DNA of 49,094 nucleotides from contig JAFRTL010000014.1 in the NCBI GenBank assembly GCA_017427065.1, positions 1-49,094 of the forward strand. Reading direction: 5' to 3'. Below the pieces are notes generated by a model, which worked only from the letters and a program-made list of their open reading frames with translations, ran no database searches and was not told where the DNA came from. Source of the DNA: Bacteroidaceae bacterium. GTDB taxonomy: Bacteria > Bacteroidota > Bacteroidia > Bacteroidales > Bacteroidaceae. Within the stretch, counting starts at the first letter, position 1. The number at the start of each line of letters is the position of its first letter. The translations under genes were made by a program, and so were the position numbers. Below, in pieces: positions 1 through 49,094 of the stretch.

Positions 1-61
1 ATATGTATATATAAATATATAATATATGTTAATTTCAGAGTGGATAGAGAGGTAGTAATAC

Positions 62-106
62 ATGGCAAAAAATAAACTGTTATTGTTATTACTGTTATTG
101 GCTTGA
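62..106 (+). CDS. Possible 14-residue leucine-run leader peptide
   Basis: An ATG opens a 14-codon frame reading MAKNK, eight consecutive leucines (mixed CTG, TTA and TTG codons), Ala, stop. A run of one amino acid in a tiny ORF ahead of inverted repeats is the hallmark of a transcription-attenuation leader, here for leucine. The next plus-strand gene, at 352, is a GNAT acetyltransferase and not a leucine biosynthesis gene, so the regulatory link is unproven. It could also be a chance frame or a signal-peptide-like remnant. The rest of positions 1-351 is AT-rich and shows no longer gene. Confidence 0.25.
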   Translation: MAKNKLLLLLLLLA

Positions 107-124
107 AAGTTGTATAAATTTGCC

Positions 125-161
125 TTTCTAACTAGCAAAAAAAATTTTCCTAGTTAGGAAA
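125..161. other. Inverted repeat downstream of the leucine-run leader
   Basis: TTTCTAACTAG (125-135) pairs with CTAGTTAGGAAA (150-161) with a single bulge, around an A/T-rich loop. No T-run follows it on the plus strand, so it is not a simple plus-strand terminator. It may be an attenuator stem or a structural element. Confidence 0.3.
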
Positions 162-169
162 ATAAAAAA

Positions 170-213
170 GGGCACTTTTCGCCCTCACGACTACTTCGGT
201 CATTTTTCGCCCT
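170..213 (+). promoter_or_regulatory. Alternative hairpin region ahead of the GNAT gene
   Basis: GGGC at 170-173 can pair with either of two GCCC copies (181-184 or 209-212). Both copies sit in a direct repeat TTTTCGCCCT, and five T residues (203-207) precede the second. Mutually exclusive pairings are typical of attenuators, but the stems are only 4 bp, so this is weak evidence. Confidence 0.25.
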
Positions 214-351
214 ATTGACATATTTTAACACATTAGAAAGCATAAATTAATTAACACTTTTTGAGATTTCAGCCCTCGGAAAATTGTTAAAAATTTGGCG
301 ACACGTGGTTGCGTGTTGTAATTTCGCAACAAAAACGGAAAAGACAGGATT

Positions 352-933
352 ATGACAAAGATACAGGTAGCAAGGAAGGAACAGGCGGCGGAGATTGCAT
401 CGCTCATCATGCTGGCAATGACTCATGAGAGTTGTCGGTGGTTTGCAGGACCGCACCACACGCTGGAGGATTTCCACGCACTGATGACAAGGCTGGTGGA
501 GCTCGAGGACAGTCAGTACTCATACCTGAACACACTGGTGGCGATGGAGGACGACAAGGTGGCGGGTATCTGCACGAGCTACGATGGGGCTTTGCTGCTG
601 CCACTGCGACGGGCGTTCATCGAGGAGGCGTTTAAGGCGTTCGGCATAGATTACAACGGCTTTGATGAGGAGACACAGGCAGGAGAACTGTATCTGGATA
701 GCCTGGCGGTTTTTCCCGAATACCGCGGAAAGGGAATAGCCACCCATCTGATAAAGGCTACTCTGCAAAAGGGGAAAGAAATGGGACTGCCAGTGGGTCT
801 GCTGGTGAACAAGGAGAATCCCAACGCTGAAAAGCTGTATCGCTCTCTGGGCTTCGAGTATGCAAATGACACCACGTGGGCTGGTCATGACATGCGTCAC
901 TTAATCTGGAATCATCATGCAAAAGGTAGCTGA
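352..933 (+). CDS. GNAT-family N-acetyltransferase
   Basis: A 193-residue single-domain GNAT enzyme that would transfer an acetyl group from acetyl-CoA to an amine; the substrate cannot be read from sequence. The acetyl-CoA-binding motif A is clear around residue 125: a beta strand (LYLDSLAVFP) followed by the R-G-K-G-I-A pyrophosphate loop and helix. Motif B (N-x-x-A-x-x-L-Y-x-x-x-G-F) follows near the C-terminus, as in typical GNATs. Residues 20-100 are helical and less conserved. The stop codon lies 17 bases inside the next gene, so this and the BASS transporter are probably translated together. No Shine-Dalgarno site precedes the ATG, as usual in Bacteroidetes. The family is certain; the substrate is unknown. 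Confidence 0.85.
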   Translation: MTKIQVARKEQAAEIASLIMLAMTHESCRWFAGPHHTLEDFHALMTRLVELEDSQYSYLNTLVAMEDDKVAGICTSYDGALLLPLRRAFIEEAFKAFGIDYNGFDEETQAGELYLDSLAVFPEYRGKGIATHLIKATLQKGKEMGLPVGLLVNKENPNAEKLYRSLGFEYANDTTWAGHDMRHLIWNHHAKGS

Positions 934-1840
934 CTTCATCTCCCGATGGATGGGTGTGCTGGTGCTGCTCACAGCAGTGGTGACCATGCTTTGGCCTTCG
1001 CCTTTCTTGCACGTAGGAACGTGGGGGATCTCTCCGTTGTTGGGTCTCATCATGTTTGGTATGGGACTGACGCTGAAGGTGGAGGATTTCCGTGTGGTAC
1101 TGACACATCCCAAGGATGTGCTGATGGGTTGTCTGGCGCAGTTCACTATCATGCCTCTGTTGGCATGGGCGCTTACGAAGGTGTTCCAACTGCCCGCGGA
1201 ACTGGCCATTGGTGTGATACTGGTGGGATGCTGCCCAGGAGGTACGGCCTCCAACGTGATCACTTTTTTGGCAAAGGGCGACTTAGCACTATCGGTGGGC
1301 ATGACGGCAGTCTCCACGGTATTAGCGCCCCTACTCACTCCCCTACTCACTTTGCTGCTGGCAGGTGAGATAGTAGACGTAGATACCTGGGGCATGCTGC
1401 AATCCATTCTCTACGTGGTGATAGCGCCCATCTTGGCTGGTTTTCTGATACAGAAATACTTTCCTGCCTTTACACGTAAGGCAGTGCCCTATCTGCCAGC
1501 TTTCTCTACGTTGATGATCACGGCTGTAGTGGCCATCGTGGTTTCGCACAACGCGTCAAAGTTGCTCACAGGCGGACTGGTAGTAGTGCTGGTAGTGGTA
1601 TTACACAATCTAAGTGGCTTGGGCACAGGCTATCTGATGGGACGTATATTGGGCATGTCGGAAGCGAAACGCAGAGCCATCTCCATCGAGGTGGGCATGC
1701 AGAACAGTGGCTTGGCAACGAGCTTGGCAGCCTTGCACTTTGCAGCTTATCCTATGGCTACCATCCCTGGGGCAGTCTTCAGCGTGTGGCACAATATCAG
1801 TGGGGCATTAGTAGCCCGACTGTTTAGTGCGAAGAAGTAG
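917..1840 (+). CDS. BASS-family sodium/organic-anion symporter
   Basis: A 307-residue membrane protein of the bile acid:Na+ symporter (BASS) superfamily, with about nine or ten hydrophobic helices and no signal peptide. Two family motifs are clear: the crossover motif G-C-C-P-G-G-T-A-S-N near residue 105, and E-V-G-M-Q-N-S-G-L-A near residue 262; both form the sodium and substrate site in structurally known members. Bacterial members carry diverse organic anions, such as ketopantoate by PanS, so 'bile acid' should not be taken literally. It overlaps the upstream GNAT gene by 17 bases and the convergent sugar permease by 17 bases at the stop codons. A diverged paralogue lies at 41343-42323. 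Confidence 0.88.
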   Translation: MQKVADFISRWMGVLVLLTAVVTMLWPSPFLHVGTWGISPLLGLIMFGMGLTLKVEDFRVVLTHPKDVLMGCLAQFTIMPLLAWALTKVFQLPAELAIGVILVGCCPGGTASNVITFLAKGDLALSVGMTAVSTVLAPLLTPLLTLLLAGEIVDVDTWGMLQSILYVVIAPILAGFLIQKYFPAFTRKAVPYLPAFSTLMITAVVAIVVSHNASKLLTGGLVVVLVVVLHNLSGLGTGYLMGRILGMSEAKRRAISIEVGMQNSGLATSLAALHFAAYPMATIPGAVFSVWHNISGALVARLFSAKK

Positions 1841-3014
1841 CCTGACACTCCATCCTCCATGCATAAGCCACCATCACAACGAAACCAATCATTGGCACAA
1901 TGAAGGCAGCAGATAGGCTGACCACATCGGCCAGGAGACCCATGAGCATGGTTCCTATAGCACCACCTATCGGCGTGAGCATCAGGATGCTGGATCCTCG
2001 CTTAGTGAGGGAACCCAATCCACTGAGGGAGAGGGAGAACACGGTGGGGAACATGATAGCCTCGAAGGCATAGTTGGCAATCAACGCATAGAGCGACAAC
2101 TGACCCACGTTCAGGAAGACCAAAGCACAGCAGACCACCGTTCCAATGGCGCAGATAAGCAGTACCAACTGGGCACGTACACGACTCATCACTCCACTGC
2201 CCACGAACCTCATGCACATGAAAAGCAGGAAGCCAAAGGAGAGCAAACGGGAAGCCGTAGCAGGATCGATGCCTCGCACACGCTCCGCATAGTTGATGAA
2301 CAAGCTATTGATGGAAATCTCTGCTATCTCATAGAAAATGAGGGCGATGAATCCAAAGAGGAACAAGCGGTTGTGCAGCAGACTACGATACCCTTCTCCA
2401 TCAGTGGCAGAGACTTGCTCTGTCTTGATCTCTGGCAACTTCATCCGACTGAACGACAAGGCGATGATGACCACAGCAATACCCATCACGGCATAAGGCA
2501 TGGAGATGCTGGCTGCCCCTCCAGAGAAGAGCAAGGCCCCACCCAACCAAGGTCCGCAGATATTCCCTAAACCATTGAACGACTGCGCCAAATTCAATCG
2601 ACTGGCTGCGGTTTCTGGATCGCCAAGTTCCGTCATATAAGGATTGGCTGCTACCTCCAAGAAGACCAATCCGCTGGCGATGACAAACATGGTGAAAAGG
2701 AAGAAGGGGAAGCTCATGATGCGCTCTCCTGGCAGGAAGAGCAGACACCCCAGACCAAAGATAAGCAAACCCATGACCATGCCTCGACGATAGCCATATT
2801 TATTGAGGAATATACCCGCTGGGATGGCCCAGAGGAAATAGCCCAGGAAGAACGCTCCCTGTACCAAAGTGGACTGGGAGATAGAGATATCCATCACGTT
2901 CTGGAAATGCTTATTGAGCACATCCATGATGGCACGGGCAAAGCCCCAAAGGAAGAAAAGGGTGGCTACCATGATGAACGGCAACCGGTATTCTTTTTTC
3001 ACCAACTGACTCAT
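1824..3014 (-). CDS. FucP-like sugar:H+ symporter (MFS)
   Basis: A 396-residue major facilitator protein with twelve predicted helices. The N-terminus (F-F-L-W-G-F-A-R-A-I-M-D-V-L-N-K-H-F) matches the fucose permease (FHS) subfamily signature, with the acidic residue of TM1 that couples proton movement. L-V-F-L-E-V-A-A-N-P-Y near residue 115 and L-N-L-A-Q-S-F-N-G-L-G near residue 140 are also typical of this subfamily. Likely substrates are L-fucose, glucose or galactose, or N-acetylglucosamine; sequence alone does not decide. It is monocistronic, transcribed from a TATCTTTG element just upstream, and its stop overlaps the convergent BASS gene by 17 bases. Confidence 0.85.
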   Translation of the reverse strand: MSQLVKKEYRLPFIMVATLFFLWGFARAIMDVLNKHFQNVMDISISQSTLVQGAFFLGYFLWAIPAGIFLNKYGYRRGMVMGLLIFGLGCLLFLPGERIMSFPFFLFTMFVIASGLVFLEVAANPYMTELGDPETAASRLNLAQSFNGLGNICGPWLGGALLFSGGAASISMPYAVMGIAVVIIALSFSRMKLPEIKTEQVSATDGEGYRSLLHNRLFLFGFIALIFYEIAEISINSLFINYAERVRGIDPATASRLLSFGFLLFMCMRFVGSGVMSRVRAQLVLLICAIGTVVCCALVFLNVGQLSLYALIANYAFEAIMFPTVFSLSLSGLGSLTKRGSSILMLTPIGGAIGTMLMGLLADVVSLSAAFIVPMIGFVVMVAYAWRMECQATSSH

Positions 3015-3033
3015 AGGTACAATAAATTTACGA

Positions 3034-3041
3034 CAAAGATA
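3034..3041 (-). promoter_or_regulatory. Bacteroidetes -7 element for the FucP-like gene
   Basis: TATCTTTG on the minus strand, matching the TAnnTTTG consensus of the Bacteroidetes primary sigma factor, 20 bases before the start codon. No clear TTTG -33 box is seen. Confidence 0.42.
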
Positions 3042-3062
3042 GCGACTATTAATAAAAATGTC

Positions 3063-3070
3063 TAATTTTG
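3063..3070 (+). promoter_or_regulatory. Bacteroidetes -7 element for plsC
   Basis: TAATTTTG on the plus strand, 21 bases upstream of the acyltransferase ATG, matching TAnnTTTG. It lies back-to-back with the promoter of the divergent permease. Confidence 0.35.
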
Positions 3071-3091
3071 TGGCGTTAAAAAAATGACCTT

Positions 3092-3847
3092 ATGATACAC
3101 CTTTTATATAATATTTACCTGGTTTGCATTGGCCTTCCTCTGTTTTTGCTATCGACACTTCTGTGTGCCTTGACTACTACCATCGGCTCTGCCATCGGTG
3201 GTGCGCATTTCTGGGGCTACTGGCCAGGGAGAATCTGGTGCCGCTTCGTGCTGTTCATCTTGTTGATCCCCGTGCATGTGGAAGGCAGAGAGCATCTCGA
3301 GAAGCGCACATCGTATGTCTTCGTCCCCAATCATCAAGGAGCTTTCGACATTTTCCTGGTATATGGTTACCTGAATCGCAACTTTAAATGGATGATGAAG
3401 AAAAGTCTGCGAAAGATTCCGTTTGTGGGAAAAGCCTGTGAAAGTGCTGGACATATCTTCGTGGACAAGAGTTCCCCTGCTAAGATAAAGCATACGATAG
3501 ATCAGGCGAAGGCTTCCTTGGTGGACGGTGTGTCTTTGGTGGTATTTCCTGAGGGTTCACGCACGTTTACGGGGCACATGGGCAACTTCAAGCGAGGGGC
3601 TTTCCAGATGGCTGACGACCTGCAACTGAGTGTGGTGCCTGTCACGATAGATGGTTCATTTGATATCATGCCACGCACGGCCAAATGGATCAAATGGCAT
3701 CCGCTGCGAATGACGATACACGCCCCTATCCCACCCCAAGGAAAGGGAGCTGAGAATATTCAGACGTCCATGAAAATGGCTTGGGAGGTTGTACAAAGTG
3801 CCTTACCAGAAAGGCATAAGGGATTCGTGGAGAATCCTGATCAGTAA
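3092..3847 (+). CDS. plsC: 1-acyl-sn-glycerol-3-phosphate acyltransferase
   Basis: A 251-residue PlsC-type acyltransferase that acylates lysophosphatidic acid at sn-2 to make phosphatidic acid on the inner face of the cytoplasmic membrane. An N-terminal hydrophobic segment (about residues 5-35) anchors it. The catalytic H-x4-D box is N-H-Q-G-A-F-D around residue 77, followed by the phosphate-binding F-P-E-G-S-R-T near residue 150. Length and motif spacing are normal. The gene stands alone, divergent from the sugar permease. Its stop codon directly abuts the stop of the convergent DUF4369 lipoprotein with no gap and no visible terminator. Confidence 0.9.
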   Translation: MIHLLYNIYLVCIGLPLFLLSTLLCALTTTIGSAIGGAHFWGYWPGRIWCRFVLFILLIPVHVEGREHLEKRTSYVFVPNHQGAFDIFLVYGYLNRNFKWMMKKSLRKIPFVGKACESAGHIFVDKSSPAKIKHTIDQAKASLVDGVSLVVFPEGSRTFTGHMGNFKRGAFQMADDLQLSVVPVTIDGSFDIMPRTAKWIKWHPLRMTIHAPIPPQGKGAENIQTSMKMAWEVVQSALPERHKGFVENPDQ

Positions 3848-4642
3848 TCAACGGTTTCTTTCTGTAGCCATGTTCTGCTGATTGCGCTGCTGCAAGATGC
3901 GCTCTTCTTCCATGTTCTGCATCATGCGACGGTTTTCTTCGATCAACATCATGTTCTCTTTGGCTTTGGTGACAAAGTCTTTCACCCATTCCTGATTCAG
4001 GAAACTCTCTGGGGCACTGTTCAAGATGGCTTCAATCTCATCGGTCAGAATAGGATAAGGCAACGAGCTGCACATCATCATGAAGACGCTAGGTCCCAAG
4101 ATGTTGTTGTAATTGTCGCTGATGAAAGAACGCACCAAAGCATTCATCTGACGGTTCAAACTATCTATCTCCTGCTGAATCTGAACGTGGACAAATTCAG
4201 GATTGGCACCCTCCATGATGAGTCGTGCCTCACGTGAATTCAAGAGACCCATCTGCAGTTCCATGCTGTTGCGCATGCTGATGAAATCATAAAGGGCATC
4301 ATTCATTGGGGTTCCTTGTGCCTGAAGAGAGCGGTTAGTGATGGACACGCTGATGTCTCCATTCTCCAAAATGATAGGCATCAGTCCTTCATTGTCGAAA
4401 TAGAGGGTCACCATACGGGTAGTGTCGGCCTTACCGTTCATGGAAAAGATACCATGTACCACTTCTGCAGAATCCACCTCTACCCACTGGCCATTCTCCA
4501 GCGTGCGGAGAGATAGTTTTTTTCCATCAAGAGATGTAATATCCGAGTTGCCTGTAATTTGGTATGTACTGCTGCAGGAAGTGAGCAAGGCAAGCAGCAC
4601 TACAAGCATACCCAAGATACTATGTCGTGAATCAAAAACCAT
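3848..4642 (-). CDS. DUF4369-domain lipoprotein
   Basis: A 264-residue predicted lipoprotein. The chosen ATG at 4642 gives a clean lipoprotein signal (hydrophobic run, then L-T-S-C); an ATG 24 bases further up would lie within the promoter element. After the Cys, residues about 25-115 form a beta-rich DUF4369-type domain (...Y-Q-I-T-G-N... G-K-K-L-S-L-R ... V-D-S-A-x-V-x-x-G-x-F), a module common in Bacteroidetes and often N-terminal to thioredoxin-like domains. Here the C-terminal half is instead helical and rich in Glu, Gln, Arg and Met, ending in a charged tail (M-Q-N-M-E-E-E-R). There is no thioredoxin CxxC. Probably at the periplasmic face of a membrane; function unknown. Confidence 0.75.
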   Translation of the reverse strand: MVFDSRHSILGMLVVLLALLTSCSSTYQITGNSDITSLDGKKLSLRTLENGQWVEVDSAEVVHGIFSMNGKADTTRMVTLYFDNEGLMPIILENGDISVSITNRSLQAQGTPMNDALYDFISMRNSMELQMGLLNSREARLIMEGANPEFVHVQIQQEIDSLNRQMNALVRSFISDNYNNILGPSVFMMMCSSLPYPILTDEIEAILNSAPESFLNQEWVKDFVTKAKENMMLIEENRRMMQNMEEERILQQRNQQNMATERNR

Positions 4643-4663
4643 TGTCTTATTTTTAACAGCAGA

Positions 4664-4671
4664 CAAAGATA
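4664..4671 (-). promoter_or_regulatory. Bacteroidetes -7 element for the DUF4369 gene
   Basis: TATCTTTG on the minus strand, 21 bases ahead of the ATG at 4642. It decides the start: the longer frame beginning at 4666 would start inside this element. Confidence 0.45.
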
Positions 4672-4725
4672 GAAATATTCTGAAAGAAAATTTCTCACAA
4701 AAAAGGTATGTTCAAATGTTTTATG

Positions 4726-4733
4726 TATTTTTG
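4726..4733 (+). promoter_or_regulatory. Bacteroidetes -7 element for the first S46 peptidase
   Basis: TATTTTTG on the plus strand, matching TAnnTTTG, 56 bases before the ATG. It is AT-rich and lacks a convincing -33 box. Confidence 0.38.
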
Positions 4734-4789
4734 CACATTATTGACTGCAAAATGCCTATTTATTAAACTTAGATAAGATTTTTTAAGAA

Positions 4790-6928
4790 ATGAAACTTAA
4801 GAATTTCCTCCTTGCAGCTGTGGCTGCATTGTTTACCCTCCAAACACAAGCCGATGAGGGTATGTGGTTACTCCAACTCATGCAACAACAGCATTCCATC
4901 GACCTAATGAAAAAACAAGGTCTGAAACTGGAAGCTGAAGACATTTATAATCCTAATGGCGTTTCTCTGAAAGATGCCGTTGGTATCTTCGGAGGTGGTT
5001 GTACGGGTGAGATTATCTCTCCTGATGGCTTGGTGCTGACCAATCATCACTGTGGCTACAGTGCTATTCAGCGTCATAGTTCCGTGGAGCACGACTATCT
5101 GACAGATGGTTTCTGGGCCATGCGACTGGAAGATGAGCTGCCAAACGAGCGACTGAGCTTCAGTTTCGTACACAGCATCATCGATGTGACTGATGTGGTG
5201 AACGAGGACATCAAGAGTGGAAAGACTACCGAGGTGAATGCGATGACTAGAACGTATCTGAATGAACTGGCACAGCGACTGATGGCTCAGAGCGAGCTGA
5301 ATGGCAAGTCTGGCATTCGCGCTCAGGTGTATCCGTTCTATGCTGGCAACAGCTTCTACCTTATCTATTATAAAGTGTATCCTGATGTACGCATGGTGGC
5401 TGCTCCTCCTTCCAGCATCGGTAAGTTCGGTGGGGAGACGGACAACTGGATGTGGCCTCGTCATACGTGTGACTTCAGCGTGTTCCGCATCTATGCCGAT
5501 AAGAACGGGGAACCTGCTCCTTACAGTGCCGACAATGTGCCTCTGAAGACTCCAAAGTACCTGAACATCTCACTGAAGGGACTGAATGAGAATGATTATG
5601 CCATGATTCTGGGATTCCCAGGAAGTACCAGTCGCTACCTCACTGCATCGGAAGTGCGTGAACGTATGGAGACTACCAATCAGGCTGAGATTGATGTGCG
5701 TGGCGTACGCTTGGAGGTGCTGCGCGAGAAAATGGCTGCTAGCGACAAGACGCGCATACAGTATGCCAACAAGTTTGCAGGAAGCAGCAACTACTGGAAG
5801 AATTCTATCGGTATGAACGAAGCCATCATCAAAAATAAGGTGCTGGAAACCAAGGCCGAACAGGAACGTCAGTTTAACCTCTTCGCAAAGGGTAAACCCG
5901 AGTATGAGGGTGTGGTGGACCGCATAAATGCTGCAGTAGAAAAGTCCATTCCTGTAGAGCGTCAATTGGACTACCTGACAGAATCGTTCTACAGTGCCAT
6001 CGAGTTCCGCACTCCTGTTGATCTTATGGACCAACTGAAAGAGGCTATCAAAAATAAGGACAATGTAGCGATCGAGGGTGCTAAAAACGAACTGAGACAG
6101 GTCTTCGATCAGATACACAACAAGGACTACGACCATGAGGTGGACCGTGCAGTGGCAAAGGCCATTCTACCTGCTATGGCTGAGTTCCTTACTTTGCCTG
6201 AGCTGCCAGACTTCTATCAAACAGTGACTGATTTCGATGCATACGTGGATAATATCTACAACAACTCCATCTTGGCCAACAGTACTAATTTGGAGAAGTT
6301 CCTAAAGAAGCCTACCATCAAGGCTATTGATAAGGATCCATCATTGGCTTATATGCGCTCTGTACAGGATTGTATGTACAAAACCATTGATGCTTATACA
6401 GGACAGGATGACCTGACTCTGGAGCATAAGGCTTACATCCGTGGTCTAAACGAAATGAAGAACGCTCCTGCATACAGTGACGCTAACTTTACCATGCGTC
6501 TGACTTATGGCAACGTGAAGAGCTACGAACCTCGTGATGCGGTGAAATATAAATACTACACCACGGCTGATGGTGTGTTGGAGAAGGAAGATCCTACAAA
6601 TCCAGAATTTGTGGTACCTGCTAAGTTGAAAGAACTGATCCAGAAGCGTGATTTCGGTCGCTATGCCATGGCTGATGGTTCACTGCCTGCTTGCTTCCTG
6701 ACCACCAACGACATTACTGGCGGTAACTCCGGTAGTCCTGTGATGGATGCAGAAGGTAACCTCATCGGCATTGCTTTCGATGGCAACTGGGAGAGTCTGA
6801 GTGGTGACATCAACTTCGACGATAACTTGCAGCGTTGCATCGCTGTGGATATCCGCTACGTGCTGTTTGTGATTGACAAGCTTGGCAATTGTCAGAGGTT
6901 GATTAATGAAATGAAGATTATTGACTGA
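4790..6928 (+). CDS. S46 dipeptidyl-peptidase, DPP7-type
   Basis: A 712-residue secreted peptidase of MEROPS family S46, which removes dipeptides from peptide N-termini in the periplasm. A signal peptide ends near A-D-E (residue 22). The chymotrypsin-like triad is readable: T-N-H-H-C-G-Y with His87, R-H-T-C-D-F with Asp228, and G-G-N-S-G-S-P with Ser647. N219, W220 and R224 match residues that hold the substrate N-terminus. Eighteen residues after the Ser comes Gly665, the position (673 in Porphyromonas enzymes) where Gly marks DPP7 (hydrophobic P1) and Arg marks DPP11 (acidic P1). Oddity: the residue before the catalytic Asp is Cys227, where the paralogue downstream has Gly. The neighbour at 7349 is a second S46 enzyme of the other type. 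Confidence 0.93.
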
Positions 6929-6930
6929 GC

Positions 6931-7140
6931 ATTCTTTTCTTCGCCTTGTCGCGAAGAAAAGAACCAAAAGAAGAGACACCGACTGCACTTCCGCAGCTAA
7001 GATTGCTTCGCTTTTCACTAAGCGCTGCAAGACGACCCCCTTCGGGGCTCTTATTGGTGCAGCGCTCTTAACGTGAAAAACTCGCAATCTTTTCACGCTG
7101 CTCCAGTGAGGTCGGAAAGAATTGCGCAACCAAAACTCCG
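6931..7140 (+). repeat. Structured dispersed repeat, copy A1 (forward)
   Basis: This begins with a perfect 13-bp hairpin, TTCTTTTCTTCGC (6932-6944) with 6951-6963. A conserved stretch follows (CGACTGCACTTCCGC ... GCTAAGATTGC). A second stem comes next, AGCGCTGCA (7021-7029) with TGCAGCGCT (7058-7066), around an inner CCCC-TTC-GGGG. The module closes with CTCCAGTGAGGTCGGAAAG. Same order of parts as copies at 39570 and 43222. It lies in the 420-base gap between the two S46 genes, which holds no gene. Confidence 0.75.
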
Positions 7141-7327
7141 TCCTCACATCTGGAGCGTTAATAAAATCGGGAGCGTTTTCGGAAAAGAGGGCCGCACCGC
7201 AAAGTGAGCGAAGCGACCGTCTTGCGGCCCTCCCGAAAACGTGAGCAATTTTTAGTGGAAGATGTGCAGACGGCGTGTTTCTTTGATTCGTTTCTTTGCA
7301 CGAGCAAAGAAATGAATAGAAAAAAGG
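7141..7327 (-). repeat. Structured dispersed repeat, copy A2 (inverted)
   Basis: The reverse complement of this stretch has the same parts in the same order as copy A1: a GCAAAGAAA-type hairpin, CGTCTGCACATCTTCCACT, AATTGCTCACGTTTTC, a long stem and CGCTCCAGATGTGAGG. The long stem is GAGGGCCGC (7187-7195) with GCGGCCCTC (7224-7232), extended by GTTTTCGG/CCGAAAAC. A1 and A2 therefore meet tail to tail between the peptidase genes. Confidence 0.75.
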
Positions 7328-7348
7328 AAAAAAACTAAATAATATATT

Positions 7349-9511
7349 ATGAAAAAGTTGTTAGTAACATTATTGGCAATAATGACAATCCTGCCAATGA
7401 AAGCTGACGAAGGAATGTGGATGCTTACAGACCTGAAAAAGCAGAACGAAGTCTTTATGCGGCAATTGGGATTAGACCTCTCTGTGGATGAGATTTACAG
7501 TCCTGACAACATCTCTTTAAAGGATGCCGTGATTCACTTTGGAAGCGGATGTACGGGCGAAGTGATCTCTGCAGAGGGATTGGTCATCACGAACCATCAC
7601 TGCGGCTATAGTGCCATACAGCAGCAGAGCAGCGTGGAGCACGACTATCTGACGGATGGCTTCTGGGCACGCTCCAAAGCAGAAGAACTCCCTATCCGTG
7701 GACTGACCATCACCTTTATCGACAAGATTCTGGATGTGACGGACTATGTGATGGAGCAGCTGAAGAAGGATCCAGACCCACAGGGCACCAACTTTCTTTC
7801 TCCCAGCTACCTGCAAGAAGTAGCTAAGCGTTTTCTGAACGATGAGCACATCACACTCGGTAAAGGTCAGAGCATCTTGTTGAATGCATTCTACGGTGGC
7901 AACCGCTACTATGCTTTCATTCAGACCACCTATTCAGACATCCGTATGGTGGGCGCTCCTCCTTCCAGCATAGGTAAGTTTGGCGCTGATACAGACAACT
8001 GGATGTGGACCCGTCATACAGGCGATTTCTCGCTCTTCCGCATCTATGCAGATGCTCAGGGACAGCCTGCTGCTTACAACAAGGACAATCAACCTCTGAA
8101 AGTTAAGAAGCACCTCACCATCAGCCTCAACGGCTACAAGGAAGGCGATTTCACCTTTGTAATGGGCTTCCCCGGACGCAATTGGCGCTATATGATCAGC
8201 GACGAAGTAGAGGAACGTATGCAGACTACCAACTTCATGCGTCACCATATCCGCGATGTGCGTCAGAATGCATTGATGGAAGAGATGCTGAAAGATGATG
8301 CTGTGCGCATTCACTATGCCAGCATCTATGCTTCTTCTGCCAACTACTGGAAGAATGCCATTGGCATGAACGAGGGCCTTATCCGTCTGAACATCCTGGA
8401 TGTGAAACGTCAGCAGCAAGAGGCTTTGTTAGCTCGTGGCAGACAGCTTGGTGACAACAGTTACCAACAGGCTTTCGACCAGATTAGGAGTATCGTACAG
8501 CAGCGCTTCCGTCCGCTCTATGACCAACAGGCTCTGCAAGAGGCTTTCGTAACGGCCATGCCTTTCACACGTATCCCAAGCACGGCAACTCTTGTCACGG
8601 CACTCAACAAAAAGGACAAAGTAGCCATCCGTGCGGCAGCTGATAGTCTGAAAGCAGCAACTCAGGCGTATTTTGAGAACACATTGGTATTCCCAGAAGT
8701 GGAGCGTAAGGTGGCCAAGGAAGTAATCCGTGCTTATGCAGAATATGTACCTGCGAACGAACGCATTGGAGCTTTCGGAGCTATAGACAAAATCTTTGGT
8801 GGGAATACGGATGCCTTCATCGATGCTATCTTCGACCAATCTATCTTTACCAGTCCTGAGCGCTTCGAAAAGTTTATTGCGAAACCAAAGCTGAAGACTA
8901 TTGCCAACGACTGGCTGGTTCTTTTCCGTGCTTCCATCAACGACGGACAGTTGAAGACCACCATGCAGATGTTGGAAGCGAATCAAAACTACGATGCGGC
9001 ACATAAGGTATGGGTAAAGGGTATCATGGATATGAAACAGGCCAACGGAGAGCCTATCTTCCCAGATGCGAATTCTACGTTGCGACTTACCTACGGACAG
9101 GTGAAACCTTACGAACCAAGTGATGGTATTTTTTACAACTATTACACCACACTGAAGGGTGTCATGGAGAAGGAAGACCCCAACAACTATGAATTCGTTG
9201 TGCCTGCCCGTCTGAAGCAGCTTTATGAGCAGAAGGACTATGGCCGATATGCCTTGCCAAATGGCGAGATGCCTGTCAACTTCTTGGTATGTACTGACAA
9301 TACGGGAGGAAACTCAGGCAGTCCGGTTTTCAATGCGAAAGGACAACTCATTGGTGTGGGATTCGACCGCAACTTTGAAGGACTGACGGGTGATGTGGCT
9401 TACCGTCCTGCGACACAGCGTGCTATCTGTGTAGATATCCGTTACGTTTTGTTCATCATCGACAAGTTTGCTGGTGCACAAAACATTCTTAACGAACTGA
9501 CCATAGAATGA
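7349..9511 (+). CDS. S46 dipeptidyl-peptidase, DPP11-type
   Basis: A 720-residue secreted S46 peptidase with signal peptide (about residues 1-19). Triad: T-N-H-H-C-G-Y with His84, R-H-T-G-D-F with Asp226, and G-G-N-S-G-S-P with Ser656. Arg674 lies 18 residues after the Ser, matching Arg673 of DPP11, which binds the acidic side chain and gives Asp/Glu preference at P1. With the Gly-type paralogue upstream it would cover both hydrophobic and acidic dipeptides, supplying amino acids in a peptide-using anaerobe. Its stop overlaps the next ATG by four bases, so the DsbA-like protein is coupled to it. No clear promoter separates it from the repeat upstream. Confidence 0.93.
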   Translation: MKKLLVTLLAIMTILPMKADEGMWMLTDLKKQNEVFMRQLGLDLSVDEIYSPDNISLKDAVIHFGSGCTGEVISAEGLVITNHHCGYSAIQQQSSVEHDYLTDGFWARSKAEELPIRGLTITFIDKILDVTDYVMEQLKKDPDPQGTNFLSPSYLQEVAKRFLNDEHITLGKGQSILLNAFYGGNRYYAFIQTTYSDIRMVGAPPSSIGKFGADTDNWMWTRHTGDFSLFRIYADAQGQPAAYNKDNQPLKVKKHLTISLNGYKEGDFTFVMGFPGRNWRYMISDEVEERMQTTNFMRHHIRDVRQNALMEEMLKDDAVRIHYASIYASSANYWKNAIGMNEGLIRLNILDVKRQQQEALLARGRQLGDNSYQQAFDQIRSIVQQRFRPLYDQQALQEAFVTAMPFTRIPSTATLVTALNKKDKVAIRAAADSLKAATQAYFENTLVFPEVERKVAKEVIRAYAEYVPANERIGAFGAIDKIFGGNTDAFIDAIFDQSIFTSPERFEKFIAKPKLKTIANDWLVLFRASINDGQLKTTMQMLEANQNYDAAHKVWVKGIMDMKQANGEPIFPDANSTLRLTYGQVKPYEPSDGIFYNYYTTLKGVMEKEDPNNYEFVVPARLKQLYEQKDYGRYALPNGEMPVNFLVCTDNTGGNSGSPVFNAKGQLIGVGFDRNFEGLTGDVAYRPATQRAICVDIRYVLFIIDKFAGAQNILNELTIE

Positions 9512-10170
9512 TGAAGATAATCTATGTCATGGACCCCTACGATGGTTGGTGCTATGCAGGCTCAGAGAATATCCTGCGCCTGTATATGCGCTACCGCTCG
9601 CTGATGGAGTTTGAAGTATTGCCTGCGGGTATGCTCACAGGTGAGCTATGTTGCAACCATCATCCCGACAATGCGACAGCTGCACTCCGTAGCCTCCGTG
9701 CCATCGAAAAGGAAACTAAGACGCCATTTGGAGAGAAGCACAAGGAAGCATTACGAAACAAGGAATTCTTGATGGACAGTGAGATTCCATCTCGTGCTAT
9801 CATGACTGTGAGACAATTGGCACCTGAACAGACACTGCCCTTCGTACATGCACTGCTACATGCACGATTCTACCACGGGATGGATTTAAACGACACATCC
9901 ACCTATCTGGAGCTATGCGAAATACTCGATATCGACAAACAAGCATTCTTCCAGATTTTCAATACAGACGAAATCAAGGAACTGACTCAAAGGGGATTTC
10001 GTGTGGCAGATGAACTGGCAGAAACTTATCCTACCCTACTCTATGTGGACGATGATATGACGCTGAAGCTGGCAGAGGGCTTTACACCTTTTGATATTCT
10101 GGACTTACGCTTGGACCGCATACTGAAAGGAGAAGCCACGGGACTAGACGATTTACAAGAAGATGATTAA
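9508..10170 (+). CDS. DsbA-family thioredoxin-fold protein, first Cys missing
   Basis: A 220-residue cytoplasmic (no signal peptide) DsbA/FrnE-like protein. The first strand and active-site loop are plain: I-I-Y-V-M-D-P-Y-D-G-W-C-Y-A. Relatives usually read D-P-x-C-x-W-C-Y, so the CxxC motif is here D12-G-W-C15, with the attacking Cys replaced by Asp. A helical insertion (residues 60-170) and a return to the thioredoxin fold (L-L-Y-V-D-D-D-M-T-L-K) follow. Without the first Cys a disulfide exchange cycle is unlikely; a monothiol reaction, an isomerase or a binding role is possible. The start overlaps the S46 stop as ATGATG, implying translational coupling. Confidence 0.75.
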   Translation: MMKIIYVMDPYDGWCYAGSENILRLYMRYRSLMEFEVLPAGMLTGELCCNHHPDNATAALRSLRAIEKETKTPFGEKHKEALRNKEFLMDSEIPSRAIMTVRQLAPEQTLPFVHALLHARFYHGMDLNDTSTYLELCEILDIDKQAFFQIFNTDEIKELTQRGFRVADELAETYPTLLYVDDDMTLKLAEGFTPFDILDLRLDRILKGEATGLDDLQEDD

Positions 10171-10188
10171 CTATTTATTATTAATAAA

Positions 10189-10926
10189 ATGAAAAGAACG
10201 ATTCTATCACTGGTGCTTTTAGTTGCCTCAGCAACCTTCGCATCAGCACAAATCATGAAATCAGCAGATTTGGAAAAATATGCCAAAGTACGCTACGGAG
10301 AGAAATGGCTGGACGCTGCCATGAACCTCAGTGCAGAACTAACACTCGACAAGAACGAATCTCTGACATATCAACAAATCATAGAGGCTCCTGGAAAAAA
10401 CAAGAATCAGCTCTACATACTGCTGAACTATTGGGCTACTGCAACTTTCAAGGATAAGCAGGCCATTACGTTGGATGATAAAGAGAGTGGCACCATCATC
10501 ATCTCTTCTACCATGCCCAACATCGTAGAACACACAGGGACCTTGAATGAATATAGTATCAGTATTACACCTGTGATCAAAATAGATATCAAGGATGAAC
10601 GCATTCGCGTTACATATACCGTACAAAGTTATGATATACTAAACAATGTGGGTGCCGGATGGCTGGGAGGAATCTTTCGTGACGATAACCAAGGACGCAA
10701 CACTTATGGTGATTCCAAACGCATGAAAGATGATAAGACCGATCGAAACCTCTATGACCAACAATGGGAAATAGCTCACCATTATCCTTTCGTGGAAAAA
10801 GATGCACAGAAACGCTCTTCAGCCAAAGCATTTGTGATGACACATGCCTACTCAAATGCGGTGATGGACAAAATTGAAGAGGCTGTTAAGAACGGTATCG
10901 TGGGCAATGAAGACGATGATTGGTAA
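10189..10926 (+). CDS. DUF4468-domain secreted protein
   Basis: A 245-residue protein with a cleavable signal peptide (about residues 1-20, ending A-S-A-Q). The rest matches the DUF4468 / TBP-like fold pattern of Bacteroidetes: ...L-Y-I-L-L-N-Y-W-A-T-A-T-F-K... then G-T-I-I-I-S-S, Y-S-I-S-I-T-P-V-I-K-I-D-I-K-D-E-R-I-R-V-T-Y. The C-terminus ends in an acidic D-D-D-W. Function unknown; periplasmic by signal peptide. It follows the DsbA-like gene by 18 bases and may share its transcript. Its last 11 codons and the bases just past its stop are repeated, diverged, at 12339-12379 after the CotH gene. Confidence 0.72.
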   Translation: MKRTILSLVLLVASATFASAQIMKSADLEKYAKVRYGEKWLDAAMNLSAELTLDKNESLTYQQIIEAPGKNKNQLYILLNYWATATFKDKQAITLDDKESGTIIISSTMPNIVEHTGTLNEYSISITPVIKIDIKDERIRVTYTVQSYDILNNVGAGWLGGIFRDDNQGRNTYGDSKRMKDDKTDRNLYDQQWEIAHHYPFVEKDAQKRSSAKAFVMTHAYSNAVMDKIEEAVKNGIVGNEDDDW

Positions 10927-10962
10927 TTGAGGGTAAGATAAAGGATTTAAATAAGTTTGGTA

Positions 10963-12366
10963 ATGAAAAAGGTTTTCTTATGGGGTTGTTTAATGTTGTC
11001 CATTATTGTGGTCGGCTACTTTTTTTTTGCCTCATCTTTATTAACCAATAAGGACGACAACTTAGTTGCTGATGTTGTGAGTGACACATCAAGCAACAAC
11101 ATCACAGACATCGAAGTTCTTGAGATGCCGGTTTTCGAGATCTTCACCGAGAACTCCACCCCAATAGAGTCAAAGAGAGAGTACATCAATGGTAAGCTTT
11201 CCATAAGCAATGTGAGCAAAAACCTTGAACTTACAAACGAGCCTCTTCAGATACGTGGCCGCGGGCTCTCCTCTTGGTACTTGATCGAAAAGAAGTCCTA
11301 TAGAATTATATTTAAGTCCAAGAACAATCTACTTGGTCAAGGCAAGGAGAAGGCCAGGAACTGGACACTACTTGCAATGCACTATGACAAGTCTTTCCTC
11401 AGGAATGAGGCGGCTTACTTCTTTGCGTCAAAGCTTAACGGTATTTCTTTCGTTTCCTCAAGTTCCTTTGTAGAGCTATGGCTTAACGGTGAGTATCAGG
11501 GTGTTTATGAGGTATGTGATCAGATTGAGGTCAACAAAGGAAGAGTAGATATTGATGATTCTGGAGAAGAAGAGGACATTGGATATCTTGTAGAGATAAA
11601 TTTATTTCCCGAAGATGAATATAATCTTATCCAGACATCTAATGGTGAAACATATGAGATCAAATCTAATTATGTTAACTCTAATCAGGAGAAATATATA
11701 GCTGACTATCTTTCAAAGTGTCTAAAGGCCATCGAAACAAGGGATAGAGAGACTATAGGCAATGTTATTGATATTCCTTCTGCAGTGGATTGCTACATTG
11801 TTGAAGAATTTATGAAGAATCATGACGTGGGAGGAACCTCATTTTATTTTACCAAGCCAAAGGGAGACAAACTATATTTTGGCCCAATCTGGGACTTTGA
11901 CTTAAGTTCTGGCAATGCGGACAATGACAATCAAGACCCAGCGTTCAGATCGTTTAAGTATACCTATGTCGGCAATCTTTACTTTACTAACATTCAGCAG
12001 AGTTCTTGGTTTAGCGCTCTTCGTAAATGCGATTGGTTTAATGATATGGTAAAGAAAAGATGGAAAGAGGTACGTAAATACGGACTTCAAACCGCAGACC
12101 ATGTAGAGGAAATGGCAAATAAATACAAAAGTTCCTTTGAGAGAAACTTCACCAAATGGCCCATCTTTGATCAAAAGATCCTCCGTGAACCAGATGAAGT
12201 GCTGGCAATCAAATCCTTTGGCGAACAGGTTGACTACCTTGCAGACTGGCTCAGGAATAGGGTTATTTGGCTTGATGACTATTTTGCAGGAACTGCCGAG
12301 GATATCAAGCCTAAGATATTAGTAAGAAAATCTGTAGTACGGAATCGTGGGCAACAAGGACGATGA
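10963..12366 (+). CDS. CotH-kinase family protein
   Basis: A 467-residue protein with an N-terminal signal anchor (residues 1-25) and a CotH-type atypical protein kinase domain. Readable family blocks: I-R-G-R-G-L-S-S-W with K-K-S-Y-R-I near residue 100; W-T-L-L-A-M-H-Y-D-K-S-F-L-R-N-E; V-E-L-W-L-N-G-E-Y-Q-G-V-Y-E-V-C-D-Q-I; and G-P-I-W-D-F-D-L-S-S-G-N (metal-binding D-F-D). CotH proteins phosphorylate surface or coat proteins in Bacillus; the bacteroidal substrate is unknown. ATG 10963 is preferred over TTG 10957. Codon use is more AT-rich than the neighbours. The last residues (V-V-R-N-R-G-Q-Q-G-R) are read out of frame through a DUF4468 gene tail, so the native C-terminus may be lost. Confidence 0.85.
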   Translation: MKKVFLWGCLMLSIIVVGYFFFASSLLTNKDDNLVADVVSDTSSNNITDIEVLEMPVFEIFTENSTPIESKREYINGKLSISNVSKNLELTNEPLQIRGRGLSSWYLIEKKSYRIIFKSKNNLLGQGKEKARNWTLLAMHYDKSFLRNEAAYFFASKLNGISFVSSSSFVELWLNGEYQGVYEVCDQIEVNKGRVDIDDSGEEEDIGYLVEINLFPEDEYNLIQTSNGETYEIKSNYVNSNQEKYIADYLSKCLKAIETRDRETIGNVIDIPSAVDCYIVEEFMKNHDVGGTSFYFTKPKGDKLYFGPIWDFDLSSGNADNDNQDPAFRSFKYTYVGNLYFTNIQQSSWFSALRKCDWFNDMVKKRWKEVRKYGLQTADHVEEMANKYKSSFERNFTKWPIFDQKILREPDEVLAIKSFGEQVDYLADWLRNRVIWLDDYFAGTAEDIKPKILVRKSVVRNRGQQGR

Positions 12367-12379
12367 CTGGTAAATGAGG
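12339..12379 (+). pseudogene. Remnant 3' end of a second DUF4468 gene
   Basis: In the frame starting at 12341 this reads G-I-V-G-N-K-D-D-D-W-stop, against G-I-V-G-N-E-D-D-D-W-stop at the end of the intact DUF4468 gene (10892-10932). About 35 of 41 bases match, including ATGAGG/TTGAGG past the stop, and most coding differences are silent. It is best read as the surviving tail of a tandem paralogue, the rest replaced by the CotH segment. Confidence 0.6.
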
Positions 12380-12427
12380 CTATTTCCTAGCAGCAAATCT
12401 TTTTTTGAAAAAAAAAGCGCCAAATAA

Positions 12428-12458
12428 TTTGTCAGTACAAAAAAAGTGCTTACCTTTG
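12428..12458 (+). promoter_or_regulatory. Bacteroidetes promoter of tRNA-Pro
   Basis: TTTG at 12428-12431, 19 bases, then TACCTTTG at 12451-12458, a very close match to the Bacteroidetes -33/-7 consensus. It lies 26 bases ahead of the tRNA. Confidence 0.6.
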
Positions 12459-12484
12459 CAACCGCTTTCGAGAACGAAAGTAAT

Positions 12485-12559
12485 CGGGGTGTAGCGCAGT
12501 CCGGTTAGCGCACCTGCTTTGGGAGCAGGGGGTCCCAGGTTCGAATCCTGGTACCCCGA
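12485..12559 (+). tRNA. tRNA-Pro (TGG anticodon)
   Basis: Full cloverleaf: acceptor CGGGGTG with TACCCCG (one G-T pair), a D-arm with AGTCCGGTTAGC, anticodon stem CCTGC/GCAGG with loop TTTGGGA (anticodon TGG), and T-arm CCAGGTTCGAATCCTGG. Discriminator A at 12559; the CCA end is not encoded. Confidence 0.96.
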
Positions 12560-12565
12560 CAAGAA

Positions 12566-12593
12566 AAAAGGCTTAGCAATTGCTAAGCCTTTT
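12566..12593. terminator. Bidirectional terminator between tRNA-Pro and the GH9 gene
   Basis: A perfect palindrome, AAAAGGCTTAGCAA with TTGCTAAGCCTTTT, flanked by T-rich sequence on the right and A-rich on the left. It can end both the tRNA transcript and the convergent GH9 transcript. Confidence 0.8.
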
Positions 12594-12612
12594 CTGTTTT
12601 TATATCTTCATT

Positions 12613-15132
12613 TTACTTGACCAGCTGTTGCGCTGCAAGAGCAAGGAACATGTAGTGAGAGGATCCACCACCTAATACATATTCCACCTGCTGCCACAAG
12701 AACGGCCAAGTAAGCAACTCTGGGAAATCTGGACGAATCAGTGCCGTTCCTGATACCACACCACCAGGGATGTAAGACCAATCGGCACGGTTCAATCCAT
12801 AGGCTACAGTAGCTGATTGTGAGCCCACACCTGAAGCAAATGAAGCTTGGTTAAGACCTGGATGACGACCCAAAATGAAATCCAAGGCATGGAAGACCGT
12901 AGCCTGTGGGAAGATCTCAGGATAGGCGGCAGTCAGGAAATAATAACGATAGCCGAAACTCTGGATGTCCCAGCCTGCACCCCAGATACTTGGGCTATAA
13001 GGTACTCCATACGGCGTAGCTGCTGCCTGCTTATCGAGCTCTGTCTTATATCCCATCAATGCGGTCTTGAAGGCTGGCACGAATTTACGTGCACGCTTGT
13101 CCTTTGATGTCTCTAACATCTTGGCGATGCGGGCGGTGAACCAACCTGTACGGCTGATCTGCTCCACCACTTGCTGCTGGTTGTCCAGGATGAAGTCCAG
13201 ATAACTCTGCTCCCCAGTAGCGAGATACAGCTCTACGGCTGTCTGAAGCTTCCCAGAGAAGAGGCGGTCCGTGTAAGCCGTACCATCATAAATCGATTTG
13301 GCGATATTGATACAATGCACACTCAGGGTATCATTGAATCCTTTCAATACACGGGCAGCAGCAGCTAAGTTGGCAGCAGTAGACATCTCGCGACTTGGGT
13401 TATTCTCTGTGAAGATCCAGCGATCATCACTATTACCTAACTGACCATCAGTCATAGCAGCTGCATCACCCAAGAGTACGTACTGACGCAGGTTATTGCA
13501 GATGATACCACGATAGAGTCTTCCCAGAGCCAAGTAGCTATTTACCACCGTCAATGCTCCATTCTCTACCTGTTGAAGGACGTCGTTCTTGCCATCAGGT
13601 TGATGAATCTCTGTCACATGTTTCTTTTGATCGATAGAAGTCACATCTATTTCCGGACGGAAAGCTTCATAGGCCATGGCTAGGATATAGGCTTCACCAG
13701 CTTGTGATTCCACACGAAGGTCGAAGTCACCAGCATCGTGCCATCCACCGACATTCACTCCAGGAACCACCTCATGTGCATGGTACTTGGATAGCCCTGC
13801 GGCCTGCACATAACCGTCGATATGATTCCCTACAGGAGCCATCTGAGCATCATCCATATGGCAGGCATCATGCCAAACACGGTATTTCTCTGCTACACGC
13901 ATGTGACACATCTGTACAGGGAGGAAATACTCCACAACAGGTTGCCATACGCCTCTGTCATACACATTCTGATCGATGCGGAAAAGCGTAGATTCTGATT
14001 CTCCATATTTTATTTTGTAAAGACCTGCTTCCTGCACATCACTGAAAATCACAGTCAGGTAATTATAACGCAAGAAGTTACCCCATTTCACTGATTGTAC
14101 GGTCTTCACCACACGCTCTCCATTGGAATCAATACGTACAATCTGTGCACTCAGCGAACGATTATCTTTCGCATCAGTCTCTATCACAGCTTCCTTCTGC
14201 TGTGTAGGGTAATAACCTACTTGCGAAACCTGTACTACAGGCTGATAGGTCCATCCTGGCACCACATTCGGGGTAATGATCCACTTCACAGCTCCCTTGG
14301 TAGCACCTGGAGCAATCTCACTGCGCAATACGAACCAACCATTATTATGGTTCATACGTCCGTCATACAATTTCAAGTCACCTGTGAGTGATTCAATGGT
14401 CAACTTGCTATATGGATCATCGGGCGAAGAAACGAACTTTCGTCCCACGGCATAAGGCTCTGCGATGATATCATCGGCAAACAATGGTGTATAACCCGTA
14501 CCATTCAGTTGATCGACATCAGCCTTTGGACTGCTCCCATTATGGAAGTTACCATTGAAATTCTTGTTAGACTTCGTAATCAGCAGAGGAGAATTAGGTT
14601 GTTGCGGATAAATACCACTTAGGTCGTCCATGATCCAAGGCTTACCAAACAACCACCCTGGGAAGAACTCCATGTTAAATCCCACCTTACCTAATAACTC
14701 CTGAGGCACTGGTTTTTCCAAATCCACCGTCACTACGATACCGCTCCCTTGCGCTTCCGTACGCACGGTGTAATTGAATACGTAGTTAGGATACACCATC
14801 GGATTGAAACCTGTTTCGTGACGAGAGGAATCAGGGAAACAAAGCGTCGTGACAATTGCCCCTGCCTCCACCTTCCGATCGAGCTGCTTCGGTACAGGCT
14901 GCCATTGTCCAGGAGTAGGTTCCATACGTATGTCACCGTTGGATGCAATGCGGTGACCGTTCATAAGGACACTCACACCACCCTGATGGCCTTCTGGATA
15001 AAAATCGCTGAACGCCATCACATCGACACCCTCACGATTGAAATATCCCGATGGAGTCAGACGGAAATCTTGTGCCATAGCGGACGTAGCAAGCAGCACA
15101 CAGCACATCCCTGCGAAAATACGTGTTTTCAT
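12613..15132 (-). CDS. Glycoside hydrolase family 9 beta-glucanase
   Basis: An 839-residue secreted GH9 enzyme acting on beta-1,4-glucans (cellulose, cellodextrins or mixed-linkage glucan) by inversion. Signal peptide about residues 1-21 (A-M-A-Q). A long N-terminal beta region (about 25-300) precedes the Ig-like CelD_N-type domain (about 300-400: V-S-Q-V-G-Y-Y-P). The (alpha/alpha)6 catalytic domain spans about 410-839. The family signature G-G-W-H-D-A-G-D-F-D is at 462-471; Asp466 and Asp469 match the nucleophile-water base pair of GH9. D-F-I-L-G-R-H-P-G-L-N and the C-terminal W-P-F-L-W-Q-Q-V-E-Y-V-L-G-G, with its Glu as possible catalytic acid, follow. It is longer than most GH9 enzymes because of the N-terminal extension. 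No polysaccharide-utilisation SusC/D genes are adjacent. Confidence 0.9.
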   Translation of the reverse strand: MKTRIFAGMCCVLLATSAMAQDFRLTPSGYFNREGVDVMAFSDFYPEGHQGGVSVLMNGHRIASNGDIRMEPTPGQWQPVPKQLDRKVEAGAIVTTLCFPDSSRHETGFNPMVYPNYVFNYTVRTEAQGSGIVVTVDLEKPVPQELLGKVGFNMEFFPGWLFGKPWIMDDLSGIYPQQPNSPLLITKSNKNFNGNFHNGSSPKADVDQLNGTGYTPLFADDIIAEPYAVGRKFVSSPDDPYSKLTIESLTGDLKLYDGRMNHNNGWFVLRSEIAPGATKGAVKWIITPNVVPGWTYQPVVQVSQVGYYPTQQKEAVIETDAKDNRSLSAQIVRIDSNGERVVKTVQSVKWGNFLRYNYLTVIFSDVQEAGLYKIKYGESESTLFRIDQNVYDRGVWQPVVEYFLPVQMCHMRVAEKYRVWHDACHMDDAQMAPVGNHIDGYVQAAGLSKYHAHEVVPGVNVGGWHDAGDFDLRVESQAGEAYILAMAYEAFRPEIDVTSIDQKKHVTEIHQPDGKNDVLQQVENGALTVVNSYLALGRLYRGIICNNLRQYVLLGDAAAMTDGQLGNSDDRWIFTENNPSREMSTAANLAAAARVLKGFNDTLSVHCINIAKSIYDGTAYTDRLFSGKLQTAVELYLATGEQSYLDFILDNQQQVVEQISRTGWFTARIAKMLETSKDKRARKFVPAFKTALMGYKTELDKQAAATPYGVPYSPSIWGAGWDIQSFGYRYYFLTAAYPEIFPQATVFHALDFILGRHPGLNQASFASGVGSQSATVAYGLNRADWSYIPGGVVSGTALIRPDFPELLTWPFLWQQVEYVLGGGSSHYMFLALAAQQLVK

Positions 15133-15179
15133 AAGTCTAAATAGCTTTAGTATTAGTATTTAAGACATAATTATTTATA

Positions 15180-15187
15180 CAAAATTA
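15180..15187 (-). promoter_or_regulatory. Bacteroidetes -7 element for the GH9 gene
   Basis: TAATTTTG on the minus strand, 47 bases before the start, with a possible TTG -33 box some 18 bases further upstream. Confidence 0.35.
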
Positions 15188-15235
15188 GTGATAATTTCAT
15201 AAAAACAATCGTTTTTTGAGAAAAACATTCAGGAG

Positions 15236-15943
15236 TTACCATTTCAGGTAAAAATCAGCTGTAAGTTCCCTATAGGCTTTGGCATAGCTCCCATCGGCAT
15301 CCATCAGGAAAAGATTGGTCGTTTCCACAGGCGATACGACGGTCGCAAACGACAGCATCACCCGTCTTTGTGGTTTTCCCTCTTTAGTAAACACACATAC
15401 CTTACGCTCCACATACAAGCCGTTTCTAGCAGCTGCATCCACAGCCATCGTCTCCACCTCTGTAGGCAGTATCACACACATACGTCCATTAGCGGCAAGC
15501 ATCTCACGACTTCTACGAAACAAGGTTTCATAGTTCAATCCTGCGGCATGACGAGCCAATGAGCGTTCTCCAAAAGGCGAACGCAAGGCATCAATAAAAT
15601 AAGGTGGATTACTCACGATAAGGTCGAAATACGCAGTGGGATGATAGGAACAGAAATCCTCCTGCAACACCTCTAAACGGTCAGCCCACGGGGAAGCATT
15701 CACGTTTTCACATGCTTGCATGGCTGCCTCTGCATCCAACTCCACACCTGTCACATGAGATTGTGGAAAACGTTGCGCCAGCATCAGGGCAATAACCCCG
15801 CTTCCACACCCCACGTCCAGCACCCGCTCCACAGCATCGGCATCCGCCCATGCACCCAACAGCACGGCATCGGTCCCCACCTTCATGGCACAGCGGTCAT
15901 GCCACACGGTGAACTGCTTGAATTGAAAAAAACGGTTCGACAT
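15236..15943 (-). CDS. trmN6: tRNA1(Val) A37 N6-methyltransferase, TrmN6-like
   Basis: A 235-residue class I SAM-dependent methyltransferase. The SAM loop V-L-D-V-G-C-G-S-G near residue 42, the acidic ribose-binding V-E-L-D-A-E, and the catalytic S-N-P-P-Y-F motif near residue 110 are all intact. N-P-P-Y methylates the exocyclic N6 of adenine, and the overall pattern (F-x-F-K-Q-F-x-V near the start, K-V-G-T-D-A-V-L-L-G-A-W) is that of YfiC/TrmN6, which modifies A37 of tRNA-Val. ATG 15943 is chosen because the longer frame lacks family similarity and passes through a promoter element. Divergent from lon. Confidence 0.85.
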   Translation of the reverse strand: MSNRFFQFKQFTVWHDRCAMKVGTDAVLLGAWADADAVERVLDVGCGSGVIALMLAQRFPQSHVTGVELDAEAAMQACENVNASPWADRLEVLQEDFCSYHPTAYFDLIVSNPPYFIDALRSPFGERSLARHAAGLNYETLFRRSREMLAANGRMCVILPTEVETMAVDAAARNGLYVERKVCVFTKEGKPQRRVMLSFATVVSPVETTNLFLMDADGSYAKAYRELTADFYLKW

Positions 15944-15950
15944 TGCACGA

Positions 15951-15958
15951 CAAAGGTA
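15951..15958 (-). promoter_or_regulatory. Bacteroidetes -7 element for trmN6
   Basis: TACCTTTG on the minus strand, seven bases before the ATG at 15943. The transcript would have a very short leader or none. Confidence 0.42.
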
Positions 15959-16041
15959 AGCATTCTCACTAAATCTTACTAAAATTGACCCTCTTTTTGT
16001 CTTTTTAAGGATTAAATCATGATTAAATGAAGAAATAGACG

Positions 16042-16049
16042 TAAATTTG
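16042..16049 (+). promoter_or_regulatory. Bacteroidetes -7 element for lon
   Basis: TAAATTTG on the plus strand, 45 bases ahead of the ATG at 16095. No heat-shock-type operator was recognised nearby. Confidence 0.4.
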
Positions 16050-16094
16050 TAGCCAATTTTTAAGAACCACACAAAATTGACAAATAAAGTTGAT

Positions 16095-18575
16095 ATGAAG
16101 AAAACTAATTATTTATTTCAGGAAGAAGAAGATTCCAGCATACAGAATGGATTTCAAGTGATTGCCGATTTTGAAGGCGAAGCTGAAGACCTGATGACTA
16201 TGGAGGTTGGCGAAAACGTAGCCATTCTCCCGCTTAGAAATATGGTACTTTTCCCAGGAGTGCTGATGCCAGTGACCATTGGCCGTCGCTCTTCTGCACG
16301 ATTGGTACGCGATGCACAGAAACACAATCAACTGATCGGTGTCGTATGTCAGAAGAAAGCCGATGTGGAATATCCTAATATAGACGATCTCCACGAAATT
16401 GGCACGATAGGTAAGATTGTGCGCATTCTGGAGATGCCCGACCATACTTCTACAGTCATTATTCAGGGAGCACAGCGCTTCAAGTTACTGGACATTACAG
16501 AAACTGATCCTTATATGAGGGGCCGCATCGAGGAGATCCCCGACCCTATCCCTGCACGCAACGATAAAGAGTTTCAGGCACTGGCAGAAGCCATCAAGGA
16601 CTTGATTGGTCGCTACATAAAAGCATCCGATTTCATGCCCAATGATGCACAGTTCGCACTGAACAACATACGCAATTACGTCTTTCTCGTTGAGTTTATC
16701 TGCGAGAACCTACCATTGAAGAAAGAAGATAAGATGTCGTTGTTGGAAACGCACGGCATCAAGAACCGTGGTTACCGTCTGCTGGAGATACTAAACCGAG
16801 AGGTACAACTGGCAGAAATCAAGGTAGACATCAAGGCGCGTGCACGTGAGGACATCGACCAACAGCAACGCGAATATTTCTTGCAACAGCAGCTCAAGAC
16901 CATACAGGACGAACTGGGTGGTGGCAGCTCTGAGCGCGAAATCAGCGAGATGCGTCAGAAAGCCGAGAAAATCAAGTGGAATGAGGATGTTAAGAAGGTC
17001 TTTCTGAATGAATTGAGCAAGTTGGAAAGCATGCATATACAGAGTTCCGAATACAGTGTTCAGCTTAACTACCTGCAGACCATGATGAGTTTGCCTTGGG
17101 GTACCTACACCACGGACAACTTCAACATAAAGAATGCTGAGAAGGTGCTCGATCGTGATCACTACGGACTGGAGAAGGTGAAAGAGCGTATCATGGAACA
17201 TCTGGCAGTGCTGAAACTGAAAGGCGACATGAAGTCCCCTATCATCTGTCTCTATGGCCCTCCGGGTGTGGGAAAGACATCCTTAGGTAAAAGCATCGCT
17301 TCTGCATTGAAGCGTAAATATATCCGCATGTCACTTGGTGGCGTACACGATGAGGCAGAGATTCGTGGTCATCGTAAGACCTATATTGGCGCCATGCCAG
17401 GTCGTATCATTAAGGGACTTATCAAAGCAGGCTCTTCTAATCCTGTCTTCGTACTCGATGAGGTGGATAAGTTGGGTGCAGGTGTTCAAGGCGATCCATC
17501 TTCTGCATTGCTCGAGGTGCTCGATCCTGAGCAGAACAATGCATTCCACGACAACTACCTCGATGTGGATTACGATCTCTCCAAGGTGCTGTTCATCGCT
17601 ACGGCAAACAACCTGCAGACCATTCCGCAACCATTGCTCGACCGTATGGAACTTATCGAGGTCAGCGGCTATCTCACCGAAGAAAAGGTAGAGATTGCAC
17701 GTCGTCACCTCGTTCCAAAGGAGATGGAGAACAATGGATTGAAGAAGGGAGATATCAAATTCTCTAAGTCTACGCTTGAAGCTATCGTGGAGAACTATAC
17801 TCGTGAAAGTGGCGTGCGTGAGTTGGAGCAGAAAATCGGTAAGGTGATGCGTAAGAAAGCATTGGAATATGCCAAGGAAGGAACGGTTGACCAAGTAGAT
17901 ATCAAACCAGCCGACCTGAAGAAATACTTAGGCATCGCAGAGTATAGTCGTGACAAATATCAAGGTAACGAATACGCAGGCGTAGTCACCGGTTTGGCAT
18001 GGACGGCAGTTGGCGGCGAGATTCTCGTTATCGAGACCAGTCTGCACCGCGGTAAGGGACAACTTACCCTGACGGGTAATCTGGGCGATGTGATGAAGGA
18101 GAGTGCCATGCTGGCACTGGAATATGTCAAGGCGCATGCACCGTTGCTGAAAATAGATCCAGAACTGTTCAACCAATGGGATATCCATCTGCATGTACCC
18201 GAGGGTGCCATCCCGAAGGATGGTCCGTCAGCGGGCATCACCATGGCGACGGCTCTTGCCTCAGCTTACACCCAGCGCAAAGTCAAGGCACACTTGGCCA
18301 TGACTGGTGAGATTACATTGCGTGGCAAGGTATTGCCTGTGGGTGGCATCAAGGAGAAGATTTTGGCAGCTAAGCGTGCGGGCATCAAGGAGATTATCCT
18401 CTCGGAAGAGAACCGCAAACATATCGAGGAGATTAATCAAATATATGTAGAAGGACTGACCTTCCACTTTGTACACGATGTAAAGGAGGTCTTTACCTTG
18501 GCATTGGAGAAACAACTGGTTAAAGACGCGCTCGACCTCAGCGTGAAGCACGAAAAGAAAGAAGAGAAGAAATGA
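16095..18575 (+). CDS. lon: ATP-dependent protease Lon
   Basis: An 826-residue LonA protease, full length, which unfolds and degrades damaged and short-lived proteins in the cytoplasm. The N-terminal LAN substrate domain (about 35-240, [14 protein letters not shown]) is followed by a helical linker. The AAA+ module has Walker A G-P-P-G-V-G-K-T and Walker [10 protein letters not shown]. The peptidase domain has catalytic Ser712 in P-K-D-G-P-S-A-G and Lys755 in G-G-I-K-E-K, spaced 43 residues as in E. coli (679/722). The ATG at 16095 is preferred over a TTG 18 bases upstream. The acidic N-terminal extension (Q-E-E-E-D-S-S) is usual for Bacteroidetes Lon. Its stop overlaps tgt by four bases (ATGA), so lon and tgt are coupled. 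Confidence 0.96.
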
Positions 18576-19702
18576 CATTCCAACTGCAATATACCGATAC
18601 CGACAGTCAGGCTCGTGCGGGCCTTATCACGACCGATCACGGACCGATAGAGACACCTATCTTTATGCCTGTTGGTACGGTTGGTTCAGTGAAGGCGGTG
18701 CAGCTTACCGACTTGCTCAATGATGTGAAGGCTCAGATTATTTTGGGCAACACCTATCATCTGCTCCTTCGTCCGGGATTACCTATCCTGGAACAGGCAG
18801 GCGGCCTGCATAAGTTCAACGGCTTCTCCCGTCCTATGCTGACCGACAGTGGTGGCTTTCAGGTATTCTCCCTGACCGACATCCGAAAGATGAAGGAAGA
18901 GGGCGTAGAGTTCCGTTCACACATCGATGGAAGAAAGTTGTTCTTTACCCCTGAAAATGTGATAGATACGGAACGCTCTATCGGTGCAGACATCATCATG
19001 GCATTCGATGAATGTACTCCAGGAACGGCCGACTATCAGTATGCTAAGGAATCCATGGAGCGTACGCATCGCTGGCTCGACCGTTGTGTGAAGCGCTTTC
19101 AGGAAACGGAACCGAAATATGGTTATGAGCAGTCGCTCTTCCCTATCGTGCAAGGGTGCGTCTATCCCGACCTTCGTCGACAGAGTGCAGAGTATATCGC
19201 ATCCAAGGAAGCAGATGGCAACGCCATCGGCGGTCTGGCTGTGGGTGAACCTGTAGAGGTGATGTATGAGATGATTGAATTGTGTAACGAGATTCTTCCA
19301 AAGGATAAACCTCGTTACTTGATGGGCGTGGGTACACCTGCCAATATTCTGGAGTCCATCGCTCGTGGAGTGGATATGTTCGACTGTGTGATGCCAACCC
19401 GCAACGGACGCAACGGCATGCTTTTTACCAAGCAGGGCATCATCAACATGCGGAATAAGAAATGGGAGTCCGACTTCTCTCCGATCGAGGAAGATGGTGC
19501 TTCTTATGTAGATACTTTATATAGCAAGGCCTACCTGCGTCATCTGTTCCATGCTCAGGAACTGTTGGCCATGCAGATCGCCTCGCTACATAATCTGGCG
19601 TTCTACCTTTGGCTGGTAGGCGAAGCGCGTCGTCACATCATCGCCGGCGACTTCAGTCGCTGGCAACCTGTGATGCTGGAGAATGTCAGCAGAAGGCTAT
19701 AG
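18572..19702 (+). CDS. tgt: Queuine/preQ1 tRNA-guanine transglycosylase, zinc Cys ligands lost
   Basis: A 376-residue bacterial Tgt, which swaps guanine-34 for preQ1 in tRNAs with GUN anticodons. The substrate pocket motifs L-T-D-S-G-G-F-Q-V-F-S-L and F-D-E-C-T-P-G and the nucleophile region F-D-C-V-M-P-T-R-N-G-R-N-G are intact. The structural zinc site is not: the E. coli ligands Cys302, Cys304 and Cys307 correspond with a constant +7 offset to Gly309, Ser311 and Asp314, and only the His (333, here 340, in S-L-H-N-L) remains. The flanking Y-S-K-A-Y-L-R-H-L-F is normal, so this is replacement and not damage. Probably a lineage trait. Translationally coupled to lon. Confidence 0.92.
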   Translation: MTFQLQYTDTDSQARAGLITTDHGPIETPIFMPVGTVGSVKAVQLTDLLNDVKAQIILGNTYHLLLRPGLPILEQAGGLHKFNGFSRPMLTDSGGFQVFSLTDIRKMKEEGVEFRSHIDGRKLFFTPENVIDTERSIGADIIMAFDECTPGTADYQYAKESMERTHRWLDRCVKRFQETEPKYGYEQSLFPIVQGCVYPDLRRQSAEYIASKEADGNAIGGLAVGEPVEVMYEMIELCNEILPKDKPRYLMGVGTPANILESIARGVDMFDCVMPTRNGRNGMLFTKQGIINMRNKKWESDFSPIEEDGASYVDTLYSKAYLRHLFHAQELLAMQIASLHNLAFYLWLVGEARRHIIAGDFSRWQPVMLENVSRRL

Positions 19703-19705
19703 AAT

Positions 19706-19754
19706 AATTCACAATTGACAATTGACAATTGACAATTAATAATTCAAAATTCTG
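19706..19754 (+). repeat. Heptanucleotide array (AATTNNN x7)
   Basis: Seven perfect-period 7-mers: AATTCAC, AATTGAC three times, AATTAAT, AATTCAA, AATTCTG. It fills almost the whole gap between the tgt stop and the lptG start, beginning three bases after the stop. Confidence 0.85.
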
Positions 19755-19778
19755 GTGAGAGAACATTTGAAGAAAATA

Positions 19779-20882
19779 ATGAGTTTAGGAGGATACCTCA
19801 AGCGCTTAGACTATTACATCATAGCTAAGTTCTTGGGAACCTACTTCTTTGCCATTGTCCTCATCATCTCCATCGCGGTGGTATTCGACTTTAATGAGAA
19901 GATGGACAAGTTCATGCAGCACGATGCTCCATGGAGTGCGATTATATTCGACTACTACGCCAATTTCGTGCCCTACTTTGCCAACCTCTTTAGTCCGCTG
20001 TTCGTTTTCATCTCCGTGATCTTCTTCACATCGAAGTTGGCCGAAAACTCCGAGATCATTACCATGTTCGCATCTGGTGTGAGCTTCAAACGTCTGCTAC
20101 GCCCTTACATGGTTTCTGCGGCCATCATCACCGTACTCACATTGGTATTGGGTGCTTACATCATTCCTCGTGGCAGCGTCACACGCATCAACTTCGAGGA
20201 TCAGTACTATAAACAGCGTCGTACCAATACTGCCCGCAACCTGCAACTGCAGGTTGATACAGGTGTTATCGCCTACATCGAGCGCTTCGAACACAGCACT
20301 AAGACAGGCTACCGTTTCTCTTTGGATAAGTTCGACAAAGATAAGCAACTGGTTTCACACCTCACCGCCCGAGGCATTGAGTACGATACCATTCAGAAAG
20401 GTTATCACTGGATCATCAAGAACTACATGATACGTGACCTCAATGGCATGCGTGAGACCATTGTGCGAGGTAATTCCCTGGACACCGTGCTCTATATGAC
20501 TCCGAACGATTTCGTGATTCTAAAGAACCAACAAGAGACGTTTACCAGTCCACAGTTACGTCGTTTCATCAATAGTCAGAAAGAACGTGGATTTGCTAAC
20601 TTACAGGAATTCGAGATAGAGTATCACAAACGCATCGCCATGTCGTTTGCATCATTCATTCTTACCCTGATTGGAGTATCGTTGGCGGCCAGAAAGGCCA
20701 AGAATGGCATGGGTCTCAACCTCGGTATCGGTTTGGCGCTGAGCTTCAGCTATATCCTGTTCCAGACCATCTCCTCTACTTTTGCAGTGAATGCCAACGT
20801 ACCTCCTATGCTAGCAGTCTGGATCCCGAATATCCTCTACGCTTTCATTGCGCTTTACCTCTATCACAGAGCACCGAAATAG
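19779..20882 (+). CDS. LptF/LptG-family permease
   Basis: A 367-residue inner-membrane protein of the YjgP/YjgQ family, which with LptB drives lipopolysaccharide out of the inner membrane. Pattern as expected: N-terminal L-K-R-L-D-Y-Y-I-I-A-K-F-L-G-T-Y-F-F leading into three membrane helices (about 10-120), a periplasmic beta-jellyroll (about 130-265: ...T-G-V-I-A-Y-I-E-R-F... Y-H-W-I-I-K-N), then three more helices (about 285-367). ATG 19779 is preferred over GTG 19755, which would start right at the edge of the heptamer array. It follows tgt and may be co-transcribed with lon-tgt. It converges on the XRE gene with a four-base gap. F versus G cannot be decided. Confidence 0.85.
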   Translation: MSLGGYLKRLDYYIIAKFLGTYFFAIVLIISIAVVFDFNEKMDKFMQHDAPWSAIIFDYYANFVPYFANLFSPLFVFISVIFFTSKLAENSEIITMFASGVSFKRLLRPYMVSAAIITVLTLVLGAYIIPRGSVTRINFEDQYYKQRRTNTARNLQLQVDTGVIAYIERFEHSTKTGYRFSLDKFDKDKQLVSHLTARGIEYDTIQKGYHWIIKNYMIRDLNGMRETIVRGNSLDTVLYMTPNDFVILKNQQETFTSPQLRRFINSQKERGFANLQEFEIEYHKRIAMSFASFILTLIGVSLAARKAKNGMGLNLGIGLALSFSYILFQTISSTFAVNANVPPMLAVWIPNILYAFIALYLYHRAPK

Positions 20883-20886
20883 TATT

Positions 20887-21327
20887 TCAATCTATTTCAA
20901 CCTTTTTCCCAAGCGCTGCTGCTATGCGGCAGAGAATATCTAAACCCACAGAGTATTTCCCCTTCTCTAGGCGACTTAGGTTAGCAGGATCTATCCCTAC
21001 CAGTTCAGCTAGTTCCTTACCAAGCATTCCCCGCTCCTCACGTAGCTGACGGATACGACGTCCTATGCGTTCCCTCTCACTCAACTTGTCGGGCAACACA
21101 CAGAGCAACTTACCTACCTTTCCGCGCGCTTCAGCAGGAAGCTTACGCCACATGCTTTGCACATTTCCCTCATAGCGGCTGTCGAAGATATCAGCCAATT
21201 CCTCACACATGGTTTCAACCTCTCCCATGGGAATCATGCGGGCAAAGGTCAACTCAAAGCACTCTCCAGTAGGTGTCTCCACTCTAAAGTGCTGAGGATC
21301 CAGATAGGTCACTTTCGTTTTCATCAT
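20887..21327 (-). CDS. XRE-family DNA-binding regulator
   Basis: A 146-residue protein. The C-terminal half (about 88-146) is a Cro/CI-type helix-turn-helix: I-G-R-R-I-R-Q-L-R-E-E-R-G-M-L-G-K-E-L-A-E-L-V-G-I-D-P-A with recognition helix N-L-S-R-L-E-K-G-K-Y. The N-terminal half (V-T-Y-L-D-P-Q-H-F-R-V-E-T-P-T-G-E-C-F-E-L-T-F) is a short beta domain seen in some Bacteroidetes XRE proteins; its ligand is unknown. Its ATG overlaps the stop of the LRR-M64 lipoprotein by four bases, so it is the second gene of that operon and may autoregulate it. No toxin-like partner is adjacent, so a toxin-antitoxin reading is not favoured. Confidence 0.78.
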   Translation of the reverse strand: MMKTKVTYLDPQHFRVETPTGECFELTFARMIPMGEVETMCEELADIFDSRYEGNVQSMWRKLPAEARGKVGKLLCVLPDKLSERERIGRRIRQLREERGMLGKELAELVGIDPANLSRLEKGKYSVGLDILCRIAAALGKKVEID

Positions 21328-23408
21328 TGTCTTCCTTTCGTCAGTTGAGCAGAGCTATAGGCGTGTATACGTACAGGGGCTCCTAAACGCTCCCGAGGAA
21401 TTGTACGCTCCACAGCACTGCGGGTATTGGAGAGGTTCTTTCGGTCATAAGCTAAGAAATCCTCAAAGGTACAGGTCACTCCACCCTGCTCCATGATTTT
21501 CTGATAGATCGACCAGCGGCTCGGACCATTATAGGCCCCTTCACTGTCACGCATGATACTGGTCTCCGTAGGTCGGTAGATGCCATAGGTGTACTGACTC
21601 AGTCCGCCTTCATAAATGCCTATGCCCTCTGCGTTATAGTGTGCATCACTGATAAAGCGCTTCCAAAAGACCTGTTCCGGGTCATTTCGGTAGTCGGCAT
21701 TGTAGTACCACCCTTGGGTATGATACTGGTCCAACCAGCCGTGACTGCCGACAGGGAAGGTCGATGCCGTATCGTCATCATCCCAGTACTCATCAGCCAA
21801 CTTACCAAAGCCGTGTCCACCCACCTCATGTTGTACCTCATACTCCATATCATCAGAGATCGTACAGAGACCGATGGTAAAGCCGTCGTTGTACCAGTCG
21901 CTGTGCACTCGTCCACCCGACCTTTCATTCAGCACCACCATCACGGTCACGTTGGCGGTCTCTCCACCAAGCTCCGGCACCTTCAGTGCATACGCACGCA
22001 CCTTTTCACTGTCTTGCTCATAGAACTCCCCCTGGTGGTGCGTACTATAAGCGATATCCTCGTCGATCATCTCATTGCGCGACACCGCCGTGACCACATA
22101 CACATCGAAATAATAACGGAACGAGGCATAAGGCTCCTTCTGGAAGAACGCCCTCACCGCACGGCTATAAGCCTCCTTGAACGACCCATCGTCAATTAGT
22201 CGGTCAGAAAAACCATCTCCAGTAATCACTAGTGGAATTCCCTTACCTTCGGTATGACGCTGCACACACACCACCTCCCCATCGTGCGAGAAGTCGGTCG
22301 ATGCATAGAGGTTCTCGAAGGACAGTCGGTGACCCTCCTGCTGTGACAGGTTAATGTCCACCTTTTTCCACCAATCGGAGGTATATAGCACCTCTGGAAT
22401 CACCCCATCCATCAGGTTTCCGTTGATGTAGAAGCGTTGCAATTTCGCAAGGTTCATGAAAGTCTCCGGAATGGAACCTGTGAGTTGATTGTCGTAGAGC
22501 CACAAGTCGAGCAATTGTGTCAGATTACCCAGACTGGCAGGGATCTCCCCTTCCAACTGGTTCTTACTCAAGTAAATGCATTGCATCTGTGTTAGGTTCC
22601 CCAGACACTCAGGAATGCTACCCGAAAGACGGTTATTTTCAAGTGCCAGATAGTTGAGGTTTTTCAGTTCTCCGATGCTCTCAGGAATAGAACCCGTCAG
22701 GTAATTGTTGACCAGCCAGATCACCTTCAGCGACTCCATCTCTCTCAGGTGTTCAGGCAGGCCACCCATCAGCGCATTATCCGCCATGTAGAGGTAAGCC
22801 AAGGTATGCAATCCGCACAAGTCGGCAGGGAGATAACCCTTCAACCCGTTATCATCCAGCTCCAGCGCCCACAGATGCCCATCCCCGGTGGTCTTCACAC
22901 CATACCACTCCTTCAGTGGCAGATTGCTCCCCCAGTTGTCGTGATGTTTCCAATGCGGACCATCGGTAGCTTCATACAGCGCCATGAGAATATCACGTTC
23001 CGAACTGGCACCCGGCGTACTACCGTCCTGTGTCACGGTAATCACCTGACTCAGGTCTCCTGCCTTCAGGGTAATATACCCCATACGCACCTCGTCCTCT
23101 TCGTTAGGAGCCACCTTAAGCTTCAGTTTCTCTGTTCGCATCGCTCGTGTACTTACCTGTGAGATCCATCTCACACTGCTTTCCACCTTCAGCTCCTTGT
23201 TGGTCTTTACATCAAAGTCCAGCACTCCACCCTCTTGTGGGAGCCTAAATTCCGTCAGGCTTACGATCAGTGAGTCGGGCTCCACCACAGGCACCACCTC
23301 TCCAGAGTCTGGCGGCGTTGGTTTCACCGCAGGCTCATGGTCGTCCCCACAGGCAGCAATTGTCAGCAGGCACAGCAATGTACATATATAATAAAAGACC
23401 TTTCTCAC
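21324..23408 (-). CDS. BACON + plant-type LRR + M64 metallopeptidase lipoprotein
   Basis: A 694-residue surface or periplasmic lipoprotein. GTG 23408 gives a compact signal, M-R-K-V-F-Y-Y-I-C ... T-I-A-A-C20, and lies just after a promoter element; the upstream ATGs do not. Order of domains: a Pro-rich linker, a BACON-like Ig domain (about 45-130), a leucine-rich repeat cap (D-G-P-H-W-K-H-H-D-N-W), and about six 24-residue repeats of the plant extracellular type (N-x-L-x-G-x-I-P, about 160-330). An M64-type (IgA peptidase family) metallopeptidase domain follows (about 370-694). Its zinc motif reads H527-E-V-G-G-H532-G-F-G-K-L-A-D-E-Y, an HExxxH spacing. It probably binds a protein or glycan target by LRR and cleaves it; the target is unknown. 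Confidence 0.82.
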   Translation of the reverse strand: MRKVFYYICTLLCLLTIAACGDDHEPAVKPTPPDSGEVVPVVEPDSLIVSLTEFRLPQEGGVLDFDVKTNKELKVESSVRWISQVSTRAMRTEKLKLKVAPNEEDEVRMGYITLKAGDLSQVITVTQDGSTPGASSERDILMALYEATDGPHWKHHDNWGSNLPLKEWYGVKTTGDGHLWALELDDNGLKGYLPADLCGLHTLAYLYMADNALMGGLPEHLREMESLKVIWLVNNYLTGSIPESIGELKNLNYLALENNRLSGSIPECLGNLTQMQCIYLSKNQLEGEIPASLGNLTQLLDLWLYDNQLTGSIPETFMNLAKLQRFYINGNLMDGVIPEVLYTSDWWKKVDINLSQQEGHRLSFENLYASTDFSHDGEVVCVQRHTEGKGIPLVITGDGFSDRLIDDGSFKEAYSRAVRAFFQKEPYASFRYYFDVYVVTAVSRNEMIDEDIAYSTHHQGEFYEQDSEKVRAYALKVPELGGETANVTVMVVLNERSGGRVHSDWYNDGFTIGLCTISDDMEYEVQHEVGGHGFGKLADEYWDDDDTASTFPVGSHGWLDQYHTQGWYYNADYRNDPEQVFWKRFISDAHYNAEGIGIYEGGLSQYTYGIYRPTETSIMRDSEGAYNGPSRWSIYQKIMEQGGVTCTFEDFLAYDRKNLSNTRSAVERTIPRERLGAPVRIHAYSSAQLTKGRQ

Positions 23409-23428
23409 TCTAACACGTTTTATTACTG

Positions 23429-23436
23429 CAAAGATA
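23429..23436 (-). promoter_or_regulatory. Bacteroidetes -7 element for the LRR-M64 gene
   Basis: TATCTTTG on the minus strand, 20 bases ahead of GTG 23408. It rules out the ATG codons at 23462 and 23468, which would lie upstream of the transcript start. Confidence 0.5.
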
Positions 23437-23562
23437 GTAAACTTTTGGAAGAAACTCCACATACACATTCTAGATGCTGAAAAAAGAGGTTAAGTTGGTT
23501 TTTTATATAAACTCCGAATGGAAAAAAATCTTTCGTTTTTTTATACTATGCTGTTTTTTATT

Positions 23563-23570
23563 TATTTTTG
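23563..23570 (+). promoter_or_regulatory. Candidate -7 element of the NRPS operon
   Basis: TATTTTTG on the plus strand, 47 bases ahead of the NRPS ATG. No -33 TTTG at the usual 19-21 bases is seen. Confidence 0.35.
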
Positions 23571-23617
23571 TACTACGATAACTGATACCTAATCACTAAA
23601 GAAAAACATTGTTTACG

Positions 23618-26600
23618 ATGAAAAGAACTGCCCCTCTGTCTAAATCCCAATATGGGATTTATGTTGAATGTGCCAACCATCAAGGCGAATCTTGTTACAA
23701 TCTACCTTATATTTATATATTAGATCATAGTCTGGATGCCACACGCTTGTGTCGTGCCATAGAGACGGCTGTCATGGCTCATCCTACCCTCTTCACGCGC
23801 ATCAGCCTCAGCGATGATGGGGAACCCATGCAGAGCATCGACGAGCACGAATCTTTCAGTATCACTGTGGAAGAAATCGCAGACTTTGACTCAGTGAGAC
23901 AGAGCTTGGTCACTCCGTATGATATCTTCAAGGACCGTCTTTTCCGTATCCGCCTGTTTGACGATGGGGCCAACTTTTATCTCTTCATCGACTACCATCA
24001 CCTGATAGCTGATGGGACCTCCATGCAGCTGATGCTGAACGACATTGACCGGGCTTGCCATGGACAACCCCTAGAACCGGAAATGCGAACCATGATGGAG
24101 CAAGTTCTGGTGGAGCAGGACATACGACAAAGCAAAGCCTTCGAGGAAGATAAACAATGGTATGCCCAAAACTTCGACTGTGCAGACACCTATACGCCAT
24201 TACAACCTGATCTGGAAAGCACTGAGCATAGCGAGGACAGCCTTGTTCGCATACTGAGTATAGACACGCATAGTGTGGATGATTTCTGTCACAGCAATGA
24301 CGTTTTCCGCAGTACACTATTCACCGCAGCTTATTCCTACCTGCTAGCGAAGTATAACAATGAGCAGGAATCGCTCTTTACCACCGTCTATAATGGACGA
24401 GAGGACAAAGCGCTGAGTCGTACAGTTGGTATGTTTGTAAAGACGCTCCCCGTCTTTGCAAAGTTCGATGCTGACACCACTGTGCTGGACTACCTGAAGA
24501 ATAGCCAAGAGCAAATGCGGGGTTGCCGCAAGCATAGCAGCTATTCTTTCATGGACTTGCAACAAGATTTGCAGTTGCAGTCCAACACTTCGTTTGCTTG
24601 GCATGCCAACCTATTTGCTAACGACAGGATGATGGATAAACCTATGCGTACCATTCGCATAGGAAACAGTACGACAGGTGTATCGCTGTACATCAAAGCG
24701 TTCATCCACGACGGACACTATCACATCAAGGCTGAATATGCCTCTAACGAGTATTCGGAATCATTGATAAAGAACTTCCTGGAAAGCTACGAAGCCATAC
24801 TGAAGGGCTTCCTCACACAAAAGAAGCTGAGTGACATAGAACTGGTAACCACCCAGCAAATAGAAACGTTGGACAATTTCAACCTTACTGATAGTGCGTA
24901 TGATGACCAGCAGACTGTGGTTTCACTGTTCAGACAGCAGGCAGCAAACACTCCAGACAAGATCGCTGTAGTTTATGAAGATAAACAATATACCTACGCA
25001 GAAGTGAATGAACTGAGCGACCGCATCGCTGCCTATATTGCTGGCAAAGGTCTGGGAGCTGAGGATGTGGTTTCGATACTGATTCCTCGCTGCGAGTGGA
25101 TGGCCATCGCTTCACTGGGAGTGCTGAAAGCAGGTTGTGCCTACCAGCCGTTGGATCCCACCTATCCAAAGGAACGTCTTTCCTTTATGATGGAAGATGC
25201 AAAGGCTAGCCTACTGATAGCCGATAACGACCTTTTCCATCTGGTAAGCGATTATCAGGGGGAGGTACTTTTTACACATGATCTGACTGCACTGCCTGCA
25301 GCGCAGTCGATCCCTGAAGGTCCTGCCTCTCATAGCTTGTTTAGTTTGCTGTACACCTCTGGTTCGACCGGGGTGCCCAAGGGTTGCCAAATAGAACAAC
25401 GCAATGTAGTAGCTTTCTGCCACATGCACTGCCTGATGCATGACATCATTGCTGACAGTCGGGTAGCTGCCTATGCCAGCTTCGGGTTCGATGCCTCGCT
25501 GATGGAGATCTACAGTACTCTGACGATTGGTGCACAGCTTTTCATTATACCTGAGGAAATCAGACTGGACCTGGTAGCATTGAACGACTTTTTCGAACAG
25601 CACAGCATCACCCATGTGTTCATGACCACCCAGGTAGCTTACCAGTTTGCCACCAACTTCGAGAACCACTCGCTGCGTCATTTGTTGACGGGTGGTGAGA
25701 AATTACCGACATTGGTACCTCCTTCCAGCTATGTGGTAAGCAACGGTTATGGACCATCGGAGTCTATCTGTTACGTAACCAACTACAACGTAACCAAGCA
25801 ACTGAAAAACATTCCAATAGGCAAGGCTGTGCCCAACATGAAGTGCTACATCACTGATAAGAACGGACATCGCTTGCCGATAGGTGCTGCAGGAGAGCTT
25901 TGGGTGGCTGGTCCACAGGTAACTCGTGGATACCTGAATCGCCCGGAGAAAACTGCAGAGTCTTTCATCGATAATCCGTTTACTAACGAGGAGAAACATA
26001 ACCGTATCTATCGCACAGGCGACATCGTACGCTATCTGCCTTCGGGCGACATAGACTTCGTGGGACGTCGTGACGGACAAGTCAAGATTCGTGGTTTCCG
26101 CATCGAATTGAAAGAAATAGAAGCGATTATCCGTGAGTTCCCTGGTATTAAGGATGTGACTGTACAAGCTTTCGAAGAGAACGGTGGTGGTAAGTTTATC
26201 GCAGCTTACGTGGTGAGCGATGACAAAGTGGACATCGAAGCCATGAACCAGTTTATCATTGAGGAGAAACCACCTTATATGGTGCCTGCCGTGACCATCC
26301 AGATAGAGGCCATCCCACTGAACCAGAATGGAAAGGTGAACAAACGTGCTCTGCCGATTCCTGAGAAAAAAGCTGCTGCTAAGGAGACGGAAACCAATGT
26401 ACCTATGAACGTGCTGGAAAAGGAACTCCACGCACTGATAGCCGACATCGTGAACACGAAGGACTTCGGTGTGACGACCGTTCTGGGATACGTGGGACTG
26501 ACTTCCATCTCTTCTATCAAATTGGCTGTTCAAATCAACAAGCGCTATGGAGTGACTTTAGACTCCAAATCATTGGTGAAGAACGGTACCCTCCAAAGTA

Positions 26601-29600
26601 TCGAGAATGAGATAATAGCCTCACTGCTCAGCAAGAAGGAGGAACCTGCCAACGCGGTGGGCAACCAGACGGGTGCGAAACCTGAGACAACCTATGCTCC
26701 GCTGTCTTATGCCCAGACGGGTGTCTACTTCGAGTGTCTGAAAAACCCCACATCGACCATCTACAATATCCCTTATCTGCTGACCTACCCTGCAGGTACT
26801 GATACAGAGCGTCTAGCCGATGTAGTGAAGAAAATAGTAGAGAGCCATCCGGAACTCCACGTCCACTTTACCACTAAGGGGGATGCCATCATACAGACGA
26901 TGGAAGAAGCGGTGCCTGTAGAGGTGCCCATCACCAAGATGACTGATGAGCAACTGGCTCCTTACAAGAACGACTTTGTTCGACCTTTCAACCTGCAAAA
27001 GCCTCCACTCTATCGTTTTGAGGTGGTAGAGACAGAAAGCGCTGTACACTTACTGGTTGATATTCATCATCTGGTATTCGATGGTGGTTCTGCCGATTTG
27101 CTTATCCGCCAGATAAACAGTGCCCTTGAAGATGCAGCTATCGAGAAGGAGCACTATACGTACCTTGACTTCGTGACTGACCAGCAGAAAGCGGAGGACA
27201 CAGAGACCTTCCGCGCTGCTCAACAGTTCTTCGCCGAGAGGTTGCAGACGTGTGAGGGTGCCAGCGAGATACCTGCTGACCTGCCTAAAACAGATAATCA
27301 AGGTTTTATCGGTGAAGCAGTCTGCCTGCCCGACTATGATAGAGCCAACGCCTTCTGCCGTCAACATGAAATCACTCCAGCTCACCTCTTTCTCGCTGCT
27401 ACTGCTTACGTGGTATCCCGCTATATCAACAACCGTGAGGTATATCTCTGCACGGTGAGTAACGGACGCTCTAACCTGAAGATTGCCGATACGGTAGGTA
27501 TGTTTGTCAACACGCTGGCCTTAGGGCTCAATATTGACGACGTAAGCGTAGCAGAGTTCCTGCGTCGGACCAGTGAGACCTTTGATGAAACTCTACGCCA
27601 TGAGGACTATCCATTCGTACGTATTGCCACCGACTATGGATTCCGTCCTGCCATCGCTTATGCTTATCAAGTGGGGGTATTGTCTGAATACACCGTAGAT
27701 GGGAAACCTGTGGAGCAAGAACTCTTGGAACTGAACGTGCCAAAGTTCAAGATCAATATAAAGATAGAATCACGTGGCGTCGTGGTACAATACGATGATG
27801 CGGTTTACTCTGAACGACTCGCCACGTCGCTGGCCGAGAGTATCGTAACAGTAGCCAAGCATATGATGGAGCAGCCAGAAGCGAATGTACGTAAGCTCTC
27901 TATCGTCAGTCCACAACAGGAAGAGGAACTCTCCCATCTGCGCCAGACGGCCACAGGAAAAGCACCATTCAAGTTCTTCCACGACTGCATCCATCACTTT
28001 GCAACGCAGACACCCGACAAGGAGGCCTTGATCGCTGTCGATGCTGCCTATACTTATAAAGAGATGGATGAAATGACCAATCGCATCGCTACAGCGCTCC
28101 GCAGCCGTGGGGTACGTGAACACGACCGTGTAGCACTGCTCCTGCCACGTACCAGCCGACTGATTCTCTCGCTTTTCGGAGTGCTGAAATCGGGTGCTGC
28201 GTATATTCCTTGTGACCCGGAATATCCAGCTGACCGCATCCGACTTATCTTGGAAGACAGCGAAGCACGGTACATCATCACCACAGCCGACCGTCTAGAC
28301 AGTGTTCCTGCCGATAAGGCCATCGATGTAGAGACCTTGCTGACTGCAGAAACAGGAACGTTCATTGCTCCTCAGATTACGCCGGATGCCCTTGCTTACC
28401 TTATCTATACGTCGGGATCGACCGGTAGGCCCAAGGGGGTGATGCTGCGTCATGAGGGTATCTGCAACTACCTCTACGGACATCCTGCGAATGTCTTTGC
28501 CAACGCGGTGCTGACGGATGCTGACCGCGTGCTCAGTGTGACGACGATTTCGTTCGATGCCGCCCTGCAGGACATCGGTATGGCCTACTACAACGGAAAG
28601 ACACTGATAGTAGCCACAGAGGAACAGGCCAACAATCCGCTGGACTTGGCACGACTGATCCATGACCAACGCATCACGATGGTTTCTGGTACGCCTTCTC
28701 GCTGGCAGACATGGCTCACGAGCGACGATTTCTGTAACGCCATAGCCCATGTGCGTATCTGCCGTGCCGGTGGTGAGAAGTTCTCCGACCAACTGCTTGC
28801 TCAGATGCGTAGCGTGACCAAAGCGCGTATCTTCAACTGTTATGGACCGACGGAAATCACCGTAGCTTCTAACAATAAGGAATTGACGCATGCGGAGGTG
28901 GTCACTGTGGGCAAGCCTCAACTGAATGTCAAGGAATTCATTGTGGATACCGATGGCAACGAACTGCCTGTAGGTGTGGTGGGTGAACTGTATATCGGTG
29001 GTCGTGGAGTGGCTCGTGGCTACAATAATCTGGACGATATGACCCGTGAACGTTTCATCGATTATCATGGCGAACGTATCTATAAGTCGGGCGACTATGC
29101 CAAGTGGTTGCCCGACGGGGATGTGGTGATTCTGGGACGTACCGACCACCAGATCAAGCTACGCGGTCTTCGCATCGAACTGGGTGAGATAGAGAACGTG
29201 ATGCTGAAAGTAGAGGGTATGAAGAAGGTGGTAATCCTTATCCGACAGTTGGGTGGAAAGGAACACCTCTGCGCCTACTTCACTGCAGAGCGTGAGATTG
29301 CCATAGATGCACTGAAGACAGAAATATCGAAGAGCTTGACGCAATACATGGTGCCTACTGCCTATCTTCAGCTGAAGGAGATGCCTATGACACCGAATGG
29401 TAAAACAGACGTCAAAGCCCTACCAGAACCGCAGCTAGCTTTCAACTCTGCCTACACGGCTCCTGTCAACGACACGGAACGTGCTTTCTGTGATATTTTT
29501 GCCAAGATACTTCAGATGGACAAGGTGGGTGCTACCGACAATTTCTTCGAATTAGGAGGAACCTCACTTGTGGTCACCCGTGTCATCATCGAAGCTGATA

Positions 29601-30874
29601 AAGCCGGACTGCATGTAGCCTATGGGGATGTGTTTGTCAACCCGACTCCTCGTAAGCTGGCGTTGCTTATCACAGGAAGCTCGGAGGACGATGAGACCAG
29701 CGAAGTAGCCTACTTTGACTATACTGACATTGATACCCTTTTACAACTGAATAAGCTCGAGGTATTCCGTAAGGGAGAATGTCACCAACTGGGCAATGTC
29801 CTGCTCACAGGTTCGACAGGATATTTAGGAATCCACATCCTGCGTCGACTCATCGAGTCGGATGCGCAGAACATCTACTGTCTGGTACGCGGTAAGACTG
29901 TAGAAGCCGCTGAAAGCCGCCTACGCACATTGCTCTTCTATTATTTTGCCAATGCTTACCGTCCTCTCTTCGGGAAGCGCCTTCACGTGGTGACAGGTGA
30001 CGTCACAGGAGATTTCGGTCAAGGACTTCAGGTGGATACCGTCTTCAATTGTGCTGCCATCGTGAAACACTTCAGTAAGGGAACAGAGATTGAGGACATC
30101 AACATCGGTGGTGCCCAACGCTGTGTGGACTACTGCTTAGAGCATGGAGCACGTTTGGTGCATATCTCTACAGCCAGTACGCGCGGTCTGTGGGTTGGGG
30201 AACCTAAAGAGGAAGTCTACACCGAGCAACGTCTCTACATGGGGCAGTTCCTTGGCAATAAGTACATCTATTCTAAGTATATGGCCGAGCGACTGATTCT
30301 CGATGCTGTGGCCCATAAGGGATTGAAAGCGAAGATCATGCGTGTAGGTAACCTGTCGGCGCGCTCTACCGATGGTGAGTTCCAAGCCAACTTCTCTACC
30401 AACTCGTTCATGGGACGCATCAAGGTTTACAACATGCTGGGGTGCTGCCCATACAGCATGCGCAACAAGACCGTGGAATTCTCACCCATCAATGAAGTGT
30501 CTAATGCCATCGTGCTGCTGGCCTCTACACCCGACCAGTGCACGGTATTCCATCCATACAACATACACACGCAGTTCCTGGGAGATGTGCTCATGGGACT
30601 GTCAGCCGTAAGTGAGGGCATACGATTCGTGGAGCAAGAGGAGTTTATGGAAGCAATGGATAAAGCCAAGGCCGATCCACAGAAAGCCAAGCAGCTGTCT
30701 AGCCTGCTGGCCTACCAAGATGTAGCTCATGGACAGAAGACTACCGATGTGAGCCGTGATAACAACTATACCACTCAGGTGCTCTACCGACTGGGATTCA
30801 GCTGGTCGCCTACCTCTTGGGACTATGTGGAACGAATGCTTACTGCCATCGGCGGCTTCGGATTCTTTGAGTAG
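23618..30874 (+). CDS. Two-module NRPS with C-terminal reductase (C-A-PCP-C-A-PCP-R)
   Basis: A 2418-residue cytoplasmic synthetase. C1 (about 5-430) has H127-H-L-I-A-D-G. A1 (about 432-910) has Y-T-S-G-S-T-G from 579 and Lys906. PCP1 carries G-L-T-S963. C2 (about 1027-1440) has H1150-H-L-V-F-D-G. A2 (about 1452-1930) has Y-T-S-G-S-T-G from 1597 and Lys1929. PCP2 carries L-G-G-T-S1983. The thioester reductase (about 2055-2418) has T2064-G-S-T-G-Y-L-G and Y2216-x3-K2220. All key residues are intact. Reductive release gives a peptide aldehyde or alcohol. The leading C domain implies acylation of the first residue, probably from the ligase next door. Specificity-pocket readings by eye: A1 D-A-M-F-L-G-G-C-Y-K (suggests an aliphatic side chain), A2 D-A-Q-S-C-A-C-V-A-K (no clear match). 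ATG 23618 chosen over TTG 23609. Confidence 0.95.
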   Translation: MKRTAPLSKSQYGIYVECANHQGESCYNLPYIYILDHSLDATRLCRAIETAVMAHPTLFTRISLSDDGEPMQSIDEHESFSITVEEIADFDSVRQSLVTPYDIFKDRLFRIRLFDDGANFYLFIDYHHLIADGTSMQLMLNDIDRACHGQPLEPEMRTMMEQVLVEQDIRQSKAFEEDKQWYAQNFDCADTYTPLQPDLESTEHSEDSLVRILSIDTHSVDDFCHSNDVFRSTLFTAAYSYLLAKYNNEQESLFTTVYNGREDKALSRTVGMFVKTLPVFAKFDADTTVLDYLKNSQEQMRGCRKHSSYSFMDLQQDLQLQSNTSFAWHANLFANDRMMDKPMRTIRIGNSTTGVSLYIKAFIHDGHYHIKAEYASNEYSESLIKNFLESYEAILKGFLTQKKLSDIELVTTQQIETLDNFNLTDSAYDDQQTVVSLFRQQAANTPDKIAVVYEDKQYTYAEVNELSDRIAAYIAGKGLGAEDVVSILIPRCEWMAIASLGVLKAGCAYQPLDPTYPKERLSFMMEDAKASLLIADNDLFHLVSDYQGEVLFTHDLTALPAAQSIPEGPASHSLFSLLYTSGSTGVPKGCQIEQRNVVAFCHMHCLMHDIIADSRVAAYASFGFDASLMEIYSTLTIGAQLFIIPEEIRLDLVALNDFFEQHSITHVFMTTQVAYQFATNFENHSLRHLLTGGEKLPTLVPPSSYVVSNGYGPSESICYVTNYNVTKQLKNIPIGKAVPNMKCYITDKNGHRLPIGAAGELWVAGPQVTRGYLNRPEKTAESFIDNPFTNEEKHNRIYRTGDIVRYLPSGDIDFVGRRDGQVKIRGFRIELKEIEAIIREFPGIKDVTVQAFEENGGGKFIAAYVVSDDKVDIEAMNQFIIEEKPPYMVPAVTIQIEAIPLNQNGKVNKRALPIPEKKAAAKETETNVPMNVLEKELHALIADIVNTKDFGVTTVLGYVGLTSISSIKLAVQINKRYGVTLDSKSLVKNGTLQSIENEIIASLLSKKEEPANAVGNQTGAKPETTYAPLSYAQTGVYFECLKNPTSTIYNIPYLLTYPAGTDTERLADVVKKIVESHPELHVHFTTKGDAIIQTMEEAVPVEVPITKMTDEQLAPYKNDFVRPFNLQKPPLYRFEVVETESAVHLLVDIHHLVFDGGSADLLIRQINSALEDAAIEKEHYTYLDFVTDQQKAEDTETFRAAQQFFAERLQTCEGASEIPADLPKTDNQGFIGEAVCLPDYDRANAFCRQHEITPAHLFLAATAYVVSRYINNREVYLCTVSNGRSNLKIADTVGMFVNTLALGLNIDDVSVAEFLRRTSETFDETLRHEDYPFVRIATDYGFRPAIAYAYQVGVLSEYTVDGKPVEQELLELNVPKFKINIKIESRGVVVQYDDAVYSERLATSLAESIVTVAKHMMEQPEANVRKLSIVSPQQEEELSHLRQTATGKAPFKFFHDCIHHFATQTPDKEALIAVDAAYTYKEMDEMTNRIATALRSRGVREHDRVALLLPRTSRLILSLFGVLKSGAAYIPCDPEYPADRIRLILEDSEARYIITTADRLDSVPADKAIDVETLLTAETGTFIAPQITPDALAYLIYTSGSTGRPKGVMLRHEGICNYLYGHPANVFANAVLTDADRVLSVTTISFDAALQDIGMAYYNGKTLIVATEEQANNPLDLARLIHDQRITMVSGTPSRWQTWLTSDDFCNAIAHVRICRAGGEKFSDQLLAQMRSVTKARIFNCYGPTEITVASNNKELTHAEVVTVGKPQLNVKEFIVDTDGNELPVGVVGELYIGGRGVARGYNNLDDMTRERFIDYHGERIYKSGDYAKWLPDGDVVILGRTDHQIKLRGLRIELGEIENVMLKVEGMKKVVILIRQLGGKEHLCAYFTAEREIAIDALKTEISKSLTQYMVPTAYLQLKEMPMTPNGKTDVKALPEPQLAFNSAYTAPVNDTERAFCDIFAKILQMDKVGATDNFFELGGTSLVVTRVIIEADKAGLHVAYGDVFVNPTPRKLALLITGSSEDDETSEVAYFDYTDIDTLLQLNKLEVFRKGECHQLGNVLLTGSTGYLGIHILRRLIESDAQNIYCLVRGKTVEAAESRLRTLLFYYFANAYRPLFGKRLHVVTGDVTGDFGQGLQVDTVFNCAAIVKHFSKGTEIEDINIGGAQRCVDYCLEHGARLVHISTASTRGLWVGEPKEEVYTEQRLYMGQFLGNKYIYSKYMAERLILDAVAHKGLKAKIMRVGNLSARSTDGEFQANFSTNSFMGRIKVYNMLGCCPYSMRNKTVEFSPINEVSNAIVLLASTPDQCTVFHPYNIHTQFLGDVLMGLSAVSEGIRFVEQEEFMEAMDKAKADPQKAKQLSSLLAYQDVAHGQKTTDVSRDNNYTTQVLYRLGFSWSPTSWDYVERMLTAIGGFGFFE

Positions 30875-30914
30875 AGCCAAATAAATAAGATATAACGATT
30901 AAATAAGATAATCG

Positions 30915-32258
30915 ATGAAGACGATAGAATTGGAAGAGGCCAGACGCCTCGTAGCTGAAGGGGGAAAGTTGCCCGAATCAGAACGACTGAAATTACAACA
31001 GCAACGACTGCGTGAGTTGGTGGGATACGCCCGTACCCACTCACCCTACTTTGCGAAGCTCTATGAAAATATACCCGACGATTTCAAACTTACTGCCCTT
31101 CCCTTCACTGAGAAGCCAACGTTGCTAGCCCATTATGACGACTGGGTGACCGACCGACGACTACACCTGCAAGATGTGCTCAACTATGTGAACCGCGACC
31201 CCATGAAGAATCAAAGCCGCCTGTTGGGTGACTATACCGCAATCCGTACATCAGGGTCTACGGGTAATCCGTTGCCAATGGTGCGCGATGATTATCACAA
31301 TAAAATACACGGTCAGCTGGTTGCGCAACGCTTGTTGACCGGAGCCGATCCTAATTTGATGGATATCTCCAAGCATCGCCGTGCCTCCATCATCCACCTC
31401 TCCAATGGAGCGTCCAGCTATGGTGCCTTCCTGCGCATGAAAGCAGCTCATCCAGAAAGTGCAGATAACCTACTGGGAATCTCTGTGCTCGAATCGGTAG
31501 ATAGCATCGTGGCCAAGCTCAACGACTTCCAGCCTGAGTCCATGGCTGGCTATCCGTCGATGATGGTACAACTGGCTGTAGAGCAGCTGCAGGGGCGACT
31601 GCATATCTCTCCGAAACACCTCATTACCTCTGCAGAGATGCTGTCGGAGAAGAATCATGCCCTCCTTAAGCAAGCCTTCCAGTGTCCTGTGGGAAATAAC
31701 TATTGCATGACAGAAGGCGGAGAGATAGCGATGACGCACGACTGCCCGCACCTGCACATCAATGACGACTGGATCATCGTGGAACCCGTGAATAAGGATA
31801 TGCAGCCTCTCGGCATGAGCGACGAGTGGTCGGAAGGTATCCTGGTTACCGACCTCAGCAACTATGTGCAACCTATCATCCGCTACTATGTGAGTGATGT
31901 TATCCGCATCAAGCCCTCTACCTTCGATTGCTGCCAGCTACCTATCATGCAGATAAAAGGCCGTACGTTCAGCAGCTACACCATCTGCGGAAAGACGTTC
32001 AATATCGTTGGTATCTTTGCCAAATCTGAAGTATGGCCCGACTTGGTCAGCTTCCAGTTCGTACAGACCGACAGTGAGACGATCGAGGTACGTGGTGTAT
32101 GCAAAAGTGCCCCTGAGCAAGTGCTCCCACCGCTCTGCGAACACCTGAAGGATTTCCTTGCCCAACAAGGTTGCCCCGATGCCCGTTTCGTCTGGTCTAC
32201 AGAACCGTTCATACCCAATAAGCAGGGGGGTAAGATTCCTATCTATGTGAAACTTTAA
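30915..32258 (+). CDS. Acyl-adenylating enzyme, PaaK/CapK-like
   Basis: A 447-residue adenylate-forming enzyme of the phenylacetate-CoA ligase / CapK group. The ATP loop is I-R-T-S-G-S-T-G-N-P near residue 113. An aromatic/acid-site region with N-Y-C-M-T-E-G-G-E follows near 265, then the ribose-binding D-L-S-N-Y-V-Q-P-I-I-R-Y segment, and a small C-terminal lid. It starts 40 bases after the NRPS and 11 bases before the MATE gene, so the three form one operon. I infer that it activates a carboxylic acid as a CoA or adenylate that the first C domain of the NRPS condenses onto residue one. CapK-like proteins also act in cell-surface biosynthesis, so this link rests on position. Confidence 0.8.
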   Translation: MKTIELEEARRLVAEGGKLPESERLKLQQQRLRELVGYARTHSPYFAKLYENIPDDFKLTALPFTEKPTLLAHYDDWVTDRRLHLQDVLNYVNRDPMKNQSRLLGDYTAIRTSGSTGNPLPMVRDDYHNKIHGQLVAQRLLTGADPNLMDISKHRRASIIHLSNGASSYGAFLRMKAAHPESADNLLGISVLESVDSIVAKLNDFQPESMAGYPSMMVQLAVEQLQGRLHISPKHLITSAEMLSEKNHALLKQAFQCPVGNNYCMTEGGEIAMTHDCPHLHINDDWIIVEPVNKDMQPLGMSDEWSEGILVTDLSNYVQPIIRYYVSDVIRIKPSTFDCCQLPIMQIKGRTFSSYTICGKTFNIVGIFAKSEVWPDLVSFQFVQTDSETIEVRGVCKSAPEQVLPPLCEHLKDFLAQQGCPDARFVWSTEPFIPNKQGGKIPIYVKL

Positions 32259-32269
32259 CTGGCCTGATT

Positions 32270-33613
32270 ATGAAAAACGAAGAGCGTAAAGAACTGACGA
32301 CCCTTTTCTGGAGATACCTCTGGTCATCCATCCTCATCACTCTTTCTGGATGCTTGGGCAATGTGGTAGATGGCATCATCGTAGGGAAACTGATTGGTGC
32401 AGATGGTGTCAGTGCCATCAATCTTTCCAAACCTGTCGTGCAGTTGATGATGACGCTGAGCCTATTGATAGCTGCGGGTGGCAGCATGTTGGTGGGATTT
32501 ACGTTGGGAAAGATGGAGCTCGTTCGCACACGTTATGTCTATACACATTCCATGCTTAGCAACTTCCTCCTCAGTCTGCTGTTCACATTTGTGGGTATAG
32601 TCCTGCCACTCTCTGTGGCCAACCTGCTGTGCGACAACGAGCATCTGTTGCAGCCTACGTTGGAGTACCTTCAACCCATGCTCCTCGGTGCTCCAGCCTA
32701 TATGATGATGTGGGCCATCAGCCTGATGATCAGTGTTGACAGTAGTCCTCGGTTGGCTTCCATTGCTATCATTGTCGATAATGTGGTCAACCTCAGCTTT
32801 GATATCATCTTCATCCAACTGTGCGGATGGGGTATCGAAGGTTCGTCTACGGCTACGGTCGTTGGTCATTTAGTAGGTATCGCTATCATGTTGCTACACT
32901 ATCGCAATGCCGACAACCACTTACGCTTTTCACTCAAGCACGAGCAGCCAGAAGGCATGAATATCCTTTCTCAAGGCACCCCTCTTGCTTTGGCATCAGT
33001 GTGTCTCACGGTGTTACTGTTTTCAGCCAACAGTATCGTATTGTCTTCCCTCGGACGTACGGGCATCTTTATCTTCGCCGTATGTATGAACCTTTTGCAG
33101 ATATACAACCTTTTCTGTGCAGGAACCTGCAGAACCCTTCAGTCACTAGGTGCTATACAGGTAGGCAAAGGCGATAATGAAGCTTTCCTGCTCGTCATAC
33201 ACAAGGCTTTCCGTTTCATCACGATTTCCATGCTGATTACCTGTGTCTTCGCGTGGATCTTCCCATCTGTAATAGCACGTCTTTTCGGAGCAACCGACGA
33301 GGCTACGATAGCTGAGTGCAACCGCGCCCTGCGCATCTTTGCACTCAGTTTCATACCATTCTGCTACATCTATGTACTGATGATTGTCTATAAGCTCTAC
33401 GGACAGCACCGCATGGCACTGTTTATCTCTGTGGTGCTCTCACTAGCAGTCATCCCTGTGCTGTGGCTTATAGCGCGTATGGCTCCCGAATACTTATGGT
33501 ATAGCTACCTGCTAGCTTATCTCATTGAGGGTATAGCCATCTACGTGCTACATAAAGCTTTTCACGTAAAGTTTGAAATAGCCACGGGAGACCAGACTAC
33601 CACTTCGACATGA
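32270..33613 (+). CDS. MATE-family efflux transporter
   Basis: A 447-residue, twelve-helix MATE protein, moving organic compounds out against Na+ or H+. The first helix carries the typical N-V-V-D-G-I-I-V-G-K-L-I-G-A-D-G-V-S-A-I-N pattern, and the two halves are recognisably repeated (second half from about 235). It is the last gene of the NRPS operon, 11 bases after the ligase, and is the obvious export route for the product and for self-protection. Its 3' end overlaps the convergent barrel-protein gene by 17 bases, with no terminator between them. Confidence 0.88.
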   Translation: MKNEERKELTTLFWRYLWSSILITLSGCLGNVVDGIIVGKLIGADGVSAINLSKPVVQLMMTLSLLIAAGGSMLVGFTLGKMELVRTRYVYTHSMLSNFLLSLLFTFVGIVLPLSVANLLCDNEHLLQPTLEYLQPMLLGAPAYMMMWAISLMISVDSSPRLASIAIIVDNVVNLSFDIIFIQLCGWGIEGSSTATVVGHLVGIAIMLLHYRNADNHLRFSLKHEQPEGMNILSQGTPLALASVCLTVLLFSANSIVLSSLGRTGIFIFAVCMNLLQIYNLFCAGTCRTLQSLGAIQVGKGDNEAFLLVIHKAFRFITISMLITCVFAWIFPSVIARLFGATDEATIAECNRALRIFALSFIPFCYIYVLMIVYKLYGQHRMALFISVVLSLAVIPVLWLIARMAPEYLWYSYLLAYLIEGIAIYVLHKAFHVKFEIATGDQTTTST

Positions 33614-34955
33614 ATGCACTCGGTGAGATAGAGACCATTAGCCATGCCCAATGCAGTTTGTGCTTCTCAGACGTGTGCTTCAGTACCTCCATAGTCTTCG
33701 TGCCACCCATGAAAGAGTAGCCCAGAGTGAGTTTCGACTCCTTAGTAAGCGCATAGGATGCCGTGACATCAATTTCATGACCAAGCGGTTTATCGGCATT
33801 CCTCAGATGGGCTGTTGTCGCCAGGAAATGGTAGGAGGCATCGAAAGACAAAGCAGTATTTGGTGTCCATGTTCCTCCCACATAGAGGTTCTGCAAACCT
33901 GGCGAGAAACCATTGCGGTAAGCACTTACATAGAAAAAGTCCATAGCCCCGTAGAACTGATGATGAGAGCCATAGACTGTGGTGAAACCACGCATCTTAT
34001 CATGCCTGATCAATCCGATGTCTCCTCCCCCTGGTGTAGCAAAATTCTCATCACCACTTAGGTAGTCGTAACCAGCATTGATACGATAATGAGAAGAAGG
34101 AGAATATCCCACTTTCACACTGGCCATCCAGGCTTTGATAGGAATAGCATTAGTGAACATTTCCTCTTCGTTGAATACCTTTTCCACATATTTACCCATC
34201 TGACGGTAGTAGGAAGCTTCAAACGACCAATGAGACGGTTTAAATGACAGGAATCCACCAATCAGTTGCTGAGATTTTGTGACGGGGTTATTCTCACTTC
34301 CCCCTTGCATACCAACGTTCATAAAGAGCAGGGAGGCGCCCAAGGGAATGTCTTTAATGTCGAAATGATACCAGGCCGTCTGCATGGTTTTGTAGGGTTG
34401 TGCACCACCCGTATAGTAGTTGCCCCCATTCACATTCTCAGGGTTCTGGTTGTATGCCAGCATCACATGAAACTTCTGATGATGACCTTCATAGCCTAGT
34501 TTCAGCACATCGTGTGAAGAAGCCGCCATAGCCCAGTCGTTGGAACCGATGATGCGTTCGTCATCGTAAGCCAGCTCCTGTCGGCCGATCTTCGCAAAAA
34601 GTCCGTTTTTCGACTTCAGCTGCGCCCAAGCCTCATAAATGTTGAACGCTCCCTGACTGCTCTGTCCCCAGATGCCAGAATGCTGTGCCACGATCTTGGC
34701 TTCCAGTCCTTTCTGAGCGAAGTCGAGTGTCAGACGGGCACGCTCTGTGATGAAATTAGAACGCTTTTCTCTTTCGTGCTCGCTATTCGATTGCTTTAAA
34801 GGGAGTCCGCCATAGCGCAGCTCACCGCGAGAGAGCAGCGAACCCGTGAGCGAGAAGGTATGTTCCGTCTCCTCTTGAGCCTGCAGACAAAGTGGCAGCA
34901 TCAGCATAGCGCCCAGCCATAAGGCATGTGTCCATAGTTTTCTAAGGTTTTTCAT
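33597..34955 (-). CDS. Outer-membrane beta-barrel, alginate-export-like
   Basis: A 452-residue protein with a signal peptide (M-K-N-L-R-K-L ... L-C-L-Q-A-Q, about 25 residues) and then alternating amphipathic strands to the end, closing with an aromatic terminal residue (S-K-W) as barrels do. The block F-A-K-I-G-R-Q-E-L-A-Y-D-D-E-R-I-I-G-S-N-D-W near residue 130 is characteristic of the alginate export (AlgE-like) family; alginate itself need not be the substrate. ATG 34955 is chosen over the longer frame because it starts the signal peptide. It is the last gene of the PPTase-SpoIIE-STAS operon and could be the outer-membrane exit for the NRPS product, which is inference. Confidence 0.8.
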   Translation of the reverse strand: MKNLRKLWTHALWLGAMLMLPLCLQAQEETEHTFSLTGSLLSRGELRYGGLPLKQSNSEHEREKRSNFITERARLTLDFAQKGLEAKIVAQHSGIWGQSSQGAFNIYEAWAQLKSKNGLFAKIGRQELAYDDERIIGSNDWAMAASSHDVLKLGYEGHHQKFHVMLAYNQNPENVNGGNYYTGGAQPYKTMQTAWYHFDIKDIPLGASLLFMNVGMQGGSENNPVTKSQQLIGGFLSFKPSHWSFEASYYRQMGKYVEKVFNEEEMFTNAIPIKAWMASVKVGYSPSSHYRINAGYDYLSGDENFATPGGGDIGLIRHDKMRGFTTVYGSHHQFYGAMDFFYVSAYRNGFSPGLQNLYVGGTWTPNTALSFDASYHFLATTAHLRNADKPLGHEIDVTASYALTKESKLTLGYSFMGGTKTMEVLKHTSEKHKLHWAWLMVSISPSAFMSKW

Positions 34956-34974
34956 GGAAATAGCGATTATAAGG

Positions 34975-35283
34975 TTATGCCTGTTCAAACTCAAACAATT
35001 CTACGAAGCCCGTCATCTTGAACACGCTCATGATGTCTTCATTGACGTTCTTCAGCACCATACGATGACCGCTGGCCTTTACCTTTTTCAGGATGGCCAA
35101 TAAGATACGCAGACCACTGGATGCAATGTATTCCAGGGTGGTACAGTCCATCACGATATCCTTCTCGTTGTTCTCATAGAGGGGCTTCAAGGCAGCCTCC
35201 ACCTCGGCAGCAGCGGCGGTATCCAGTTCTCCATCGAGCACAGCCACCAGGCATCCATCGATTTCTTCAATTTTAGTATTCAT
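34975..35283 (-). CDS. STAS-domain anti-sigma factor antagonist
   Basis: A 102-residue single STAS domain of the SpoIIAA/RsbV type. The phospho-acceptor loop is plain: I-V-M-D-C-T-T-L-E-Y-I-A-S-S-G-L-R, with Ser in S-S-G-L. In partner switching the kinase partner phosphorylates this Ser and a PP2C phosphatase removes it; the unphosphorylated form sequesters the kinase/anti-sigma protein. Both activities are supplied by the gene four bases upstream, in which the phosphatase and an RsbW-like ATPase are fused. No sigma-B-like factor lies nearby, so the regulated target is not evident. Confidence 0.9.
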   Translation of the reverse strand: MNTKIEEIDGCLVAVLDGELDTAAAAEVEAALKPLYENNEKDIVMDCTTLEYIASSGLRILLAILKKVKASGHRMVLKNVNEDIMSVFKMTGFVELFEFEQA

Positions 35284-35287
35284 GTTT

Positions 35288-37507
35288 TTATATTTTAAGA
35301 TTATCTATATTTTTCCACATAGTCAGCACATTCTTCCCTTCGAAGCGCTCATAGTTGATTACATCCATCAAGTTGCGTACCAGGAAGATACCCAGTCCGC
35401 CGATGGGTCGGTCTTCTACCGAGAGGGTAGTATCAGCCCTCATCACATCAGTAGGAGCGAAAGACATTCCCTGATCCGTGAGGGTATAGCGCAGTCGGTC
35501 AGCTGTCACGTCCACGTCGATGGTCATCTCTCCCTCTGTTCCTGGAGGATAGGCATAGTCCATCACGTTTACCACCGCCTCTTCCACGGCCAATCGCAAA
35601 CTCATACCCAAGCTTGGGTCGATCTCCAACGACAGGTTGACGTCCTTGATAAAGTCATTCAGCGTCTTCACCGCTTTCACGTCGTTCTTCAAGGTGAGCG
35701 ACCGATGCATCAGGACTTCCTCCGTCTGTGGTGTATAGGTCAGTGCCATCAGCGTCACATCATCGCTCTGCGTCGCATGCTGCACAAATTGGCGTGCACG
35801 CTCCACCATGTCCTCTATCAGCACCTTTGGTGTCGTACGTTTCTTTTGTCGGCTCTCCTCGACGGCAGTCATCACACGTTTCAAGGTAAACTGGCGATGC
35901 TTCACATCCATCGCTTCAGTCAGTCCGTCGGTATAGAGGAAAAGCGTATCCCCAGCCTTGAGCTTGTCTTCCTGTGTCACGTAAATGTAGTCCATCACAC
36001 CGAGTGGGAGGTGTGGCTTGGCAGGCAGTGTCCTCACCTCATCGGGACTGATAATGATCGGGCGGTCGTGCCCTGCGTTGCAGTAACGCAATCGACCGGT
36101 TGGAAGGTCGAGCACCCCCACGAAGAAGGTGACGAACATACCCGACTCGTTTCCTTGGCAGATATACTCATTGAGGTTCTGCATGATGACCGACGGGTTG
36201 GTCTGATGAGAGGCAAAAGTACGGAAAAGCGAGTGTACCACCGCCATCACCAGGGCCGACGGCATACCCTTTCCACTCACGTCACCGATGCAGAAGAACA
36301 ACTTCTCATCGCGTATGAAGAAGTCGTACAGGTCACCATCCACCTCCTTCGCAGGGTCAAGCCAGCCATACAGGTCGATGTCATTGCGCTCTGGGAATGG
36401 CGGAAACACTTTCGGCAACATGTCCATCTGTATCTTGCTGGCCACCCGCAATTCACTGGAATAGCGTTCCTTCTCGATGGTGGTTTCCTGCAGATGCTTC
36501 ATACTCTTCACCGCTCTGTAGATGATGAAGCCCAACAACGCCAGACCGAGCAGCATCAGCAAAGACATTTTCTTACGCATGTCTATCAGGTTGGCATAAA
36601 TCTCATCATCATAGTTCACCACTGCCACTTGCCAACGATTCGGGTGTCTGATGGTACCAAAGAACACATAGCCGTCAGCGTGGTCTTCCCAGTCCTTGAA
36701 AGCCACCACCTTCACACGAGTGGTATCTTTCACGGCCCCCTCCTGCAATTTCACGTTCAGCAGGCGCACCGCCTCGTCCAGGTCTCTCTGCTTCACTTTG
36801 CCCGGCTCAGGTCCACTGATGAGCTGTCCGTCGGTCGTGAGCAGGAGGTCGAACGATGAGGGATAGAGCCTTCTGGAGTTCAACGTACGCCCTAGCCAGT
36901 CCACCGAAACATCTATCTGCAAGACAGCCACCACACGGCCATCAGCATCGTGCAGCGGATGGATATAGGTGGTAAGCATCATCTGCGCACCATCGACATC
37001 CATATAGGGATCGCACCAGTAAGCTGAATCGGCTTCTATGGCAGCATTGTAGAGGGCAGAAGTGGTATAATCGTGCGTCTCGGAGGCCACCTGCATGGTC
37101 TCTATCCTTCCATCCTGTCGGCGAGTGGAGTAAGGTTCGTAGAGCCGTCCTTTAGAGGGGAAATAGTCGGGGATGAATGCCAATCCACAGCCCGTTATGT
37201 CTGGGTTGTCTTCCACGAAACGGCGCGTCAGATCCATGTAGAAGTCGGGGGCGTTCAGTCCTTGTTCAGCCTCCCAACGACGGTTGGCCGTCGCAACCTC
37301 CACGGTGTTCAGTATGGCACGTATGTTCTGAGCCTTAATCACCAACTCATTCTCAGCATCGCGACTTAACTCGTTACGCACCTCATCACGTGTATAGTAG
37401 TACTGCATGGCCGAAATCAACTCCATGAGTGCTGCTGCCGCGAGGATGATGATCACTCCCGTACGTCCATTGAGTGTACCCAACCACTTCTTCAGATTCT
37501 CCAGCAT
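35288..37507 (-). CDS. SpoIIE-type PP2C phosphatase fused to sensor and RsbW-like ATPase
   Basis: A 739-residue membrane signalling protein. TM1 (about 15-35) and TM2 (about 312-333) flank a periplasmic Cache-like sensor. The PP2C/SpoIIE domain (about 355-590) shows the metal-binding acidic motifs: E-V-D-G-D-L-Y-D-F near 390, G-D-V-S-G-K-G near 408, Y-T-D-G-L-T-E near 524 and S-D-D-V-T near 583. A C-terminal GHKL ATPase domain (about 600-739: L-A-V-E-E-A-V-V-N-V-M-D-Y-A-Y, G-G-L-G-I-F-L-V) resembles the RsbW/SpoIIAB anti-sigma kinases. One polypeptide thus holds sensor, phosphatase and kinase, with its STAS substrate four bases downstream. It follows the PPTase gene by 15 bases. Confidence 0.9.
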   Translation of the reverse strand: MLENLKKWLGTLNGRTGVIIILAAAALMELISAMQYYYTRDEVRNELSRDAENELVIKAQNIRAILNTVEVATANRRWEAEQGLNAPDFYMDLTRRFVEDNPDITGCGLAFIPDYFPSKGRLYEPYSTRRQDGRIETMQVASETHDYTTSALYNAAIEADSAYWCDPYMDVDGAQMMLTTYIHPLHDADGRVVAVLQIDVSVDWLGRTLNSRRLYPSSFDLLLTTDGQLISGPEPGKVKQRDLDEAVRLLNVKLQEGAVKDTTRVKVVAFKDWEDHADGYVFFGTIRHPNRWQVAVVNYDDEIYANLIDMRKKMSLLMLLGLALLGFIIYRAVKSMKHLQETTIEKERYSSELRVASKIQMDMLPKVFPPFPERNDIDLYGWLDPAKEVDGDLYDFFIRDEKLFFCIGDVSGKGMPSALVMAVVHSLFRTFASHQTNPSVIMQNLNEYICQGNESGMFVTFFVGVLDLPTGRLRYCNAGHDRPIIISPDEVRTLPAKPHLPLGVMDYIYVTQEDKLKAGDTLFLYTDGLTEAMDVKHRQFTLKRVMTAVEESRQKKRTTPKVLIEDMVERARQFVQHATQSDDVTLMALTYTPQTEEVLMHRSLTLKNDVKAVKTLNDFIKDVNLSLEIDPSLGMSLRLAVEEAVVNVMDYAYPPGTEGEMTIDVDVTADRLRYTLTDQGMSFAPTDVMRADTTLSVEDRPIGGLGIFLVRNLMDVINYERFEGKNVLTMWKNIDNLKI

Positions 37508-37522
37508 TCCTTAAATCATCTA

Positions 37523-38083
37523 TTATTCATAGTAACAAACCGTCCACACATAGTCATTCTCCAGACACACCTCAGTATGGTTCCAGGTGCCGCTCATATC
37601 CAAATCCTTCATCGCATTGCTGATGCCCTGTCCTGTAAGTTTCAAGAAAGCCTCCTTTTGCGTCCAGCGCTTGATGAACTCCACATCGGGCCGCTCCGCC
37701 TGCTTCACCTCTTGGAGGTCGGCCTCGTTCAGCACATAGGCAGCCAACTCCTCTTTGTAAGAACGAATGCTCTCTATGTCGATGCCCACAGGTCGGTCGC
37801 TCACTGCACACGCCACCGCCATGCGGCAATGGCTCAGACTGAAGTGAATGTCTGGATGCGCCTTGAGGGTGGGTTTCCCATGCTCCCCGAAGACCAGCTC
37901 CTGTGGCTCCGTGATGCCATATTCTTCCTCCAGTGCCCTTTGTAACAGTCTGTAAGCCGCCACTGACTGTCGCCTCCCTGCCTCATGATGGAAGCGTAGG
38001 GCTTTCTCACGACGCTGCGCAGAGACCTGTGTCAGCGCCTGATTTAAGTCCATATCTTCTATATGGTCGTCAATGTAAATCAC
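37523..38083 (-). CDS. Sfp-type 4'-phosphopantetheinyl transferase
   Basis: About 186 residues. It transfers phosphopantetheine from CoA to the Ser of carrier proteins, here presumably the two NRPS PCP domains. Motifs: F-S-L-S-H-C; V-G-I-D102-I-E104 (metal-binding acids); and the W-T-Q-K143-E144-A-F-L-K-L-T-G-Q-G signature. GTG 38083 (giving M-I-Y-I-D-D-H) is my preferred start; ATG 38053 is the alternative. The open frame upstream runs into the tRNA-His terminator and cannot be coding. First gene of the minus-strand operon PPTase-SpoIIE-STAS-barrel. It could also serve the housekeeping acyl carrier protein. Confidence 0.85.
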   Translation of the reverse strand: MIYIDDHIEDMDLNQALTQVSAQRREKALRFHHEAGRRQSVAAYRLLQRALEEEYGITEPQELVFGEHGKPTLKAHPDIHFSLSHCRMAVACAVSDRPVGIDIESIRSYKEELAAYVLNEADLQEVKQAERPDVEFIKRWTQKEAFLKLTGQGISNAMKDLDMSGTWNHTEVCLENDYVWTVCYYE

Positions 38084-38112
38084 AAACTTCAGTCTAACTT
38101 CTTTTAAAGGTG

Positions 38113-38120
38113 TAAAGATA
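38113..38120 (-). promoter_or_regulatory. Candidate -7 element for the PPTase operon
   Basis: TATCTTTA on the minus strand (one mismatch to TAnnTTTG), 29 bases ahead of GTG 38083 and downstream of the tRNA-His terminator. This gives the PPTase operon its own promoter. Confidence 0.35.
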
Positions 38121-38161
38121 GTAAAAATAGAATATTTACAAGAAAAAACTATAAAAAAAGA

Positions 38162-38191
38162 AAAGACCTTGCAAAAACTTGCAAGGTCTTT
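38162..38191 (-). terminator. Terminator of tRNA-His
   Basis: AAAGACCTTGCAA pairs perfectly with TTGCAAGGTCTTT around a four-base loop. On the minus strand it is followed by TTTTCTTTTTTT, giving a strong intrinsic terminator just after the tRNA. Confidence 0.85.
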
Positions 38192-38197
38192 GGAAAG

Positions 38198-38272
38198 GGT
38201 GCCCAGTCGGACTCGAACCGACGACATTCAGAACCACAATCTGACGCTCTAACCAACTGAACTATGGGCACC
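38198..38272 (-). tRNA. tRNA-His (GTG anticodon)
   Basis: Cloverleaf on the minus strand: acceptor GTGCCCA with TGGGCAC, plus the extra G-1 paired with C73 that defines tRNA-His; anticodon stem TCAGA/TCTGA with loop TTGTGGT (anticodon GTG); T-arm GTCGGTTCGAGTCCGAC. CCA is not encoded. Confidence 0.96.
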
Positions 38273-38300
38273 ATGTGTGCTCCTCTCTCGAAAAGCGATG

Positions 38301-38331
38301 CAAATATAGGGCTTCTATTTGAATCTGCCAA
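38301..38331 (-). promoter_or_regulatory. Bacteroidetes promoter of tRNA-His
   Basis: On the minus strand, TTG at 38331-38329, 20 bases, then TATATTTG at 38308-38301. Good spacing for a -33/-7 pair, 28 bases ahead of the tRNA. Confidence 0.5.
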
Positions 38332-38361
38332 CTATTTTCTAAAAAAAAACTAGAATGTAGC

Positions 38362-38928
38362 TTATTTCACCTCAACACGGTGACGAAAGATGTCTGATAG
38401 CGACTGCATGAACACCTGCCGATGATCATTGAGAGTCTTAAGCAGCGATGCCTGTAAAGCGGAGTCGATCCCTTTCTGACCTTCCAACTCGAAACCGTCA
38501 CGCTTAGCCGTAAAGAGGGCGATACCATCTTCACTTACAGCATAGATGCGCGCATTGCCCACCATGTTATGGTCTAAGTAATAGCAAGCTGGACCTTCGC
38601 AAAACAGATTGGTGACATTTATTGGAAGAGAGAGAGAGGACTGGTCAGCTAAAGTGACCATGGAAGTGTTCATGGAACTGTTCAGGGCACTTTCTTCTTT
38701 CATATTCTTAGTAAGGAAATAGAGGGAGAAGACTGTCACCGCAATAGCAGCAGTCAAACCAAGCCACCGCTTTAGGGTTTGTTCCCTACCCTGTTGCTTG
38801 AGACGTAACACTGCTTGAGGCAGACGAGCTTCCAACTGCTCCCAACTTGCTTCGGGAAGCACCTCCTCATAGTCGTCCAGCTTATCTCTGAAGTGTAACC
38901 AAGGTTCTTGATTTTCTTTAGCTCTCAT
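38362..38928 (-). CDS. Membrane anti-sigma-like protein
   Basis: A 188-residue protein with a cytoplasmic helical N-terminus (about 1-52: W-L-H-F-R-D-K-L-D-D-Y-E-E ... W-E-Q-L-E-A-R-L), a single membrane helix (about 55-72) and a periplasmic C-terminal part with two Cys. I see no named domain. Its start overlaps the stop of an ECF sigma gene by four bases (ATGA), and this layout (short cytoplasmic region, one membrane pass, periplasmic domain) is that of ECF anti-sigma factors. The function is inferred from position and topology only. Confidence 0.6.
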   Translation of the reverse strand: MRAKENQEPWLHFRDKLDDYEEVLPEASWEQLEARLPQAVLRLKQQGREQTLKRWLGLTAAIAVTVFSLYFLTKNMKEESALNSSMNTSMVTLADQSSLSLPINVTNLFCEGPACYYLDHNMVGNARIYAVSEDGIALFTAKRDGFELEGQKGIDSALQASLLKTLNDHRQVFMQSLSDIFRHRVEVK

Positions 38929-39491
38929 TCTTTATTCTCCTTTATCCAATTCTTAATTTTTTCTGTCAGAAGAGCTTTCGCACGTACCAACTGTGAAGCA
39001 GAGGAGCGTTCCTTGATGCCCAGCATCTTAGCAATCTCTTTATGCGACTTATCTTCCATGACATAGAGGTTGAACACGGTGCGATAACCATCGGGCAGTT
39101 CGCCCAGTAGCTGCATCAATACATCAGAAGGTATCAGATCCACATCCTCAGCATCGGGAATCTCTTCCGACAGAGGGGTAGCATCGATGTCGATACTCTC
39201 ACGCAGTGCATCACTGTGGCGGAGATATTGTAGGGCTTCATTGCGCATCACGACCTTCAGCCATGACTGCAGGGATCCCTCTCCCCTATGCTCAAACTGT
39301 GAAATGGAAGTATAGACTTTGATGAACCCTTCCTGAAGCAGGTCTTGTGCCGTATCACGGTCACCCACATAGCGCATCAGATAGGCCAGCATGCGCGGAG
39401 CATATTGCTCATAGAGCACGCGGAACGCGTCATGGTCGCCCTGAGCACAACGTCTCACCAAATCGTCTTCTGTGTATAACTTCCTTTGCAC
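38925..39491 (-). CDS. ECF-type RNA polymerase sigma factor
   Basis: A 188-residue sigma-70 family group IV protein. Region 2 spans about 10-80, with D-T-A-Q-D-L-L-Q-E-G-F-I-K-V-Y for core binding and -10 recognition. After a short acidic linker, region 4 (about 125-180) reads E-L-P-D-G-Y-R-T-V-F-N-L-Y-V-M-E-D-K-S-H-K-E-I-A-K-M-L-G-I with a helix-turn-helix for -35 recognition. No region 3 and no C-terminal extension. No SusC/D or FecR-type genes are beside it, so it is not a standard polysaccharide or iron-uptake sigma unit. Coupled by overlap to the membrane protein, its likely anti-sigma factor. Confidence 0.92.
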   Translation of the reverse strand: MQRKLYTEDDLVRRCAQGDHDAFRVLYEQYAPRMLAYLMRYVGDRDTAQDLLQEGFIKVYTSISQFEHRGEGSLQSWLKVVMRNEALQYLRHSDALRESIDIDATPLSEEIPDAEDVDLIPSDVLMQLLGELPDGYRTVFNLYVMEDKSHKEIAKMLGIKERSSASQLVRAKALLTEKIKNWIKENKE

Positions 39492-39519
39492 CTGTTCTAT
39501 TAATTAAATGCTACGACTG

Positions 39520-39527
39520 CAAAAATA
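39520..39527 (-). promoter_or_regulatory. Bacteroidetes -7 element for the ECF sigma gene
   Basis: TATTTTTG on the minus strand, 28 bases before the start codon, matching TAnnTTTG. Confidence 0.4.
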
Positions 39528-39569
39528 CTGCATCTAGTTTTAAAAATAAAAGATTTCGGAGTTTTTTTA

Positions 39570-39850
39570 TTCTTTTCTTCGCTACAGCTCGAAGAAAAGA
39601 ACCAAAAGAAGCGCCGCCGTCTGCACTTCTTCCGCTAAAATCACTCACGTTTTCTCATTCATTTCTTTGCTCCTGCAAAGAAACGAATCAAAGAAACACG
39701 CCGACTGCATTTTTTCCACTAAAAATTGCTCACGTTTTTCTAAGCGCCGCAAGACGTGCGCTTCGTGCTCTTTGCGATGCGGCGCTTTATACGAAAAACT
39801 TTCCCAATTTTCTTAACGCTCCAAAAATGAGGTCGGAAAGAAGGCTGAGC
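39570..39850 (+). repeat. Structured dispersed repeat, copy B
   Basis: Two start hairpins in a row: TTCTTTTCTTCG (39570-39581) with 39590-39601, and TTTCTTTGC (39662-39670) with GCAAAGAAA (39675-39683). Each is followed by a CGCCG-C-TGCA / TTCC-CTAAAA / CTCACGTTTT block. The long stem AAGCGCCGCA (39742-39751) with TGCGGCGCTT (39778-39787) and the closing AACGCTCCAAAAATGAGGTCGGAAAG come next. The wider gap 39492-40000 holds no convincing gene. Confidence 0.75.
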
Positions 39851-39956
39851 ACAACACGGAGGCTATAGCCCTCTCCCTCTCTTAGTCTCCCCCAATGGGG
39901 GAGATAAAGAGGGGGTAGCAACGTGCGAAAGAAATGAATAAGAAAAAAGCAAAAAT

Positions 39957-39982
39957 AAAAGGGAGCGAGTTCGCTCCCTTTT
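39957..39982. terminator. Terminator downstream of the aquaporin gene
   Basis: AAAAGGGAGCGA (39957-39968) pairs with TCGCTCCCTTTT (39971-39982) with a minimal loop, and T-rich sequence follows on both strands. It ends the minus-strand aquaporin transcript. Confidence 0.75.
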
Positions 39983-40000
39983 ATTTTAATTCCCTTAATG

Positions 40001-40675
40001 TTACTTTGCTGGATGCACCATTTTCCAAATACCTGCAGCGCAAGCTGCACCAATGAATGGACCTACGATGAAAATCCAGAGATTGGTCAAGGCTGTGCCG
40101 CCCTGGAAGAAAGCAGGAGCAATAGAACGTGCTGGGTTCACAGAAGTACCAGTGTAGCGGATGCAAACCAAGTGTACCAGTACGAGGCTGAGACCGATAG
40201 CCAGACCAGCGAAGTTGTTGGTAGCACCATTGGTCTTGGAAGTTGCACCAAGCACAACAAGCACGAATACACAGGTGAAGATAATCTCGGCCAGCAAACC
40301 ACCGATGACACTCACACCAGCCTGCAAGTCATTGGCACCTGTACCAGACAGTGAGTCAACATTGCTGGTAAGCAACCACAACAGAATAGAGCCGATGAAC
40401 GCTCCAATAACCTGGAACAGCATGTACATGCCACAATCCTTGGCACTCATGCGACCAGTGAGGTAGCAACCCAATGTGATAGCTGGATTAATGTGGCATC
40501 CTGAGATACCACCAATGGTGTAAGCCATAGCTACTACAGCCAAACCGAAAGCTAATGCCGTACCTACCACAGCGGGGATGTTTGCTACAGGATCACAGCC
40601 TAAGCTGACTGCTACGCCACAACCCATCAAAACGAGCACCATAGTGCCCACCATTTCTGCTAAATACTTTTTCAT
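40001..40675 (-). CDS. aqpZ: Aquaporin Z
   Basis: A 224-residue MIP channel with six membrane helices and both half-helix NPA boxes: S-G-C-H-I-N-P-A and T-S-V-N-P-A-R-S. The selectivity filter residues of AqpZ are all present: Phe in A-F-G-L, His in L-V-H-L, Thr in T-G-T-S-V, and Arg after the second NPA. This points to a water-selective channel and not a glycerol facilitator, which would have Gly in place of the His and a longer loop. Inner membrane. Monocistronic, with a TATATTTG element upstream and a strong terminator downstream. Confidence 0.92.
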   Translation of the reverse strand: MKKYLAEMVGTMVLVLMGCGVAVSLGCDPVANIPAVVGTALAFGLAVVAMAYTIGGISGCHINPAITLGCYLTGRMSAKDCGMYMLFQVIGAFIGSILLWLLTSNVDSLSGTGANDLQAGVSVIGGLLAEIIFTCVFVLVVLGATSKTNGATNNFAGLAIGLSLVLVHLVCIRYTGTSVNPARSIAPAFFQGGTALTNLWIFIVGPFIGAACAAGIWKMVHPAK

Positions 40676-40716
40676 AATACATTTAATTTAATAATGAGTT
40701 AACTGTTTCTTGACTA

Positions 40717-40724
40717 CAAATATA
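40717..40724 (-). promoter_or_regulatory. Bacteroidetes -7 element for aqpZ
   Basis: TATATTTG on the minus strand, 41 bases ahead of the start codon. Confidence 0.43.
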
Positions 40725-40895
40725 GCATATCCTTCAGAAAAAAAATACTTTTTCCTTATATTTTTTGAAGAAAATATCTTGATATAAAATGAGAAGCACT
40801 AACCTACGTTTAGGCCTATGCTTCTGGTTGTCATTCTTGATTTTTCCCATACCTCACAATAATCGTGTGTATGGGTTTTTGGGTATTAATTGTTT

Positions 40896-40983
40896 TTTCT
40901 ACGCACAAGAACAAGTGTTTCTACACGTAGGAACAATATGTCCATTACTGTGGACATTTATGTTCATAACTATGGACATTAAT
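40896..40983 (+). repeat. Four 22-bp phased repeat units, iteron- or operator-like
   Basis: Four consecutive 22-base units, starting at 40896, 40918, 40940 and 40962. The first two share TTTCTAC-N6-GAACA. The last two share GTYCATWACTRTGGACATT, and each forms a dyad with the AT that precedes it (ATGTCCA...TGGACAT). A 22-bp period places successive units on nearly the same face of the helix. They sit in the 667-base gap between aqpZ and the second BASS gene (40676-41342), which contains no convincing gene. Confidence 0.65.
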
Positions 40984-41030
40984 CATTACAATTGCTACCA
41001 TTAAGGCTAACAATTGCTCCCCTCTCTATA

Positions 41031-41266
41031 TTCACTTTCACCCTTCACCTCAGGCGAGTTAAGGCATATAAACCATCTAGTTCCAGTGGTGAAGGTGGAG
41101 CATTTCACCTTCACCTTACCTTCACCTCACCTTCACCTTGTTTCTCTGCCCTTCCAAAAAGGGTGAAAGTGGGTGAAAGTAGGGTGAAAGTCAGCGTTTT
41201 TACCTTCACCTACTTAACTTACTTGTACTCAGCTAAATAAGTCCAGAAGGTGAAGGATGAAGGTAA
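41031..41266. repeat. TTCACC / GGTGAA-rich repeat stretch
   Basis: A stretch with many TTCACC hexamers in both orientations: several in tandem from 41104, three GGTGAAAG copies between 41161 and 41192, and outlying copies near 41035, 41088, 41202 and 41247. The left half mostly reads TTCACC and the middle reads GGTGAA, so it can fold back on itself. Spacers are irregular and there is no CRISPR-type unit. Confidence 0.6.
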
Positions 41267-41342
41267 AAAAGCACTTCTCCACTCTCTATTAGATAGTTTT
41301 TTCTTAAATACAATAAAGAACTTTCAATATTTCGTAAAAAAG

Positions 41343-42323
41343 TCAATTTTTCTTCCGCTTATCCCACCTCAGATAGATGCCTGCCAGGATGGTGCCACTG
41401 ATACTGTGCCAAGCGCATGAGATGGCGCAAGGAAGGACAGAGAGTGGTTGTGCTGCAAAGAAGGTGCCTGCTAGTACGGTTGCCAATCCTGCATTCTGCA
41501 TACCAACCTCGATACTGAGGGTGCGTTTCTTCGCTGTATTGAAACGTGCCAGTCGACCCACGGTCCATCCCAACAAATAGCCTAGAGAGTTATGACAGAA
41601 CACCACGAGGAAGGTCCAAAGGAACAGCCATAAGCCACGTGCTACCAGGTCATCGTGTACAGTGGATACGACCCCACCTACTATAAAAGCTAAACAGGTG
41701 ACACTGAGTCCTGGCATCATGGATTGGATGACAGGGAAACTGTTACGGTGGGAATAGGTATAGTTCAGGAAGCAGCCTATACCCACTGGGATAATAGTCA
41801 CGATAAGGATGTTCAGGAACATGCCTACTGCATCGATCTCAATAATCGCTCCAGCCGTGAGTTGCATCAGCAAAGGTGTCATGACTGGTGCCAGCAGGGT
41901 GGAAGCACAGGTCATTCCAACAGAGAAAGCTACATCTCCATGACAAAGGAAAGACATGATGTTGCTGGACACGCCGCCAGGACAGCAGCCAACCAACAAG
42001 ATACCCAATGCCAAAGCCGGTTCTAAGCGAAAGACATGTACCAACAGGTAGGCCACGCAAGGCATGATAAAGAACTGTGCACATGCTCCGATGAAAATAT
42101 CGAATGGACGACGTGCCAGGATACGGAAATCTTGCGTGGTGAGCGTCAGTCCCATGGTCAGCATGATAATGCCTAATATCACGGTCTGCGTATTACCTCT
42201 TACCCAAGCAAACAACTGAGGTAAAAAGAAGGACAGGATAGCGGCAGCTATCACCACTATCGACGCATGTCCTGACAGCCAACGACTGAGTTTCTGAATG
42301 ACAGCAATCATGGGATTAATCAT
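41343..42323 (-). CDS. BASS-family sodium/organic-anion symporter (second copy)
   Basis: About 326 residues; same family as the gene at 917 and clearly diverged from it. Motifs G-C-C-P-G-G-V-S-S-N and E-V-G-M-Q-N-A-G-L-A are intact, with nine or ten hydrophobic helices. ATG 42323 (M-I-N-P-M-I-A-V) overlaps the nitrilase stop by eight bases; ATG 42311 is an alternative. The longer open frame has no family similarity at its N-terminus. The overlap makes it the second gene of a nitrilase-BASS operon, so its substrate may be related to the amidase, such as a small carboxylate or carbamoylated amine. That link is inference. Confidence 0.86.
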   Translation of the reverse strand: MINPMIAVIQKLSRWLSGHASIVVIAAAILSFFLPQLFAWVRGNTQTVILGIIMLTMGLTLTTQDFRILARRPFDIFIGACAQFFIMPCVAYLLVHVFRLEPALALGILLVGCCPGGVSSNIMSFLCHGDVAFSVGMTCASTLLAPVMTPLLMQLTAGAIIEIDAVGMFLNILIVTIIPVGIGCFLNYTYSHRNSFPVIQSMMPGLSVTCLAFIVGGVVSTVHDDLVARGLWLFLWTFLVVFCHNSLGYLLGWTVGRLARFNTAKKRTLSIEVGMQNAGLATVLAGTFFAAQPLSVLPCAISCAWHSISGTILAGIYLRWDKRKKN

Positions 42324-43194
42324 CAAAACGCTGAAGGATGCTCTCATAAGCATCGATGCGACGATCACGCAAGAACGGCCACCAGCGACGTACCTGCTCA
42401 CTGCGTTCTAAGTCTATTTCTACCACTATACACTCTGGAGCCTCATCACCTGCCTGTGCGACAATCTCTCCCTGAGGACCAGCCACAAAGCTATGCCCCC
42501 AAAACTGTATGCCACCTGTCTGACCTGATGGATCGGGTTCATGCCCTACCCTGTTCACAGCAATGACAGGTAAGCCATTGGCCACCGCATGTCCACGCAT
42601 CACCGTCTGCCAGGCTCCTTGCTGGCGGGCTTTCTCCTCAGCGGTATCCGTACTCTCCCAACCTATTGCCGTAGGATAGATGAGCAGTTCAGCTCCACGC
42701 ATCGCCATCAGACGCGCTCCTTCTGGATACCACTGGTCCCAGCACACCATGACTCCCAACTTTCCTATAGAGGTCTCAATGGGTAGGAAGCCTAAGTCGC
42801 CTGGTGTGAAGTAAAACTTCTCGTAGTAAGCTGGATCATCTGGGATGTGCATCTTGCGATACTTGCCTGCCACAGAGCCATCTGTGTCGAATACCACGGC
42901 TGTATTATGGTAGAGTCCTGTAGCCCTACGCTCAAAGAGTGAGGAGACCAAGACAATACCCAACTCGGCAGCCAGCTGTCCATAGAAGCTTGTCGATGGG
43001 CCTGGTATTGGCTCAGCTAAGTCAAAGTTGTCCACATTCTCCACCTGACAGAAATACAGAGAGTTGTGCAGTTCTTGTAACACCACAAGTTGTGCACCCT
43101 TGGCTGCACACTCACGCACTCCTTCTGCCATTCGCTGCTTATTAGTTTCTATATCTGCCGTGCAGGATTGCTGCACCATTCCGATTTTTAGCAT
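42316..43194 (-). CDS. N-carbamoylputrescine amidase-like nitrilase
   Basis: A 292-residue carbon-nitrogen hydrolase with the nitrilase triad: Glu41 (L-Q-E-L-H), Lys114 (Y-R-K-M-H-I-P-D-D-P) and Cys151 (V-C-W-D-Q-W-Y-P-E). C-W-D-Q-W-Y-P-E-x-A-R and the H-I-P-D-D-P-x-Y-Y-E-K-F-Y-F-T-P-G-D stretch are those of AguB, which turns N-carbamoylputrescine into putrescine, CO2 and ammonia in the agmatine route. The usual partner, agmatine deiminase (AguA), is not in the window. Upstream lies repeat copy C and no recognisable promoter. Downstream it overlaps a BASS transporter. Confidence 0.88.
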   Translation of the reverse strand: MLKIGMVQQSCTADIETNKQRMAEGVRECAAKGAQLVVLQELHNSLYFCQVENVDNFDLAEPIPGPSTSFYGQLAAELGIVLVSSLFERRATGLYHNTAVVFDTDGSVAGKYRKMHIPDDPAYYEKFYFTPGDLGFLPIETSIGKLGVMVCWDQWYPEGARLMAMRGAELLIYPTAIGWESTDTAEEKARQQGAWQTVMRGHAVANGLPVIAVNRVGHEPDPSGQTGGIQFWGHSFVAGPQGEIVAQAGDEAPECIVVEIDLERSEQVRRWWPFLRDRRIDAYESILQRFDD

Positions 43195-43221
43195 TCTTTT
43201 CTTAATTATTAGTTTTTATTT

Positions 43222-43482
43222 ATTCTTTTCTTCGCTACAGCTCGAAGAAATAAAGTGCAAACCGAATGCAGAGTCAAGCTTGCTTGAACTATGCTGAGGT
43301 GCCGCCTGTATTCTTGCAAAAAAAGAACCAAAAGAAGCGCCGCCGACTGCACATCTTCCGCTAAGAATTGCTCACGTTTTTGGGAGTGCCGCAAGACGAC
43401 CGCTTCGCGCTCTTATTAGTGCGGCCCTCATTTCCAAAAACTTTCCCAATTCTCTATACGCTCCAGCTGTGAGGTCGGATTT
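43222..43482 (+). repeat. Structured dispersed repeat, copy C
   Basis: It starts with the TTCTTTTCTTCGCTACAGCT hairpin arm as in copy B, then holds about 65 bases not found in the other copies (43254-43318). The common blocks follow: AGAACCAAAAGAAGCGCCGC, CGACTGCACATCTTCCGC, a GCCGCA...TGCGGC stem with GACGACCGCTTCGCGCTCTT, and ACGCTCCAGCTGTGAGGTCGG. It fills the gap between the nitrilase and xylE. Confidence 0.72.
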
Positions 43483-43492
43483 AGGCTGCGCA

Positions 43493-43520
43493 CTCTAAAC
43501 TCTAAACCCTAAACTCTAAA
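43493..43520. repeat. Heptanucleotide array (CTCTAAA x4)
   Basis: CTCTAAA, CTCTAAA, CCCTAAA, CTCTAAA, in exact 7-base period, ending six bases from the xylE stop codon. Confidence 0.8.
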
Positions 43521-43526
43521 CCAAAT

Positions 43527-45002
43527 TTATTTTTTCTTCCAAAGTTTCGTCATATCCTCCAGTGTCTTGCCTTTGGTTTCAGGTACCAATTTCCAGACGA
43601 ATATGGCAGCCACCACACAAATGATGCCATAGAGTGCATAAGAGAAGAAGTGACCAAAGCTCACACCCATGCTGCCTAAACGCATGTTGTACATAGGTAG
43701 GAAGGTAGACGACACGATGAAGTTAAATATCCACTGGAACGCCACAGCAATAGCAACCGCCTGACTGCGGATGGTATTTGGGAAGATCTCTGAGATAAGC
43801 ACCCAGCAGATGGGTCCCCAACTGAACATGAACGAAGCACTATAAACCATGATGCTCAGCACAGGAATGATGTTTGGAATGCCACTCACCACACTGCTGA
43901 TAGCCACACCAAAAGCACCTATAGCCATACCTATAGAACCAGAGATAAGCAGAGGTTTACGTCCCAACTTCTCCACAGTAAATACTGCCAGCAAGGTGAA
44001 GGTAATATTCACCACACCCATGATGACGGTCTGTACCATTGGATTGCCCATACCCATGCTCTCGAAGATACGCGGAGCAAAGTAGAGCACTGCATTGATG
44101 CCAATGATCTGCTGGAACACGCTGAGCATGATACCTATGAAAATCACCATCCAACCATAGGTGAAGAGTCGTTCCATCTTCTGCTTAGCGGTGCTACGGA
44201 TGTCCTCTAAGATTATCTTAGCTGCTTCAGCACCATTGATGCGTGTAAGCACAGCCAAAGCATTGTTGTCTTGTCCGTTCATCACCAAATAGCGTGGAGT
44301 CTCTGGTACCAGCAAGATCAGCAATGCGAAGAGTCCAGCGGGCACAGCCTCACTGACAAACATCAGTCGCCAACCTGTCTCAATGGTCCATGCAGCCGCA
44401 TCGGGGTTGATGATCTGGTTGACGCCATTCACTAAATCCACGATAGGATTAGCATGACTGCCTAGAATGAGGAAATTGACAAAGTAAACCACCAACTGAC
44501 CAAAGATGATGGAGAACTGGTTCCATGAAACCAACTTCCCTCGGATGCCAGAAGGAGATACTTCTGCGATATACATAGGACAGATGGCCGAAGCCAAACC
44601 CACACCGATTCCTCCAAGTATACGATAAATGTTGAACATCACCAAAAGTGCAAAAGATGGTGTGCCGTGATGAAAGAAAAGGAACTCTGGATTATAGCTG
44701 CCCAAGGCCGACAGGAAGAACAGCACACCTGCTAAGAACAGCGAACGCTTACGTCCCAACTGAATAGCAAGAATGCCCGACAAGCCACTACCGATGATGC
44801 AGCCTATCAACGCACTGGAAGACGTGATGCCATGCAGCGCATCGGTATATTGAAAGTCGGACGCTCCCATGAAGAACGCCTGCAATCCTTTCTCTGCACC
44901 TGAAATGACAGCCGTGTCATATCCGAACAGCAAGCCGCCCAACACTGCTACCAAAACGATAGAAAACAGATAGGCGGAACTGCCTTTCTCGTTTGTTGCC
45001 AT
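43527..45002 (-). CDS. xylE: D-xylose:H+ symporter
   Basis: A 491-residue sugar-porter MFS protein with twelve helices. Signatures: G-G-L-L-F-G-Y-D-T-A-V-I-S-G-A in TM1; R-I-L-G-G-I-G-V-G-L-A-S-A with P-M-Y-I-A-E-V-S-P-S-G-I-R-G-K (sugar transport signature); Q-Q-I-I-G-I-N-A-V-L-Y-F-A-P-R-I in TM7; and a final P-E-T-K-G-K-T-L-E-D-M. The insertion between TM1 and TM2 fits XylE. The substrate call rests on the adjoining xylose isomerase and xylulokinase. Last gene of the xylB-xylA-xylE operon, five bases after xylA. No XylR-type regulator is beside it. Confidence 0.92.
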   Translation of the reverse strand: MATNEKGSSAYLFSIVLVAVLGGLLFGYDTAVISGAEKGLQAFFMGASDFQYTDALHGITSSSALIGCIIGSGLSGILAIQLGRKRSLFLAGVLFFLSALGSYNPEFLFFHHGTPSFALLVMFNIYRILGGIGVGLASAICPMYIAEVSPSGIRGKLVSWNQFSIIFGQLVVYFVNFLILGSHANPIVDLVNGVNQIINPDAAAWTIETGWRLMFVSEAVPAGLFALLILLVPETPRYLVMNGQDNNALAVLTRINGAEAAKIILEDIRSTAKQKMERLFTYGWMVIFIGIMLSVFQQIIGINAVLYFAPRIFESMGMGNPMVQTVIMGVVNITFTLLAVFTVEKLGRKPLLISGSIGMAIGAFGVAISSVVSGIPNIIPVLSIMVYSASFMFSWGPICWVLISEIFPNTIRSQAVAIAVAFQWIFNFIVSSTFLPMYNMRLGSMGVSFGHFFSYALYGIICVVAAIFVWKLVPETKGKTLEDMTKLWKKK

Positions 45003-45007
45003 ATACC

Positions 45008-46327
45008 TTATTTAATATACATGTTCACAATAGCCTCATACAGCTCTTGCTTGCCACTGTGCTGTGTAGGTTCTCCGTGTGCCTTGGCATAGTTTACCAG
45101 CTCTTCGAGTGTCATCTTACCTTCCTCGAAACGCTTACCCTCACCACCGTCGAATGAAGCATAGCGCTCCTTCACCATCTGGCAGATAGGCGAATTCTCC
45201 AACAGGTCGGCTGCATTCAGTAAAGCACGTGCCATAGCGTCCATACCGCTAATATGAGCGATAAAGATATCCTCAGGATCAGTAGAGTTACGACGAAGTT
45301 TAGCATCGAAGTTGGAACCACCATTGCCTAAACCACCGTTACGGATGATCTGCATCATCGCCTGGATAAGGTCGAAGTTGTCGATTGGGAACTGGTCGGT
45401 ATCCCAGCCGTTCTGATAGTCACCACGATTAGCATCGATAGAACCCAGCATGCCATTGTCCACAGCCACAGTGAGTTCATGCTCGAAGGAATGACCAGCC
45501 AATGTCGCATGATTCACCTCGATATTCACCTTGAAATCCTTGTCCAATCCGTTGGCACGCAGGAAGCCTATCACTGTCTCTGTATCCACATCATACTGGT
45601 GCTTAGTTGGTTCCATCGGTTTAGGTTCGATAAGGAACGTACCCTTGAATCCCTTAGCACGTGCATAATCGCGTGCAGCTGTAAGCATCTTAGCCAGATG
45701 GTCTTTCTCACGCTGCATCTGGGTGTTGAGCAAGCTCATGTAGCCCTCACGACCACCCCAGAAAACGTAGTTGGTACCACCCAACTTAATGGTTGCGTCG
45801 ATAGCGTTCTTGATCTGCACAGCTGCACGAGCCACTACGTCGAAATCAGGATTGGTAGCAGCACCATTCATATAGCGCTTGTGTCCAAACACATTCGCCG
45901 TACCCCAAAGCAATTTGATGCCAGTTTCCTTCATCTTTTCCTGCAGATAGTCAGTAATAATCTGCATACGCTCTTCATATTCCTCAATGGTGTCAGCCTC
46001 TTCGATAAGGTCCACATCGTGGAAGCAGAAGTACTCAATGCCCAACTTCTGCATGATTTCGAAACCTGCATCAGCTTTGGCCTTAGCACGGCAAACAGGG
46101 CAAGCACCCTCGTCCCATGCGTATGAGCGTGTCTGACCACCGAACTGGTCACCGCTGGCCTGTCCGAGTGTGTGCCACCAAGCCATAGCAAACTTCAGCC
46201 AGTCCTTCATTTTCTTGCCCATCACCACCTTTTCAGCATCGTAATAGCGGAATGCCAACGGGTTCTTACTCTCTGTTCCTTCGAATTTTATCTTCCCTAT
46301 CTGTGGGAAATACTCTTTGTTCTCCAT
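45008..46327 (-). CDS. xylA: Xylose isomerase
   Basis: A 439-residue class II xylose isomerase, converting D-xylose to D-xylulose with two divalent metals in a TIM barrel. Conserved blocks: Y-F-C-F-H-D-V-D-L (catalytic His), [23 protein letters not shown] (metal Glu and Lys), [13 protein letters not shown] and D-T-D-Q-F-P. Length and the N-terminal extension fit the class II group, which includes the Bacteroides and rumen fungal enzymes. Middle gene of the operon; a heptamer array separates it from xylB. Confidence 0.96.
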
Positions 46328-46334
46328 ACTCTTA

Positions 46335-46362
46335 GAATTATGATTTTTGAATTATGAATTAT
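46335..46362. repeat. Heptanucleotide array at the xylB/xylA junction
   Basis: Four 7-mers, GAATTAT, GATTTTT, GAATTAT, GAATTAT, in exact period. It runs across the xylB stop codon into the 24-base spacer before xylA; on the minus strand it reads ATAATTC repeats. Confidence 0.7.
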
Positions 46363-47830
46363 CATTAAGGATGTTTTTCCAACGCTGGTAGGCCTCCTGA
46401 TAAGCCTCTAAATGCTTCACATCAGGTTCTATCACAACCAGTTTGCTCAAACCTACGAAAGCATCCTGCATCGAGTTGTAGCAGCCCACTCCGATACCTG
46501 CACCACGAGCTGCGCCAACAGAACCATCGGTATCAAACAATTCTACCGTTGCTCCTGTAATGCTAGCCAAAGTCTCACGGAATACCGGACTATGGAACAT
46601 ATTAGCCTTTCCAGCATGAATCTTCTTGACTTCCAAGCCCATCTGCTCCATAATCTCGATGCCGTACTTGAAGGAGAATACCACACCTTCCTGTGCGGCA
46701 CGAAGCAGGTGACTACGATTATGTACATTGAAGTTGACTCCATGAATGGAACAACCCACCTCGGCATTCTGCAACAAGCGTTCAGCGCCATTGCCAAACG
46801 GTAGCACACTGACGCCCTCGGAACCAATAGGAATCCCCAGCACCAACTGATCCATCTCTGCATACTTCGTCCCTACTGGAGCCATGTTCTTGCGTATCCA
46901 AGAATTCAGTATGCCTGTGCCATTGATGCAGAGCAACACACCTAAACGAGGTTGTGTCACTTCATGATTGACATGAGCAAAGATATTCACACGAGAGAGT
47001 GGATCGTAGCTTACTTTGTCATTCACACCATAGACCACTCCTGAGGTGCCAGCAGTAGAGGCGATCTCACCTGGATTCAGTACCCCCAGAGAGAGGGCGT
47101 TGTTAGGTTGGTCACCAGCTCGGTATGTCACAGGGATACCAGCTTTCAGACCCAGTTCATGAGCAGCAGAAGCACTTACCCTACCCTGTTCGCCAAAGGT
47201 CGGACAAATCTCAGGAAGAATTTCCTCAGGGAAGCCGAAGTGCTGCAGCAAGGCATAGGCAGGCTGGTTTTCCTTAAAATCCCACACGATGCCCTCTGAC
47301 AAGCCTGAAACAGTGGTACATACCTCGCCAGTGAGGCGCATGCCAATATAGTCGCCAGGGAGCATCACCTTATATATACGTTCGAAGAGCGCAGGTTCAT
47401 TCTGCTTCACCCATGCCAATTTAGCAGCAGTAAAGTTGCCAGGAGCGTTCAGATAGTGTGTCAGACAGTAGTCGCTGCCAAGAGCATCAAAGGCCTCCTG
47501 CCCATAAGGCACAGCACGGGAGTCACACCAGATGATGCTGTGTCTCAAAGGTTTCAAATCCTTGTCCACACACACCAATCCGTGCATCTGGTAACTGATG
47601 CCTATGGCCCCCACCTCATCAGCAGGCACCTCAGCCAATATTTCCTGCGTGCATTGCTTCAAGTAGGTCCACCAACTCTCAGGGTCTTGCTCTGCCCATC
47701 CGGGCTTATGTGCAATAATCTCAGCTTCTGTTTTGGGATAGAAGGCGGAAGCTACACATTGACCTGTTTCCGCACAAACCAAACTGGCCTTCACGGAAGA
47801 GCTTCCTATATCATAACCTATTAGATACAT
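46352..47830 (-). CDS. xylB: Xylulokinase
   Basis: A 492-residue FGGY carbohydrate kinase that phosphorylates D-xylulose to xylulose 5-phosphate, feeding the pentose phosphate pathway. N-terminal phosphate loop G-Y-D-I-G-S-S-S-V-K; substrate region I-G-I-S-Y-Q-M-H-G-L-V; catalytic Asp in Y-R-A-G-D-Q-P-N-N-A; and C-terminal G-A-A-R-G-A-G-I-G. First gene of the xyl operon. The 150-base region upstream contains a CAAATATTTG palindrome (47882-47891) and other AT-rich dyads that could bind a regulator, but no clear -7 box. Confidence 0.94.
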   Translation of the reverse strand: MYLIGYDIGSSSVKASLVCAETGQCVASAFYPKTEAEIIAHKPGWAEQDPESWWTYLKQCTQEILAEVPADEVGAIGISYQMHGLVCVDKDLKPLRHSIIWCDSRAVPYGQEAFDALGSDYCLTHYLNAPGNFTAAKLAWVKQNEPALFERIYKVMLPGDYIGMRLTGEVCTTVSGLSEGIVWDFKENQPAYALLQHFGFPEEILPEICPTFGEQGRVSASAAHELGLKAGIPVTYRAGDQPNNALSLGVLNPGEIASTAGTSGVVYGVNDKVSYDPLSRVNIFAHVNHEVTQPRLGVLLCINGTGILNSWIRKNMAPVGTKYAEMDQLVLGIPIGSEGVSVLPFGNGAERLLQNAEVGCSIHGVNFNVHNRSHLLRAAQEGVVFSFKYGIEIMEQMGLEVKKIHAGKANMFHSPVFRETLASITGATVELFDTDGSVGAARGAGIGVGCYNSMQDAFVGLSKLVVIEPDVKHLEAYQEAYQRWKNILNDNS

Positions 47831-47918
47831 TCTGACTCGATATTAGATGAATACTAATGTTTACAGCATGCTAAGTTATGACAAATATTTGAGAAAAGAA
47901 AACTTATATATACAAAAA

Positions 47919-47952
47919 AGGTGTTGCGGACATATAATATGCCTCAACACCT
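47919..47952 (-). terminator. Terminator of the winged-helix gene
   Basis: AGGTGTTG (47919-47926) pairs with CAACACCT (47945-47952), extended by two G-C pairs after a mismatch. On the minus strand it runs into TTTTTTG, ending the wHTH transcript before xylB. Confidence 0.7.
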
Positions 47953-47980
47953 CAATAAAGCGTGTAATTAAAATCTTTGC

Positions 47981-48184
47981 TTAAGCGAGCTTAACCAAAA
48001 GGTCAGCTTCCTGCTCCTCAACGACGAGTTTGTCCTCTCTCAGCAACCAACCCAGACCCAAAAACAGGTCTTTGTCACTTCTGATCTTCAGAACCTTCTT
48101 CAGTTCCTTAGTAGTCAAACCATCGGTACCATTCAGTGCATTCCAAATCATGCCTGCTGTTTCACCAGCTTTTTCCTTCAACAT
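47981..48184 (-). CDS. Small winged-helix protein (DUF2582-like)
   Basis: A 67-residue protein with a single winged-helix fold: helix 1 E-T-A-G-M-I-W-N-A-L-N, helix-turn-helix L-T-T-K-E-L-K-K-V-L-K-I-R-S-D-K-D-L-F-L-G-L-G-W-L-L-R-E, then the wing D-K-L-V-V-E-E-Q. This matches the small stand-alone winged-helix proteins (DUF2582) common in Bacteroidetes, whose DNA or protein target is not known. It has its own -7 element and terminator and so is monocistronic, divergent from hsp20. Confidence 0.78.
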   Translation of the reverse strand: MLKEKAGETAGMIWNALNGTDGLTTKELKKVLKIRSDKDLFLGLGWLLREDKLVVEEQEADLLVKLA

Positions 48185-48257
48185 TTCTTTTTACTTTTTA
48201 GTTAAACAATTGTTTAAGAATAGGACTTAAAAAACCTAATCCTTTTGAATTCGGCTG

Positions 48258-48265
48258 CAAAGATA
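48258..48265 (-). promoter_or_regulatory. Bacteroidetes -7 element for the winged-helix gene
   Basis: TATCTTTG on the minus strand, with TTG 16 bases further upstream (48284-48282). It gives a leader of roughly 70 bases. Confidence 0.45.
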
Positions 48266-48482
48266 ATAATAATATGTTATACAACATAAAAAAATCGTTG
48301 TTTTTTTAATTTATCATCAAAAATATTTCTTTTAGACGGTTTTTAGGGAGATATTTAAGGTTTTTGAACTGAGGTGTTGCACTTATTGCACAAATCAATG
48401 AGGTACTTCCTTTCATCCCCCACAACTAACATTTTGTCAGCACCACTAACACAAACAGGAAAATTCGTCATCTCGCGGTGTC

Positions 48483-48498
48483 AATTTGTCAACAAATT
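48483..48498. promoter_or_regulatory. Inverted repeat upstream of the hsp20 promoter
   Basis: AATTTGT-CA-ACAAATT, a perfect 7-2-7 dyad whose right end lies 15 bases before the sigma-54 site. A possible activator or operator site, though closer than typical enhancer sites. Confidence 0.35.
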
Positions 48499-48513
48499 CC
48501 ACTGAAAACGCAC

Positions 48514-48529
48514 TGGCACCAGATTTGCA
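48514..48529 (+). promoter_or_regulatory. Sigma-54 (-24/-12) promoter of hsp20
   Basis: TGGCACCAGATTTGCA, which matches the sigma-54 consensus TGGCAC-N5-TTGCW, with GG and GC exactly 12 bases apart. Transcription would start near 48540, leaving a leader of about 85 bases. Confidence 0.65.
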
Positions 48530-48612
48530 TTACTTATAGCGGATGCCGTTCTGAAAGCAAGGACTTGAAGAAAGGAGCATTCAAGAAAAAATGAAGTTTA
48601 ACAAATTAATAT

Positions 48613-48618
48613 AGGAGG
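48613..48618 (+). promoter_or_regulatory. Full Shine-Dalgarno site of hsp20
   Basis: AGGAGG seven bases before the ATG. It stands out because almost no other gene in the window has one. A seven-codon upstream frame (ATG at 48591, M-K-F-N-K-L-I) ends in a TAG that runs into it. Confidence 0.7.
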
Positions 48619-48625
48619 TTTTATT

Positions 48626-49057
48626 ATGACACCTGTAAGAAGAAATCAAGATTGGTTACCAAGTATTTTCAATGGATTCTTTGATAACGACGAATGGATG
48701 ACCAGAGCCAATGCCACTGCTCCTGCCATCAATGTTTTTGAAACTGAGAAGGCATACGAGGTTGAGTTGGCTGCTCCTGGCATGAAGAAGGAGAACTTCA
48801 ACGTTCACATCGACGAGGAGAACAACTTGGTTATCAGCATGGAGAAGAAGGATGAGAACGAAGAAAACAAGAAGAACGGTCGCTATCTGCGTCGTGAGTT
48901 CTCATATGCTAAGTTCCAGCAGACCATGATCTTGCCAGACGATGTTGATCGTGAAAAGATTGGTGCTCATGTAGAGAATGGTGTGCTTCACATCGATCTG
49001 CCTAAGTTCACCAAGGAAGAGAAAGAAAAGGCAAAGAGAGTGATCGACATCAATTGA
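48626..49057 (+). CDS. Small heat-shock protein Hsp20
   Basis: A 143-residue alpha-crystallin family chaperone that holds unfolding proteins in an ATP-independent way. A short N-terminal arm (about 1-32, with W-L-P-S-I-F-N-G-F-F) precedes the alpha-crystallin domain (about 33-128: P-A-I-N-V-F-E-T-E-K-A-Y-E-V-E-L-A-A-P-G-M-K-K, G-R-Y-L-R-R-E-F, and A-x-V-E-N-G-V-L-H-I-D-L-P-K). The C-terminal tail ends R-V-I-D-I-N, the I-x-I oligomerisation motif. Cytoplasmic. The promoter looks sigma-54-dependent and the ribosome site is strong, consistent with rapid stress induction. A heptamer array begins at the base after the stop. Confidence 0.95.
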   Translation: MTPVRRNQDWLPSIFNGFFDNDEWMTRANATAPAINVFETEKAYEVELAAPGMKKENFNVHIDEENNLVISMEKKDENEENKKNGRYLRREFSYAKFQQTMILPDDVDREKIGAHVENGVLHIDLPKFTKEEKEKAKRVIDIN

Positions 49058-49094
49058 ACATTGAACATTAAACATTAAACATTAAACATTGAAC
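49058..49094 (+). repeat. Heptanucleotide array (ACATTRA x5), runs off the window
   Basis: ACATTGA, ACATTAA three times, ACATTGA, then AC at the window end, in exact 7-base period, starting directly after the hsp20 stop. The full length is unknown. Confidence 0.85.

Follow-up and report, generated by a model that had tools for sequence, protein, structure and literature searches.

Does the NRPS locus of a Bacteroidaceae bacterium, in which biosynthetic genes stand beside export and signalling genes, form one unit, and which of its genes belong to that unit? We addressed this question in the window, i.e. the whole stretch of 49,094 nucleotides that was analysed (GCA_017427065.1, contig JAFRTL010000014.1), and in related loci. 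Sequence comparison leads us to think, with some confidence but well short of certainty, that the locus is an NRPS cassette gated by a signal, equipped for export and releasing its product reductively.

Gene content and layout of the locus

All seven ORFs between 23618 and 38083 are present and open on their reported strands, i.e. they are intact genes. The left run (+) encodes the NRPS, a PaaK-like ligase and a MATE exporter. It converges on a right run (-) encoding a barrel, a STAS protein, a Cache-SpoIIE-kinase fusion and a PPTase, and the stop ends of the two runs (MATE and barrel) overlap by 17 bases. The features are as follows.

23618..30874 (+): two-module NRPS, 2418 aa, C-A-PCP-C-A-PCP-R (Pfam, motifs, solved relatives of R)
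Approximate NRPS domains: C1 23618-24892; A1 24905-26377; PCP1 26378-26662; C2 26690-27937; A2 27971-29437; PCP2 29438-29707; R 29780-30871
23978..26137 (+): residues ~121-840 of the NRPS, covering most of C1 plus the A1 core; apparently a recombinational replacement when compared with the sister genome
30915..32258 (+): PaaK/F390-synthetase-like adenylate-forming ligase, an optional part (TIGR02304 below cut-off, solved relatives)
32270..33613 (+): MATE family exporter (Pfam MatE, 87 bits)
33597..34955 (-): outer-membrane barrel, Alginate_exp (Pfam PF13372); start uncertain, a longer form from 34967 or 34994 being possible
34975..35283 (-): STAS anti-sigma-factor-antagonist-like protein (Pfam STAS, TIGR00377 over cut-off, alignment)
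35288..37507 (-): fusion of membrane Cache/PDC sensor, SpoIIE (PP2C-type) phosphatase and RsbW-like kinase, 739 aa (Pfam, alignment, solved relatives)
37523..38083 (-): Sfp/AusB-like 4'-phosphopantetheinyl transferase (Pfam ACPS); GTG start, start uncertain
38162..38191 (-): intrinsic terminator-like hairpin, 13 pairs and a T run, between tRNA-His and the PPTase operon
38197-38271 (-): tRNA-His (tRNA search)
38925-39491: ECF sigma gene adjoining the PPTase gene

A single TAnnTTTG, which we take to be the Bacteroidales-type promoter motif, lies 55 bases ahead of the NRPS start. A sigma-70 scan gave two promoter-like sites in 37900-38400, where 0.5 were expected, and no promoter-like site at the convergent junction; we claim no promoter from these sites. 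Whole-gene dN/dS between the window and a sister genome is 0.06-0.13 across the seven genes. Because of these low values, and because the association recurs elsewhere, the gene set is more than a product of chance. Foreign origin was considered on base composition, which gave no signal (GC 0.48-0.53 for the cassette genes, 0.478 for the window), and a search for the NRPS in plasmids returned only matches below 60% identity. A PADLOC defence search run with the NRPS, the ligase, the barrel, the SpoIIE protein and a neighbouring peptidase found no match for any of these five. As a separate observation, a neighbouring HTH protein matched three HTH-type models in PADLOC.

NRPS domains and predicted product

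Pfam identifies two Condensation, two AMP-binding and two PP-binding domains and one NAD_binding_4 domain in the NRPS, the N-terminal Condensation domain covering residues 2-414 with the motif HHLIADG. Each C domain has its HHxxxDG, each carrier domain its serine, and the reductase its TGxTGxLG and YxxxK, and these motifs are kept in every relative row of the alignment in which the residues are readable (among our numbered loci, the aligned rows of L040 and L060 are without C1, and that of L047 is without A2 to R). The domain order C-A-PCP-C-A-PCP-R and intact catalytic motifs place the protein among reductase-terminated two-module NRPSs. These results bear out one part of the sequence-only reading, that of a reductive-release NRPS with all its catalytic motifs, linked to signalling and export genes in two converging operons.

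NRPS reductases of solved structure are similar to the R domain, and aldehyde release is predicted. Its best solved relative is 6vtj (241.8 bits, E 1.5e-70), which we take to be a Methanobrevibacter ruminantium protein, followed by the AusA R domain 4f6c; the comparison with the archaeal set covers the R domain alone. The two A domains differ in their pockets. Using positions that we assume from GrsA numbering, the codes are DAMMLGGCYK for A1 and DAQSRGCVAK for A2, and we know of no nameable code that either of them matches. In the mechanism we propose, a PPTase of the carrier-arming kind would prime the carrier domains, and C1, as a starter C domain, would put onto residue 1 an acid that comes from the PaaK-like ligase in loci that have one and from the acyl pool of the cell in the others. 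A1 and A2 would load two amino acids, and R would reduce the thioester by two electrons, releasing the predicted product, an N-capped dipeptide aldehyde. N-capping is indicated by locus L111, where an AMP-ligase and a PCP are fused ahead of a 50%-identical NRPS, and an N-terminal C domain was tied to N-acylation in Leahy 2010 (PMC2812497).

The free dipeptide aldehyde could instead give an aureusimine-like pyrazinone or dihydropyrazinone, in which case C1 would not be a starter domain. Of the NCBIfam models, AusA fits the NRPS best, and the AusA reductase is a solved relative of R, but the score of 1438 bits is under the equivalog cut-off of 2500, which leaves the protein outside the AusA equivalog. 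An acyl cap would block pyrazinone ring closure, and the fused acyl-loading module of L111 speaks for such a cap. Moreover, AusA is A-T-C-A-T-R (PMC12153313), whereas the window NRPS has an N-terminal C domain with an intact motif. We consider a pyrazinone unlikely and retain the N-capped dipeptide aldehyde as the predicted product; this class is known to inhibit proteases, and PMC12153313 cites such inhibition for a dipeptide aldehyde from gut bacteria.

Conservation of the gene set in relatives

Among 23 close relatives, STAS accompanies the NRPS in all 23, SpoIIE and the barrel in 22 each, and MATE in 19; the SpoIIE and barrel misses fall in one locus, which is cut by its contig start. In 17/23, STAS, SpoIIE, barrel and NRPS form a single run of genes read in the same direction. 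The intergenic gaps in the relatives' cassettes are operon-like, and in L052 STAS stands at the operon end yet is kept. The convergent layout is found only in the window and one sister genome, and no gene family beyond those of the cassette is common to more than three of 24 loci (antisense ORFs left aside). The presence of the same core in other genomic surroundings argues for one inherited unit and not a chance neighbourhood. Pairwise distances, compared in 17 of the 24 loci (L038, L040, L042, L044, L047, L048 and L060 were left out), follow a common pattern in SpoIIE, STAS, barrel, C2 and R (r 0.71-0.90), which is not followed by MATE (0.10-0.47) or the A1 core (0.10-0.42), C1 (0.13-0.73) and A2 (0.12-0.57) being intermediate.

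We also compared NRPS loci across the family, keeping those in which 3.9 kb or more upstream and 350 bases or more downstream could be seen (27/29 two-module, 7/17 short, 5/6 long, and 2/5 cut or split loci; the short class includes pieces cut by contig ends). With classes set by ORF length, and domains checked by Pfam in two of the seven one-module loci, SpoIIE was found at 23/27 two-module loci (22/26 without one that repeats an earlier locus) and STAS at 24/27, against 0/7 for both at one-module R-terminated loci (Fisher p 6e-5 for SpoIIE and 2e-5 for STAS, relatedness ignored). SpoIIE is missing in L204, L216, L226 and L230, and in two of the five longer NRPS loci. Five distant loci outside the close-relative set show none of SpoIIE, STAS, barrel and MATE; in the order-level loci L113, L115, L116 and L117, which are contig-cut or seen on one side only, SpoIIE and STAS are not in view.

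Could the regulatory genes merely be accidental neighbours of the NRPS? The window's genome has other SpoIIE-type proteins, and the SpoIIE profile matches in 23/99 genus genomes (own and partial matches included), so the SpoIIE family is not confined to the cassette. The contrast between two-module and one-module loci, the shared distances in varying genomic surroundings and the archaeal precedent described below (PMC2812497) nevertheless make this explanation highly improbable. We infer a conserved unit of SpoIIE, STAS and a two-module NRPS, to which barrel, MATE, ligase and PPTase are added as exchangeable parts. The neighbourhood check proposed with the sequence-only reading did not refute it: in most close relatives the NRPS is accompanied by SpoIIE, STAS and barrel, and across the family this extends to SpoIIE and STAS alone. 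The seven genes do not travel as one set, given a ligase in 3/23 and a PPTase in 11/23 close relatives, a barrel in 16/27 family loci and a different history for MATE. Nor is such a locus as unusual in these bacteria as had been supposed: the PCP-reductase end is matched at E <= 1e-60 in 55/399 family genomes (one-module enzymes included), and rumen Bacteroidaceae have 934 NRPS clusters by the count of a published survey (PMC8241843). Within the window's own genus the NRPS is rare (2/158 genomes).

Ligase and PPTase

The ligase scores under the Pfam AMP-binding cut-off (19.7 vs 29.9 bits) and under that of TIGR02304 (96 vs 251.9 bits), and among solved structures PaaK-type ligases come closest to it in sequence. 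The NRPSs of L036 and L041 are 93-100% alike in every domain, yet the ligase is in L036 alone, so C1 as such does not need it.

Of the NCBIfam models, AusB PPTase fits the window's PPTase best (75 bits, cut-off 225). This protein is the sole PPTase detected in its own genome (83% complete). It clusters with PPTases from five genus relatives, each of which has no other PPTase and gave no match to the NRPS. Of 60 genus genomes, 54 have a single PPTase match and two have two, 56 in all. Since the same class is the only PPTase found in the lineage, also in those five relatives, the window's PPTase probably serves housekeeping also. A dedicated PPTase, by which the locus had been credited with its own activation, was rejected as a firm claim. 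Among the 16/23 cassette genomes searched, a cluster-linked PPTase goes with two PPTases in 8/8; of the eight without one, a single genome has two full PPTases and another a second, weak fragment (Fisher p 0.0014).

Barrel and export

The barrel scores 55.3 bits against Alginate_exp PF13372 (gathering score 25.2) and so belongs to that family; no sequence relative was found for it among solved structures at E <= 1. We propose that MATE would carry the product across the inner membrane and the barrel across the outer membrane. Alternatively, the barrel may be a porin or uptake channel that joined the cassette, e.g. for peptide scavenging or product return. Profile matches in 38/99 genus genomes show a family wider than the cassette, close homologues adjoin an M3-type peptidase gene in four NRPS-less genus relatives (Pfam run on one of the four), and these homologues nest among cassette barrels in a tree without support values. 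The barrel is also absent from 11/27 two-module loci. It is nonetheless kept in nearly all close relatives, mostly within the operon, and shares its distance pattern with SpoIIE and STAS. An uptake role seems somewhat doubtful to us, and export is the role we propose. In the distant locus L114 (NRPS 32%), TolC, HlyD and AcrB-type genes lie directly upstream of NRPS-STAS-SpoIIE-PPTase, and the locus has neither a barrel nor a MATE match.

Sensor, phosphatase, kinase and STAS

Pfam identifies Cache/PDC, SpoIIE and HATPase_c_2 in the fusion protein, and its solved relatives are Cache-type sensors, Rv1364c 3ke6 and RsbW 6m36. D392, D409, G528, D582, D583, E643 and N647 are invariant in 23 rows and STAS Ser55 in 24/24; we take these to be the active residues. 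By sequence comparison, the STAS serine is the one phosphorylated in related STAS proteins. Phosphatase, kinase and STAS, with these conserved residues, match those of an RsbU/RsbW/RsbV-type partner switch. We propose that the Cache sensor would set the phosphatase/kinase balance on STAS, whose phosphorylation would switch the pathway on or off.

How the switch acts may be seen in two ways. In a classical partner switch, the RsbW-like kinase would hold a sigma factor encoded elsewhere, which phosphatase-activated STAS would free for cassette transcription. The STAS and kinase domains match the SpoIIAA/RsbV and RsbW families, an ECF sigma gene adjoins the PPTase gene, and regulation of NRPS expression was proposed in Leahy 2010 (PMC2812497). 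However, that ECF gene is found in only 1/23 relatives' loci (the sister L034), and among the non-cassette gene families none that has the size of a sigma factor is common to at least three of the 24 loci. To our knowledge, archaea have no bacterial sigma factors. The same kind of module occurs in an archaeon (PMC2812497), and we place the classical switch somewhat below even chances. A sigma-free switch, in which STAS would act directly on a cassette protein (NRPS or exporter) as a post-translational gate, would suit a module shared by an archaeon and Bacteroidales, with the barrel as a Gram-negative attachment; we regard it as rather unlikely.

Apparent exchange of the C1-A1 region

Compared with L034, the window NRPS has pS 0.58-0.98 in residues 121-840 and 0.18-0.65 elsewhere. 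Likewise, dS is 1.35-2.8 in C1, A1N and the A1 core vs 0.43-0.53 in A1C, C2, A2 and R; PCP2, outside this stretch, is also high (1.32). Residues ~121-840 appear to have been replaced by recombination relative to the sister, and we propose that the C1-A1 region of the cassette is exchanged in this way.

We considered whether the sensor reads the product and do not claim it. In pairwise distances over the same 17 loci, Cache correlates with C1 (partial correlation 0.38 given R and PP2C, permutation p 0.002), but also with C2 (0.30), the barrel correlates with C1 (0.25), and operon position confounds these values. In the sole clean swap, window vs L034, the SpoIIE sensor half was kept where C1-A1 differs, which argues against the idea that the sensor recognises the product's N-terminal half.

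Significance and comparison with known systems

The window's bacterium belongs to a mostly ruminant-associated group. Across ruminant-associated Bacteroidales we find, now with an outer-membrane part, a signal-controlled reactive-peptide cassette of the kind described earlier from a rumen methanogen; the NRPS clusters of these bacteria have been counted but are unexplained in the literature we found. In an ecosystem where protein is degraded, it offers a way to test how sensing and partner switching connect with protease-inhibitor-type products, with two natural experiments: L036 and L041, with and without ligase, and the window and L034, with differing C1-A1.

The fusion is like Rv1364c and RsbU/RsbW/RsbV in that a single chain, which has a STAS partner, unites sensor, phosphatase and RsbW kinase. 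The Rv1364c chain includes a STAS part too, whereas STAS is separate here and NRPS-linked, and a sigma-sized gene family shared by at least three loci was not found. With AusA/AusB of Staphylococcus aureus the locus shares two A domains, a reductase end and a cognate PPTase; AusA differs in having no N-terminal C domain. Gut-bacterial NRPS products have been identified as dipeptide aldehydes (PMC12327764), and the likeness to those NRPSs (ruminopeptin, Ruminococcus bromii; Guo 2017 family) lies in the product class, predicted here.

The closest precedent is M. ruminantium mru0066-mru0069, where a serine phosphatase, an anti-sigma factor antagonist, a C-A-T-C-A-T NRPS and MatE lie together (Leahy 2010, PMC2812497). 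Compared by description, both loci unite phosphatase, anti-sigma antagonist, C-A-T-C-A-T-R NRPS and MatE, the NRPS end being a thioester reductase in the Fig. S8 legend and a thioesterase in the text of that paper. Its description of the locus mentions no outer-membrane barrel or PaaK-like ligase, places the PPTase in a separate cluster (mru0514) and reports a full-length match of the NRPS in Syntrophomonas wolfei (swol1094). The core set is therefore already known from M. ruminantium since 2010 (PMC2812497); what we add is its occurrence across ruminant-associated Bacteroidales, together with the barrel and the exchangeable parts.

Gene content of the cassette

The sequence-only reading had described seven genes in two converging operons, with the catalytic motifs in place. 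This is right, as the ORFs are intact and the domains and motifs were all found.

Cassette genes and adjoining features of the window
Forward run: NRPS, 2418 residues, C-A-PCP-C-A-PCP-R
Forward run: PaaK-like ligase, 447 residues
Forward run: MATE exporter
Reverse run, first in reading order: PPTase
Reverse run, second: Cache-SpoIIE-kinase protein, 739 residues
Reverse run, third: STAS protein, 102 residues
Reverse run, last: barrel, Alginate_exp family
38162-38191: hairpin terminator between the PPTase operon and tRNA-His
20887-23468 (-): HTH gene and BACON-LRR-Peptidase_M64 protein, adjoining the NRPS start
38362-39491 (-): ECF sigma gene and 188-residue neighbor without a Pfam family, beside the PPTase

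The NRPS has intact C-domain motifs (HHLIADG and HHLVFDG), carrier-serine sites (GLTS and GGTS), and reductase motifs (TGSTGYLG and YIYSK), equivalents of which are present in all relative rows of the NRPS alignment where readable. GLTS is an atypical first carrier site, with the serine kept in 24/24 rows. The best solved match of the R domain is 6vtj, which we take to be an archaeal PCP-R structure (Deshpande 2021).

Conservation of the neighborhood

Scanning a single genome for each species with the NRPS alignment as query, we obtained 28 loci, of which 23 are from close relatives (49-85% identity, best segment) and five are distant (27-29%). According to record titles, the close relatives are uncultured Bacteroidales or Bacteroidetes. 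Eight titles name a ruminant host (yak, water buffalo, deer, goat), ten bear RUG names (presumably rumen genomes), and five name no host (UBA2739, UBA4361, and three SRR bins). Near the NRPS of close relatives lie genes for STAS (23/23), SpoIIE (22/23), barrel (22/23), and MATE (19/23), the SpoIIE and barrel misses being one locus cut by the contig start (L038). The prediction that all seven genes travel together thus held for STAS, SpoIIE, and barrel, but not for PPTase (11/23) or ligase (3/23). The order SpoIIE-STAS-barrel-NRPS on a single strand is found in 17/23 close relatives, followed by MATE in 14 of these 17. Intergenic gaps often lie in the range -14 to +30 bases. Only one other locus, L034 of a sister genome from yak omasum, has the window's convergent layout. 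Flanking genes outside the cassette are common to at most 3/24 loci, mostly sister pairs. The locus is a genuine unit in its core. At the five distant loci, SpoIIE, STAS, barrel, MATE, and ligase were not found, and PPTase was found only in L061. Among the 23 relatives' loci, the HTH/BACON-LRR-Peptidase_M64 and ECF sigma/188-residue neighbors were each seen only at L034.

Because the first scan relied on two peptide patterns and was biased to close relatives, we repeated the test without it, using a profile of the PCP2-R end (E <= 1e-60) and counting the own genome at each level. Matches were found in 2/158 genus, 55/399 family (13/30 genera), and 8/393 order genomes. Fifty-seven regions, which took in each of the 54 other family genomes, were searched with a profile of each cassette gene. 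Among 27 two-module loci that are uncut and show their flanks, SpoIIE is present in 23, STAS in 24, the barrel in 16, MATE in 15, the PPTase in 7, and the ligase in 4, whereas this search found none of the six at one-module R-terminated loci (0/7). The two one-module loci examined with Pfam are C-A-PCP-R. Chance is an unlikely explanation for the SpoIIE and STAS difference (Fisher p 6e-5 and 2e-5, respectively, relatedness ignored). Among five longer NRPS loci, three have SpoIIE and STAS. At the order level, L112 has the whole cassette except the ligase, L111 has NRPS-SpoIIE-STAS-PPTase, and the distant L114 has NRPS-STAS-SpoIIE-PPTase adjoining TolC, HlyD, and AcrB-type genes, with no match for barrel or MATE; the remaining four loci are cut or one-sided.

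Close barrel homologues also occur in four genus relatives without a detected NRPS (L095 1892-5377, L096, L097, and L099). They adjoin a similar-looking M3-type peptidase gene (Pfam Peptidase_M3, tested in L095), and the barrel tree places them within the cassette barrels.

Core and exchanged parts

Compared pairwise across 17 loci, SpoIIE, STAS, barrel, C2, and R have concordant distances (r 0.71-0.90), whereas MATE (r 0.10-0.47) and the A1 core (r 0.10-0.42) are discordant with this core, and C1 and A2 are intermediate. Between the window and L034, whose flanking genes share 78-99% protein identity, dS is 1.35-2.8 from C1 through the A1 core but ∼0.5 in A1C, C2, A2, and R, and we therefore consider that recombination has probably replaced the C1-to-A1-core stretch. 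PCP2 dS is also high (1.32). The A1 core of L035 is closer to the window (81% identity) than that of L034 (64%). With pocket positions placed by what we take to be GrsA numbering, A1 pockets start with DAMM in 24/24 loci, and the A2 pocket is DAQSRGCVAK in 17/23 readable rows.

Domain by domain, the NRPSs of L036 and L041 are 93-100% alike, but a ligase is present in L036 alone, the MATE of which is of a different type. Ligase-linked MATEs (8/8) fall inside one clade of 10/40 MATEs (support 0.695; hypergeometric p 6e-7, relatedness ignored). It therefore seems that this MATE type travels with the ligase.

In SpoIIE (35288-37507), the phosphatase-kinase half (residues 301-720) is more diverged from L034 (pS 0.59-0.81) than the sensor half (residues 61-300; pS 0.39-0.57), so this half may also have been exchanged. 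In two MAGs, the NRPS frame is broken at roughly one and the same A1 position (L040 ∼11800-11869 and L060 ∼11728-11830), which may reflect a true split, gene decay, or an assembly error. In the family-sample locus L202 (3566-15277), a one-module C-A-PCP-R NRPS (Pfam) directly follows a two-module one, and L214 has a pair matching that of L202 in size.

PPTase copies

Two PPTases are present in 8/8 cassette genomes with a cluster PPTase, and two full ones in 1/8 without (16 of 23 genomes searched). Cluster PPTases are therefore usually extra copies, in a count limited by incomplete genomes. The window's genome (2.5 Mb, 83% complete) has one PPTase match; 56/60 genus genomes have a match, single-copy in 54. 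Since the window PPTase groups with the sole PPTase of five relatives for which no NRPS was detected, the enzyme of this lineage probably also serves fatty-acid synthesis, as far as incomplete genomes allow.

Putative product and signaling switch

The reductase end would release the product as an aldehyde. The N-terminal C domain, which has no upstream module, would cap the product N terminus, as suggested also by the ligase-PCP fused to the NRPS in L111 and by a statement on N-terminal C domains in PMC2812497 (Leahy 2010).

Solved relatives of the SpoIIE-kinase protein are Cache-type sensors, Rv1364c, and RsbW, and those of the STAS protein are SpoIIAA-type antagonists. PP2C and kinase residues, presumably the active ones, are invariant in 23 aligned rows, as is STAS Ser55 in 24, and a functional phosphorylation switch is therefore expected. 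No sigma-sized gene family common to at least three of 24 loci was found among the flanking genes compared. The presence of this kind of module in an archaeon suggests that the switch could act on something other than a sigma factor. A rumen survey (PMC9540692) treats dCache_1 proteins as AI-2 receptors, with SpoIIE among output domains, which makes AI-2 no more than a lead for the Cache sensor ligand. At least two more SpoIIE-type proteins are encoded in the window's genome (G000:C2:84520-86736 and G000:C16:20733-22505), with no NRPS or STAS match seen among ORFs picked around them.

Comparison with known systems

Our searches, confined to open-licence papers, brought up no description of the Bacteroidales cassette. 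The parts consulted of PMC8241843, which counts rumen NRPS clusters of Bacteroidaceae, and of PMC9540692, which reports dimodular pyrazinone-type NRPSs in 13/981 rumen genomes, hold no description of the SpoIIE/STAS/barrel/NRPS set. The idea is partly known, however, this being the Bacteroidales form of a cassette originally noted in a rumen methanogen. According to PMC2812497, two serine phosphatases, an anti-sigma factor antagonist, and MatE surround a two-module NRPS in M. ruminantium, for which sensing, regulation, and export are proposed; that NRPS was matched full-length in Syntrophomonas wolfei. Phosphatase, antagonist, two-module NRPS, and MatE are thus common to both sets by description, and the Bacteroidales form has an outer-membrane part and exchangeable modules.
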